A DNA stretch of 64,000 nucleotides from Phycomyces nitens (lineage: Eukaryota > Mucoromycota > Mucoromycetes > Mucorales > Phycomycetaceae). Below are positions 1 through 64,000 of this stretch, in pieces; the stretch's first letter is position 1, and each line of letters opens with the position of its first letter. The stretch spans positions 1,364,001 through 1,428,000 of the forward strand of contig JAHRBC010000002.1 of the NCBI GenBank assembly GCA_022702545.1. The letters are read 5' to 3'. The notes under the pieces are model-generated. The model ran no database searches and had not been told where the DNA came from. It saw nothing but the letters and a program-made list of their open reading frames with translations. The position numbers and the translations under genes were made by a program.

Positions 1-508
1 TACTTTGGCAAAGTACTATGTGCGAAACAGTGGTATGGACAGTATTGAACTTGATGACCCGACGATTGTTGTTGCTTCTCGTCTTTGGAAAAATTCAACC
101 GTACATTCTTCATGTATGTACCGAAGAATAAAAAACGAGACCAGACGTGGCAATCATCATGTGATGTTCACCTGTCCATACAGAAAGTGAGTATTGGTAT
201 TAGTCAAAATACAAAATAGAGATCACTCGCATTTTTTATATTTTTATCTAGCCGTCGCAATATAACTATTCAAAGCTGGTTTGTTGGCACCGTGGAATTT
301 TATTTTGAGCATAAAGAGGTTGATGGCACACCGCACTTTCTGGCATTCGTTGAAGTGATGAAAGAGCATGGTACAGCAGCCCATGACTCATCTGTGCCAA
401 TCGTAATACGGCGGTCACACAGCTCAACTGGACAAACAACCCAGCCAAAATATGCTGTTAATGTGGATGACATTCAGCATCAAGTTGGGCTCATCCAGTA
501 CCCTCCAA
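1..508 (+). repeat. R3, left part: CACTACGG-type element carrying a transposase C-terminal remnant
   Basis: This stretch matches the R1 copy from about 29861 to 30366 and the inverted R2 copy. The open stretch at 292-503 encodes the start of a transposase tail (FYFEHKEVDGTPHFLAFVE), which in R1 continues to a natural stop. Here it is cut at 508 by element E1, and the rest lies in reverse at 18397-18895. The left end of R3 is outside the window. No complete gene is present. Confidence 0.85.
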
Positions 509-760
509 CACTGCAAAAATACCCCCAATTCCCATATGTGTAGTTGATACAGTTGGTATGGGATATAAAGGTCAATTTTCTAGCTCAGGCCATTTTTTGT
601 GAGTTAAGAGAAAAAACCATATTTTTGATAGATTTTATTGGTTGTAGAGAATAGTGTAGCATGAAAAATAAATATTAAACTCAAATCATATCAAATAAAC
701 TGTACCTGAGTATATCTTCTTTACTGTTAAACCAAAACATTTTAAATTATTTATTAAACA

Positions 761-3700
761 ATGGCTCCTATCCGTAAATCTACAAGAACAAAAGAATGCA
801 GATGTTCTATTTGCAAGAACAAAGAGGGAGGATTTGATTTTCTCACAGCTCAAACATTTAAGCGTCATATGCTTAAAGAAGATGCCAAAAACAGTTTTTT
901 TGGTGGTAGATGTAAGATATATTTTATATTTGGATTTGTAAATTATTTAATTAATAATAAATATGTTTTTGAATTAAATAGCAATGGAAATTGTTGATGA
1001 TGAAGAGCAATACTTTGAGGCCGTAGACAATGTAGAGGCCATGGATTTTGAGTCTGGTGGTAAGGATTTTTTAAAATTTTATTGTTTTTTTATTAAACCA
1101 ATGTTGTTACACTTGGGCAGACTTGGAAAACGATATTGAAGGACATGAGGGGGTACAAGAACCCATTAGAAACCTACCTCTTTCTGAATCTGACGCCATT
1201 TTTGGTGCAGAGGATGAATGCAGCTCGTTTGGTGACTCTGACTCTGACTCTGATAACGAAAGTGAAGATGAGATGCTTGATAATGAAGGTTTGTGTAGTA
1301 CCTGAAATGCTAATCCACCCATCTATATAGATTGTATATTAATGAGGTGTTTTGTGTTGATATTTTTCAGAATTCAACTCAGAATTGAGTTTCATTCATG
1401 GCTTTGTGGTCAAGGCTCTTGCCCTGTTCATTTCCTTTTACGTTGTCAATGAAGGCGCAATTATCTTGATTGCAATCGTAAACAAGATCTTGGATTTTTT
1501 TGGCGATTCTTTCCGAGTCCCATCAAGTGTCTCTGGTCTAAAAAGCATGGCAGGAATGGATACATTGACAAAGGGCATCAAGAAATATGTTGCATGTGGT
1601 GAATGCCACAGTATTTATGAGAACGATGGTGCACCTCTTTTCTGTACCTTTGACAAGTTTGGAAATAGCGCCTTGTGTGGCCATAGCTTGTTCAAGTCCA
1701 GTTCGTCCACAATCCCAAAGAAGTCGTATGTGTACCAGTCAATCAAACACTCTCTGCAAACTCTCTTTTCTCGGCCCGATTTCGAAACCCAAATCAACTC
1801 TTGGAATCGTGGTCCCAAAGTGGAAAAGACGATGTTTGATGTGTATGATGGTGCGATGTGGAACAGTGTTAAAGACATCAATGGCAACCTCTTTGTTGAT
1901 GACAGCCGCTCTCTAATGTTGACACTGAATATTGACTGGTTCCAGCCATTTGATGGTGTCTCATATTCGTGTGGTGCCATTTACTTGGCAGTAAACAATC
2001 TTCCTCGCGATGTCAGGTTTAAAAAGGAGAACATCATCCTCGTTGGATTAATGCCAGGCCCCAAAGAAGCAAAGACGTCTGAAATCAATAACTATCTTAG
2101 ACCTCTTGTTGATGAATTGGAAGAACTGTACCAGGGAATTATACTCAAGACCCACCAATGTCCATCTGGTGTGAGAATCCGCGCTGCTCTCTTTGTTGTT
2201 GCTTGTGACATCCCTGCCGCAAGAAAAGTATGTGGGTTCACATCCCATACAAGCACAAACGCCTGTCATAAATGCAATCGTCAGTTCACTCGGTTAGCTG
2301 GCACAAGCTCTGTTGATTATTCTGGATTTGACTTATCAAAGTGGCTCCTTCGCACTAGAGATGATAATCGTAAGGATGCTGAGGTCTGGAGAAATGCAGC
2401 CACTCAAACTGAGAGGCAGCGCCTTGAAGTTGCCAGTGGTGTTCGCTGGTCCGAACTGCATCGTCTCCAGTACTTTGACGTTGTCCGCTGCACGATCATC
2501 GATCCAATGCATAATCTTTTCTTAGGCACTGCCAAGAGGATGATGGAGAGATGGGTTGCAGATGGAGTAATCAACGATAAGAGTTTTGTTGCCATGCAGA
2601 AGATGGTAGAGAAGATGGTGTTGCCTGCAGACTACACAACATTAAGGACGAAGATTGGAAAGGGATTCCCCTTTATGAAAGCTGATGAGTGGAAATCGTG
2701 GTGCTTGGTGTACTCTCCCGTGGTGTTAAAAAACGTGCTGCCAATGCCAAAATTCAAGAACTGGATGTCTTTTGTCAATGCTTGCCGTTGTCTGACAAAG
2801 CCAAGTATCTCTGAGGACGATATTGAGGAAGCGCATCATAATCTAGAGCAGTTTGGTAAAGGTTGTGAGCAACTGTATGAGCCTGACCTCCTCTCTCCAA
2901 ACATGCACCTACATCTTCACCTTCGTGAAACCATTCTGGACTTTGGGCCAGTTTACAGTTACTGGCTTTTTGGTTTCGAGAGGTACAATAGTATACTCAA
3001 GAACATCAACACCAACAGGAGAAGTGGTTTTGAGGCCACGTATATGAGAAGTTTCATTGAGGATACAAGAAAGGGAGATTTTGTTCGCGGTTTCCTAGAC
3101 ACACCAAGTGGACAATACTTCTCAGACGTATTTAGCAAGTTGACCATCCATCAAGACATCACCTCAACCCAAATTCCGTACCTTGATTTGTCTGCCTTCT
3201 CATTGCCAGAATTCCTTGAATTTGCAGAGAACCCATCGTTAACAGTCCATGGTAACGAGCCTTTGCCACCATCAACTCTGCCATTGAAAAAGAAACCAAT
3301 GAGCATAATGCCTAGACTGGAATACAATTGTCTAGTGGAGTATTACCAGGTTGTCCATGGGGACAAAAACATTAACAGCTGCAAAGACACCATGGCCTCG
3401 ACCGCTTTTGTCAATGACTGGATTGAAATGCTTGCGTCAATCAACATCATGGGCCAAATATTCAAAGGAAGGAGTGGTAAACGTCGAAATGGGTCATACA
3501 TCCAAGCATTATTTGTTGAGGAAAAGACCGAGGCAGTGTACGCGTATGTTGGAGAGATTCAGTATCTATTTGTTCACACATTTAGTCCTGCTGTTTCTTC
3601 TTCGCATTGTGGAAATGCCTACGACAGTCAACACACTTTTGCTTTTGTAAATTGGTTCAAGACCACATCAGACACCACCAGAGAGGCTGAAGGAATTGAG

Positions 3701-3850
3701 GTTCACAAGGATGAATTTTCGGCTCTTGACTTTCAAAGCATTCTTCCTGTCCATCGGATTCTCCTGCCTGTTGCAATTGTGGATTATAAATCTAGTAGTA
3801 ACATTAACAAAAAACTAGTTGTCCCTTTGCCTAGAAAGGTTTCTGCCTAA
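761..3850 (+). CDS. Plavaka/CACTA-like (Tnp2-type) transposase, four exons, intact
   Basis: Spliced as 761-911, 982-1059, 1121-1288 and 1371-3850, with GT-AG introns all in phase 1, this gives 958 residues without a stop. Exon 1 has a CxCxxC...H zinc-like head (CRCSICK, then KRH). Exon 3 is acidic and Ser/Asp-rich. Exon 4 carries a CxxC pair (CGEC) near residue 208, the conserved NIDWFQPF block near 320, VACDIPAAR near 412 followed by NACHKC, DPMHNLFLGTAKRM, and GFERYN near 669. The Asp, Asp and Glu of these blocks are the likely RNase H-fold catalytic residues, as in Tnp2/Transposase_21 proteins. The C-terminus (IQYLFVHTF, HTFAFVNWF) recurs in all elements here. It would cut at the CACTG termini in the nucleus. 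It is the only unbroken Plavaka-type transposase in the window. Confidence 0.88.
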
Positions 3851-3945
3851 ATATATTTATCTTATCTCTCTTGTTCTTAATCATAACTTCATAGTTTGTT
3901 TTGCGAATCATGTGTTTAAAAAGTAAAAAAGACAAAAACAAAGAT

Positions 3946-5177
3946 TTATTCATTTTTGAATACCCAGGCAGGCAAATTCAAAGTCAGGTGACTTGGGGCA
4001 GGAATCTCCTTGATCGTTTTTTGCTGTCTGGGCATTCTTGTCTTTGTCTTTGTTGATGACCGTCTCAGGTCATCCTCTCTTGCAAGATGGTCAATGACCT
4101 CCAGAAGCCAGTTCAACTATATTAAATTTATCAGTCTTTTCTCATCAATCAGCACATCACTCTACAAAATATTAATTACCTCATCGCTTCTCCAACTGGG
4201 ACGAGCAACACAGAGAACACGCATGCTAATACCAGGCGCAATGTCTTCCATGTCTGATTCACCATCAGACATCACATCCTTCTGGAGGACATGGAGATAG
4301 GCCATCTCATCAGGGTTTTCAGGCTTATGGCCCATCTCCTCATCGATTGCCCTCCAGTGACGTTTGTAGGCCTCCACCCTGTGCAAGTGGATCTATAAAA
4401 ATTTTCAGATTAAATTAAAAATATCAAATCGTCTTTATACTAACCTCGACAAGCCTGGTATTAGCCCGAACCTTTCTCTTCTTGGCAGAAGCTTGCTCTT
4501 CACTCATGTTTGAAGTGAGATGGTAGTACTTGTAATTGTTTTTAATTTTTTGCACTACCATGCCAGGCCAAAAACCAGCAGCACGAGGCTGCGAGAGAAT
4601 GTAGTCTCTCAAGTAGTTGATGACCCTGACATTGTCTGGGTGATTAATCTTCTTGTCCTTATTCCATTTCTGTTTGCCTTCATTCTCGGCAATCAGAGCA
4701 GGATCGTTAGACGTGAAGTTCTTCTTCCACATCTTCTCATTAATGAATTCCTAGATATAATTTATTAGAAAATATTTTTTAACAAAATAATAATAATATT
4801 CATACCAAGACAATCGCACTCATATCACTGGTACCAAGTGAGCTGGAGGGGCCAACAGAAGGAGCCATTCCAACGGGACCAGCTTGGCCAAGAGGGAGCT
4901 GGCTCTGGACACCACTGGCATGGGCTTCCATGAACGTACTCATGGTCTGGTTGGTCTTGCCAGCGATGTCATAGACCATTCCCATTCTGGACTTGAGGAA
5001 CCTCAAGTCTTCAAGGACAGTGGCCATTTCTGTCTGTCCTTGACTACTTTCCTCACTGCGACTGGGGGCCCTTGGAAGGATTTCACGCTGGCTAATACGG
5101 CCAGCAGCAACACGGTGAATGGGAGCAGTTGGGTTTGCTCTGGCTTTGCGTCCTGAGTTTCTCTGATTTGAAGACAT
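3946..5177 (-). CDS. Conserved Plavaka-element accessory protein, four exons, intact
   Basis: Exons 5177-4806, 4750-4445, 4392-4180 and 4116-3946 join in phase 0 to encode 353 residues ending in TAA. Exon 1 starts basic and Ser/Gly/Ala-rich and contains a probable coiled coil (around MATVLEDLRFLKSRMGMV). Exon 2 is exactly 306 nt, as in all sister elements, and encodes a W-K..P.LIAENEGKQKWN globular block that ends basic (KKRKVRANTR). Exon 3 ends in the conserved RPSWRSDE motif. Exon 4 ends LPAWVFKNE. It converges on the transposase with under 100 bp between stops. I do not recognise the family. By position it could be the DNA-binding partner of the transposase, as TnpA is in plant CACTA elements; this is inference. 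Confidence 0.75.
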
Positions 5178-5455
5178 TTTCTAAATATTTTTTTTAAAAT
5201 AAAATAAAATAATAAGCATAAATAAATCCATATATATTAACATATATTTCTTTGAATACATAAACATACATTATAATTTGCAGTATAAGGTATAGTGTCA
5301 AATAAGAACAATAGTATTATATATATATATAAAAGACTGTATTTATATCTTTAAAAAATATATCTGGAGTACAGTAAAAAAAAAAGAGTCTTGGGTACAC
5401 AGTTTTCATAATCCCTTTATTCTCATAATTTATTAGGGCTTACTATAATCTAAAA

Positions 5456-5893
5456 ATGCATATGGATTCTTTTTTCCCGATTTTCCCTTTTTCTCTCTCT
5501 TTTTACTTTTTGCTTCCTTTATACTCTCTGGTAAGTACTTGAAAATTTTTCACGCAATTAAAGATAATCTTTAACATCTTTTCAATTATCTAAAAGGTGT
5601 CCTATAGTCACTTTTATTCAAGCTTGCACAAGAAAAAGGTAAATGGGCGCACTATTTTTTATTGCTGTTGCTAATCAGTAATCTTCATCTTGTAGATTCA
5701 AAACAACTCCTTTCAATTGCAATGGCCAAAGATGACAATGATGAAGTCGAATGGACGGAATGTACTTGGTATGTTCGAATATTTTATCACTATTAATACT
5801 AATATATTCTGTCTTTACTATCAGCCTTTTTATCAAAGAAAATTGCCGCGTTTTAACAAAGACATGGAATATCCAACAAACCAGTTTGTCTTG
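5456..5893 (+). other. Third transcription unit of E1: micro-exons with hydrophobic start
   Basis: Divergent from the accessory gene. A start at 5456 (or 5462) opens a very hydrophobic 25-codon exon (5456-5530: Phe/Leu/Pro/Ser-rich, signal-peptide-like). It is followed by GT-AG bounded exon candidates at 5597-5638, 5696-5768 and 5825-5893. The first three join in frame, while the fourth closes in TAA after a 1-nt loss relative to E2. The same plan of leader exon plus short exons recurs at the same place in E2, A, B and D, and in weaker form in C. Function unknown. Splicing is predicted only by eye. Confidence 0.45.
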
Positions 5894-6539
5894 GTAAGTA
5901 ATCAGTCATTCCTATTGCTTTTCTAACAGAAAAATATAGATATCTTTTCTATTACGCGTACACCTTTTTTGATTGTTATATCATTATCTATCTTGAGATA
6001 CTGTTTGGTATACACTGCAAAAGAGGGGCTGTTTGTAGTACCAGAAATCCGGCATTATGGTACTGAAAAGGGGTGGGTTTCACCTAGTTTAAATATTTTT
6101 TCAACTAGGAGGCATGCTAGCTTCACAGGTACCTCGGTGTCGTGGTTTGCAGTAGTAGAAACATGTAAAAATGTGCCGCAGGTGAGGTCTGTTAGCACTT
6201 TCGGTATATAGATCTGATTTGGAACGATGAAAAAAAGTATTTAAAAGAACGGTTCTATTTTGGTCGTCTCAACGTGGTCGTTGAAATGTTCAGATACGTC
6301 ACATATCTTTATGTTGCGAGTTGTAGAAACTCGATGTATCTACTAGTGGTTACTACCCAAGACCAATCAAATCAAACACTTGAAAGCCTCTTTATTCTTC
6401 TTCACCAGTAATATATCACCCATTATTTGATTTCCCGTTTATATTGGATTGGTAATGGTTTACGCTTTTATTTTTATTGGAAAGAATAGAATGTTTCTAG
6501 GTTTAGGGTCTATTATTACGCCTATTCCTATGCCTAGCC

Positions 6540-7434
6540 GTTTCTACCCGGTTGCTTGCTGCTATTTGGATGGAATATTTTTCTACATAAAAAATACCTG
6601 CAAAAATATGAATATCCAGCAATTTTTTGGGCTGCAGGAGTGTTCTGTAAAAGATAAAGAAGTGTTAATGATGTGGGGTACAAAGAGAAAATTTTTGTGT
6701 GTCAAAAGATACTTACATTGCAAGAGATGGGCAAGAGTGCGCAAAGGGGACTTGAATTTTAAGGCTGGATGGGCTGTGTGGCAGGTTTTACTATAAAAAA
6801 GGGAATAAAAATTAATATGGGTGAACAGAGTGATGATATATTTAATTTACATACCAGGAGCCAAATGGGTTATCAAAGTAGGGGGTATGGTGTGTAAAGG
6901 AAGCCCAAGTGAGTCTATAAAACACATAATAATAATAATTAATAAATAATCTGAATAATATTTTGGATAAGCAAAAAGAGATTTATAAAGAATATTACCT
7001 TTATGATTACAATTGCGAATGATGGAGGAGGCCGATGGCATGAATAGAAAGGGCAGTCTACAATGGAATAGAGTCAGAGAGGGAACAAGTATGATTGAAA
7101 GAAAAAATTTTACCTGGTGCCGATGGCATCCCTATATAAGTTGTTTGGCCAATCTAAAAGAGAAAGTGAAAATAATTTTTATCAAGATGATGGTACCAGT
7201 GAATGCGGCCAGTGAGTATTTGTCTAGATGGCCATTGTGGAAAGGATGAGTTGCAATGGGAGCGCACATCTATGAAAAAGAGGTTAATTTGTGTGTATAA
7301 AGAGGTATAAAAAATGTCTTACCAGAGAAAGGCACCAATATCAAAAAAGCAAGGAAAAGGAAAAATAAAGGGAACCAAAAAAAGGAGAGAGTCTGAAATT
7401 TTTTTTCACCTTTGAAGCATGCTGCGGAAAGCAT
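6540..7434 (-). other. Third transcription unit of A: seven candidate micro-exons, hydrophobic leader
   Basis: Starts with ATG at 7434. Exon 1 (7434-7323) encodes about 37 residues: a short polar start, then a long Phe/Leu-rich hydrophobic run ending LVPFS, typical of a signal peptide or membrane segment. GT-AG bounded segments follow toward the 6013 terminus, mirroring B's exons of 73, 40, 59, 60 and 74 nt and a last one. One frame reads MPSASSIIRNC in the fourth segment. A has A6 in the leader (7343-7348), where B has A5 and is frameshifted. No family recognised. Phases between exons 1 and 2 are not clean, so the coding model is tentative. Confidence 0.42.
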
Positions 7435-7566
7435 GATGGATTGAGCCCAAAAACAATATCAAGGCCGATTTGCATCTCAGTGCTTCAAGACAATAGAGGA
7501 ACATCTTTATAGTCATTCAAAATGCCTATATATAACGGCCTTTTTGATATTCAACCTCTCTTACCT

Positions 7567-7594
7567 TTACACACACACACACACACACACACAC
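7567..7594 (+). repeat. (AC)n microsatellite between the two divergent units of A
   Basis: Thirteen AC dinucleotides lie between the accessory gene start (7707) and the micro-exon unit start (7434), so within the shared upstream region. The same repeat lies at the same place in B (about 24331-24357) and D (about 43851-43879). Confidence 0.85.
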
Positions 7595-7706
7595 TTACTC
7601 ACCCACCCAACAAAACAGTTTTTGTATGTATATTATATTTATTTTTATTTCAATTGAACAAAAACTAATAATTATAATCGAAATATACTTTACCATATTC
7701 TAGAAA

Positions 7707-8895
7707 ATGGTTAACCAAAGAAGATCGATTGCTCCTCGTCCCACTCCTGCTCCTGCTCTCACTCCTGCCAACATGGAGCAAATTGTCGAGATGCTCTCTG
7801 GAATTCAAGACAACATGACCAGAGTGGAAGATAAGGTCACCAATGTAGAAGGCGAGTTGGTGACCTCCAACACCAAACTGGTAACGATGGATGCCAGACT
7901 TGGTGTCATCATTGCTGGAACCCGTGAAGCCATTAAGGCCATTGACAATTTTGGAGAAGAGGTTCCTGCCACTGCCACCAGTGAACCCAGCAATGTTGCG
8001 GTTGTGGAGGCCATTGGTTTGGCCGGACCCAGCCATAAAACATCAGTGGAGGTCAATGTAAGCATTATACCTTATACTATATTATCAATTCATTAACTTG
8101 TTTACTATATCAGAGAAAGATCCGTGAGTTCTTGTGGGAGCCAAATTTCCATGCAAATACTCCAGCAGAGATCTTGGCCAACACTAACAAGCCCAGGTGG
8201 AACACGGATGTTCACTTTAATGTGACTCCAAACAAGGAGTTAGTGAACAGGCTTCTTGTCATCCTGGAGCACAAGTTTGCTGGTGATGGGATGAGAACCA
8301 AGGATCTTCGTGATAAGCTCCACAAAAACTTCATCAACAGATGCAAACAGGAGAAGATCTCTGCTGCTGCAAAAGAGATCACGAACACACGTTCACGGAG
8401 AGCCAGACGTGCTGGTGAAGTAAGTTATCCTTGATATATTAAAAATCTATTCCAAAAAATAATAACAAGGTTATTATTAGAACCACAAGCGCCGAACAAA
8501 GGCATACGGCAGCAACATGGTTGCCATCAACCAAGAGATGGGCCGGGATTGTGCCAATGCACTCCCCAAGGAAGCAATGTCCGGAGGAGAATCGGATGAC
8601 GAAGTCTCCGAAACTGGAAGAAGACGTGTGATTCGGACCGTCCGCCCAAGTTGGAGAAGCGATGAAGTGAGTTGTTGAGCTGATTATAAATAATATTTTG
8701 GATGACTTTAGATTACTAATGTGCAATTGATAGTACAACCGATTTATCCAAGTCATTGATAGATTCGTTGGTCTCCAACTTGGAGCAAACTCTCACCAGT
8801 TGCTGTCAAGGGTTTATGGCAGAACTGTGGACGTGGCAGTCCCGACCAATTTAAATCCCAGTCTTGCTCAGTGGGCTCTTAGACATGGGCTTTAA
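7707..8895 (+). CDS. Conserved Plavaka-element accessory protein of A, four exons, intact
   Basis: Exons 7707-8057, 8114-8419 (306 nt), 8481-8666 and 8734-8895 join in phase 0 for 334 residues. The N-terminus is basic (MVNQRRSIAPRP) and followed by a predicted coiled coil rich in Glu, Thr and Met. Exon 2 has an IREFLWEPNF...NKPRW block, a helical-looking middle, and a basic end (NTRSRRARR) that could be nuclear localisation or DNA contact. Exon 3 is acidic, then closes on VRPSWRSDE. Exon 4 (YNRFIQVIDRF) ends WALRHGL. It converges on the transposase, and about 120 bp separate the stops. Intact here; the B copy has lost one C at the position of C8564-8567. Function unknown, with a TnpA-like DNA-binding role possible. 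Confidence 0.75.
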
Positions 8896-9016
8896 TAAAA
8901 TAATTTTTTTTATCTCTCCATCTATTTTTTTGACACGCGTTACGTTTTGACGACATTTATAAAGGCAATGCTATTTCTGTTTGTTCTTTATAAAAGAGAA
9001 AAGATATTTTTTTTTA

Positions 9017-9565
9017 TTACACGCAAAGTTTCTTTGGCAAAGGAATGACCAGCATCCTCTTTATACCATTTCGGCTTGTGTGTGTGGCAGTCGCAACTTC
9101 CAAAAGAAGGCGATGCACTGGCAAGATGCACTCATTGGTAGCAGGAGAAAAACTGGGCAAACAGATGTCAACACCTTCATCTTCGCGTGATCGTTCATAA
9201 CAGACACCATTCCATCGCACAAAGGCAAAGACATGCTGGCTTTGATAGCCACGACGATTTAAACGGACAGAGGCAGAGAGAGGCGGCGTAAACTGATGAA
9301 CAAAAATATACTGTATCTGCCCAGTATAGGCGGTCTGGTTCTCACCAGTGCTGCTACCAAACAAAGCTTGTACACGAGATCCACCATTTCCAGAGCTATT
9401 GTGTCCACGATAAACTTGGCCAAGGAGATTTATCGATTTCAGCTTCACGATCTGATTGTCAACAAACAACGAAGAAGAAGTGGCATGTTGATAATGCTGG
9501 AGGGTGTCAATGTCATACGTATCCACATAGTAAGCCAACAATTGAGGATAGTCAATATCACTCAT
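9017..9565 (-). CDS. C-terminal part of the A transposase as a separate overlapping ORF
   Basis: 182 residues. It begins at an ATG that overlaps the stop of the main transposase ORF as ATGA (stop and start share bases at 9562-9565). The sequence (MSDIDYPQL, then YTGQIQYIFVHQF and HVFAFVRWNGV, ending VIPLPKKLCV) is the C-terminal domain that is fused in E1, C and D. The split comes from one C missing in a C5 run shortly upstream; six C would keep one frame. Both A and B have it, so it predates their separation. Either the frameshift inactivates, or the downstream ORF is reached by frameshifting or re-initiation. Confidence 0.7.
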   Translation of the reverse strand: MSDIDYPQLLAYYVDTYDIDTLQHYQHATSSSLFVDNQIVKLKSINLLGQVYRGHNSSGNGGSRVQALFGSSTGENQTAYTGQIQYIFVHQFTPPLSASVRLNRRGYQSQHVFAFVRWNGVCYERSREDEGVDICLPSFSPATNECILPVHRLLLEVATATHTSRNGIKRMLVIPLPKKLCV

Positions 9566-12121
9566 TTTTGTGGCAGACTTTTGAAGCAGAGGAAACGCAG
9601 AGGGGGAAGAGGCTCGTTACCCTTGATTGGGAATTCAGAATTCTCTGAAGCTTCGATGAAATCCAGCAATCTGAACGGGCGTCGTGTTGGTGTTGGTGTG
9701 GGTGTGGGTGTGGGGGTAGGGATAGAGGCAGAGGTGGAGGCAGAGAGGAGGTTTGAAAAGAGAGAAGTGAAGATGTCTTGGCTTGGAGATTGTAGAACAG
9801 CATTGACATAATCATTCTTGAATACGTCCTGGACAAATTTCCGCATGTAGGTTGCCTCAAACCCATTCTTTCCATTCGTGCTCACGTTCTTTAGCAATCC
9901 GTTGTACCTCTCAAACCCAAAGAGCCAATAGCCGTACACCGGTCCAAAATCATTGATGGTCTTATGAAGATGGAGGTGCAGGTGCATGTTGCAGGTGAGA
10001 AGACTTGGAGGGTAAAGGCGCTCGCACTCTTGGCAGAATTGCTGAAGGTGGTGATGGGCATTGTCAACATCCTGGAAGGACACAGATGGCTTGACAATCA
10101 GGCGGCAGGCATCCACAAAGTTCATCCAACTGTTAAACTTTTGACGCAGGAGAACGGGCTTCAATGCAACAGGCGAATATACCAGCACCCAAGATTTCCA
10201 CTCGTCTGCTTTCATGAATGGAAATCCCCTGGCAATCTTTGTCTTTAGTGAACTGTAATCACTTGGCAGCTCCATGGTGTCTGCTATCTCCTGCATCACA
10301 AGAAGATCGTCATTGGACAAATCACCACCAGAGATCCAGTTTTCAACCATTCTCTTGGCGGTTCCCAGGAAGAGGTTGTGCATGGGGTCCACCACAGTTG
10401 CGCGGACAAGATCAAGATACTGGAGGCGGTGAAGCTCTGACCATCGTACACCATTCTCAACTTCAAGTCCATGCCTTTCGGAAATCGTCTGGGCATCTTT
10501 CCAAAGTGTTGCATGGTGTCTGTTGTCAACTGATGTCCGAAGAGACCATTGTGAATAGTCAAATCCACGGAAATCCACCTGGTTTGACCCCTCCAAACGA
10601 GAGAACTGACGATTGCACTTGTAGCATGCATTGGTGCTGTTGTGTGCCGTAAACCCACTCGTCTTCCTTGCAGCTGGGATATCGCACGCCACCATCAACA
10701 ATGCACCACGGACATTGACACCAGACGGGCACTCAAAGGTTGGGATCCTTATTCCAACAAACAACTGCTCCAGTTCATCGACCAACGGCTTGAGATAACT
10801 GTTGATCTCATCTGTCTTTGGCTCCTTGGGTCCAGGCATCAGACCGACGAGAATAGTATTTTCGGCCTTGAACCTTTCCTCCCTAGGCAAATTATTGATT
10901 ACAAGATAGATGGCACCACAAGAATAGCTGATTCCATCAAAGGGCTGGAACCAGTCAATGTTCAGTGTCAGCATCAAAGAACGTGGATCTGCAACGAACG
11001 AAACACCACCCATGTCCTGGAGACCCTTCCACATTGCACCATCGTAGATATCGCACATGGTGTCTACAACTTTTAGCTCCTGGTTCCAGTGACGAATCTT
11101 GGTCTCAAAATCCGGGCGGAGGAAAAGGACTCTCAACGCCTGCTTGACGGACTGATAGACGTACGATCTCTTGGCACCAGATGACGATTGCTTCATCAAT
11201 TGACAACCACATACAGATTGGGAACCGAGCTTAGCAGAATCGCACCGAAGTGGAGCAGACCCAGCTTCCTCATACACCGTGTGGCAATCCTGGCACACAA
11301 CGAATCTCTTTACACCCTTGGTCAAGGCAGTGAAACCCGTCATGCTTTGGAGACCAGAAAGGCTTGAGGGCAATTGGAAGTCCTGTCCGTAAATCGTCAA
11401 GAGTTTGTTGATGAACTCAATCAAGACAACAGCACCCTTATCGACCACATAACGGGATGCAAACAGAACAACGAAAATGGCAATTGCTCTGTGCACTGGG
11501 TTTTTGGGCATACCAGGAGTAGCAAAAGGGTCTATTATTTAAAAAGGAAAATTATTAACACTCAATTTTTGCTTGCTTTTGTATTATAGCTATTCAATAC
11601 TGACCTTCACTATCAAACTCCTCGACCTCAATCTCCTCGACATCGGCTTCATCATCACTGTCATTGTCAGAGTCGTTGGTGATTTCGGCACCATCGCCAT
11701 TGACCTCATTGTCAAGTTGATCGGCATCAACCATTTGGTTATAATCCCCAAAAGGTAAGCTGGGCTGACTGTCAACTGCCACGGATTCGGATTCAATAAT
11801 CGGCATTGCTGCAAATATGGGTTAGATTAGTTTATTACTCTGCACTGGTTTTCAAATAAATATATTTTACCCTCAACGTCCAAATCCATCATATCACTTT
11901 GTGTGCCTGAGTTCAATTGAAAAATACAAGTTATTATTGCGCAGTAAATGAAAATTAACACTAGTATACATACTGCTCTCAAATTCGCCAGTTTCTTCAG
12001 TTCTTGCTCTCTTACTATGGCGTTGGTAAGTGCGCTTGGATACAATAGTGAATCCTTGCTGGTTATTGCTGCATTTGTTGCAGTAACAGGCAGTAGTGTT
12101 TTGTGTGGAAATAGAAGACAT
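9562..12121 (-). CDS. Plavaka/CACTA-like transposase of A, N-terminal and catalytic part
   Basis: Exons 12121-11974, 11906-11871, 11808-11605 and 11531-9562, all phase 1. Exon 1 has the zinc-like CYCNKC...QRH head, and exon 3 is very acidic. The last exon carries CQDC, NIDWFQPFDG, VACDIPAARK, NACYKCNRQF, DPMHNLFLGTAKRM and GFERYN, the same ordered blocks as E1. A Pro-Thr microsatellite follows, and reading then leaves frame in a C run and stops after FKSLPQK. The remaining 182 residues are the overlapping ORF at 9017-9565. The sequence matches B throughout. Roughly two thirds of residues match the D transposase and fewer match E1 (estimated by eye). Confidence 0.85.
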
Positions 12122-12363
12122 AGTTTATATTATTTGATTGTGAGATAAAAAAGGAAACAAGTGCTACATATTTTTATTTGCTGTCATTTTATAGACAAGA
12201 AAAAGGCTATTGTTCTTTGATCCTTTGCCCGAACCAATAGGATGCATCAAAATTATACTTTTTATTTTTAAAAAAAATAATGTCTGAGATGAAAAAAAGC
12301 TCTATGTTTCTAGTACCCATCTGCACCATTTATACTAGGTGAAATCGAGGGGTTTTTCCAGTG

Positions 12364-12651
12364 TAACCCATTCTTTTAAAAGAATGGTTGTAAAAGAATA
12401 GCAGAACCCATTATCAAATAGAGTACTATAAAAGAGAGGTTAGTGTATAACGGAAGCATTTTTGGTTGGATAAAAAAAACAGTAGTTATGTTACCAAAAT
12501 GGTAGTTATCTGCCAATTATTTATTAGCAAAAAACGGTAGCTGCTACCAAACTCGCCTTACACAGGGTCATATCTACCGTTTTTCCCCACCAAAAAATTG
12601 GCAGTTATGTTACCAAAACGGTAGATAACTGCCGATTTCTTAGCCGTAGTG
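12364..12651 (-). repeat. R4 left end (inverted segment): CACTACGG terminus and subterminal repeats
   Basis: On the minus strand it starts at 12651 with CACTACGGCTAAGAAATCGG and contains repeated (A)CGGTAG/CTACCGT motifs, then a stretch matching R1 at 27850-27960. It breaks at element A. The continuation of the same R copy is at 25912, beyond B, which is one of the two proofs of the A/B inversion. No gene. Confidence 0.8.
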
Positions 12652-13463
12652 TATTATATGATATTTTAATAAAAGAAGAGACATTGTACTGCGGTTAATG
12701 CTCAGGAAGATGTTACTGCGCATAAAGAAGTACTGCAGTTAATCATCTTCAGATTTTACAGATTTGTTGTTTTGGATCTGAGTTGTTCTTCTAATGCTAT
12801 AACACAGCCAATATTGGTCAAACCCACTGGGAATCGTAAATGAGGATAAAAGAGTAAAAAGAGGATAGAAAGATAGATAATTTTTATTCAATGAAATATT
12901 GTCCTCTTTTATATCTTTTCTAAACCTACTCAGCCATCATAAATGTCTGTTTTGGTTTCTAATCTACTTTTGTTATAACTAATGTCTTCTAGGTCTTCAG
13001 AGAGCAAAAGGGAATCAATTCGGTCATCGTTCTCAAAAGTGTCAGAGTTGACATAGCGAATAATAACCCAGATAATCAGGTACCCAATCGGTAATGCTTT
13101 TAACATATGTCTTCAAGGTTATACCGATTGGTTCCCCTTTTTGTAAAACCAAGACATATTCTCATCGCCTCTCATAAAGAGATAACCAATGTGTCTTGAG
13201 TAAAAAGTAATTAGTTTAGATAATTTCACTTATAAAATCTGTATAAATACTACAACGATTTGTATCAATAAAAAAGGGCATTCAATTCTCTATATTCCTA
13301 TTTATCCTAAACGTCCTAGTTGGTGGTGATCTATTGCAAAACTCATCTAAGTCAAGCATTAGCAAGATACACCCAGTCGAGACTTGACAAAAGAGAACTC
13401 TCTGTAATTGTCATCCTGATTGGCTGACATTAATTCAGGCATGACAAGATTCATCAAAATAAT
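12652..13463. repeat. T1, degenerate LTR-like backbone repeat
   Basis: Shares blocks with T2: 12660-12760 matches the reverse of 41430-41520 plus 61013-61045, while 12930-13039 and 13390-13440 match 37690-37734 and 41297-41410 in the same direction. It contains a CCCACTGGGAATCG segment similar to 61160-61180. It was split by a solo LTR (13040-13389) and, at its right edge, by H1. No coding potential. Confidence 0.6.
13040..13389. mobile_element. Solo LTR (350 bp) with 4-bp TSD AAAG
   Basis: Runs from TGTCAGAGTTGACAT to GAGACTTGACA (TG...CA), flanked by AAAG at 13036-13039 and 13390-13393. The empty site is present at 41353-41370 (TTCTCAAAAGAGAACTC). Related to, but diverged from, the solo LTR at 37735-41292. 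No internal retroelement sequence remains. Confidence 0.8.
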
Positions 13464-13655
13464 AGAGAGGTTTGGGGATTTTATTTTCACTTTCACATTG
13501 TACGTCATTATGACGTACCATTTTTTTATTTTCACTTTATTTTCGCTTTGTCTTCACATTTCCTTTTTTGAAAAACGCGTTTTAAATTCTATCAGTCAAA
13601 CTTCAATCCATAATACCTTTCTTTATTCTATTAAAAACACTTTACTTTATTAAAC

Positions 13656-14961
13656 ATGGAATCCACTCGTTATCTGGCAGCAGTTGCAATTCTCTACGAT
13701 GACATAAGCAATGCAATCATAGAGCAAGACGAGGCTGAAGACGAACTGTTCATTCGTTTGAACCGTGATTCCAGAGCTTATGCATTGCATACCCGACAGA
13801 CGCCTTTGGAGATCTCCTCATTGGACAATGACACTTGCAAGTCATTGTTCAGATTTACTTACACTGAGATTCAGCTGATAGCAAGAGTGTTGGGCTTCCC
13901 TGAGCAGGTTTCTTTCCGCAATGGAACAAGCCAAAACTTCTCATTGCACAGAGATCTATCACTTTCTATCATGCTTAGAAGGTTGTCATATCCTTCGCGG
14001 CTGATGGACTTGGCTTTATTGTTTAAGATGAACAAGACAACCATTAGTGTTGTCTTCAATTCTATGATTGGATTGCTGTATAGCCGGTACCATGAAGGGA
14101 TCAGATTCAACAAAAGGCATCTGCATCCCTTCAACCTTGCGAGATTTTCTGATGCCACAGAAAGAAAAGGTAAGTAATTGATTTTGCAAAAGACACTTGA
14201 TAATGGTGCCATCTCTAATTATGTATCTTTTATCAAGGATCTTGCTACAAAGGGGTCATTGGATTCATCGACGGTACGCTGAATGGCATAGCACGTCCAG
14301 TCAGGCACCAGGAGCGTGTCTACAATGGCCATGTTGTATGTATCCTAAATAACTATATAAAACTTCAGGACTTTAATTGTTAAATTCTGTGATTATTTAG
14401 CGATACCATGGTCTAAAATATCAAGGTATCGTAATGCCAGATGGCATAACAGCCAGCCTGAGTGGACCTTTTGCAGGATCTGTCCACGACCAGAGTATGC
14501 TGGTGGACAGCGGCATGATTGGTGAACTCCGGGAAAGCTTGGACAAGAGAGGTGATGGTGGAGAACTGTATGCCATTTATGGCGATCCTGCATACAGTTC
14601 TTCCGACATTCTCATCAAGCCTTTCCGGAATAGTAAGTTTGTAATGAATTATTATATAGTAAATGTATTAATCTTTTCCATTACAGGCCAGACAATGCCT
14701 AGGGTTGAGAAAGACATCAACAACACGATGTCTACTCTCAGGATTGTGGTTGAATGGGAGTTTGGCCATGTTGCTAATTTGTTTGCCTTTGTCCGGTATA
14801 GACCAGGGCAAAAGGCATTGCTGAGCAAGTGTGCTCATTTTTATTTGGTTGCTACACTGATGAAAAACATACACATTTGTGTTAATGGTGGGCAAACATC
14901 AAAACACTTTGATATTAGCCCACCATCACTTCAAGAGTATATTTCTGAGATAACGCCATAA
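13656..14961 (+). CDS. PIF/Harbinger DDE transposase (DDE_Tnp_4-type), four exons, intact
   Basis: Exons 13656-14169, 14238-14335, 14401-14632 and 14687-14961 give 372 residues ending in TAA. The catalytic triad is visible: Asp in IGFIDGTLNG (near residue 180), Asp in YGDPAYSS (near 265), and Glu in VVEWEFGHV (near 315). The N-terminal half has an HTH-like region ending LLFKMNKTTISVVFNSM. It would act with the product of the convergent gene, since Harbinger transposition generally needs a Myb-like partner for DNA binding or nuclear import. The decayed H2 copy (55245-56375) is collinear with it. Confidence 0.92.
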
Positions 14962-15131
14962 TAAAAATAATACCTTTAAACATACTGTATACTTATAACA
15001 TATATTTATTTATTGTTTTTGTGTCTAATACTAGGGGAGACAAAAAAGGGACTAGGAGAGAGAAAAAAGGGGACTAGGGGAGACAAAAAAAAAAGGACTA
15101 GGGGAGAGGGTGTTGACTGTTACAAAGGCAT

Positions 15132-16132
15132 TTATGGCAACTGTCTATTTGCCTTCTCTAAAAAAGCATTTAGGTTACCGATCATTCCACGAAGATCGGT
15201 ATGCAGCAGGAGAGACTGCTGCTGCATGATGTTTTGTGTCTCCAGGACTGCCAGAAGACGCTGGTTTGTCTTCTTCTGTTCTTCCAACAGCCCATCTTGC
15301 TTCTCTGCATATTTTGCAATGGTTGCAGAGGCACGCTCCATTATATTGATGGCCCTTGCCTCATGGGCCATCTTCTCACCAGTGGTCTTCATTATGACCT
15401 CCAAGTCATGCTTCTTACTTGACATATATGAACCTGGGTTCATACGGGCTCGCTTTGACTGTGGCTCACCCAACATCTCGTCCTCATCGTCATCACTGGT
15501 TCTGTCAAAAACTATATCCGGGCCACCTGCCAACATCTGATTGACGTTTATTTCGTCGGCAATTGATGTGGTTCTTCTTTCCATCCCACATTGAGAGTTA
15601 GAGACCAAGTAGGCCTGCTCAACTCGTTTTTTGGCAGCTGCCTTAGCGAGATTCTTGTCAGCCATGGCTCTGGACTCCTCACTTCTTTCCATCTTTGTAT
15701 ATAAAAATGTTATGATATGTGTAAGTGATAGCCTGAATGTGGATAATCAAAATTTATTATTATAAAAATAGAGTTTCTTACCAAAGAGATGAGTGAACAC
15801 ACAAGATGTTCAAGTCTTGTCTCGGAGTCATTGCTTCCTGTCCCATAGGTAAGATCGTGGATGATCTTCTCTTTCATTGCCTTGGTAAGACTATCGATCT
15901 TCCTGTCGATGGCTGTCTTTCCAAGCTTCTTGCACTCTTGGTCTGTTTGATTGACTGCATTATATACATTTTCCCATGCAGCTGCCTTTTCACCTCTTTT
16001 CAAATCAAAAGGGTGGAACTCGATTGTTGCTTCAATAGCAGCAATTTCACGGTTGGCGGTCCACTTGCCGTAAGCTCTACCATTTCCATTGCTAGAAAAA
16101 GAGGAAGAGGTGTTTGCAAATTCGTTGGACAT
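15132..16132 (-). CDS. Harbinger accessory protein (Myb/SANT-like position, coiled-coil C-terminus)
   Basis: Exons 16132-15782 and 15692-15132 join in phase 0 for 303 residues. The N-terminus is Ser/Asn-rich, then a helical region (YGKWTANREIAAIEATIEFH ... AAWENVYNAVNQ) sits where a Myb/SANT-like trihelix is expected, followed by the TGSNDSETRLEHLV motif. Nearly the same motif (TGTNDSETTLENRV) occurs in the H2 homologue. The second exon is rich in Lys, Glu and Met and ends in a long coiled coil. The gene converges on the transposase. Classification as Myb-like rests on position and helix pattern, not on a clear three-Trp repeat. Confidence 0.75.
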
Positions 16133-16966
16133 TTTATTTTATGGGTTTTGGGAGTATTTGAGTATATATGAGAATATAAAAGCATGCCTAATTTCTTAAA
16201 CTCTTCTTCTTTTATAGTAGTTAGAATATCATGACATCTTCTAAGTATCATAACTCATTTTATATATCCTCGGCATAGTATATGCTCCCTTTGTTCTTCT
16301 CAGACTACATATATCCTCCAAAGGAGTACAGTTCACTTTGGAGGATTTCTTTCAACCCTTGCACAAGGCATACCCTTGTGCATTGTATTTCATCATCGAT
16401 ACTGCTTAGAAGAGTTTTACAATAAATTGGTATATGCCTCTCTAGTGCCAAAGACTTTAGTTAAAGCAGTAATAGAATCTTTATTCTTATCTACCTTTAT
16501 TTATTGATCAAGCCCTTATTATCTTGTTTTATTCATCTATCCCACTGTCACCAACTTGTAACCACTCTTAGCAATACTTATACATATACTTCTTGATATA
16601 TTTATCTTTTATATATGCATTTTACTATATTTTTTTACTTTTAGATATACCTGAGCACTATCACAGTGTCCTACCCCTTCTATTGTATACGTTTTGCCTT
16701 TTGAACTTGTTGGAAACTATCATTTATCAATTGTATCTGTCAAAATTACCACGGCAAAAACTAATTCGTCAGATTTATCCTTTTCTGTAATATTATTGGA
16801 TGTTTCGGCTAAATACCAAAGGGAAAATAAGAGAATTATTTTCTCATTTTGTACTTTTAACGCGAGTTATTTTCCCTTTTTTGTGCTACCTCGGAGCTTA
16901 AACCATCGAAAAATAGCCTTTTATGGGAATGCGAAAATGAAAATAAAATCCCCAAACCTCTCTAAT

Positions 16967-17019
16967 GTCCAACAAAAGATATACAATTAACGTTGTAAAT
17001 TAAACAATACTTTAGAATT
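16967..17019. other. Short spacer between H1 and tRNA-Phe
   Basis: AT-rich, with no gene. It holds the right flank of the H1 target site (GTCCAACAAAAG). Confidence 0.6.
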
Positions 17020-17092
17020 TGCCACAAGTGTGGATTGAACACACGACCTTTAGATCTTCAGTCTAACGCTCTCCCAGCTGAGCTATTGCGGC
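17020..17092 (-). tRNA. tRNA-Phe (anticodon GAA)
   Basis: 73 nt on the minus strand, starting GCCGCAATAGCTCAG. The acceptor stem GCCGCAA pairs with TTGTGGC (one G-T), discriminator A. D-stem is GCTC/GAGC, anticodon stem TTAGA/TCTAA with loop CTGAAGA, T-arm GTGTG-TTCAATC-CACAC. No intron. Boxes A and B are both well formed. No clear T4 terminator directly downstream. It is probably the only host gene in the window. Confidence 0.95.
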
Positions 17093-17400
17093 ATACTCTT
17101 TCGTGACACGTGTGTTGTGAACAGGTTCGGTTTCGACCATGAAGCCGGACCAAGGGCCCGGAACAGGCCTAGGAGGGGTCGGAGGCCGGACCAGTCCAAA
17201 GAAGAAGTCCGAGCCGAGTAAGGATGGCCAATCCCCGAGTTTCTTTATTTTATTTTATCACATTTTATTATTTCCTTTTTTATACTCTTTCCTTTTATAT
17301 TTCCTTTGTGAATCCTTTCTCACTTTCTTGCAGGATTGCATCATTCTGTACTTCTTTAGTTTATTTCCCCTACTTCTTTGTCTTACCCTTTTCTTTACTA
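17093..17400. other. Spacer upstream of tRNA-Phe with a small GC-rich island
   Basis: 17100-17235 is distinctly GC-rich (CCGGACC and GGCCCGG-type words), unlike its neighbours. 17236-17400 is pyrimidine-rich and AT-rich. I see no convincing gene, only chance open frames. Confidence 0.5.
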
Positions 17401-18396
17401 CACACCCAAGGAGTATTTCGGGTTTTAAAAGCTCATTTCTTTTTGGACATCCATATATAGTAATTTTCGGGAGAGTTTTTTGCACCTATTTAATCTCAAC
17501 AGCCAATAACAATGCAGAAATAAAGCATTAATAATATAGTTTATAACAGTTTTCATTGGATAGAATTTCACCAACAAGGATTATTTTCGGGTTTTCAAAA
17601 CTCGTATTTTTTGATTATTCTTAATATAGTAATTATCGGGAGAGATATTTTTTCCAAAAAAATCAAAATTGCAAATCAAAATGCAAAAATTATTGATAGT
17701 ACAAATTATAGACAGCATTCATTGGATAGATTTATAGGTTTACAAATGATTTTTATTGGATAAAATTCTCATAGCTTTGGGCCAGGGGTTTCTTTCATAA
17801 AATGATGCAATGAGGGCATTCCTACCTTGTCAGTTGCTTGATACTCTTTCAAGATGATATGAATGAGTGCAGAATCAAATAAGTCTGACCCAAAAGGCAG
17901 GAGAGCGGTATCCATTATTTGATAGAATGTCTGGACAAGATAGTATATACAAACCTAACTAATGATAATTAGCAAACAAAACTCGAATAGATAGATGATA
18001 ATGTACACACTACCTTACCATACATATTGTTCACAGTTGATTTTATCTAACAAAAGAAGTATGAAAGTTAATAATCAACAAGAATACATAGGGAATAAAG
18101 TGTTTAATTTTATATCTTATAATATTTTACGCAGCAACTCTTTAAAAACGCGTAATTATATTTGTTGCTAGATATATAGGAGTCTTATACACACCTTAAA
18201 CAAAGAGGATGGGCAATAGATGGGCCTTGTACATTGAATGAGCTACTGCTATCTCAAACTGTAAACGAAATGCCTATTATAAAAGAAGACATTCATTTAG
18301 TTTTTAGTTGAACACAGTGCAGACTTGAATATCTTACAGCAACATAAAGCAGGCTCGAGTAGTCTATTTAATAGAGACAGAAAAAGAAGCTTTGTT
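17401..18396 (+). mobile_element. Z', left end (996 bp) of a second Z-type transposon
   Basis: About 99% identical to 56601-57596. I count about eight substitutions by eye. It begins with the Z terminus CACACCCAAGGAGTATTTCG after a TA dinucleotide. It contains two diverged subterminal repeat units (CGGGTTTT...TAGTAATT.TCGGGAGAG). It stops exactly where R3 begins (CACTACGG at 18397), so R3 inserted into Z'. The rest of Z' lies outside the window. Noncoding. Confidence 0.85.
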
Positions 18397-18895
18397 CACT
18401 ACGGCGGAAGGACCGGTAGCTGTGCCGAAAACGGTAGCATAACTACCGTTTTTTATGATTTTAGAGCACTTTATCTCCGCAGATTGTGGTTGAAAGGTAA
18501 TGTCATCGATCCCGAATCATAAAAGTTGCATGGAATGTCTTTTCATCAGGCAATGAGGTAGTTGTAGTACCATAGAAAGGGCTCGTAAGTTTTTAGGCAA
18601 CCTTGTTTATTGAAATGAGCATTTTATTTGGTGTTAAAGATGTTGCGCATTTTTGAGAAAAATAATTTTTCGCCTGTGTGAACAAAACGGTAGTTATGCT
18701 ACCGTTTTTTTGAAACCGAATTTTTATTTTTGACATTATTAGCCATTTTATTTTATTTTATTTGGTATTGATATTTATAAGGAAAGAAAAAAGAAAAAGA
18801 AAATTTTTATAAAGTGGCAAGGTTCCCCATGGTCACACACAGATTGTCATTAAACACGTAATATGGTGCAATGATAAAGAACTGATTACTACTCG
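18397..18895 (-). repeat. R3 right end (inverted by the A/B event)
   Basis: Starts with CACTACGGCGGAAGGACC, the right terminus of R elements in reverse, and matches R2 from 37979 and, in reverse, the end of R1. It contains two blocks of paired CTACCGT/ACGGTAG motifs and the last codons of the transposase remnant. It joins 1-508 once E1 is removed and the segment is flipped. Confidence 0.85.
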
Positions 18896-19562
18896 CACTG
18901 CAAAAATACCCCCGATTCCCATATGTGATAGTATGTAAAATTCCGAGTGAAATAAAAAACAAATTCTAGAATTAAATTGAAATGTTATCTTGCATATATA
19001 AAAAACAACACATATAAGATAATGAAGTAATTCGGTGGATATAAAGCTCTGCTTTTGGACGTGTAGGCTTGTTAAACTCAAGAGTGTACAGAACTATAAC
19101 TGAAAGTGTTATCTTATTTCTTTTTAGTCAAACGTTACATGAATTATTTTTTCAATATCAATAAAAAAATCTATTTTTTAATAGATCAAGATGCAAACTT
19201 TTCGACTATTTTCTGCAAACTATTCACCTATTTTCTAAAGGACGTATATTTATTGGTTGTTTAATCCGTTTGACACTTTAAACACTTTCAATTGGGGGTT
19301 TATTTTATACTTCTTTATAAATAGGCCATGGAAAATAGTTTACGAATAGATTTTTATTGATAAAATATTTTTCTCATAATATACAGCCTAGTAATTTGGT
19401 CTAGATTCATGGCTATAGCTATATTGATACTAATTTTTTTTTACCTTTTGAAACACGGGTAGAGAGAATGACTGATTCATTGACTATCATCTTGAATAAC
19501 TGGAAAAGTAGTTGCTCAAACAGAGTAGACAACTAAGACTTTGAGACCGAATTTTCAGGTAT
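18896..19562 (-). mobile_element. E1 right end, detached by inversion
   Basis: Begins CACTGCAAAAATACCCCCGA at 18896 and ends at 19562 against element B. Read on the minus strand it continues E1 from 6012: ATACCTGAAAATTCGGTCTC aligns with the collinear E2 sequence at 52168-52186. The flank CGA at 18893-18895, read in reverse, completes the E1 TSD. No gene; AT-rich noncoding end. Confidence 0.9.
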
Positions 19563-19804
19563 CACTGGAAAAACCCCTCGATTTCACCTAGTATAAATGG
19601 TGCAGATGGGTACTAGAAACATAGAGCTTTTTTTCATCTCAGACATTATTTTTTTTAAAAATAAAAAGTATAATTTTGATGCATCCTATTGGTTCGGGCA
19701 AAGGATCAAAGAACAATAGCCTTTTTCTTGTCTATAAAATGACAGCAAATAAAAATATGTAGCACTTGTTTCCTTTTTTATCTCACAATCAAATAATATA
19801 AACT

Positions 19805-22364
19805 ATGTCTTCTATTTCCACACAAAACACTACTGCCTGTTACTGCAACAAATGCAGCAATAACCAGCAAGGATTCACTATTGTATCCAAGCGCACTTAC
19901 CAACGCCATAGTAAGAGAGCAAGAACTGAAGAAACTGGCGAATTTGAGAGCAGTATGTATACTAGTGTTAATTTTCATTTACTGCGCAATAATAACTTGT
20001 ATTTTTCAATTGAACTCAGGCACACAAAGTGATATGATGGATTTGGACGTTGAGGGTAAAATATATTTATTTGAAAACCAGTGCAGAGTAATAAACTAAT
20101 CTAACCCATATTTGCAGCAATGCCGATTATTGAATCCGAATCCGTGGCAGTTGACAGTCAGCCCAGCTTACCTTTTGGGGATTATAACCAAATGGTTGAT
20201 GCCGATCAACTTGACAATGAGGTCAATGGCGATGGTGCCGAAATCACCAACGACTCTGACAATGACAGTGATGATGAAGCCGATGTCGAGGAGATTGAGG
20301 TCGAGGAGTTTGATAGTGAAGGTCAGTATTGAATAGCTATAATACAAAAGCAAGCAAAAATTGAGTGTTAATAATTTTCCTTTTTAAATAATAGACCCTT
20401 TTGCTACTCCTGGTATGCCCAAAAACCCAGTGCACAGAGCAATTGCCATTTTCGTTGTTCTGTTTGCATCCCGTTATGTGGTCGATAAGGGTGCTGTTGT
20501 CTTGATTGAGTTCATCAACAAACTCTTGACGATTTACGGACAGGACTTCCAATTGCCCTCAAGCCTTTCTGGTCTCCAAAGCATGACGGGTTTCACTGCC
20601 TTGACCAAGGGTGTAAAGAGATTCGTTGTGTGCCAGGATTGCCACACGGTGTATGAGGAAGCTGGGTCTGCTCCACTTCGGTGCGATTCTGCTAAGCTCG
20701 GTTCCCAATCTGTATGTGGTTGTCAATTGATGAAGCAATCGTCATCTGGTGCCAAGAGATCGTACGTCTATCAGTCCGTCAAGCAGGCGTTGAGAGTCCT
20801 TTTCCTCCGCCCGGATTTTGAGACCAAGATTCGTCACTGGAACCAGGAGCTAAAAGTTGTAGACACCATGTGCGATATCTACGATGGTGCAATGTGGAAG
20901 GGTCTCCAGGACATGGGTGGTGTTTCGTTCGTTGCAGATCCACGTTCTTTGATGCTGACACTGAACATTGACTGGTTCCAGCCCTTTGATGGAATCAGCT
21001 ATTCTTGTGGTGCCATCTATCTTGTAATCAATAATTTGCCTAGGGAGGAAAGGTTCAAGGCCGAAAATACTATTCTCGTCGGTCTGATGCCTGGACCCAA
21101 GGAGCCAAAGACAGATGAGATCAACAGTTATCTCAAGCCGTTGGTCGATGAACTGGAGCAGTTGTTTGTTGGAATAAGGATCCCAACCTTTGAGTGCCCG
21201 TCTGGTGTCAATGTCCGTGGTGCATTGTTGATGGTGGCGTGCGATATCCCAGCTGCAAGGAAGACGAGTGGGTTTACGGCACACAACAGCACCAATGCAT
21301 GCTACAAGTGCAATCGTCAGTTCTCTCGTTTGGAGGGGTCAAACCAGGTGGATTTCCGTGGATTTGACTATTCACAATGGTCTCTTCGGACATCAGTTGA
21401 CAACAGACACCATGCAACACTTTGGAAAGATGCCCAGACGATTTCCGAAAGGCATGGACTTGAAGTTGAGAATGGTGTACGATGGTCAGAGCTTCACCGC
21501 CTCCAGTATCTTGATCTTGTCCGCGCAACTGTGGTGGACCCCATGCACAACCTCTTCCTGGGAACCGCCAAGAGAATGGTTGAAAACTGGATCTCTGGTG
21601 GTGATTTGTCCAATGACGATCTTCTTGTGATGCAGGAGATAGCAGACACCATGGAGCTGCCAAGTGATTACAGTTCACTAAAGACAAAGATTGCCAGGGG
21701 ATTTCCATTCATGAAAGCAGACGAGTGGAAATCTTGGGTGCTGGTATATTCGCCTGTTGCATTGAAGCCCGTTCTCCTGCGTCAAAAGTTTAACAGTTGG
21801 ATGAACTTTGTGGATGCCTGCCGCCTGATTGTCAAGCCATCTGTGTCCTTCCAGGATGTTGACAATGCCCATCACCACCTTCAGCAATTCTGCCAAGAGT
21901 GCGAGCGCCTTTACCCTCCAAGTCTTCTCACCTGCAACATGCACCTGCACCTCCATCTTCATAAGACCATCAATGATTTTGGACCGGTGTACGGCTATTG
22001 GCTCTTTGGGTTTGAGAGGTACAACGGATTGCTAAAGAACGTGAGCACGAATGGAAAGAATGGGTTTGAGGCAACCTACATGCGGAAATTTGTCCAGGAC
22101 GTATTCAAGAATGATTATGTCAATGCTGTTCTACAATCTCCAAGCCAAGACATCTTCACTTCTCTCTTTTCAAACCTCCTCTCTGCCTCCACCTCTGCCT
22201 CTATCCCTACCCCCACACCCACACCCACACCAACACCAACACGACGCCCGTTCAGATTGCTGGATTTCATCGAAGCTTCAGAGAATTCTGAATTCCCAAT
22301 CAAGGGTAACGAGCCTCTTCCCCCTCTGCGTTTCCTCTGCTTCAAAAGTCTGCCACAAAAATGA
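19805..22364 (+). CDS. Plavaka/CACTA-like transposase of B, N-terminal and catalytic part
   Basis: Exons 19805-19952, 20020-20055, 20118-20321 and 20395-22364, with phase-1 introns. The protein matches A, with the zinc-like CYCNKC head, acidic exon 3, NIDWFQPFDG, VACDIPAARK, CYKCNRQF, DPMHNLFLGTAKRM and GFERYN. It ends early after a Pro-Thr repeat (CACACC microsatellite at 22205-22245) because of the short C run at about 22319. The stop at 22362-22364 overlaps the start of the next ORF. Confidence 0.85.
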
Positions 22365-22909
22365 GTGATATTGACTATCCTCAATTGTTGGCTTACTATG
22401 TGGATACGTATGACATTGACACCCTCCAGCATTATCAACATGCCACTTCTTCTTCGTTGTTTGTTGACAATCAGATCGTGAAGCTGAAATCGATAAATCT
22501 CCTTGGCCAAGTTTATCGTGGACACAATAGCTCTGGAAATGGTGGATCTCGTGTACAAGCTTTGTTTGGTAGCAGCACTGGTGAGAACCAGACCGCCTAT
22601 ACTGGGCAGATACAGTATATTTTTGTTCATCAGTTTACGCCGCCTCTCTCTGCCTCTGTCCGTTTAAATCGTCGTGGCTATCAAAGCCAGCATGTCTTTG
22701 CCTTTGTGCGATGGAATGGTGTCTGTTATGAACGATCACGCGAAGATGAAGGTGTTGACATCTGTTTGCCCAGTTTTTCTCCTGCTACCAATGAGTGCAT
22801 CTTGCCAGTGCATCACCTTCTTTTGGAAGTTGCGACTGCCACACACACAAGCCGAAATGGTATAAAGAGGATGCTGGTCATTCCTTTGCCAAAGAAACTT
22901 TGCGTGTAA
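22361..22909 (+). CDS. C-terminal part of the B transposase as an overlapping ORF
   Basis: 182 residues starting in an ATGA overlap. It differs from the A copy by one residue (His for Arg in ILPVHHLLLEVA, a CG to CA change at 22815). It carries the domain found fused in E1 and C (IQYIFVHQF, HVFAFVRW, PLPKKLCV). It may be a detached pseudogene piece or be expressed by frameshift or re-initiation. Confidence 0.68.
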   Translation: MSDIDYPQLLAYYVDTYDIDTLQHYQHATSSSLFVDNQIVKLKSINLLGQVYRGHNSSGNGGSRVQALFGSSTGENQTAYTGQIQYIFVHQFTPPLSASVRLNRRGYQSQHVFAFVRWNGVCYERSREDEGVDICLPSFSPATNECILPVHHLLLEVATATHTSRNGIKRMLVIPLPKKLCV

Positions 22910-23030
22910 TAAAAAAAAATCTTTTCTCTTTTATAAAGAACAAACAGAAATAGCATTGCCTTTATAAATGCCGTCAAAACGTAACGCGTGTCAAAAAAAA
23001 ATAGATGGAGAGATAAAAAAAATTATTTTA

Positions 23031-24218
23031 TTAAAGCCCATGTCTAAGAGCCCACTGAGCAAGACTGGGATTTAAATTGGTCGGGACTGCCACGTCCACA
23101 GTTCTGCCATAAACCCTTGACAGCAACTGGTGAGAGTTTGCTCCAAGTTGGAGACCAACGAATCTATCAATGACTTGGATAAATCGGTTGTACTATCAAT
23201 TGCACATTAGTAATCTAAAGTCATCCAAAATATTATTTATAATCAGCTCAACAACTCACTTCATCGCTTCTCCAACTTGGGCGGACGGTCCGAATCACAC
23301 GTCTTCTTCCAGTTTCGGAGACTTCGTCATCCGATTCTCCTCCGGACATTGCTTCCTTGGGAGTGCATTGGCACAATCCCGGCCCATCTCTTGGTTGATG
23401 GCAACCATGTTGCTGCCGTATGCCTTTGTTCGGCGCTTGTGGTTCTAATAATAACCTTGTTATTATTTTTTGGAATAGATTTTTAATATATCAAGGATAA
23501 CTTACTTCACCAGCACGTCTGGCTCTCCGTGAACGTGTGTTCGTGATCTCTTTTGCAGCAGCAGAGATCTTCTCCTGTTTGCATCTGTTGATGAAGTTTT
23601 TGTGGAGCTTATCACGAAGATCCTTGGTTCTCATCCCATCACCAGCAAACTTGTGCTCCAGGATGACAAGAAGCCTGTTCACTAACTCCTTGTTTGGAGT
23701 CACATTAAAGTGAACATCCGTGTTCCACCTGGGCTTGTTAGTGTTGGCCAAGATCTCTGCTGGAGTATTTGCATGGAAATTTGGCTCCCACAAGAACTCA
23801 CGGATCTTTCTCTGATATAGTAAACAAGTTAATGAATTGATAATATAGTATAAGGTATAATGCTTACATTGACCTCCACTGATGTTTTATGGCTGGGTCC
23901 GGCCAAACCAATGGCCTCCACAACCGCAACATTGCTGGGTTCACTGGTGGCAGTGGCAGGAACCTCTTCTCCAAAATTGTCAATGGCCTTAATGGCTTCA
24001 CGGGTTCCAGCAATGATGACACCAAGTCTGGCATCCATCGTTACCAGTTTGGTGTTGGAGGTCACCAACTCGCCTTCTACATTGGTGACCTTATCTTCCA
24101 CTCTGGTCATGTTGTCTTGAATTCCAGAGAGCATCTCGACAATTTGCTCCATGTTGGCAGGAGTGAGAGCAGGAGCAGGAGTGGGACGAGGAGCAATCGA
24201 TCTTCTTTGGTTAACCAT
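23031..24218 (-). pseudogene. Accessory gene of B, frameshifted
   Basis: Same four-exon gene as in A: 24218-23868, 23811-23506 (306 nt), 23444-23260 and 23192-23031. The run of four C in exon 3 of A is three here (GGG at 23359-23361 on the plus strand). That shifts the frame after NALPKE and removes the WRSDE and C-terminal segments. Otherwise it is almost identical to A, so the loss is very recent or a sequencing error. Confidence 0.75.
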
Positions 24219-24490
24219 TTTCTAGAATATGGTAAAGTATATTTCGATTATAATTATTAGTTTTTGTTCAATTGAAATAAAAATAAATATAATATACATA
24301 CAAAAACTGTTTTGTTGGGTGGGTGAGTAAGTGTGTGTGTGTGTGTGTGTGTGTGTAAAGGTAAGAGAGGTTGAATATCAAAAAGGCCGTTATATATAGG
24401 CATTTTGAATGACTATAAAGATGTTCCTCTATTGTCTTGAAGCACTGAGATGCAAATCGGCCTTGATATTGTTTTTGGGCTCAATCCATC

Positions 24491-25390
24491 ATGCTTTCCG
24501 CAGCATGCTTCAAAGGTGAAAAAAAATTTCAGACTCTCTCCTTTTTTTGGTTCCCTTTATTTTTCCTTTTCCTTGCTTTTTGATATTGGTGCCTTTCTCT
24601 GGTAAGACATTTTTTATACCTCTTTATACACACAAATTAACCTCTTTTTCATAGATGTGCGCTCCCATTGCAACTCATCCTTTCCACAATGGCCATCTAG
24701 ACAAATACTCACTGGCCGCATTCACTGGTACCATCATCTTGATAAAAATTATTTTCACTTTCTCTTTTAGATTGGCCAAACAACTTATATAGGGATGCCA
24801 TCGGCACCAGGTAAAATTTTTTCTTTCAATCATACTTGTTCCCTCTCTGACTCTATTCCATTGTAGACTGCCCTTTCTATTCATGCCATCGGCCTCCTCC
24901 ATCATTCGCAATTGTAATCATAAAGGTAATATTCTTTATAAATCTCTTTTTGCTTATCCAAAATATTATTCAGATTATTTATTAATTATTATTATTATGT
25001 GTTTTATAGACTCACTTGGGCTTCCTTTACACACCATACCCCCTACTTTGATAACCCATTTGGCTCCTGGTATGTAAATTAAATATATCATCACTCTGTT
25101 CACCCATATTAATTTTTATTCCCTTTTTTATAGTAAAACCTGCCACACAGCCCATCCAGCCTTAAAATTCAAGTCCCCTTTGCGCACTCTTGCCCATCTC
25201 TTGCAATGTAAGTATCTTTTGACACACAAAAATTTTCTCTTTGTACCCCACATCATTAACACTTCTTTATCTTTTACAGAACACTCCTGCAGCCCAAAAA
25301 ATTGCTGGATATTCATATTTTTGCAGGTATTTTTTATGTAGAAAAATATTCCATCCAAATAGCAGCAAGCAACCGGGTAGAAATGGCTAG
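24491..25390 (+). other. Third transcription unit of B: seven candidate micro-exons, leader frameshifted
   Basis: GT-AG bounded segments at 24491-24601, 24655-24727, 24771-24810, 24867-24925, 25010-25069, 25134-25207 and from 25280. Each ends in a good donor (GTAAGA, GTACCA, GTAAAA, GTAATA, GTATGT, GTAAGT) and begins after a T-rich AG acceptor. The hydrophobic leader has A5 instead of A's A6 on the coding complement, giving an early TGA. In D the sixth segment is open where A and B have TAA. Coding status uncertain, but the exon-intron texture is clear. Confidence 0.42.
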
Positions 25391-25911
25391 GCATAGGAAT
25401 AGGCGTAATAATAGACCCTAAACCTAGAAACATTCTATTCTTTCCAATAAAAATAAAAGCGTAAACCATTACCAATCCAATATAAACGGGAAATCAAATA
25501 ATGGGTGATATATTACTGGTGAAGAAGAATAAAGAGGCTTTCAAGTGTTTGATTTGATTGGTCTTGGGTAGTAACCACTAGTAGATACATCGAGTTTCTA
25601 CAACTCGCAACATAAAGATATGTGACGTATCTGAACATTTCAACGACCACGTTGAGACGACCAAAATAGAACCGTTCTTTTAAATACTTTTTTTCATCGT
25701 TCCAAATCAGATCTATATACCGAAAGTGCTAACAGACCTCACCTGCGGCACATTTTTACATGTTTCTACTACTGCAAACCACGACACCAAGGTACCTGTG
25801 AAGCTAGCATGCCTCCTAGTTGAAAAAATATTTAAACTAGGTGAAACCCACCCCTTTTCAGTACCATAATGCCGGATTTCTGGTACTACAAACAGCCCCT
25901 CTTTTGCAGTG

Positions 25912-27618
25912 TTATTCTTTATTATAGAATATCTTGATTTAATTCATACCGTATTTTGCACACAATTATTATAGAAAAATACTTAAAACTAATGCTATTT
26001 AATATTATAAAACATATATAGTATAAACCTTTGTTATAAGCTATACACGCATAATAATATTACGTTGATATATATTAGATGATCCTTAGTATTCATTCAA
26101 TTGCTAAAAATTTATTGTGGTTAGAAAAATAAGCGATCATATAAACCTAGTACATTATTTTGTACTGTTTACAAGTATATATTATGCTTGTCAATTACTG
26201 TACCATGCCTCTTGTTTTGAATGATTATACTGAAAGGGATCTCCAGATATAAACACTATATGTAATAGGAGGTAAATAGGATATGCACGGTAAAATTAGT
26301 TGAAGAATAATATAATTATTAGACAATTGTCTTACCATAGAAAATCAACTTTGGGATATTCAAATCATGAGATTCAAAACAGATTCAAATCTCATTGTAG
26401 CAAACAGAGTAATCAGCTCATTAGAAAAGAAAAGTATATATCTTACAGAGATTGTCAAGTGTAAAAAGGACAAACCGTATTGTAATATAGCCGTAAAAAG
26501 TTTTCGCTCTTTTGTTTCTGGGGAAAAAAGAGCGAGCTGCATTTCATTCCTAAATCAAAGGTAATCGAGCTAAAGATGGTTCAATTGGGATGTCAATCAG
26601 ATGTTTATAACCGTGCCGATCTTACATGAAGGAAGCTCATTTGGTTTTATTTCAAAGAGTCAATACAAAGACAAGACAAGAGAAGCAAAAAAAAAGAAAA
26701 AAGAAAGCACACTAAGCATATACTAAAAAATGCTACGGGGCCAATAAGAGTTGCCTAAAAGAACAATCTTAAACCCTTGTTTTATTGCTTAGCACTTACA
26801 CAATACTCGTTTTTGGCGGTATAGAGCTATATTAAAGAGTAGAAATATTATGTTGGCATTATATTAGCAATAGATGATCAACAAAGCAATCACCCATTGC
26901 ACATCTGTCATGATTGCTAATTTGGTGCCATCACCAAGTTGCAACATATCTTCAAAAAAGAAAAGAACGGCTTGAACTTTGCTGTTGTATTGTGATAAAT
27001 AATATTGTATTAACTACAATACATATTCAAAACATATATTAAAGAGTCAACTTACTTTATTATTCTCTATTATTTATTTATGAGCCTGATTATTGATTGT
27101 AAAGCCCTTTCAAAGACGTTTGGTGCACAGCATTCTATAATATTTATATTGATTCTGTGATAGACCATTATATTATTTTATGGCCATAGGATAGTGTTCT
27201 TGTCAATTAAATAGTGTTTGATAATATAAGACCATGCTTTTAGTTGATGCTGCGATTCATAGTCAAAGCATGGTTTGAGAAAAATATTAACAAAAACAAA
27301 GGTTATTCTCTATGGGTTGTCTTGTGCCGTATTTTTCGATCTTGGTGATAAAGCACATTATGTCAATGAAGTTTACTCTTTTCTTTGAGACCACCACTTG
27401 TATCAATCGCTAACTTACCAAGTCAATCAAGGTATTTGTCCAATTGATCCCTTTTTATACCAAATATCCATTTACAAAATATGAAAAATATATACAAACT
27501 AACCACTTTAACAAACTATTGACTTTTGAATATTCCTTTGGGTTGATCAATCTTCATTTGATTGCAAAGGTTTTTGGTGAAAATATTAGTAAAATAGCTT
27601 GCTGTCCAATACTTGCCA
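25912..27618 (+). repeat. R4, body of an old R-type element
   Basis: Continues the R4 left end now at 12364-12651. It aligns block by block with R1 from about 27960 to 29480, but at much lower identity and without the 225-bp tandem duplication of R1/R2. AT-rich, many stops, no gene. After about 27180 I see no match to R1 and no other signal. Confidence 0.65.
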
Positions 27619-27684
27619 CACTACGGTGGAAGGACTGGTAGCTGTGCCAAAAACGGTAGCATAACTACCATTTTTTATGATTTT
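27619..27684 (+). repeat. Orphan R terminus, 66 bp
   Basis: CACTACGGTGGAAGGACTGG and the adjoining CGGTAG motifs match the right end of R elements in reverse, and stop where R1 begins. It is probably the stub of another R copy into which R1 inserted or with which it recombined. Confidence 0.6.
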
Positions 27685-29379
27685 CACTACGGTGGAAAAA
27701 ACGGTAGCTAACTACTGTTTTGGTAGCATTACTACCGTTTTTTCCCACCAAAAAAAATGGTAGTAAAGACTCTGTATAAGGTGATTTCGGTAGCTGTTAC
27801 CATTTTTTTAGTGCGAAAAAAAAGGGTAGTTATGAGGCAGGAATAGGCATAGCTACCGTTTTTTTTATCCAACCAAAATCGTTTCTTTATATACTATAGC
27901 CTCTCTTTTATATTACTTTATATACTAGCACCCATTCTTTTTTTACTGCCATTTATTTGAAATAATGGTTTATTTTTTATTATAATTTCGATTTATTTCA
28001 AATAATATTAAAATATATATAATAATAATATAGAAACATACCAAAAGCAAATACTATTTAATATTATAAAACGTATATGGTACAAACATTTTACTCAATC
28101 TATACACGATGCCAACAACATGTTGTTATGACTTGGAAGGCCTTTGGTCTTCATCAATTGCTATAAAGATATCGTGGTCAGAGAATGAAGCAATCAAATA
28201 AACCGAGCATATTGTTTTGGATAGCATACCAGTATATATTGTGCTTGTTAATCGGTATACCAAGCATCTCTTGAATTAATGCCACTATATGAAACGTACA
28301 GATGTAAATACTAGATGCAGTAGAAGGAGAATAGAGAATGCGCAATATGATTAATTAAAGAGTGTAAACATATTATAATATTCTTACCATAGAAAATATA
28401 TTGCTGTAAAGTCAGCTCATAAGATTTAAAACTAATTTGAATATAATGGTAGTTGGCAGAATGAGTACATCATTAAGAAAACAATATGCATATTCTACAG
28501 AGATTCCCAGGTGGGGAGGTGGGAAACAACAAACTTTAGTGTAATATAGCTGTAAAAAATTTTCACCTTTTTTTAGTGTGTGAAAAATTATGAGATGAGT
28601 GTTTCATTCCTTGATTAAAGATAGCAGAGCTGAAGATGTGGTATACAAGATTCCAATTGGATGTTTATGTCATTGACAACCTTACATAAGGGAGGGTCAT
28701 TTAGTTTTACTTCAAAAAAGTAGAGCAAAGAAAAGAAAAGAAATATAAACTAACCTCGGCGTAATACAGCTATAAAAAAATTTCATTTTTTTTGGTGCTT
28801 GAAAAAGGGCGAGATGTGTATTTCATTCCTAGATTAAAAACAACAGAGCTGAAGACGTGGTATACAAGATGCCAATCGGGCATTTATTAAGGTGGCAATC
28901 TTACATGATGGAGAGTTATTCGATTTTATTTCAAAGGAGAGGACCAAAGCAAAGATAAAACAGCTAAAGGAAAAGAGGAAAAGAAAAAGTGTGCTAAAAC
29001 ATATACTAAAAATATGAGAGAACCAATAAGAGCAGCCTAAAGAATATTAAAGACTTAGTCTGTTTCTCTTAGATGAAGGCTCATTGCTCATTCCTAGTGG
29101 TGTAAACCTATATCAAACAGTAGAAATATTGTATTAATATTAAATTGAGAATAGATGAGCAACAAAAAAGCTCTAACTTATAGTACATCTGTCATGATTG
29201 GGGATTCAGCCTTGTCATCTGTTTGAAATACCTCATCTTCTGAAAGAAAAGAACTGCTTGCTCTTTCCTGCTATAACATAATAAAAATATTGTATTAATT
29301 ATAATGTATATTCAAATGTTTGTTAATTAATAAACTTGCCTGGCTGTTCTCTGCTATTTTTCTCTTACGAGTCTGGTTT

Positions 29380-30453
29380 GCACTCTTAAAGGTATCTTGA
29401 AGAAGATTCTTGGCACACCACATTCTTTTGCACTTGTAAATGTGGAGTGCTATTGTCCTAGCCGTGCCTCACTGGCCACAATCATTGATGACAGGTACGT
29501 TGATTTTGTCATCATTGACCAAGAAGTGTCTTTGCTGCTGTTGCTATTATTAGTCAAATAATCTCTTACCTACCCATGGAAAAAGTAATTAGAGTATACT
29601 CCAAGCCTATCAGGTCGAGGTCAAAGGGCAGTAGAAATGCCAGTTTGCTTGTTGAGCATTTTGCTGTTTATAACTTTGTCAGTTCAGCAAACAGCTCTCA
29701 GAATTATCCTTGTACAAGTCAGCCGTCCACATATAATGAAGCAAGTTTCTTAGATCTTCCAGATGGTGTAAGTGCTCCCCAGCTATGGGAGCCATTCAAC
29801 TGACATGCCAGCTTGAATGATGATGACGTGGAAGGTGTCAGCAGCCCTGTTGCCAAGAATACTTTGGCAAAGTACTATGTGTGAAACAGTGTTATGAACA
29901 GTATTGAACTTGATGACCTAATGATTGTTGTTGCTTCTTGTCTTTGGAAAAATTCAACCGTGCATGCTTCATGAATGTACCAAAGAATAAAAAACAAGAC
30001 CAGACGTGGCAATCATCATGTGATGTTTACCTGTCCATACAGAAAGTGAGTATTGGTATTATTCAAAATACAAAATAGAGATCACTTGCATTTTTTATAT
30101 TTTTATCTAGCTGTCGCAATATAACTATTCAAAGCTGGTTTGTTGGCACTGTGGAATTTTATTTTGAGCATAAAGAGGTTGATGGCACACCGCACTTTCT
30201 GGAATTTGTTGAAGTGATGAAAGAGCATAGTACAGCAGCCCATGACTCATCTGTGCCAATCGTAATACGGCGGTCACACAGCTCAACTGGACAAACAACC
30301 CAGCCAAAATATGCTGTTAATGTGGATGACATTCAGCATCAAGTTGGGCTCATCCAGTACCCTCCGAGTAGTAATCAGTTCTTTATCATTGCACCATATT
30401 ACATGTTTAATGACAATCTGCGTGTGACCATGGGGAATCTTGCCACTTTATAA
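29380..30453 (+). pseudogene. C-terminal remnant of the R-family transposase (R1 copy)
   Basis: Pieces of coding sequence in order: a segment near 29410-29570 (TPHSFALVNVECYCPSRASL in R2), 29576-29803 (MEKVIRVYSKP...), a broken segment near 29860-30047, then after a likely intron 30110-30453 (TVEFYFEHKEVDG ... SSTGQTTQPKYAVNVDDI ... IIAPYYMFND). The last part resembles the C-terminal tail of CACTA/Plavaka-like transposases. Several stops interrupt it and the catalytic core is absent, so R elements must be moved in trans. Confidence 0.6.
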
Positions 30454-31599
30454 AAATTTTCTTTTTCTTTTTTCTTTCCTTATAAATATCAATACCAAAT
30501 AAAATAAAATAAAATAAAATGGCTAATAATGTCAAAAACAAAAAAATTGTTTCAAAAAAACGGTAGCATAACTACCGTTTTGTTCACACAGGCGAAAAAT
30601 TATTTTTCTCAAAAATGCGCAACATCTTTAACACCAAATAAAATGCTCATTTCAATAAATAATGTTGTCTAAAAACTTACGAGCCCTTTCTATGGTACTA
30701 CAACTATCTCATTGCCTGATGAAAAGATATTCCATGCAACTTTTATGATTCGGGATCGATGACATTACCTTTCAACCACAATCTGCGGAGATAAAGTGCT
30801 CTAATAAATATTAATGTCATATAAAATAAAATAAAATGGCTAATAATATCAAAAACAAAAAATTGGTTTCAAAAAAACGGTAGTTATGCTACCGTTTTGT
30901 TCACACAGGCGAAAAATTCTTTTTCTCAAAAATGCGCAACATCGTTAACACCAAATAAAATGCTCATTTCAATAAATAGTGTTGCCTAAAAACTTACGAG
31001 CCCTTTCTATGGTACTACACACTGGAAAAATGGGTCTGAATACTCATGTGTAAAAGTGCGGTTACTAAGGGGTAAAATTAAGATTTATTAGATACACTGT
31101 ATGGGTTTCTGTATGTGCCAAAGCCAAGTTTTACACAATGAGTTATGACCTGGTTTCTGCATGAGTATTTACTTCATGGGCTGACCAAGTGGGGGTTGTT
31201 AGTATGAGCGGGTCATTAATTTGACCTGATGTACAGAATAAAAGTCTATTTGAAACCAAGTTTTGTTGTTGTACACTCTTTATATAAGAGGAAAGTTGAA
31301 AGCAAAAGAACCTCTTGACATGATTAAAATCCGATTATACTCAGGTGGATTGAAGGCTTTCTTAATTTTTAACCAATATTTGAAGGCTATTACTGTGTAA
31401 TCAAGCATTGAATGCTCCCCCATTATTTTATATCCCGTACTTATTAGGTTGTTTATGGTTTATATTTGTGTTTATTGGAAAGAATAGAATGGTTCTATAC
31501 ACGAGTTCTAATACTATTACTGTCTATCCTTGCCGCTTCTACCGGCCTACTTGATACTACTTGGATCGGGTGCTTCTCTACTGAACAATACCTGAAAAT

Positions 31600-32700
31600 A
31601 AGGTCCGACGGCGATTTGGGTGGTTGCGGTAGTGTTCTGATATAATAAAAGTTATATTAGTGACATATATTCAAAAGTGCGGGTGCTATTCAAGATGCGA
31701 GGTATATTATACTTACATTGTAAGGGATGGACAAGAATGGACAAAGAGGGGCTGAGTTGTGCGGCATGGCATCTTGTATGATTAGGTTGACTAGAGATGG
31801 GGTAAAATAAATTATTACAGGTGAATTGAGTGATAAAATAATTAATTTACATACCAGAAGCAGAGTTGGCGATTATAGTAGAGGGATGGTATATGGCGGC
31901 CAACAATAGCTTCTTATTAAGAGTATAAAAAATTATTAGTAAATAGCCAGAATAATATTTTGAAAAGCACAAAGACCAAGAAACGGCATTACCATTATGA
32001 TAACCAGTCGTAGATGATGAGGGAGGCAGATGAGGTAGACAGTGATGGTGGCGGCCTATTGTAGAATAAGAAACGTTAGAAAAGAAAATTATTATTTTTT
32101 TGACACAAAAAGTTTTTTTTTACCATAGCACCAATGACAATACCATATAATAGACCATGCCAGTAGAGGAGGTCTATAAGATCAAAAGAGATAGTCAGAA
32201 TAAATATATAAAAAAGTATAAAAGCTAAAAGACAGCATTACCATTATGATAACAGTTGTAGATGATAGAAGACGCAGATGGGGTATAGGGTGATTGATGG
32301 CGGCGGCCTATAGGAGAATAAGAAGCATTAGAGAAAAAAAAAGTTTGACACGAAAATATTTTTTTACACTGGGACTGATGACATTATCATATAATAGGCT
32401 ATGAAAGTGGAAGAGGTCTATAAAATAGAAAGAGAGAATCAGAATAATTTGCAAGATGGCACCGGCACATTTAACTGACCATGATTAGTTTGGAGGAGCA
32501 ATGCAGGCAGGATGTATTGGAATGAGTGCGTGTTTATAAAGAAGCCGCCAATTTTTAGTCTAAAGAGGTGTAAAAAAAGAAAGAGAAAATAGGCGCGGAT
32601 ATAAGGAAACAAGAGAAAGGAAAAAGGTTAAAAAGAAAAAAATACAAGGATATATAATTTGAAACAGAGACAGAATAGGTGTAATGGATAGAGTCCAAAA
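31600..32700 (-). other. Third transcription unit of C: micro-exons with a duplicated exon pair
   Basis: On the minus strand, GT-AG bounded segments include 32417-32368 (50 nt) with 32307-32242 (66 nt), and a second copy of the pair at 32173-32124 (50 nt) with 32055-31993 (63 nt). One frame reads TPSASSIIYNC, parallel to MPSASSIIRNC in A. Another exon follows at about 31890-31950, before a GTATGT donor. I do not see the hydrophobic ATG leader of A and D here, only a pyrimidine-rich stretch at 32580-32660. Function unknown. Confidence 0.4.
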
Positions 32701-32951
32701 GCAATAATGGTGCCGTTCATTAATGTGTACAAGAAGTCTTTTTAGATTTATAAATAAAGCTGTCTTTACTAATATATAATCTGTATTTTATATTATTAAA
32801 TCCTTTTGACCAACTTGTTCACTCTTCCCACTCAAATCCAATTTTTCTATCTATCTGTCTCTTGTGCGTTTTAAGTAAAAGATATGTTTAAACTTAAAGT
32901 AGTAAACGAGTATTAAATATTGTGTATTTTTGATATAATTTATAATAGAAA

Positions 32952-34066
32952 ATGTCAAACCAAAGAAGGAATATTGCTCCACGACCTGCTGACGACGATG
33001 TCAATATGCAGACGGTCATCACGAATCTCCAAGAGGATCTTGCCTCAATTAGAGGCGACATGACCACGATGAACAGAAGAATGGGGACTCTTATTGAGTC
33101 CAACCTCACTGTCATTGCTGCCACAAGTATTGTGGCTCCAGTACCTGTTCTTGCCTCTGTTGCTGCCCCAACTGCCAAGGCCACAAATGAATCGATGTCT
33201 GATGCAAAGAAACGTGTGTTTGTAGGTGTCACCAGATATAATATCCTATCAACTAAATTCTTATTTTGATCAAACAGAAAGATATTCGTGAATATTTGTG
33301 GCAGCCAAAGTTGAGGTCAAGGGCGTTGGTTGACATCCAGGCAAATAACAACAAGCCAAGGTGGGATGTCCATACTCACTTTGACGAGAGTCCCAACAAG
33401 GAGCTGGTAGAACGTCTACTGGCTTACCTTGGGCCAAATTTTGTTGGCTCGCCCTTGAGAAGAAGTGACATTCGAGAGAAAGTCTACAGAAACTTCTGTA
33501 GCCGTCGTCAGGAGCAGAGAAAGTCTTCTGAGAAGAAGGCAGTCTCCAACACTCGTTCGAGAAGGGCAAACCGTGAAAAAGATGTAGGTTGTATACTATT
33601 CAAACTAGAGACAAATATTAATGAATACATGTTGGATATTTGTTAGCATTTCGAACGTCGCATGACTGCCTTTCTCAAACATAAGGAGGCCATTGAGCAG
33701 GCAATGGGGCAAGTTTGTTCTGGTCTGCTTCAGAAAGAAGCAATGTCTGAAGGAGAATCAGACAACGATACTTCAAAGACTCTTGGCAAGCGTCGGGTCT
33801 CCGTTTATCGCCCAAGCTGGAGAAGCGATGAGGTAAATTATTCTGTAAACAATATATAATAATATATTTATTAAGATATCATTTTTGAAATATTAACAAA
33901 TGCTATTTAGTTCAACCGGTTTATTGAAATCGTTGACTCATTCGTTTCTCTTGACTTGGGGATGAATGCTCATCAGATGCTGTCAAGAGATCTCAAAGGA
34001 GTCAGAGACTTAGCAGTCCCTGGTGACTTGGCCACCCGTCTGCCTCCTTGGGTCATAAGAAATTAA
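32952..34066 (+). CDS. Conserved Plavaka-element accessory protein of C, four exons, intact
   Basis: Exons 32952-33221, 33278-33583 (306 nt), 33647-33832 (186 nt) and 33911-34066 join in phase 0 for 305 residues. The basic N-terminus MSNQRRNIAPRP is shared with A and D, and a coiled-coil-like stretch follows. Exon 2 starts KDIREYLWQPK and ends NTRSRRANRE. Exon 3 carries EAMSEGESDND and VYRPSWRSDE. Exon 4 (FNRFIEIVDSFVSL) ends LPPWVIRN. Its stop lies about 130 bp from the transposase stop. Same unknown family as in A, D, E1 and E2. Confidence 0.78.
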
Positions 34067-34198
34067 ATAAAAAATAAATAAAAAACAATTGTTTTATTTT
34101 ACTCTTGCTTACGTATTTAATCCCAAAGACATGTTTAAAGGCAATGAATGTTTTGTTTTGTTCTTTTTAAAAGAAACAAGTATTTATTTATTAATGCT

Positions 34199-37100
34199 TT
34201 AAGCATACATCTTTTTTGGTAAAGGAATGACCAGCATCTTCACATTAACACCAGACACCAGCTCAGCAGTCGCGACTTCCAAAAGAATACGATGTACTGG
34301 CAATATACAATGATAATCATCTGGAGAGAAACTTGGCGAGCAGACCTCAACTCCTTCATATTCACGTGTTCTACTTGGCATGTTGATGAGCCATCTCACG
34401 AAAGCAAAGACATGAGTGGAATTATTTCCGATTGATGAACAACTGAGCTTGTGGAGGAACAAGTACTGAATTTGTCCTGTGTATGCTCGTGGAGGATCAC
34501 CAACTCTACCCAGGAATAGTGCTTGAATGAATGACCCACGGTCTACGGAACCATTTTTGCCTTTATACGTCTGGCCGAGAAGATTGATAGATTTTATCTT
34601 TGTGATATGATTATCAACAAAGATACCTGAAGACGTTGCCTGATGATAATGCTGAAGACTTGGTATACCATACGATAGCCGATAGTACTCCAACAACTGG
34701 AGATAATCTGTATCATCCATTACAGATGGCTTTCTCACCAAGAGAGGGAAGGCAGAGAGAGGAAGGGGCTCATTTCCCTTTATCGGAAATTCAGGCTTTA
34801 AAGATGCACGCACAAATAGCTGAAGTATAAATGGCGTGTGTGAAAGAGGGGCAGAGGAGGAGGTGGCAGTTGTGGATGATGATGTGAGTTTTGACAGAAG
34901 AGGACGGAAAGAAGCTTGGTTCGGACAGGAGAGCATTTTTTGTACGTAGTCGCCCTTGTACATGTCTTCAACAAAAGTCTTCATGAATGTGGACTCAAAT
35001 CCATCTCTTCTGTTGGTGTCGATCTTCTTCAACAGGCCATTGTACCTCTCGAACCCAAACAGCCAATAACCATACACAGGTCCAAAATCACGAATGGTTT
35101 CGCGAAGATGGATGTGCAGGTGCATGTTGCAGGTGAGAGTGGGAGCAGGATACAATTCTTCGCATTTCTGACAGAATCTTTCCAAATGGGCATGGGCGTC
35201 GTCAAGGTCATCAAACGTGATTGTTGGTGTTGCAAGGAGACAGCAAGCATCAACAAAGTCGATCCAATTCTTGAACTTATCCAGAGGAAGAACGTCTCTG
35301 AGCAGCACAGGAGAATACACCAACACCCAGGATTTCCATTCATCAGCCTTCATATATGGAAATCCTCTACTGATCTTCGTCTTCAAAATGGTGTAGTCAG
35401 TTGGCACCACCATTGATTCGGCCATTACTTGCATAGAAGCCAGCTTCCTATCCGTGATTAGACCACTAGTAGTCCACGTCTCGACCATCCTCTTGGCTGT
35501 ACCCAAGAATAGGTTATGCATGGGATCAATGATCGTTCCACGTACTAGATCAAAGTATCCAAGGCGATGGAGTTGCGACCATCGAACACCATTTTCAACC
35601 TCCAACTCATGCCTTTCTGAGGGCGTACTTGCACTCTTCCACACCTCAGCATGCAAACGGTTCTCCACACCATGACGACGACGCCACCCAGACTCATTGA
35701 ACCCACGGAAGTCCACACTGCTTGTCCCAGGAAGACGAGAAAATTTGCGACAACACTTGTAACAGGCGTTTGTGCTGTTATGGGACGTGAATCCACTTGT
35801 CTTTCTGGCTGCAGGGATGTCACATGCTACCATGAACAAAGCTGCACGGAGGGTTGCTCCAGAAATGCATTCAAAGGTTGGGATAGTCATTCCCACGTAC
35901 AGTTGTTCCAACTCATCAACCAAAGGCTTGAGATAATGGTTAATCTCTTCGGACTTTGGCTCCTTTGGCCCAGGCATGAGTCCAACAAGGATAGTGTTCT
36001 CTGCCTTAAACCGCTCCTCACGAGGCAAGTTGTTAACCACCAAGTAAATGGCCCCACAAGAGTATGTGACCCTGTCAAAGGGCTGGAACCAATCAATGTT
36101 CAACGTCAACATCAAAGAACGAGGATGGGCAACAAAAGATTCACCACTGATGTCTTTCAACTCCTTCCACATAACACCGTCAAAGATGTCGCACATTGTA
36201 TCCATGATCTTGAGCTCCTGATTCCAGTGTTGAATGCTTGCTTCAAAATCAGGGCGAAGGAAAAGAATTTTCAAGGCATGCTTCAATGACTGGTATTGGA
36301 ACACGCGCTTGGGAACCAATGCTCCAGACGATGTAACCTTGGTCAACTTGCAGTTGCAGGTCAGACGTGCACCAACTTTCGTGAAAACACAGTGAGGGGG
36401 ACAGACTGGTTTTCTTCATAAACTGCGTGGCAATCAGGACAGGCTACGAATCTCCTGATACCGTTGGAAATCGCAGAATATCCTGTCATTCTTTGCAGAC
36501 CAAGAAGACTGGATGGGAGCTGGAAATCCTGCTCGTAAATCGTCAAGAGTGTGTTGATGAACTCAATCAAGACAACAGCACCCTTGTTGACCACATAGCG
36601 GGATGCAAAGAGGACAACAAAAACGGCAATAAACCTGTGCACAGGATTTTCAGGCATATTGGGGGTTGGGAAAGGGTCTATTTTAAAATCGAAAAAATTA
36701 ATATTCAATTCTTTTCAGGCTTTTTCTTTGCTGCTTTCTCTTTGCTTTTGGCTATGCAACACGCACCTTCACTGTCGAATTCCTCAACCTCGATCTCAAC
36801 TTCATCTTCGCCTTCATCTTCTTCATCATCGCTTTCGTCATCGCGTTTGCCATCGGCATTGGCCTCATTAGCAACTGAATCGCCCTCATCCAGCATTACA
36901 TCGGCATCCCAAAAAGGTGAGTTGGTCTGACCGTCCAATACATCCGAGGGTCCAGACTGTTGAGTAGAAATGACCGCTTATAGAATATAATAGTTTCTTA
37001 GTCTCTACTTTTTTCAAATAAACTTTTCTTACATTGAATATCAATATCCATGTCTGCTTGAGTGTCTGTGTTTCATACCGCCGAAATTATTATACAATAC

Positions 37101-37276
37101 ATAAAAATAAACACTGAAATTATCATACCAATCTCATTTGAGTTGCTCTGTTCAATTCTTGCTCTCTTGCTATGACGCTGAGCAGTTCGGCTTGCTACCA
37201 ATGTGTAGCCTTGGCCATTGTTGTTGCATCTATTGCAATAGCACTTGGTGTTGTAAAAAGTATTTGAAGATGACAT
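34199..37276 (-). pseudogene. Plavaka/CACTA-like transposase of C with one frameshift
   Basis: Exon 1 37276-37129 (zinc-like CYCNRC head), exon 2 about 37065-37033, exon 3 from about 36940 to 36767 (acidic), exon 4 36676-34199. Exon 4 opens normally (MPENPVHRFIAVFVVLFASR), but a run of five C (36396-36400 as G on the plus strand) shifts the frame after ENQSVPL. One extra C would restore CVFTKVGARLTCNC. After that 715 residues are open, with NIDWFQPF, VACDIPAARK, NACYKC, DPMHNLFLGTAKRM, GFERYN and the full C-terminal domain in frame. Phases around exon 2 are not clean. It could be intact if the C run is a sequencing error. Confidence 0.78.
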
Positions 37277-37978
37277 TGTGTTTGTGTTTATAATGTTAAA
37301 ACAAAAAGGAAACGAGTGTTACATATACTTTATTTATTAATATTTTATAGTGGTAAAAAAGCAACGTTGTTTTATTCTTTTTAATCAAGCCAATGGGGTC
37401 AAGCAAAAGAACGTTTTTAATCAGAACACAAAAAAAGGTGTTGAGCTGCAAATTTGCCCTAATTTTCCTCAGGTAGACAGCTTTGCTCACACATGAGTAT
37501 TCAGACCCATTTTTCCAGTGACAACTACCTCATTGCCTGATAAAAAGACATTCCATGCGACTTTTACGATTCGGGATTGATGACATTACCTTTCAACCAC
37601 AATCTGCGGAGATAAAGTGCTCTAAAATCATAAAAAACAGTAGTTATGGTACCATTTTTGGCACAGCTACCGGTCCTTCCGCCGTAGTGACTCAGCCATC
37701 ATAAATGTCTGTTTTGGTTTCTAATCTACTTTTGTGTCAGGTATCGATCTGGTATTTCTTTTCTGGCACTTGTAACTAAGTCGCAGAATCAATACCACTG
37801 GGGATCGTCAAGTTCAAAGAATAGTTTTTAGGTAATAGCTAGATCCCTTTTTATTGATACAAATCCTTTTACTATTTATACAAAATTTAATTAGATTTAT
37901 AGCTAAATGTATAGCTACGTTAATATGTCTTAGATAGCTATTGTCCAGTAGAATATACTTAAGAGATATTTGCAATCT

Positions 37979-40900
37979 CACTACGGCGGAAGGACCGGTA
38001 GCTGTGCCAAAAACGGTAGCATAACTACCATTTTTTATGATTTTAGAGCACTTTATCTCCGCAGATTGTAGTTGAAAGGTAATGTCATCGATGCCGATTC
38101 ATAAAAGTCGCATGGAATGTCTTTTCATCAGGCAATGAGGTAGTTGTAGTACCATAGAAAGGGCTCGTAAGTTTTTAGGCAACATTATTTATTGAAATGA
38201 GCATTTTATTTGGTGTTAACGATGTTGCGCATTTTTGAGAAAAATAATTTTTCGCCTGTGTGAACAAAACGGTAGTTATGCTACCGTTTTTTTGAAACAA
38301 TTTTTTTGTTTTTGACATTATTAGCCATTTTATTTTATTTTATTTGGTATTGATATTTATAAGGAAAGAAAAAAGAAAAAGAAAATTTTTATAAAGTGGC
38401 AAGGTTCCCCATGGTCACACGCAGATTGTCATTAAACACGTAATATGGTGCAATGATAAAGAACTGATTACTACTCGGAGGGTACTGGATGAGCCCAACT
38501 TGATGCTGAATGTCATCCACATTAACAGCATATTTTGGCTGGGTTGTTTGTCCAGTTGAGCTGTGTGACCGCCGTATTACAATTGGCACAGATGAGTCAT
38601 GGGCTGCTGTACCATGCTCTTTCATCACTTCAACGAATGCCAGAAAGTGCGGTGTGCCATCAACCTCTTTATGCTCAAAATAAAATTCCACGGTGCCAAC
38701 AAACCAGCTTTGAATAGTTATATTGCGACAGCTAGATAAAAATATAAAAAATGCGAGTGATCTCTATTTTGTATTTTGACTAATACCAATACTCACTTTC
38801 TGTATAGACAGGTGAACATCACATGATGATTGCCACGTCTGGTCTCGTTTTTTATTCTTCAGTACATACATGAAGAATGTACGGTTGAATTTTTCCAAAG
38901 ACGAGAAGCAACAACAATCGTCGGGTCATCAAGTTCAATACTGTTCATACCACTGTTTTGCACATAGTACTTTGCCAAAGTATTCTTGACAACAGGGCTG
39001 CTAACACCTTCCAAGTCATCATCATTCAAGCTGGCATGTCAGTTGAATGGCTCCCATAGCTGGGCAGCACTTACACCATCTGGAAGATCCAAGAAACTTG
39101 CTTCATTATATGTGGACGGCTGACTTGTACTGGGATAATTCTGAGAGCTGTTTGCTGAACTGACAAAGCTATGAACAGCAAAGCGCTCAACAAGCAAACT
39201 GGCATTTCTACCACCCTTCAAGTTTGACGTGATAAGCTTGGAGTATACTCTAATTACTTTTTCCATGGGTAGGTAAGAGATTATTTGACTAATAATAGCA
39301 ACAGCAGCAAAGACACTTCTTGGTCAATGATGACAAAATCAATGTACCTGTCATCAATGATTGTGGCCAGTGAGGCACGGCTAGGACAATAGCACTCCAC
39401 ATTTACAAGTGCAAAAGAATGTGGTGTGCCAAGAATCTTCTTCAAGACACCTTTAAGAGTGCAAACCAGACTCGTAAGAGAAAAATAGCAGAGAACAGCC
39501 AGGCAAGTTTATTAATTAACAAACATTTGAATATACATTATAATTAATACAATATTTTTATTATGTTATAGCAGGAAAGAGCAAGCAGTTCTTTTCTTTC
39601 GGAAGATGAGGTATTTCAAACGGATGACGAGGCTGAATCCCCAATCATGACAGATGTACTATAAGTTAGAGCTTTTTGTTGCTCATCTATTCTCAATTTA
39701 ATATTAATATAATATTTCTACTGTTTGATATAGGTTTACACCACTAGGAATGAGCAATGAGCCTTCATCTAAGAGAAACAGACTAAGTTTTTAATATTCT
39801 TTAGGCTGCTCTTATTGGTTCTCTCATATTTTTAGTATATGTTTTAGCGCACTTTTTCTTTTCCTCTTTTCCTTTAGCTGTTTTATCTTTGCTTTGGTCC
39901 TCTCCTTTGAAATAAAATCGAATAACTCTCCATCACGTAAGATTGCCACCTTAATAAATGCCTGATTGGCATCTTGTATACCACATCTTCAGCTCTGTTG
40001 TTTTTAATCTAGGAATGAAACACACATCTCGCCCTTTTTCAAGCACCAAAAAAAATGAAATTTTTTTATAGCTGTATTATGCCAAGGTTAGTTTATATTT
40101 CTTTTCTTTTCTTTGCTCTACTTTTTTGAAATAAAACTAAATGACCCTCCCTTATGTAAGGTTGTCAATTACATAAACATCCGATTGGAATCTTGTATAC
40201 CACATCTTCAGCTCTGCTATCTTTAATCAAGGAATGAAACACTCATCTCATAATTTTTCAGACACTAAAAAAAGGTGAAATTTTTTTACAGCTATATTAC
40301 ACTAAAGTTTGTCGTTCCCCACCTCCCCACCTGGGAATCTCTGTAGAATATGCATATTGTTTTCTTAATGATGTACTCATTCTGCCAACTACCATTATAT
40401 TCGAATTAGTTTTAAATCTTATGAGCTGACTTTACAGCAATATATTTTCTATGGTAAGAATATTATAATATGTTTACACTCTTTAATTAATCATATTGCG
40501 CATTCTCTATTCTCCTTCTACTGCATCTAGTATTTACATCTGTACGTTTCATATAGTGGCATTAATTCAAGAGATGCTTGGTATACCGATTAACAAGCAC
40601 AATATATACTGGTATGCTATCCAAAACAATATGCTTGGTTTATTTGATTGCTTCATTCTCTGACCACAATATTTTTATAGCAATCGATGAAGACCAAAGG
40701 CCATCCAAGTCATAACAACATGTTGTTGGCATCGTGTATAGATTGAGTAAAAGGTTTGTACCATATACGTTTTATAATATTAAATAGTATTTGCTTTTGG
40801 TATGTTTCTATATTATTATTATATATATTTTAATATTATTTGAAATAAATCAAAATTATAATAAAAAATAAACCATTATTTCAAATAAATGGCAGTAAAA

Positions 40901-41156
40901 AAAGAATGGGTACTAGTATATAAAGTAATATAAAAGAGAGGCTATAGTATATAAAAAAACGATTTTGGTTGGATAAAAAAAACGGTAGCTGTGCCTATTC
41001 CTGCCTCATAACTACCCTTTTTTTTTGCACTAAAAAAACAGTAACAGCTACCGAAATCGCCTTATACAGAGTCTTTACTACCATTTTTTTTGGTGGGAAA
41101 AAACGGTAGTAATGCTACCAAAACGGTAGTTAGCTACCGTTTTTTCCGCCGTAGTG
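37979..41156 (-). mobile_element. R2, complete non-autonomous CACTACGG element (3178 bp)
   Basis: Termini CACTACGGCGG at both ends, TSD TCT at 37976-37978 and 41157-41159. It is oriented opposite to R1 and very similar to it, with the same tandem duplication and transposase remnant. It contains about 20 copies of ACGGTAG/CTACCGT within 250 bp of its ends, often as palindromic pairs. Confidence 0.88.
38389..39500 (-). pseudogene. C-terminal remnant of the R-family transposase (R2 copy)
   Basis: Same remnant as in R1, on the minus strand: a piece around 39470-39310 (ECYCPSRASLATIIDDRYID), 39266-39039 (MEKVIRVYSKL...), a segment with an in-frame stop near 38860, then after an intron 38720-38389 (FYFEHKEVDGTPHFLAFVE ... 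QTTQPKYAVNVDD ... NDNLRVTMGNLATL) to a natural stop. The catalytic core is missing. Confidence 0.6.
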
Positions 41157-42799
41157 TCTAAGACACTTGAGACATTTAGAAACATATATAGGGAAAACCA
41201 ATCAGCAAGGTCTTGATCATTTACCCAACAAGGTCAACCATTACTGGTTGCCTATCAAGAGCCGATTTCGGTTGCTGATGTTAACTCTGACATTTGTTAT
41301 AACTAATGTCTTCTAGGTCTTCAGAGAGCAAAAGGGAATCAATTCGGTCATCGTTCTCAAAAGAGAACTCTGTGTAATTGTCATCCTGATTGGCTGACAT
41401 TAATTCAGGCACAACACTTGTCGGACATTATTTTGATGAATCTGTAAAATCTGAAGATGATTAACCGCAGTACTTCTTTATGCGCAGTAACATCTTCCTG
41501 AGCATTAACCACAGTACAATAGAGACATTTGGGATTCTTTTTAATAGCCATAAAAGTAATTTTTAAACAAATGTTACACAGGATTATTAAAAATTCGGCC
41601 TGTTTTTATTAATAATATTAAAAACGTTTTTACTAACTTGCTTTTAAAATAAACCAATCAACCACATTATAAGCATGCTTTTATATCGCCAAATATAATA
41701 CAAATTTGAAATTTATAAAGGGCATTCATATTATTCTATCTTGTTCTATTCACTCTTACACTTATATATCTTTTCATATTTACTCAAATGTCTGGAAAAT
41801 CAGTTGACAACAACCCCAACAACTTGCAATTTGTTGAAGGAAGTTTAGAGCCATCTGCAAAACGTGGAAAGCTCAATGATGTAAGAAAGCTAGCTTGCAT
41901 TGAAGCTATGCTTGAATACCGTCCTTTTGAGCAATTACAAGGCAATATCATCAAGGCATGGGATATGGTTCAAGACGAAGTCAACAAGAGTGATCCCAGC
42001 ACCCACCCAGTTGGTATATCTACAATCAGAAACTTTGTTCGGGACTCCAGAAAACAAATCAAAGAGAAGCATAGAAAAGAAAGAGGGGATACTGGTACTA
42101 ATGATTCAGAAACTACTCTGGAAAACCGAGTTCTTTCCTTGGATCAATTGGTATGCTTTTTTAATATACAGTCTTATATATGCTTATTTGAAATTTTATT
42201 TGCTTATGAATATTAGATGACAGCTGTAGAGTTGAAGAAGAGTAAGGATGATGAAGATGCAGCACAGAGCATTGCTAGGAAGAGAGATGCGGAAGTAATG
42301 ATGAGTGTCAGAGCATTGCAAGGGACAATCAAGCACTGGAAAAACGGGCTTGATTACCAGTGCGGAAAGATAAGTAAACAATAGTGTAATTACCTGAATT
42401 ATGATAGACTCTACATATAATTCCGCTTGAGAACAACCTGGTCTTAGCTGCTAGCAGTATGTTGTGATAATTGCTAGCATAATTATTGAAAGAGGTGCTG
42501 CAGCTGAGGTCCAGTAGCACTTTCGGCGGGTATATCTAATTAGGTTATGGGGGGATTAAGCATTTAAATGTGCGGTTCCGTTTTGAAAGAATCTATTTTG
42601 AGAGAATAACACTGTAGTATTTTACATCTTTACTACACTTTTTTCATCCTCATAGTGTAGTATTTAATCTTCTTTATTCTTTTTGACCAATAATATATCA
42701 CCCATTATTTGATTTCCCATTTATAATTGATTGGTAATGTTTTACGTTTTTATTTTTATTAGAAAGAATAGAATGTTTCTAGGTTTAGGGTCTACTATT

Positions 42800-43713
42800 A
42801 CGCCTATTCCTATGGCCTAGCCGTTTCTACCCGGTTGCCTGCTGCTATTTGGATGGAATATTTTTCTACATAAAAAATACCTGCAAAAATATGAATATCC
42901 AGTGATTTTTTGGGCTGCGGGAGTGTTCTGTAAAAGATAAAAGAAGTGTTAATGATATGGGGTACAAAGAGAAAATTTTTGTGTGTCAAAAGATACTTAC
43001 ATTGCAAGAGATGGGCAAGAGTGCGCAAAGGGGACTTGAATTGTAAGGCTGGATGGGCTGTGTGGCGGGTTTTACTATAAAAAAGAGAATAAAAATTAAT
43101 ATGGGTGAACAGAGTGATGATATATTTAATTTACATACCAGGAGCCAAATGGGTTATCAAAGTAGGGGGCATGGTGTGCAAAGGAAGCCCAAGTGAGTCT
43201 ATAAAACACATAATAATTATTAATAAATAGTCTGAATAATATTTTAGATAAGTAAAAAGAGATTTATAAAGAATATTACCTTTATGATTACAATCGCGAA
43301 TGATGGAGGAGGCCGATGGCGTGAATAGAAAGGGCAGTCTACAATGGAATAGAGTCAGAGAGGGAACAAGTATGATTGAAAGAAAAAATTTACCTGGTGC
43401 CGATGGCATCCTTACATAAGTTGTTTGGCCAATCTAAGAGAGAAAGTGAAAATAATTTTTATCATGATGATGGTACCAGTGAATGCGGCCAGTGAGTATT
43501 TGTCTAGATGGCCATTGTGGAAAGGATGAGTTGGAATGGGAGCGCACATCTATGAAAAGAGATTAATTTGTGTGTATAAAGAGGTATAAAAAATGTCTTA
43601 CCAGAGAAAGGCGCCAATATCAAAAAAGCAAACAAAAGGAAAAATAAAGGGAACCAAAGAAAAAGGAGAGAGTCTGAACTTTTTTCACCTTTGAAGCATG
43701 CTGCGGAAAGCAT
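42800..43713 (-). other. Third transcription unit of D: micro-exons, hydrophobic leader intact
   Basis: ATG at 43713 opens MLSAACFKGEK followed by a Leu/Phe-rich run and LAPFS, then a GTAAGA donor. Segments matching B's exons follow toward 42800. The segment carrying VKPATQPIQP continues with YNSSPL, where A and B stop. That makes D the best copy for a full-length reading, although the exon 1-2 phase is unresolved here too. An (AC)n repeat separates it from the accessory gene. Confidence 0.45.
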
Positions 43714-43843
43714 GATGGATTGAGCCCAAAAACAATATCAAGGCCGATTTGCATCTCAGTGCTTCAAGACAATAGAGGAACATCTTTATAGTCATTCAAA
43801 ATGCCTATATATAACGGCCTTTTGATATTCAACCTCTCTTACC

Positions 43844-43880
<37 letters not shown>

Positions 43881-43990
43881 ACTTACTCACTCACCCAAAC
43901 AGTTTTTGTACGTATATTATATTTATTTTTATTTCAATTGAACAAAAACTAATAATTATAATCGAAATATACTTTATCATATTCTAGAAA

Positions 43991-45156
43991 ATGGTTAACC
44001 AAAGAAGAACAATTGCTCCTCGTCCCACTCCTGCTGGTCCTACTTCTGCTCCTGCTCCTGACATGGAACAGATTATGGCAAAGCTTTCCGAGATGGAAGG
44101 CAAAATGACAAACGTCGAAGTGCAAGTGGGGTCTGTAAAGGCTCAACTCAACGTTGTTGTGGCTGGTAATGCTTCAGCCATTAGAGCAATTGGTGCATTG
44201 GGTAGTGCCCATAACACTGCTCTTGTCAACTCTCCTGCCATTCCTGTTGCACCTGTTGCTCTTCTACCAGTTGTGCCAACCAAGCAGACAAACAACGATG
44301 TCTATGTAAGTAGCAAATTATATAGTATGTTATCAATTCATTATCTCATATACTGTGTCAGACGGCGATTCGCAAATATATGTGGAAGCCAAAGTTTTCG
44401 TCGAGAATAACTGCAGAGATCTTGGCAAACAATAACAAGCCAAGGTGGAATACAGACGTTCCTTTCAACCAAAGTCCAAACAAGGAGTTAGTTGTTAGGA
44501 TTCTCAACTACTTGGAGCCCAAGTTTGAGAGCAAGGGAATGAGGAGAAGTGACTTGCACAAGAATCTTCACACCAACTTCAGGAGCCAAAGTTCCAAAGA
44601 CAAGAAGTCTTCTTCGGCAAAAGCTGCCGTGAACACTCGTTCAAGAAGGGCAAACCGTGCAGGCGAGGTAAGATATACTTTAAATAACTAATAAATATTT
44701 AATATCAAAGAAGCAGTATTAACTGAGAATTTTAGAGCCATTCTCGGCGCTTGAATGCCTACCTTGACAATGAGGACGCAATCAATGAGATGATGGGCAA
44801 AGATTGTGCCAACATGATCATAAGGGAGGCAATGTCCGAGGGTGAATCTGATGTAGAGACATCTGAAAGTGGCACCAAACGTGTCATCCGTACTGTTCGC
44901 CCAGGATGGAGAAGTGATGAGGTAAATAATAATAAGGCAATAACTGGGTTACGTGTCTGAATTGTTATATAAAATATTAATACTTGTATTTCAGTTTAAT
45001 AGACTCATCACTATTGTTGACTCTCATGTCCTTGATGGAATGGGTTTGCATTCCCATCAATTCTTGCCTCGGGTTTTTAAGAGTGTGTCAAACTCAGCGG
45101 CCCCAAATGACGTGGTTTCCCGCCTCCCACAGTGGGCTTTTAGAAACGATGTATAA
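43991..45156 (+). CDS. Conserved Plavaka-element accessory protein of D, four exons, intact
   Basis: Exons 43991-44305, 44362-44667 (306 nt), 44736-44921 (186 nt) and 44995-45156 join in phase 0 for 322 residues. N-terminus MVNQRRTIAPRP, then an Ala/Pro-rich linker and a Met/Glu/Val coiled-coil-like segment. Exon 2 has TAIRKYMWKPK and NTRSRRANR. Exon 3 has EAMSEGESDVE and VRPGWRSDE. Exon 4 (FNRLITIVDSHVLDG) ends LPQWAFRNDV. It converges on the D transposase with about 130 bp between stops. Unknown function, same family as in the other elements. Confidence 0.78.
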
Positions 45157-46915
45157 ATAAAGTTGTTGTTTATATTTTCTCACCCACTTCCCCAAGAACG
45201 TAATACCGTCAATATATATAAAGTATATTTTTGGTGCCTTAATTTTGGTTATCTTTAAAAGAAGAAGATATTTTTTATTTTATATTAGGCACAGATTTTT
45301 TTTGGAAGAGGGATGACAAGCATCATTCTCTTATTAGTTCGAGTGATGTGTTCTCCAATGGCAACTTCTAACAAAATCCTGTGTACTGGCAAGATGCTGT
45401 TATGATCAGGCATGGAATATTCATTTTTGCAAACCTCAACACCTTCATCCTCACGCGATCTGTTAGAGGTTGTTGCAAACCATCTAACAAATGCGAATAC
45501 ATGTTGATTTTCATGAACCATGCGAGTCCAGTGGTTGGTACTAGTTGATGGCGGCGTGAACTTATGAATAAAGAGATATTGGATCTGGCCGGTATATGTG
45601 TTTACTGTCTGATCATTACTACCAACATATAACGCCTGTATATAGGATCCATGGTTGCCTAATCCATTTGCTCCACGGTAGACTTGGCCAAGTAGATCGA
45701 TCGACTTCAACTTCGTTATTTGATCGTCTACAAATGAGAACCGAGAAGAAGCTTCCTGATAGCTGGTGAGTTCGGCGATGCCATATTGCTCTCTGTAGTA
45801 ACTCAACAAATGAGGATAGTCTACATCCCCCATTGACGTTGTCTTTCTAAGTTGCAGAGGAAAGGCCGAGGAAGGAAGAGGTTCATTGCCATTAACAGAG
45901 ATCTCTGGATTCAAGGAAGAGTCCAAGAAGTGCTGCAAGTTGAATCGGCGTTGGGTGTCTGGTACAGTGGCAGGTGAAAGGGTGGGTGAGGAGACGAGCT
46001 TGGCAAAGACAGAAGAGAATGGGATTTTACTGGAGTATCCAAGGACTGCTTGCACATAATCAGCCTTGTACGATTCTTCAACAAAATTCCTCATATACGT
46101 TGCCTCAAAACTATCCTTTCTGTTAGTGCTCACGTTCTTTAGCAAACCATTGTATCGCTCGAACCCAAAGAGCCAATAGCCATACACTGGTCCAAAATCA
46201 CGAATGGTCTCGCGAAGATGGAGGTGCAGATGCATATTGCAGGTGAGGACACTAGGAGGGTAAAGACGCTCGCACTTTTGACAGAATTTCTCTAGGTAGT
46301 CATGGGCATCGTCAAGTTCTTCAAATGATAGGGATGGCTTTACAAGGAGACGGCAGGCATTGACAAAGTCCATCCAGTTTCTGAACTTGTCATTGTTGAG
46401 AACATCTTTCAGCAAGACGGGAGAGTACGCCAGCACCCAGGACTTCCATTCGTCAGCTTTCATAAATGAAAACCCTTTTCCAATTTTCGCTGTCAATGAA
46501 CTGTACGAGGCTGGGAGAGTCATTTTCTTGGCGATTTGCTGCATGTCGTTCAGTTGTCCACTATTGATATCACCACCAGCAATCCACTTTTCCATCATTC
46601 TCTTTGCCGTGCCCAGAAAGAGATTGTGCATGGGATCAATGATCGTTCCACGTACTAGATCAACACTGCAAAAATACCCCCGATTCCCATATGTGTAGTT
46701 GATACAGTAGATATGGGATATAAAGGTTAATTTTCTAGCTCAGGCCCTTTTTTGTGAGTTCAGAGAGAAAAAATATTTTTGATGGATTTTATTGGGTGTA
46801 GGCGATTGTGTAGCATGAAAAAAATAATTATTAAACTCAAAGTATATCAAATAAACTGTACCTGAATATATCTTCTTTACTGTTAAACCAAAACATTTCA
46901 ATTATTTATTAAACA

Positions 46916-49900
46916 ATGGCTCCTATCCGTAAATCTACAAGAACAAAAGAATGTAGATGTTCTATTTGCAAGAACAAAGAGGGTGGATTTGATTTTCTCA
47001 CAGCTCAAACATTTAAGCGTCATATGCTTAAAGAAGATGCCAAAAACAGTTTTTTCGGTGGTAGATGTAAGATATATTTTATATTTTAATTTGAAAATTA
47101 TTTAATTAATAATAAATACATTTTTGAATTAAATAGTAATGGAAATTGTTGATACTGAAGAGCAATACTTTGAGGCCGTAGACAATGTAGAGGCCATGGA
47201 TTTTGAGTCTGGTGGTAAGGATTTCTTAAAATTTTATTGTTTTTTTATTAAATTAATTTTTTTACACCTGGGCAGACTTGGAAAACGGCGTTGAAGAATA
47301 TGAGGGGGTACAAGAACCCATTAGAAACCTACCTCTCTCTGAGTCCGATGCCATTTTTGGTGCAGAGGATGAATGTAGCTCAGTTGGTGACTCTGACTCT
47401 GACTCTGACAGTGAAAGTGAAGACGAGATGAATGATGATGAAGGTCTGTATAGTATCTGAGCTGATAATCACTCTATCTATATAAATATTATATATTAAT
47501 ATGCTTTTTTTTTGATTAATATGTTTCTAGAATTCAACTCAGAATTGAGTTTCATTCACGGCTTTATAGTCAAGGCTCTTGCCCTGTTCATTTCCTTTTA
47601 CGTTGTCAATGAAGGCGCGATTATCTTGATTGCAATCGTGAACAAGATCCTGGATTTTTTGGCGATTCTTTCCGAGTCCCATCAAGTGTCTCTGGTCTCA
47701 AAAGTATGGCAGGAATGAATGCATTGACAAAGGGAATCAAGAAGTATGTTGCATGTGGTGAATGTCACAGCATTTACGAGAACGATGGTGCACCTCTTTT
47801 CTGTACATTTGACAAGTTTGAAAACAGCGCCTTGTGTGGCCATGGCTTGTTCAAGTCCAATTTGTCATCTGTCCCAAAAAATCGTATATCTACCAGTCAA
47901 TCAAACACTCTATCCAAACACTCTTTTCTCGGCCTGATTTTGAATCACAGATCAACTCTTGGAATCGTGGTCCCAAGGTGGAAAAGACTATGTTTGATAT
48001 ATATGATGGCGCGATGTGGAACGAGTTGCCTGATGTGAATGGAATCCCCTTTGTTGACAGCGAGCGCTCTCTTATGCTGACATTAAACATTGACTGGTTC
48101 CAACCATTTGATGGTGTCACGTATTCTTGTGGTGCCATCTACCTTGCTGTCAACAACCTTCCTCGTGATGTCAGATTCAAGAAGGAAAATATCATCCTCG
48201 TTGGTTTGATGCCTGGGCCCAGAGAAGCAAAAACCTCAGAGATAAATCACTATCTCAAACCACTGGTCAATGAGTTGGAGGATCTCTATAAAGGAATCAG
48301 AATGAAGACTCATCAATGCCCATCTGGTGCAACTGTCCGTGCCGCTCTTTTCCTGGTCGCTTGTGACATCCCTGCCGCAAGGAAAGTATGTGGGTTCACA
48401 TCCCATACAAGTACAAATGCTTGTCATAAGTGTAATCGTCGGTTCAATCGGTTAGCTGGAACGAACTCTGTTGATTATTCTGGATTTGATTTCTCAAAGT
48501 GGCTCCTTCGCACTAAGAATGATAATCGTAAGGATGCTGAGGTCTGGAGAAATGCAGCCACTCAAGCTGAGAGGCAGCGCCTTGAAGTTGCCAGTGGTGT
48601 TCGCTGGTCCGAACTGCATCGTCTCCAGTACTTTGACGTTGTCCGCTGCACGATCATTGATCCAATGCACAATCTCTTCTTAGGCACTGCCAAGAGGATG
48701 ATGGAGAGATGGGTTGCAGATGGAGTAATCAACGATAAGAGTCTCGTTGCCATGCAGAAGATGGTGGAAAAGATGGTGTTGCCGCCAGATTATACTCCAT
48801 TAAAGACGAAGATTGCAAAGGGGTTCCCCTTCATGAAAGCTGATGAGTGGAAGTCGTGGTGTTTGGTATACTCTCCCGTGGTATTGAAGAACGTGCTGCC
48901 ACTGCCAATGTTCAAAAATTGGATGTTTTTTGTAAATGCCTGCCGTTTTTTGACCAAGCCAAGTATCTCTGAGGACGATATTGAGGAAGCGCATCGCAAT
49001 CTGGAGCAGTTTGGCAAAGGTTGTGAGCAATTATATGAGTCTGACCTCCTCTCTCCCAACATGCACCTCCATCTTCACCTTCGTGAAACGGTTCTGGACT
49101 TTGGTCCAGTTTATGGCTACTGGCTTTTTGGTTTTGAGAGGTACAACAGTATCCTCAAAAACATCAACACGAACAGGAAAGGTGGATTCGAGGCCACATA
49201 CATGAGAAGCTTTGTTGAGGATACACGAAAGGCAGATTTTGTTCGTGGGTTTCTGAGCACAGCCAATGGATATCATTTGTCAGATATCTTTCGCATGTTT
49301 ACCAATACCCCAGACACTATATCCACGCCAGCACATTCTCATTATTTCTCTACCTTCTCATTGCCTGATTTTGTTGAATATGCTGAAAATCCATTGATAA
49401 CAGTATATGGTAACGAGCCTTTGCCACCATCAACACTCCCATTGAAAAAGAAGCCCATGAGTATGATGAGTAGGGCAGAATATGACTGTTTGGTGGAATA
49501 TTACCAGGTTGCCTACAATGACAGGTCCATCAAAGGCTGTAATGACACCATGGCTTCCTCTGCTTTTGTCAATGACTGGATCGAAATGCTCAAGTCTGTC
49601 AGTATTCTAGGCCAGATGTTCAAAGGAAGGAGTGGTAGAAATCAAAAAGGATCATACATCCAAGCATTATTTGTTGAGGAAAAGACCGAGGCAGTGTACG
49701 CGTATGTTGGAGAGATTCAGTATCTATTTGTTCACACATTTAGCCCTGCTGTTTCTTCTTCACATCGTGGAAATGCCTATAACAGTCAACACACCTTTGC
49801 TTTTGTGAACTGGTTCAAAACTACGTCAGACACCACCAGAGAGGCTGAAGGCATTGAGATTCACAAGGACGAATTTTCAGCTCTTGACTTTCAAAGCATT

Positions 49901-50008
49901 CTTCCTGTCCATCGGATTCTCCTGCCTGTTGCAATTGTGGATTATAAATCTAGTAGTAACATTAACAAAAAACTAGTTGTCCCCTTGCCTAGAAAGGTTT
50001 CCGCCTAA
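46916..50008 (+). pseudogene. Plavaka/CACTA-like transposase of E2, two single-base frameshifts
   Basis: Exons 46916-47066 (151 nt), 47137-47214 (78), 47276-47443 (168) and 47531-50008 mirror E1 exactly, except that exon 4 is 2 nt shorter. The losses are one T in the run at 47657-47662 (six where E1 has seven) and one base near 47879 (CCAAAAAATCG against CCAAAGAAGTCG). Downstream 700 residues are open and carry every conserved block (NIDWFQPFDG, VACDIPAARK, DPMHNLFLGTAKRM, GFERYN). The zinc-like head (CRCSICK) and acidic exon 3 are preserved. Confidence 0.85.
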
Positions 50009-50103
50009 ATATATTTATCTTATCTCTCTTGGTTTTAATTATAATTTTATAGGTTGTTTTGCGAATCATGTGTTTAAAAAGTAAAAAAGACAAAAACAAA
50101 GAT

Positions 50104-51335
50104 TTATTCATTTTTGAATGTCCAGACAGGCAAATTCAAAGTCAGGTGACTTGGGGCAGGAATCTCCTTGACTGATGTTTGCTGTCTGGGCATTCTTGTC
50201 TTTGTCTTTGGTCCAGACCGTTTCAGATCATCCTCTCTTGAAAAACAGTCAATGACCTCCAGAAGCCGGTTCAACTATATTAAATTTATCAGTCTTTTAT
50301 CAGCACTCAGCACATCACTCTACAAAATATTAATTACCTCATCGCTTCTCCAGCTGGGACGAGCAACATGGAGAACACGCATGGTGATACCAGGTGCAAC
50401 GTCTTCCATGCCCGACTCACCATCAGACATCACATCCTTTTGGAGGACATGGAGATAGGCCATCTCCTCAGAGTTTTCAGGCTTATGGCCCATCTCCTCA
50501 TCAATTGCCCTCCAGTGACGCTTGTAGACCGCCACCCTGCGCGAGTGGATCTAGAAAAATTTTCAGATTAAGTCAAAAATATCATATTGTCTTTATACTA
50601 ACCTCGACAAGCCTGCTGTTGGCCCGAACCTTTTTCTTCTTTGCAATAGACTGCTCTTCAGTCATCTTTGCAACGCGATGGTAGTACTTATAGTTATTTT
50701 TTAGTTTTTGCACTACCATGCCAGGCCAAAAACCAGCAGCACGAGGCTGTGAGAGAATGTAGTCTCTCATGTAGTTAATGACCCTGACATTGTCTGGGTG
50801 GTCGATCCTCTCATCCTTATTCCATTTCTGCTTGCCTTCGTTCTCAGCAATCAGAGCTGGATCTTCGGAGTCAAGGTCTTTCTTCCACATCTTATTCTCA
50901 ATAAGTTCCTGGATATAATTTGTGAGAAAATATTTTTTTACAAAACAATAATAATATTCATACCAAGACAATCGCGCGCATATCACTGGGACTAATTGAG
51001 CTGGAGGGGCCAACAGAAGGAACCATTCCAACAGAACCAGCTTGGCCAAGAGGGAGCTGGCTCTGGACACCACTGGCATGGGCTTCTATGAGTGTACTCA
51101 TGGTCTTGTTGGTCTTGCCAGCGATGTCATAGACCATTCCCATTCTGGACTTGAGGAACCTCAAGTCTTCAAGGATAGCGGCCATTTCTGTCCTGCCTTG
51201 GCTACTTCCCTCACCAGTACTAGGAGATCTAGGCATAATCTCACGCTGGCTGATACGACCAGCAACAACACGGTCAATTGGAGCAGCTGGATTTGCTCTG
51301 GCTTTGCGTCCTGAGTTTGCTTGGGTTGGGGACAT
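50104..51335 (-). CDS. Conserved Plavaka-element accessory protein of E2, four exons, intact
   Basis: Exons 51335-50964 (372 nt), 50908-50603 (306), 50550-50338 (213) and 50274-50104 (171) have the same lengths as in E1 and join in phase 0 for 353 residues. Features are a basic start, a predicted coiled coil around MAAILEDLRFLKSRMG, MWKKDLDSEDPALIAENEGK, a basic KKKKVRANSR end of exon 2, VARPSWRSDE, and C-terminal LPVWTFKNE. Exons 3 and 4 show many substitutions against E1 yet no frame change, while the transposase of this same element has two. That suggests selection on, or chance survival of, this gene. Confidence 0.78.
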
Positions 51336-51611
51336 TTTCTAAATAAATATTTTTAAAATAAAATAATAATAATACATAGATTAATATATTTTTATTATAT
51401 ATATCCTTGAATATATAGACTTACATAATAAGCTGTAGTAGTGGGTGTAGTGTCAGGTAAGAACAATAATATTACTTGTCAAAAAAACTATATTTATATA
51501 TTGAAAAAAAGTATATTTTCGGAGTACAGCAAAATAAAATGAATTTGTGGACACACAGTTTTCATAATCCCATTATTCTCATAATTTATTAGGGCTTACT
51601 ATAATCTAAAA

Positions 51612-52060
51612 ATGCGTATGGATTCTTTTTTCCCAATTTTCCCTTTTTCTCTTTCTTTTTCTTTTTGCTTCTTTTATACTCTCTGGTAAGTATTTAAAAT
51701 TTTTTCACGCAATTAAAAACAACCTTTAACATTTTTTCAATTATCTAAAAGATGTCCTATAGTCACTTTTATTCATGCTTACACAAGAAAAACGTAAATA
51801 GGCGCACTATTTTTTATTGCTGTTGCTAATCAGTAATCTTCATCTTGTAGATTCAAAAACAAATCCTTTCAATTGCAATGGCCAAAGATGACAATGATGA
51901 AGTTGAATGGAGGGAATGTACTTGGTATGTTTGAATATTTTATCACTATTAATACTAATATATTCTGTCTTTACTATCAGCTCTTTATATTAAACAAAAT
52001 TGCCGCGTTTTAACAAAGATATGGAATACCCAACAAACCAGTTTGTCTTGGTAAGTAATC
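51612..52060 (+). other. Third transcription unit of E2: micro-exons with hydrophobic leader
   Basis: ATG at 51612 opens MRMDSFFPIFPFSLSFSF and the exon ends at a GTAAGT donor after 51685. It is 74 nt, 1 nt shorter than in E1, so its phase differs. Exon-like segments follow as in E1, and the last reads NCRVLTKIWNTQQTSLSW before a stop. Divergent from the accessory gene, about 280 bp apart. Tentative. Confidence 0.4.
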
Positions 52061-52830
52061 AGTCATTCCTATTACTTTTCTAACAGAAAATATAGATATC
52101 TTTTCTATTACACGTACACATTTTTTGATGGCTATATCATTATCTATCATGAAATACTGTTTGGTATGCCTGAAAATTCGCTCTCAAGATATGGAGCATC
52201 TACTCTGTTCTGTCAACCACTTCAGCCATTCAAAGCAGTAGTTAAAGAGTCGGCCATGCTCTCGACCCATGTTTTAAAAAGGTAAACATAAGTATACCGT
52301 GAATATAGCTATAGCCATGAATCTAGACTAAATTACTAGGCTGTATATTATGAGAAAAAATTTTATCAATAAAAACATATTCGTAAACTATTTGCCATAA
52401 TCTATTATAAAGAAGTATATAATAAATTACCAATTGAAAGTATTCAAAGCCTCAAAAATATTAAACAGCCAATAAATACACGTCTGGTGGAAGATAGTTG
52501 AATGGATAGACAAGGGAAAGTAATGAAAGTTGAATCTTGATCTGTCAAAAATAGATCTTATTATTGACCTTGAAATAATAATCCATGTAACGTTATACTG
52601 AAAAGAGATAAAATATACACTTTCAGTTACAGTTCTGTACCTCCTTGAGGTTAATGAGCCGACATGCCCAAAACTAGAGCATTATATCTGCCGAATTACT
52701 GCAACATCTCATATGACTTGTCATTCATATCTGGAGAGTAATATTTCTATTTAATTCTAGGATTTTTTATTTATTTGCCTCGGGATTTCACTTACTATCA
52801 CATCTGGGAATCGTACATTTTTTTGCAGTG
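52061..52830. other. Right end of E2, noncoding
   Basis: AT-rich terminal region matching E1's detached end (18896-19562). Holds the right terminal inverted repeat. I see no gene. Confidence 0.6.
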
Positions 52831-55244
52831 CAAAGTATCCAAGGCGATGCAGCTGCGACCATCGAACACCATTTTCGATCTCCAGCTGATGCCTTTCTGA
52901 GGGTGTACTAGCACTCTTCCACACCTCAGCATGCACCCTGTTTTCGACACCATGACGAATAGACCACTCCAGATAGTTGAAACCACGAAAGTCCACACTG
53001 CTTGTCCCAGCAAGACGACTGAATTGATGACTGCATTTATAGCAGGCGTTGGTGCTATTGTGGGATGTGAATCCGCTCGTTTTCCTGGCTGCTGGGATAT
53101 CACATGCCACCATTAGGAGTGCAGCACGGACGGTTGCTCCAGATCGATACTCAAAGGTTGGAATTGTCATTCCAACGTACAACTGCTCAAGGTCATCCAC
53201 CAAAGGCTTGAGATAGCTGTTGATCTCATACGACTTGGGCTCCTTTGGTCCAGGCATTAGCCCAACCAAGACGACGTTCTCTGGCTTGAACCTTTCATCT
53301 CTGGGCAAGTTGTTGATTGCCAAATATATGGCACCAGAGGAGTGGGTGACACCATCGAAGGGCTGAAACCAGTCGATGTTGAGAGTCAACAGAAGAGAAC
53401 GAGGGCGGGCAACAAATGAAAGACCATCACTGTCTTTCAACTCCTTCCACATCTTGCCATCGTAAACGTCACACATGGTGTCTGCCACCTTCAGCTCGTC
53501 GTTCCAGAGGCCGATCTTCTGCTCGAAACCAGGACGAAGAAAGAGAACCTTGAGTGCATCTTTGACAGACTGATACACAAAGATTTTCTTTGGAACCATG
53601 GCACCAGACGTCGACTTCTTTCTCAGCTCACAGTTACAAGTTATGTTTGCGCCTATTTTCACAGAGCTACACAAGGGAGGAACGGAAATAGATTCTTCGT
53701 AGATCTGGTGGCAATCTGGGCAAGAAACGAATCGTTTGATATCTTTGGTGATATTGCTAAAACCCGTCATCTTCTGAAGACCAGCAAGACTTGTTGGTAG
53801 CTGAAAGTCTTGTTCATAAACCATCAAGAGCTCATTGACAAACTGGATCAATACAACTGCGCCCTTGTTGACTGCATAACGGGATGCAAAAAGAACAACG
53901 AAAATGGCAATAGCCCTATGCACTGGATTTTCGGGCATACCAGGAGCACCAAAGGGTTCTGTTTCAAAAAAGGAAAATTATTAACACTCAATTTCGGCAT
54001 GCTTCTTTATGATAGTTATTCAATACTGACCTTCGCCGTTGAACTCCTCAACATCAATCTCCTCGACATCACTCTCTTCATTGTTGCCATTGTCGCTGTC
54101 ATTGGCAATCTCGGTGTCATCGCCATTGACCTCATTGTCAGCCAAATCATTGTCAGACATCGGGACGGAATCCAAAAAAGGTAGGTTGGCCTGACCGCCC
54201 ATTGTTTCCATGGATTCAGATTCAAACATCGGGATTGCTACAAATATGGAATAGATTAGTTTATTGCCCTTAAACTGGTTTTCAAATAAATATTTTTTAC
54301 CCTCAACATCAACATCCATAATGACACTTTGTGTGCCTGAGGTTCAATTAAAGAATAATGGTTATTATTGCGCAGTAAATACAAAATTAATACATACTAC
54401 TCTCAGTTTGTCCAGCCTCTTCAATTCTTGCTCTTTTGGCATGACGCTGATAATTGCGTCTGGATACCATAGAGAACCCTTCTTGGTTACCATTGCATTT
54501 GTTACAGTAACAGGCAGTGTTGTTTTGGGAAGCAGAAGACATATTTTGTGTGATTCGATTGTAAGATAAAAAAGGAAACAAGTGCTTCATATGTTTTATT
54601 TGCTGTCAATTTATAGACAAAAAAAAACTATTGTATTTTACTTGTTTGCCCGAACCAATAGGATCTGTTAAAAAGTCTTTTTTTATTTGAATAAAAAAAA
54701 TCTTCTGAGTTGAAAAAAAGGCCTATATTTCCTACACCTTAAAGTACTCTTGGTGCACTAGTAATCCAGCCCATTTTTCCAGTGAAGAAGAAGAAGGAGA
54801 CTCTTATTAGAGTCCCCACACAATCACCACAACAGGCATGGATGGATAGTGAGCAATCCAATGCAAGTGGCAGTACTTCCACTTCTCAAGAGATTCCTAC
54901 TAAGAGAGTTCCAATGTATCAAAGGCTTAGTCCCAGGGAATCTCTTGAGAAAGACATTGCATTGGCAATGGAAGCAGATGAGAGGGAGAGAGCTCGTCAG
55001 CACAAGCTGGCCGATGAAATGATGAAGGTGATGCTTGAGATGAAGCAAGAGCTTCATGAGGTCAAGCAAGAGCTTTGCGAGACCAAGCAAGAGCTTTGTG
55101 TGGTCAATGAACGATTGGGAAAGCTAGAAAATAGTAGCAGAAGTCCCTATCCCTCTGCCTACCAGCAACCTTCTGGGACATCTTATCCCTTTTTCTACCA
55201 TCCACAGTAGTAAACGTTTTTAAAAAAACATTTATAAATCAATT

Positions 55245-56375
55245 TTATTGTGTGGTGATTCTGTCTAGATATATATGCAATTGGGGAGGTGCAATACCAA
55301 AGAACATGCTTGTCTGATTTCCATTGTTAATGCAAGTATGAATGTTCTTCATTAATGTAGAAATGAGGTGGAACTTTCCTACCCAGCTCTGCCCAACACG
55401 CTGTCCATTTCTAAACTTGACATAAGCAAAGAAAGCACCAACATGTCCAAACTCCCACTCAACACACTCTCAAACTTTTGACATGGCATTATTGATGAGG
55501 CGCTCCTCAGAAGTCATGTCAGGTCTTCTTCTGAATGGCTTGACCACCAATACATTTGCTCTGTATGCCGGATCACCATAGATGGCATAATGGTGATCAC
55601 CATTATCAGCATGACAGAGTTGCTGTTCCAGTTGAGCCATGATTCCACTGGTCTCAAGCATTCTCTGATTGTGCATTGATCCAGCAAACGGCCCAGACAT
55701 GCTCACCGTGATTCCATCTGGAGTCACAATGGACTGGAACTTCAAACCATGTTCCCTCTTATGACCATTATAGTTGATCTCCTGGTCTTCCCCTGGTCTG
55801 CATACGGAATTTAGGGTTCCATCAATGAACCCAATAATGCCAGTGTATGGCGACCCTTTTTCAGCAATGGCATTGCTGAAGCGCCTCAAGTTGAATGGAT
55901 GCAAGTGATCCTTGGTAAAGTGTAGTCCCCTGGCATACTTGTCATGCAGAAGATCAACCATCGTGTTGAAAACCGTACATAAAGTACTGCGATTAACCTT
56001 GAAGAAGTGCTCAAGGTCAGCATACCGCCCAGGATATGACAATCATCGAAGAGTGATTGCCAATGCTGACAGTATATCCCAAGAGAATTGGTGGGTCGTA
56101 TCTTGGCATAATATGACAGTTGATGGCAGTCCCATGGCATTGACAATGTACTCCATCTGAGAGTAGGTGAATCAAAAGAATTCAATACATGAAGCATCAC
56201 CCAAAGCTTGGATCTCTGCACATTGGTGAATACTTCGCTCGTTAAGTAGTGCATAATCTTCTACAGCATCTTGGAACTCGCTATGAGGGATGTCAGTCTT
56301 GGCAGAGTAGTTATCAAGATGTTCTGCATTAAGTTGGTAGATGGTATTGCGTAAGTTGCTTGTATATCCGAACAT
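55245..56375 (-). pseudogene. Harbinger DDE transposase of H2, three in-frame TGA codons
   Basis: One continuous frame of 377 codons from ATG at 56375 to TAA at 55245-55247, aligning along its length with the H1 transposase. Catalytic blocks IGFIDGTLNS, YGDPAYRA and CVEWEFGHV are present. TGA codons at 56172-56174, 56043-56045 and 55470-55472 each fall where H1 has Arg (LFRFTY, LRRLSYP, TLRIVVEWE). The simplest cause is CGA to TGA, a C-to-T change at CpG. There are no frameshifts. Confidence 0.88.
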
Positions 56376-56600
56376 TTTTATATATAAAAGAAGTGTGAAA
56401 AGTGAAAGAGAAAGTAATAGAAAGCAAAAGAAACAAAGTAAATTATACTCTCAGATAATATTGTTTAAATCGCAGTTATTTTATTCTCAAATATCATTGG
56501 CTAAATATTTTACTAAAAAGGATTACTAATATTTGTCATGATCATATTTTATCCTACCAAAATAAGAATTTTAAAAATTATGAATCCCCAAATGTCTCTA

Positions 56601-59600
56601 CACACCCAAGGAGTATTTCGGGTTTTAAAAGCTCATTTCTTTTTGGACATCCATATATAGTAATTTTCGGGAGAGTTTTTTGCACCTATTTAATCTCAAC
56701 AGCCAATAACAATGCAGAAATAAAGCATTAATAATACAGTTTATAACAGTTCTCATTGGATAGAATTTCACCAACAAGGATTATTTTCGGGTTTTTAAAA
56801 CTCGTATTTTTTGATTATTCTTAATATAGTAATTATCGGGAGAGATATTTTTTCCAAAAAAATCAAAATTGCAAATCAAAATGCAAAAATTATTGATAGT
56901 ACGAATTATAGACAGCATTCATTGGATAGATTTATAGGTTTACAAATGATTTTTATTGGATAAAATTCTCATAGCTTTGGGCCAGGGGTTTCTTTCATAA
57001 AATGATGCAATGAGGGCATTCCTACCTTGTCAGTTGCTTGATGCTCTTTCAAGATGATATGAATGAGTGCAGAATCAAATAAGTCTGACCCAAAAGGCAG
57101 GAGAGCGGTATCCATTATTTGATAGAATGTCTGGACAAGATAGTATATACAAACCTAACTAATGATAATTAGCAAACAAAACTCGAATAGATAGATGATA
57201 ATGTACACACTACCTTACCATACATATTGTTCACAGTTGATTTTATCTAACAAAAGAAGTATGAAAGTTAATAATCAACAAGAATACATAGGGAATAAAG
57301 TGTTTAATTTTATATCTTATAATATTTTACGCAGCAACTCTTTAAAAACGCGTCATTATATTTGTTGCTAGATATATAGGAGTCTTATACACACCTTAAA
57401 CAAAGAGGATGGGCAATAGATGGGCCTTGTACATTGAATGAGCTACTGCTATCTCAAACTGTAAATGAAATGCCTATTATAAAAGAAGACATTCATTTAG
57501 TTTTTAGTTGAACACAGTGCAGACTTGAATATCTTACAGCAACATAAAGCAGGCTCAAGTAGTCTATTTAATAGAGACAGAAAAAGAAGCTTTGTTATAT
57601 ATAATTTGTTACAAAGTAGGGGTCAAACGAAAATCACTTACCATAAAAAATGTTGAAGAAGCAGAAAGAAAAGAAATAAAAAAATAAATAAAAAATAAAT
57701 AAATAAAGAACCTGCTAGAAAGATTGCTGCGGTTCAAATTTATGGTATAAATTAAATTGACAAATCGTCCAAAGACAAATCAGTTTTGTACCTTATTTAC
57801 TTCCCTGAACAATGAACAGCCAATTTAACCAGACCGAAAACGTTGCTAAAAAGCACGTTTGTGAATTGAACAATTGTGGCAAGCGCTTCCGATACCCAAG
57901 TGATCTTGGACGTCATAAGAAAACAACCCATAGATCTACAGAGACTGGCCAGTCCTCCACCCTGAAGTTCAGAACACTCATGACACCAAACAACAACTTT
58001 TTCAATAATGAACAACCATTGGTAGATATCTCCTCCTCTGCCTCAGTTGACCCTGTTCCTGTCAATCTCAGTGACATGGTGTTCCATGAAAACGACGAGG
58101 CCAGATATCGCAATTCTGTGGATGAGGAAGAGGATGAAGACGAACTTTTGGATGAAAACGTTACATTCACGGAATATGTTGGTAATGAACCTGAAGCAGT
58201 AGCCGACGAGATTGAGGATCAAACACCAATTGTTGCCAATGGAGAGTTTTTTCCTTTCAGAGACAAGATACACCAATTGGTGTATCAATTCTACTATCGA
58301 TCTGGAGGAGACATCTCGCAAAGTTTGATGAAAGACATCATAAAGCTTCTCAATGATATTACGAAAGCCAAGGTTGATTATCCTGAAGCAAAAGTACCTG
58401 CAGCTGATTCTATATTCAACTTTGATGATAAGAGAAGAACGAAAAACCAGATTCCCTTGCTAAAACAGACAGAGCACAAGGTTAAGGTTCAAAAAACTGT
58501 CAATGGTCAAGAAGTTGAACAAACCTTGACTTTCCATATGAATCCTCCTTCTGAGGTGCTGAAGTTGTTGGTTGCGAACCCTTCAGTCACTGATCATCTG
58601 TCAAAACTTCCTGATCATACTGAAGGCGAGCTTGTGGATAGCTACCAGTCGCAGAAATGGAAAACTGAAAGCTTGTTTCAGCATCCAATGGTGTCTATTC
58701 AGATGAATAGTACGGTGAAAGATATCTGGGTCGGTGATCTTGTCGAGGCTGGTCAAATGCAAATGATTGTGGACAGATTCTATACACTGAATCATTCAAC
58801 TATTATGGCTGAGGGTTATCAAGTTGTCACTGTCAATAATACGCTCTACCTCCACAATATGCCTGAGAAAACTTCTGTCGAAACTGGGAAAATTTCAAGC
58901 ATTGTTTGCAATTGTCCTGAAACATTGTCCTTGAACTTTGAAAGTAATGTTCTTGGTAATCCTGATCTTCATGCCATATCTACCACCATTATGAGTAAAA
59001 TCACCATGCCAAACCCACTCAAACGTCCTTCTCTGTCTCCCACTCATAAATTCATGCCCGTGAAAGTAATTCCTATGAATTTCTTTACTGATGATATGAG
59101 TGGAAACTGAACCAAAAAGCACAACAAGTTTGATAGTTGGATCATGGTTCCTGCTGCCTTACCTCTTTCCGAAAGGCATGCCCTCCAAAACACTGCATTC
59201 ATATGTACCGATCATTTGCTGTCCGCAATGCAGATGCTCCCTGCAATTGTCGATGATCTTGTTTTGTTGGAAAAAGGAGTCGAAATGTTTTTGCCTAGTG
59301 GTGAGGGTGTCGTCGTTGTTGCTCCACTACAGTTTATCACTGCTGATAATGCTTGCCACTCGGAAATTGCCTCAAGTCGCGGTGCGATATCGAAGATGCC
59401 TTGTCGCAAGTGTGTTTGGGAGCTGAAGACACCGGGAACAGTAGATGGTAGCGACTATCATTGTGCTCCAAGATCTGAAGATGTTGTTGCTCAAATGCAT
59501 GCTCAGTATGTGGCTTCTGGTGGAGATAAGACGTTGTTGGTCGATGCTGAGGCAGGGTATAAACTTGTTGGTGGCCAAGCTTTGCTGAAGCTAAAGTCTA

Positions 59601-61010
59601 TTGATACAATGAAGGACTGCCCCATTGAGCTTCTTCATACAATCATGCTTGGTGTAGGCAAAGCTTTAGTGAAATGTCTGCTCGGAGATCATTTGAAACC
59701 TGCCAAGAAAAGTATCCTCGAATCAAGACTCCATGGATATATTTCAAATGGTTTCTCAAGAAGACTTCGTTCCTCTCTTCGCTTACACGGTTCTTTCTTG
59801 GGCAGAGACTACAAAATTCTTATCCAGCAAATTCTAATTTTGTTGAATCAATTGATTGACTCTGGAGAGATTAGACCTGACAAAGGAATCATGCTGATAA
59901 AAGCATGTTTTGAAAACCTGGGCAAGTTGGCTTTGCTTTCCTATGTCAGTAGAATCAAGTCCAACTCAAATCTGTACCTGAGACAAATTGCATCGACATA
60001 CAATGATCTTTGTCTTTCCGTGTTATATCACAATGCCTTCATCAAACAGAAACGTCCAACAAGATCAGGTCACAGCATCTATAATTCCAGCAAAATGCAT
60101 ATTATGCATCATCTTGTCGATGACATTTATCGTTTTGGCTCCCCAATTTTCTACGAAACAGAAAAGGGTGAGCAATTCAATAAGTTTATCAGAGAGTGTC
60201 TTTTCCGGACGAATAGACATAATCCTTCTAAAGATGTTGCTGTTGCTTTTGCAAAAAGAATGATGGCTTATCATATCCTGAGTGGTGGTTCTTGGTCGGT
60301 GGCGGACATTGTCAATCCTGTCAAAGCTTCTCACAAAGTTCTTGGAAGTTCTGCTTCCTTTGGCTTGACAATAAGAGACTTTGCTGACAATGATGACAAT
60401 GAGAAAACGATGAAGGTTGGATCCACTGGCATCTTTAAAAACAGCAGCAACAACCTGCTTATTGGAGAGGTCGCCAAGTTTGACAGTACAAATAGTGTTT
60501 ACACCATCATTGAATACGCTCTTTGGTGTGATCAAGGCCAAGTCACCAGATTTCGCCCATCCAGTGATGAAGATGCAAGCCTTAGTATCTATCACACTTG
60601 CAGAAAAGATCGCGGTGGAAATCTGTATGCCGAAAAACTGCTGCAGACAAAATCAATTATTAGAGAAACAGAATGTCAGTTCATAGAAATGCTTGACATT
60701 TCAAGAAGATCTGATCACTTTAATTTAATCAACACCAGCTAGTTTGGCACCTTCTGGTGGGCATTGTCACACAAAAACAACTTATAAAAATAAAATAAAT
60801 TCCATTTTGCCTTTTTGGTGACTCATTTTTGCAACTGAAGTTCCGATGCTATTTTATTGGATGAAAAAAAATCCTGTCGTGGCTTCAATCGATTCTGGTG
60901 TTTGAAACGCAGATTTTTAATAAAAAAATTGAATTTCCACCATTTTGAGTTATCTAATTGGCTGGGAGAGGAATTTTTACTATAAAAGGAAACGAAACTC
61001 CCTGGGTGTG
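56601..61010 (+). mobile_element. Z, C2H2-headed DNA transposon with CACACCC termini (4410 bp)
   Basis: Left end CACACCCAAGGAGTATTTCG, right end in reverse CACACCCAGGGAGTTTCGTT, flanked by TA at 56599-56600 and 61011-61012. About 1.2 kb of noncoding left end, with two diverged CGGGTTTT...TCGGGAGAG repeat units, precedes one large gene. The left end is duplicated at 17401-18396. It inserted across the junction of H2's right end and its TSD. I cannot assign it to a named superfamily; the protein resembles large fungal DDE transposases with zinc-finger heads. Confidence 0.75.
57812..60742 (+). pseudogene. C2H2 zinc-finger transposase-like protein, one in-frame TGA
   Basis: A single frame of 977 codons with one TGA at 59108-59110. 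The N-terminus holds a canonical C2H2 finger (CELNNCGKRF ... HKKTTH, residues 11-36). An acidic stretch follows around residues 90-130. The middle has NFFTDDMSGN just before the TGA and TKKHNKFDSWIMVPAALPLS after it. This D/H-type motif and the later CRKCVW, IELLHTIMLGVGKALVKCLL and KMHIMHHLVDDIYRFGSP blocks resemble large fungal transposases (KDZ/Plavaka-like). TGA probably arose from CGA. No introns seen. Confidence 0.7.
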
Positions 61011-61012
61011 TA

Positions 61013-61200
61013 ATGTCTCTTCTTTTATGAAAATATCATATAATAACTACTGCGGATAATGCGCAGTATTAGTTAGAGAACTATATAAGATAACCAAAGT
61101 CATAATAATAAAAAGCATCTTTTATCCTCTCTTTGATTTTACGTATACTCCTGTTTCCCCAGTGGGATTGACCTTTTGGCTTTGTTATAGTAAAAGGAAG
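61013..61200. repeat. T2 backbone segment between Z and the gypsy LTR
   Basis: GTCTCTTCTTTTATGAAAAT and the following ATCATATAATA match T1 in reverse (12652-12690), as does the CCAGTGGGATTGACC region. This shows that H2, Z and the gypsy element all sit in one T2 copy. No gene. Confidence 0.65.
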
Positions 61201-61490
61201 TGTAATATCTATGCGGAGTTATGGATATAAGAACAAGACTATTTTGGGCAAATAGGCTTGAGAGGAAGAAATTAAGCTTATGAAAGATGTTCGTTTATTG
61301 ATGCTATATTGTCGAGTATTTATACTAAATGGTGTCAAGAGAGAGAGCAAGAATGAGAAGGTAGATGTGCATGGGTTTACACAACCCACTACAACAGAGA
61401 AGACAAGACGCAGAGAGATGCACCAACGTGCAGACAGAGAGTACTTCAAGATATTGGGTTTTAGAGCGGAACTTATCCTTGGACACAACA
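61201..61490 (-). mobile_element. 3' LTR (about 290 bp) of gypsy element G
   Basis: On the minus strand it runs TGTTGTGTCCAAGG ... GATATTACA, beginning 10 bp after the pol stop. It contains a TATA-like AGTATAAATACTCG and an AATAAA, as expected for U3 and R. The 5' LTR and primer site lie outside the window, so the boundary at 61201 rests on TG...CA ends and on the break in T2 homology. The base run before it is CCCCCC rather than a purine tract. Confidence 0.65.
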
Positions 61491-61500
61491 TCCGGGGGGT

Positions 61501-64000
61501 TTAGAGCCGGCCCGAGGGACGGTCAGGAGTAGTGGGACCCGGCCGGACATAGGCCTTTAGCCTCTGTGCATGGACTTGGCTGAGGGTTCTTGTGGACCTA
61601 CCCGTGTTTGCACGCAGAGAATACCGGTCGTCTTGAATGTCTTGGATGGTGTAAGGGCCTTTCCAGGCGCGAGAGAGCTTACCCGAACGATCGTGGCGAG
61701 AGAGTTGTCTTGTGAAGACGAGCACTTCTTGATCAATCTCAAACTTGGGGGCCTTGCGCAAGTTGTTGAGATGGAGCGCATTCGCGGCCCGGCCTTCCAG
61801 GTTTCTCAACTGGACCAGGTCAATGGCCGACGCCAGATTGGCACTCATGGTGGACGCGTAATCCTGAGTGGATTGAGAGACAGGGACTTGGCCCAAGGAG
61901 GCAGGGAGTCTTGCTTCTCGCCCGTGGACCAACGAGAAAGGCGTGACCTTGGTGGACTGGTGGATTGACGAGTTGTAGGCCAACTGAAGCAACCCAAGGT
62001 GATGGTCCCAAGTTGAGTGGGCAGGTGCTTGGTCCAAGAATGCCACGATCATGTTTCTTAGAGTGCTCATGAAGCGTTCCACCGTCCCGTTCGCCTGAGG
62101 ATGATAGGCGGGAGCAAACCGTTGAGAGATCCCTAGCTGGGTAGCCATAGCTTGCAGGAGTTGGGAAGAGAATGGTTGTCCGTTGTCTGATTGAATGACG
62201 CGAGGTATGCTGTGTTCAGAGAAGACGCGAGAGGCAAGGGCCGCAGTCACTGTTGCTTCGTGCAACCCCATGACAGGGATGATCACCACGTAGCGCGAGA
62301 AGAGGCACTGGGCTACCAGGACATATCGATGGTCTTGCAAGCTGAGAGGCAGTGGCCCGAACGCATCAATGACGAGGTCATCGAACAGAGCTTGAGCTGG
62401 CTCTTGGGCCATGAGGGCAGTGTGACCCAGAGTGTGGCGGGGAGACTTGGTGAACTGACAAGTGTCACAAGACAGAACTTCCCTGGTTACCCACGGCCAA
62501 AGGTCAGGAAACCAGAACAGGCGTTGAAACCGTTGTAAAGTACGGGCCAGGCCCAAGTGGCCGGCCGACGGTATGCCATGTAGGAGGTGGAAAACGTCTT
62601 CCCTGAGAGATGCGGGCAAGACCGGACGGGAACCGTGGAACACTAATCCCCTGGAGAGGGAGAAGGGTGCCTCCAACGTTTCGTCTGTGGTTAGCTGTTG
62701 GCAGAAAGGGTCTGCCGCCTGGGCGGCCAACAGTTCATTGACCCCAATGGCGTTGATGGCTGGGTATCTTGAGAGTGCATCTGGGCCGGTGTTCTCCTTG
62801 CCTGGCCGATACACGATAGTGAAGCTGTGGCTTTGTAGCAACAAGGCCCAACGAGCCAGCCGACCACGGAGATCAGGGGTCTTGAGAAGGAATTGCAAGG
62901 CCTGGTGGTCAGTGACCACCGTGAAATGAGTGCCAGTTAAGTAATGGGCAAACTTCTTGATACCCCATACAATGGCGAGAGCTTCGATCTCAGTTACCCC
63001 GTAGTTTCGTTTGGCCGGAGACAGGGAACAAGACGCAAAAGAGATGGCATGGGGTCATGACGAGGAGGATTCACGTTGTGAAAGGATCACGCCGACACCA
63101 GCAGTGCAGGCACCATCCGTGTGTAGTTCAAAGGGATGGCTGAAGTTGGGGAACCGGAGTACGGGAGCAGTGAGCAAGGCTGCCCGTAGGGTGGTTGTAG
63201 CTGAGGCGTGCACTTCGTCCCAATGCCAGGCCGTGTCTTTGGCGAGAAGAGCATTGAGTGGAGCAGTCAGTTGGGAGAACTGGGGTATAAAACAACAGTA
63301 ATACCCGCAGAGGCCAAGGAATGACCGCAGCGAGTCGACATCTGAAGGTGTCAGGAAGGAGGCAACCGCCTTAATCTTGTCCGGGTCGGTTTTGAGACCA
63401 GTGGCCGTGATAACGTAGCCAAGGTATTTGACTTCGGGACACGCAAACTGACATTTCTTGAGGTTGACCATTAAAGAGGCCGAGCGCAGACGACTGAAGA
63501 CTGCTTGGAGGTCGAGAAGGTGTTGTTGGAACGATGGCGAGAAGATAATAATGTCGTCTAGATACACCAGACAAAGTTGCCATTTGAGGCCGGCCAGGAG
63601 GGCATCCATGAGGCGTTGCATAGTGGCGGGTGCGTTGGACAACCCAAAAGGCATTCGGACGAACTCGAACAGTCCTTTCCTACAGACAAAGGCCGACCGG
63701 GGTCGAGACTCTGTGTCGAGTTCGATCTGCCAGTATGAGGCGGTCAGGTCCAAGGTTGAGAAGACGGAAGAGTTCCCCAGGGCATGCAGTGTATCGTTGA
63801 TTCTAGGAAGAGGATACACATCTCGCGTAGTGATACTGTTGAGCTTGCGATAGTCGATACAGAAACGGGGAGATCCGTCCTTCTTGGTGACAATCACCAC
63901 TGGCGAACTCCATGGTGAGTGTGAGGGTGTGATGATCCCATCACGCAGCATCTCGTCGATCATCTCGTTGATCTTGTCATTCTCAGCACCGGAAGCTCGA
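61501..64000 (-). pseudogene. Ty3/gypsy pol: reverse transcriptase, RNase H, integrase (5' end outside window)
   Basis: Open from the window edge to a stop at 61501, except for one in-frame TGA at 63055-63057 within RNase H. Order is RT (FSTLDLTASYWQIE, YLDDIIIF), RNase H (ELHTDGACTAG, TEIEALAIVW, VVTDHQAL), then the integrase HHCC-type region (HLLHGIPSAGH ... CDTC) and DDE core (DLVIDAFGPL, VIQSDNGQPF, ANGTVERFMS). The RT-RNaseH-integrase order is that of Ty3/gypsy (Metaviridae). The TGA follows ESSSS and most likely replaced an Arg CGA. GC content and codon use are far higher than anywhere else in the window, suggesting a recent arrival. Confidence 0.9.

Follow-up and report, generated by a model that had tools for sequence, protein, structure and literature searches.

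The window analysed here, a 64,000-nucleotide stretch of the Phycomyces nitens assembly (C4:1364001-1428000; 48.98 Mb in 11 contigs), carries two near-identical CACTA-type transposons in opposite orientation. Transposon A, with a tnp2 transposase, lies at 6013..12363 on the forward strand (6351 bp; terminal inverted repeat, TIR, CACTGCAAAA / CACTGGAAAA), and transposon B, its inverted copy, at 19563..25911 on the reverse strand (6349 bp). Their termini are CACTGCAAAAGAGG...TTTTTCCAGTG, and the alignment of A with B gave 99.84% identity, 4 substitutions plus 4 indel events separating the two over 6.35 kb, so the first-pass annotation of the two as near-identical inverted copies was borne out, with its coordinates exact. 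CACTA (En/Spm, tnp2) elements have a TIR that starts with CACTA or CACTG, and a 3-bp target site duplication (TSD). A ends in CACTGCAAAA...TTTTCCAGTG, a TIR of the CACTA/CACTG type, and CACTG termini were found on A, on the elements E1 and E2 described below, and on others. A profile search matched Transposase_21 (PF02992) in A at 9562-11538(-), with an E value of 4.2e-20 and 72.3 bits (cut-off 28.6 bits). A and B are complete CACTA-type DNA transposons, with a tnp2 transposase, CACTG-ended TIRs, and the 3-bp TSDs of their family. The transposon genes of the window show intron-like interruptions, as read from the sequence, and profile searches also matched a DDE_Tnp_4 transposase beside tnp2, with part of an integrase/RNase H at 61501-63054; these features mark the DNA as eukaryotic.

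As the sequence is listed, the flanks read ATA-A-TAA and TAT-B-TTA. The left TSD of A (ATA, 6010..6012, +) has its partner at 19560..19562 (+), where TAT is the reverse complement of A's second ATA copy, while TAA at 12364..12366 (+), read on the opposite strand, is the first of B's two TSD copies (TTA), and the right TSD of B (TTA) is at 25912..25914 (+). When the segment 12364..19562 (7199 bp) was turned, the flanks became ATA-A-ATA and TTA-B-TTA, and the TSDs paired solely after this turn; the swap and its restoration by flipping, as the first-pass annotation had proposed them, withstood a base-by-base recheck. That the flanking triplets pair by accident is vanishingly improbable: the triplets are AT-rich, and a left triplet equals another copy's right triplet 4.7% of the time, but the double agreement is expected at only 0.0022 per pair, and accident is refuted by the two healed junctions below, each of which matched uninterrupted sequence elsewhere at all of its scored places.

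The same turn healed the host repeats of both transposons. A sits in E1, a CACTG-ended tnp2 element with its left part at 509..6012 (+) and its right part displaced and inverted at 18896..19562 (-), and the two parts are continuous only once the segment is turned. Compared with the intact relative E2 (46664..52830, +; TSD CAA/CAA), E1 joined across the healed junction aligned unbroken over 1197 bases at 86%, and the healed 282-base junction was whole at 40/40 scored genomic places (81 candidates), with six listed places at 100% and the top score. On the other side, B sits in R4, whose start is displaced and inverted at 12364..12651 (-), with its CACTACGG end at 12651, and whose remainder lies right of B at 25915..27031 (+). 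The healed 287-base R4 junction was present at 40/40 scored places (323 candidates) with 96-98% identity, each match spanning at least bases 4-287. These results confirmed that the flip rejoins E1, in agreement with E2, and R4, as had been claimed. The two copies of E1's own TSD, CAA on the left and CGA on the right, pair only if one mismatch is allowed, and the uninterrupted E1 target is CGA in R1 (27685..30804, +), the R-family comparator for R4 and R0, and in R2 (37979..41156, -; flanks TCT/TCT), a further comparator of that family.

A wider layer, absent from the first-pass annotation, was healed by the same turn. E1 is hosted by R0, an R-family repeat of which 1..508 (+) lies in the window, the CAA at 506-508 being the left TSD of E1, and of which the terminal part is displaced and inverted at 18397..18895 (-), where the flank GTT pairs with AAC at the far end of R0. 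R0 itself starts outside the window, some 8.7 kb to its left. Joined by the turn (1-506 + 18895-18397), R0 equalled R2 at 395/402 bases, gapless, and its TSD became AAC/AAC. R0 is hosted in turn by the repeat H (17398..18396; matching 56598-57901), and the turn alone reunites H with its continuation beyond R0. The "four independent junctions" counted earlier do agree, but they amount to two restored adjacencies, both of which show up in at least two layers.

Judged from paralogous empty sites in the same assembly, each target is single and uninterrupted in the reconstructed ancestral order. The nesting sets the order of insertion as H, R0, E1, and A to one side of the segment and as R4 and B to the other; the inversion postdates A and B, or is simultaneous with B if both arose in one step. 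Because the turn restores the TSDs and heals E1, R4, R0, and H, the segment 12364..19562 is inverted, within the assembly, relative to the ancestral order, and the listed order is either derived or an assembly mis-join.

The flanks of the A and E2 families were then surveyed. Perfect 3-bp direct TSDs were found in 10/13 other listed full-length A copies, with three mismatched (at least 15 full-length copies listed, A and B included), and in 10/15 listed E2-family copies (at least 15 full-length copies listed). Each family had five mismatched copies and, among them, one reciprocal pair of ten: A/B in the one and P1/P2 in the other, both close and inverted. Intact 3-bp TSDs being the rule, and both reciprocal pairs being close and inverted, support a crossover between insertions. 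Reciprocal partners within the family were found neither for the mismatched A copies L013 (TTG/ATA), L014 (TAT/GCG), and L016 (TCT/ATA), nor for the mismatched E2 copies C10 (TAA/CAA), C5:2258157 (ATT/GTA), and C1:4132780 (AAC/TTA).

The E2-family copies P1 (C7:18540-24700) and P2 (C7:64485-70647) are flanked as CAT-P1-TAA and ATG-P2-TTA, and turning C7:24701-64484 (39,784 bp) gave CAT/CAT and TTA/TTA. Their left junction, once healed, ran without a break through L025 and L011, two loci elsewhere in the genome, and for the healed right junction this held at nine other places, the best with 99% over all 343 bases; the remaining four of the 13 matches in the right-junction search were the split site itself (two) and partial matches that did not reach the junction (two). 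These data show a second inversion, of 39.8 kb, on another chromosome (C7) of the same assembly, and this second case, with both of its healed junctions present elsewhere, supports the crossover as well.

Twelve inverted pairs within 75 kb, chosen by eye among the best-scored matches listed, were examined for TSD swaps; further listed pairs, such as X C7:85226/144988 and several R pairs, lie outside the twelve. Two of them (A/B and P1/P2) were swapped, in a hand-picked sample that gives no rate, and no swap was seen in the other ten. Both members had intact TSDs in the E2-family pair C7:3470152/3497407, the X-family pair C7:85226/126444, the A'-family pair C4:1281246/1355910, and the R-family pairs C8:2335323/2364802, C4:7573169/7611648, and C4:2322619/2384039, while one intact and one mismatched or truncated member, without a swap, was found in the X pair C1:389799/465304, the R pairs C4:7542107/7573169 and C7:3455887/3512621, and R1/R2 of the window. 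Swaps at 2/12 are fewer than free flip-flop between inverted copies would lead one to expect, which counts against the crossover, as does the unturned A' pair, which is itself nearly identical (listed at 100% after rounding).

Identity within the swapped pairs is patchy. Counting substitutions only, A differs from B at two positions in 6013-7333 and two in 8301-9111, and equals three other copies across the former interval and five others across the latter. The 3252-bp tract 9112..12363 of A, a candidate crossover and conversion tract, is identical to B (B 19563-22814) and includes variants missing from the 13 other listed copies. Private variants common to A and B, each in 0/13 of those copies, are at 7334, 8261, 8271, 9765, 11740, and 12106, and at 11173 both lack 9 bp. 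Across their last 4.95 kb no difference separates P1 from P2, while each of seven others (13 other full-length copies listed) is 17-50 substitutions away; in the first 1.1 kb they differ by three substitutions, a distance usual within the family, P1 being 2-9 and P2 1-8 substitutions from the seven. No private substitution common to P1 and P2 was seen before position 1215; the two do have in common one deletion of a single base, likewise private, within the T run at 576, inside this otherwise unlike part. Both pairs are sister-like over most of their length and unlike in patches. The differences lie in the half of A/B that faces away from the loop and in the part of P1/P2 that faces it, the element's 5' part being common to both.

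Runs tests of difference sites vs. private common sites gave 60/792 = 0.076 for A/B, 2/84 = 0.024 for P1/P2, and 0.013 combined, or 0.029 combined with A/B substitutions only. The tests behind 0.013 omit homopolymer and small indels (A/B 7343, 8564, 8924, and 9007; P 387, 576, 592, and 1211), of which the homopolymer ones may be sequencing noise; with every event kept, the values were 0.40, 0.043, and 0.087, respectively. A rank test on the positions of all events gave 0.13 for A/B and 0.008 for P. Even placement was rejected for the P differences (substitutions, 0.018; all events, 0.0004), and the A/B substitutions showed no significant clustering (0.28). The copies are patchy, and reciprocal chimerism for two distinguishable parents was not seen (runs tests, 0.013 for the selected sites and 0.087 for the full set). 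The mosaic, on a weak test, leans toward two older insertions between which a crossover took place, accompanied by a long conversion tract.

We consider it most probable, at about 0.58, that two prior insertions were followed by a homologous crossover that turned the segment, the copies being partly homogenised. An A-type CACTA transposon would have inserted into E1 at the target ATA, and a second copy, B, into R4 at the target TTA, 7.2 kb away and in opposite orientation; a crossover inside the A/B elements by homologous repair would then have turned the intervening segment and left exchanged TSDs and partly homogenised copies. The 3.25 kb identical tract would be the conversion tract of this crossover, and the assembled order would be real in the organism. 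The segregation of difference sites and private common sites (0.013) supports this crossover, while the runs values for all events and the lack of A/B clustering argue against it, as does the private deletion at 576 in the unlike part of P1/P2. Since a plain crossover of unlike copies predicts differences on both sides, and one side has none, a long conversion tract is needed. The private variants common to A and B over much of their length are also what a one-step duplication predicts, and so count against the crossover. Such a duplication, in which element ends on sister chromatids (a hybrid element), or a replicative intramolecular transposition, attacked TTA in R4, is a serious if doubtful alternative. 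It would copy the element, invert the segment, and leave each copy with one repeat of the donor TSD, ATA, and one of the target TSD, TTA, giving exactly the observed flanks, as reasoned here and, for same-site hybrid insertion, as described by Delprat et al. (2009; PMC2775673). The earlier claim of proof from the swapped TSDs stands as far as the assembled order being inverted is concerned, but the swap does not establish ectopic recombination as the mechanism, since aberrant transposition into the same site gives the same flanks. A one-step origin also fits the absence of the private A/B variants from the 13 other listed copies, with this swapped pair the closest among those compared, and the likeness of P1 and P2, again the closest among those compared (3 substitutions vs. 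at least 20 to each of seven others), while 73 differences separate the members of C7:3470152/3497407, an inverted E2 pair without a swap. However, it predicts identity over the whole length with later mutations evenly spread, whereas the P1/P2 differences crowd one end and no private substitution is common to P1 and P2 before 1215; the runs tests also lean against it, more weakly when all indels enter (0.013 to 0.087). The reaction would moreover be an unusual one for a CACTA element. That both inversions (C4, 7.2 kb; C7, 39.8 kb) were made in one step by a CACTA transposase working replicatively or on sister chromatids, with the element copied and the adjacent segment turned in each event and later gene conversion producing the patchiness, would be the simpler account of the strong likeness within both swapped pairs, and is rated as rather unlikely.

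An assembly mis-join, with the true order unturned and the assembler taking a wrong path through the inverted repeat, is favoured by the 99.84% identity of A and B and by P1 and P2 being only 3 substitutions apart, and is nevertheless improbable. With 49.0 Mb in 11 contigs, the assembly was presumably built from long reads; the closest A/B difference is 3.25 kb from the segment edge, so that reads of about 4 kb could set the orientation; and other inverted pairs, including the A' pair at 100% after rounding, were assembled unturned.

The insertions, their targets, and the turn are all readable from TSDs and uninterrupted paralogous sites, and the locus is a clean, unusually well documented record of a repeat-driven rearrangement of an ordinary type. 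With two swapped cases beside ten unswapped close inverted pairs in one genome, both rate and mechanism become testable.

Hybrid-element insertion, as with P elements, and Ac/Ds transposition of the sister-chromatid or alternative type produce inversions between opposite copies with split TSDs; the copies are then expected to be identical over their whole length, while the differences here look patchy. In bacteria, replicative intramolecular inversion by Tn3 and IS6/IS26 leaves two inverted copies flanking the segment, with donor and target duplications split between them; the likeness lies in the inverted copies that flank a turned segment, and the difference in the bacterial replicative transposases. 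We know of no replicative inversion established for CACTA elements. The inversions 2j, 2q7, and 2z3 of Drosophila buzzatii likewise have opposite-orientation copies of a DNA transposon, Galileo, at their ends (Delprat et al., 2009; PMC2775673). According to that report, swapped TSDs also arise from same-site hybrid-element insertion, and the deciding criterion is whether the copies are identical, indicating hybrid insertion, or chimeric, indicating ectopic recombination. The Galileo inversions described there share with the present case exchanged TSDs and copies that are not simply identical. In contrast, Galileo belongs to the P superfamily and has 7-bp TSDs, while the elements here are CACTA with 3-bp TSDs; the Galileo inversions are polymorphic natural ones, while the present one is a 7.2 kb segment within nested repeats; and the chimerism was shown there by reciprocal variants (PMC2775673), while here identity is patchy. 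The kind of rearrangement is known from Galileo in Drosophila, and the present case is a new example of it.

A second inverted pair with swapped target-site duplications (TSDs) was found on contig C7, where two copies of the E2 family, P1 (C7:18540-24700; L047) and P2 (C7:64485-70647; L048), are separated by 39.8 kb. Each of the two junctions that are healed by turning the enclosed segment back is present unbroken at other places in the genome. Unlike flanking triplets were also observed in six further full-length copies, namely L013, L014 and L016 of the A family and C10:2203871, C5:2258157 and C1:4132780 of the E2 family, and a search within their own families revealed no reciprocal TSD partner for any of them. 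These triplets are possibly traces of further exchanges, deletions or translocations.

Along the elements, A/B and P1/P2 are alike in that identity is perfect in the 3′ part (9112-12363 of A; the last 4.95 kb of P1/P2), and the differences within each pair are confined to the 5′ part.

An A relative of ~80% identity (L026:910-7260), inserted in repeat R0 just left of the window, retains an intact TSD (TCA/TCA). The flanks of repeat R1, TTT and ACT, do not pair, and its left end is immediately preceded by 66 bp of R right-end sequence in inverted orientation (window 27619-27692 and 37682-37692).

Within the turned segment between A and B, the minus strand encodes a tRNA-Phe (gaa) (window 17019-17093), near the host repeat H. 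The segment also wholly encloses a PIF/Harbinger-like DDE_Tnp_4 element (window 13469-16964; ends AGAGAGGTTTGGGG), of which three more full-length copies (99%) were among the genome matches listed.
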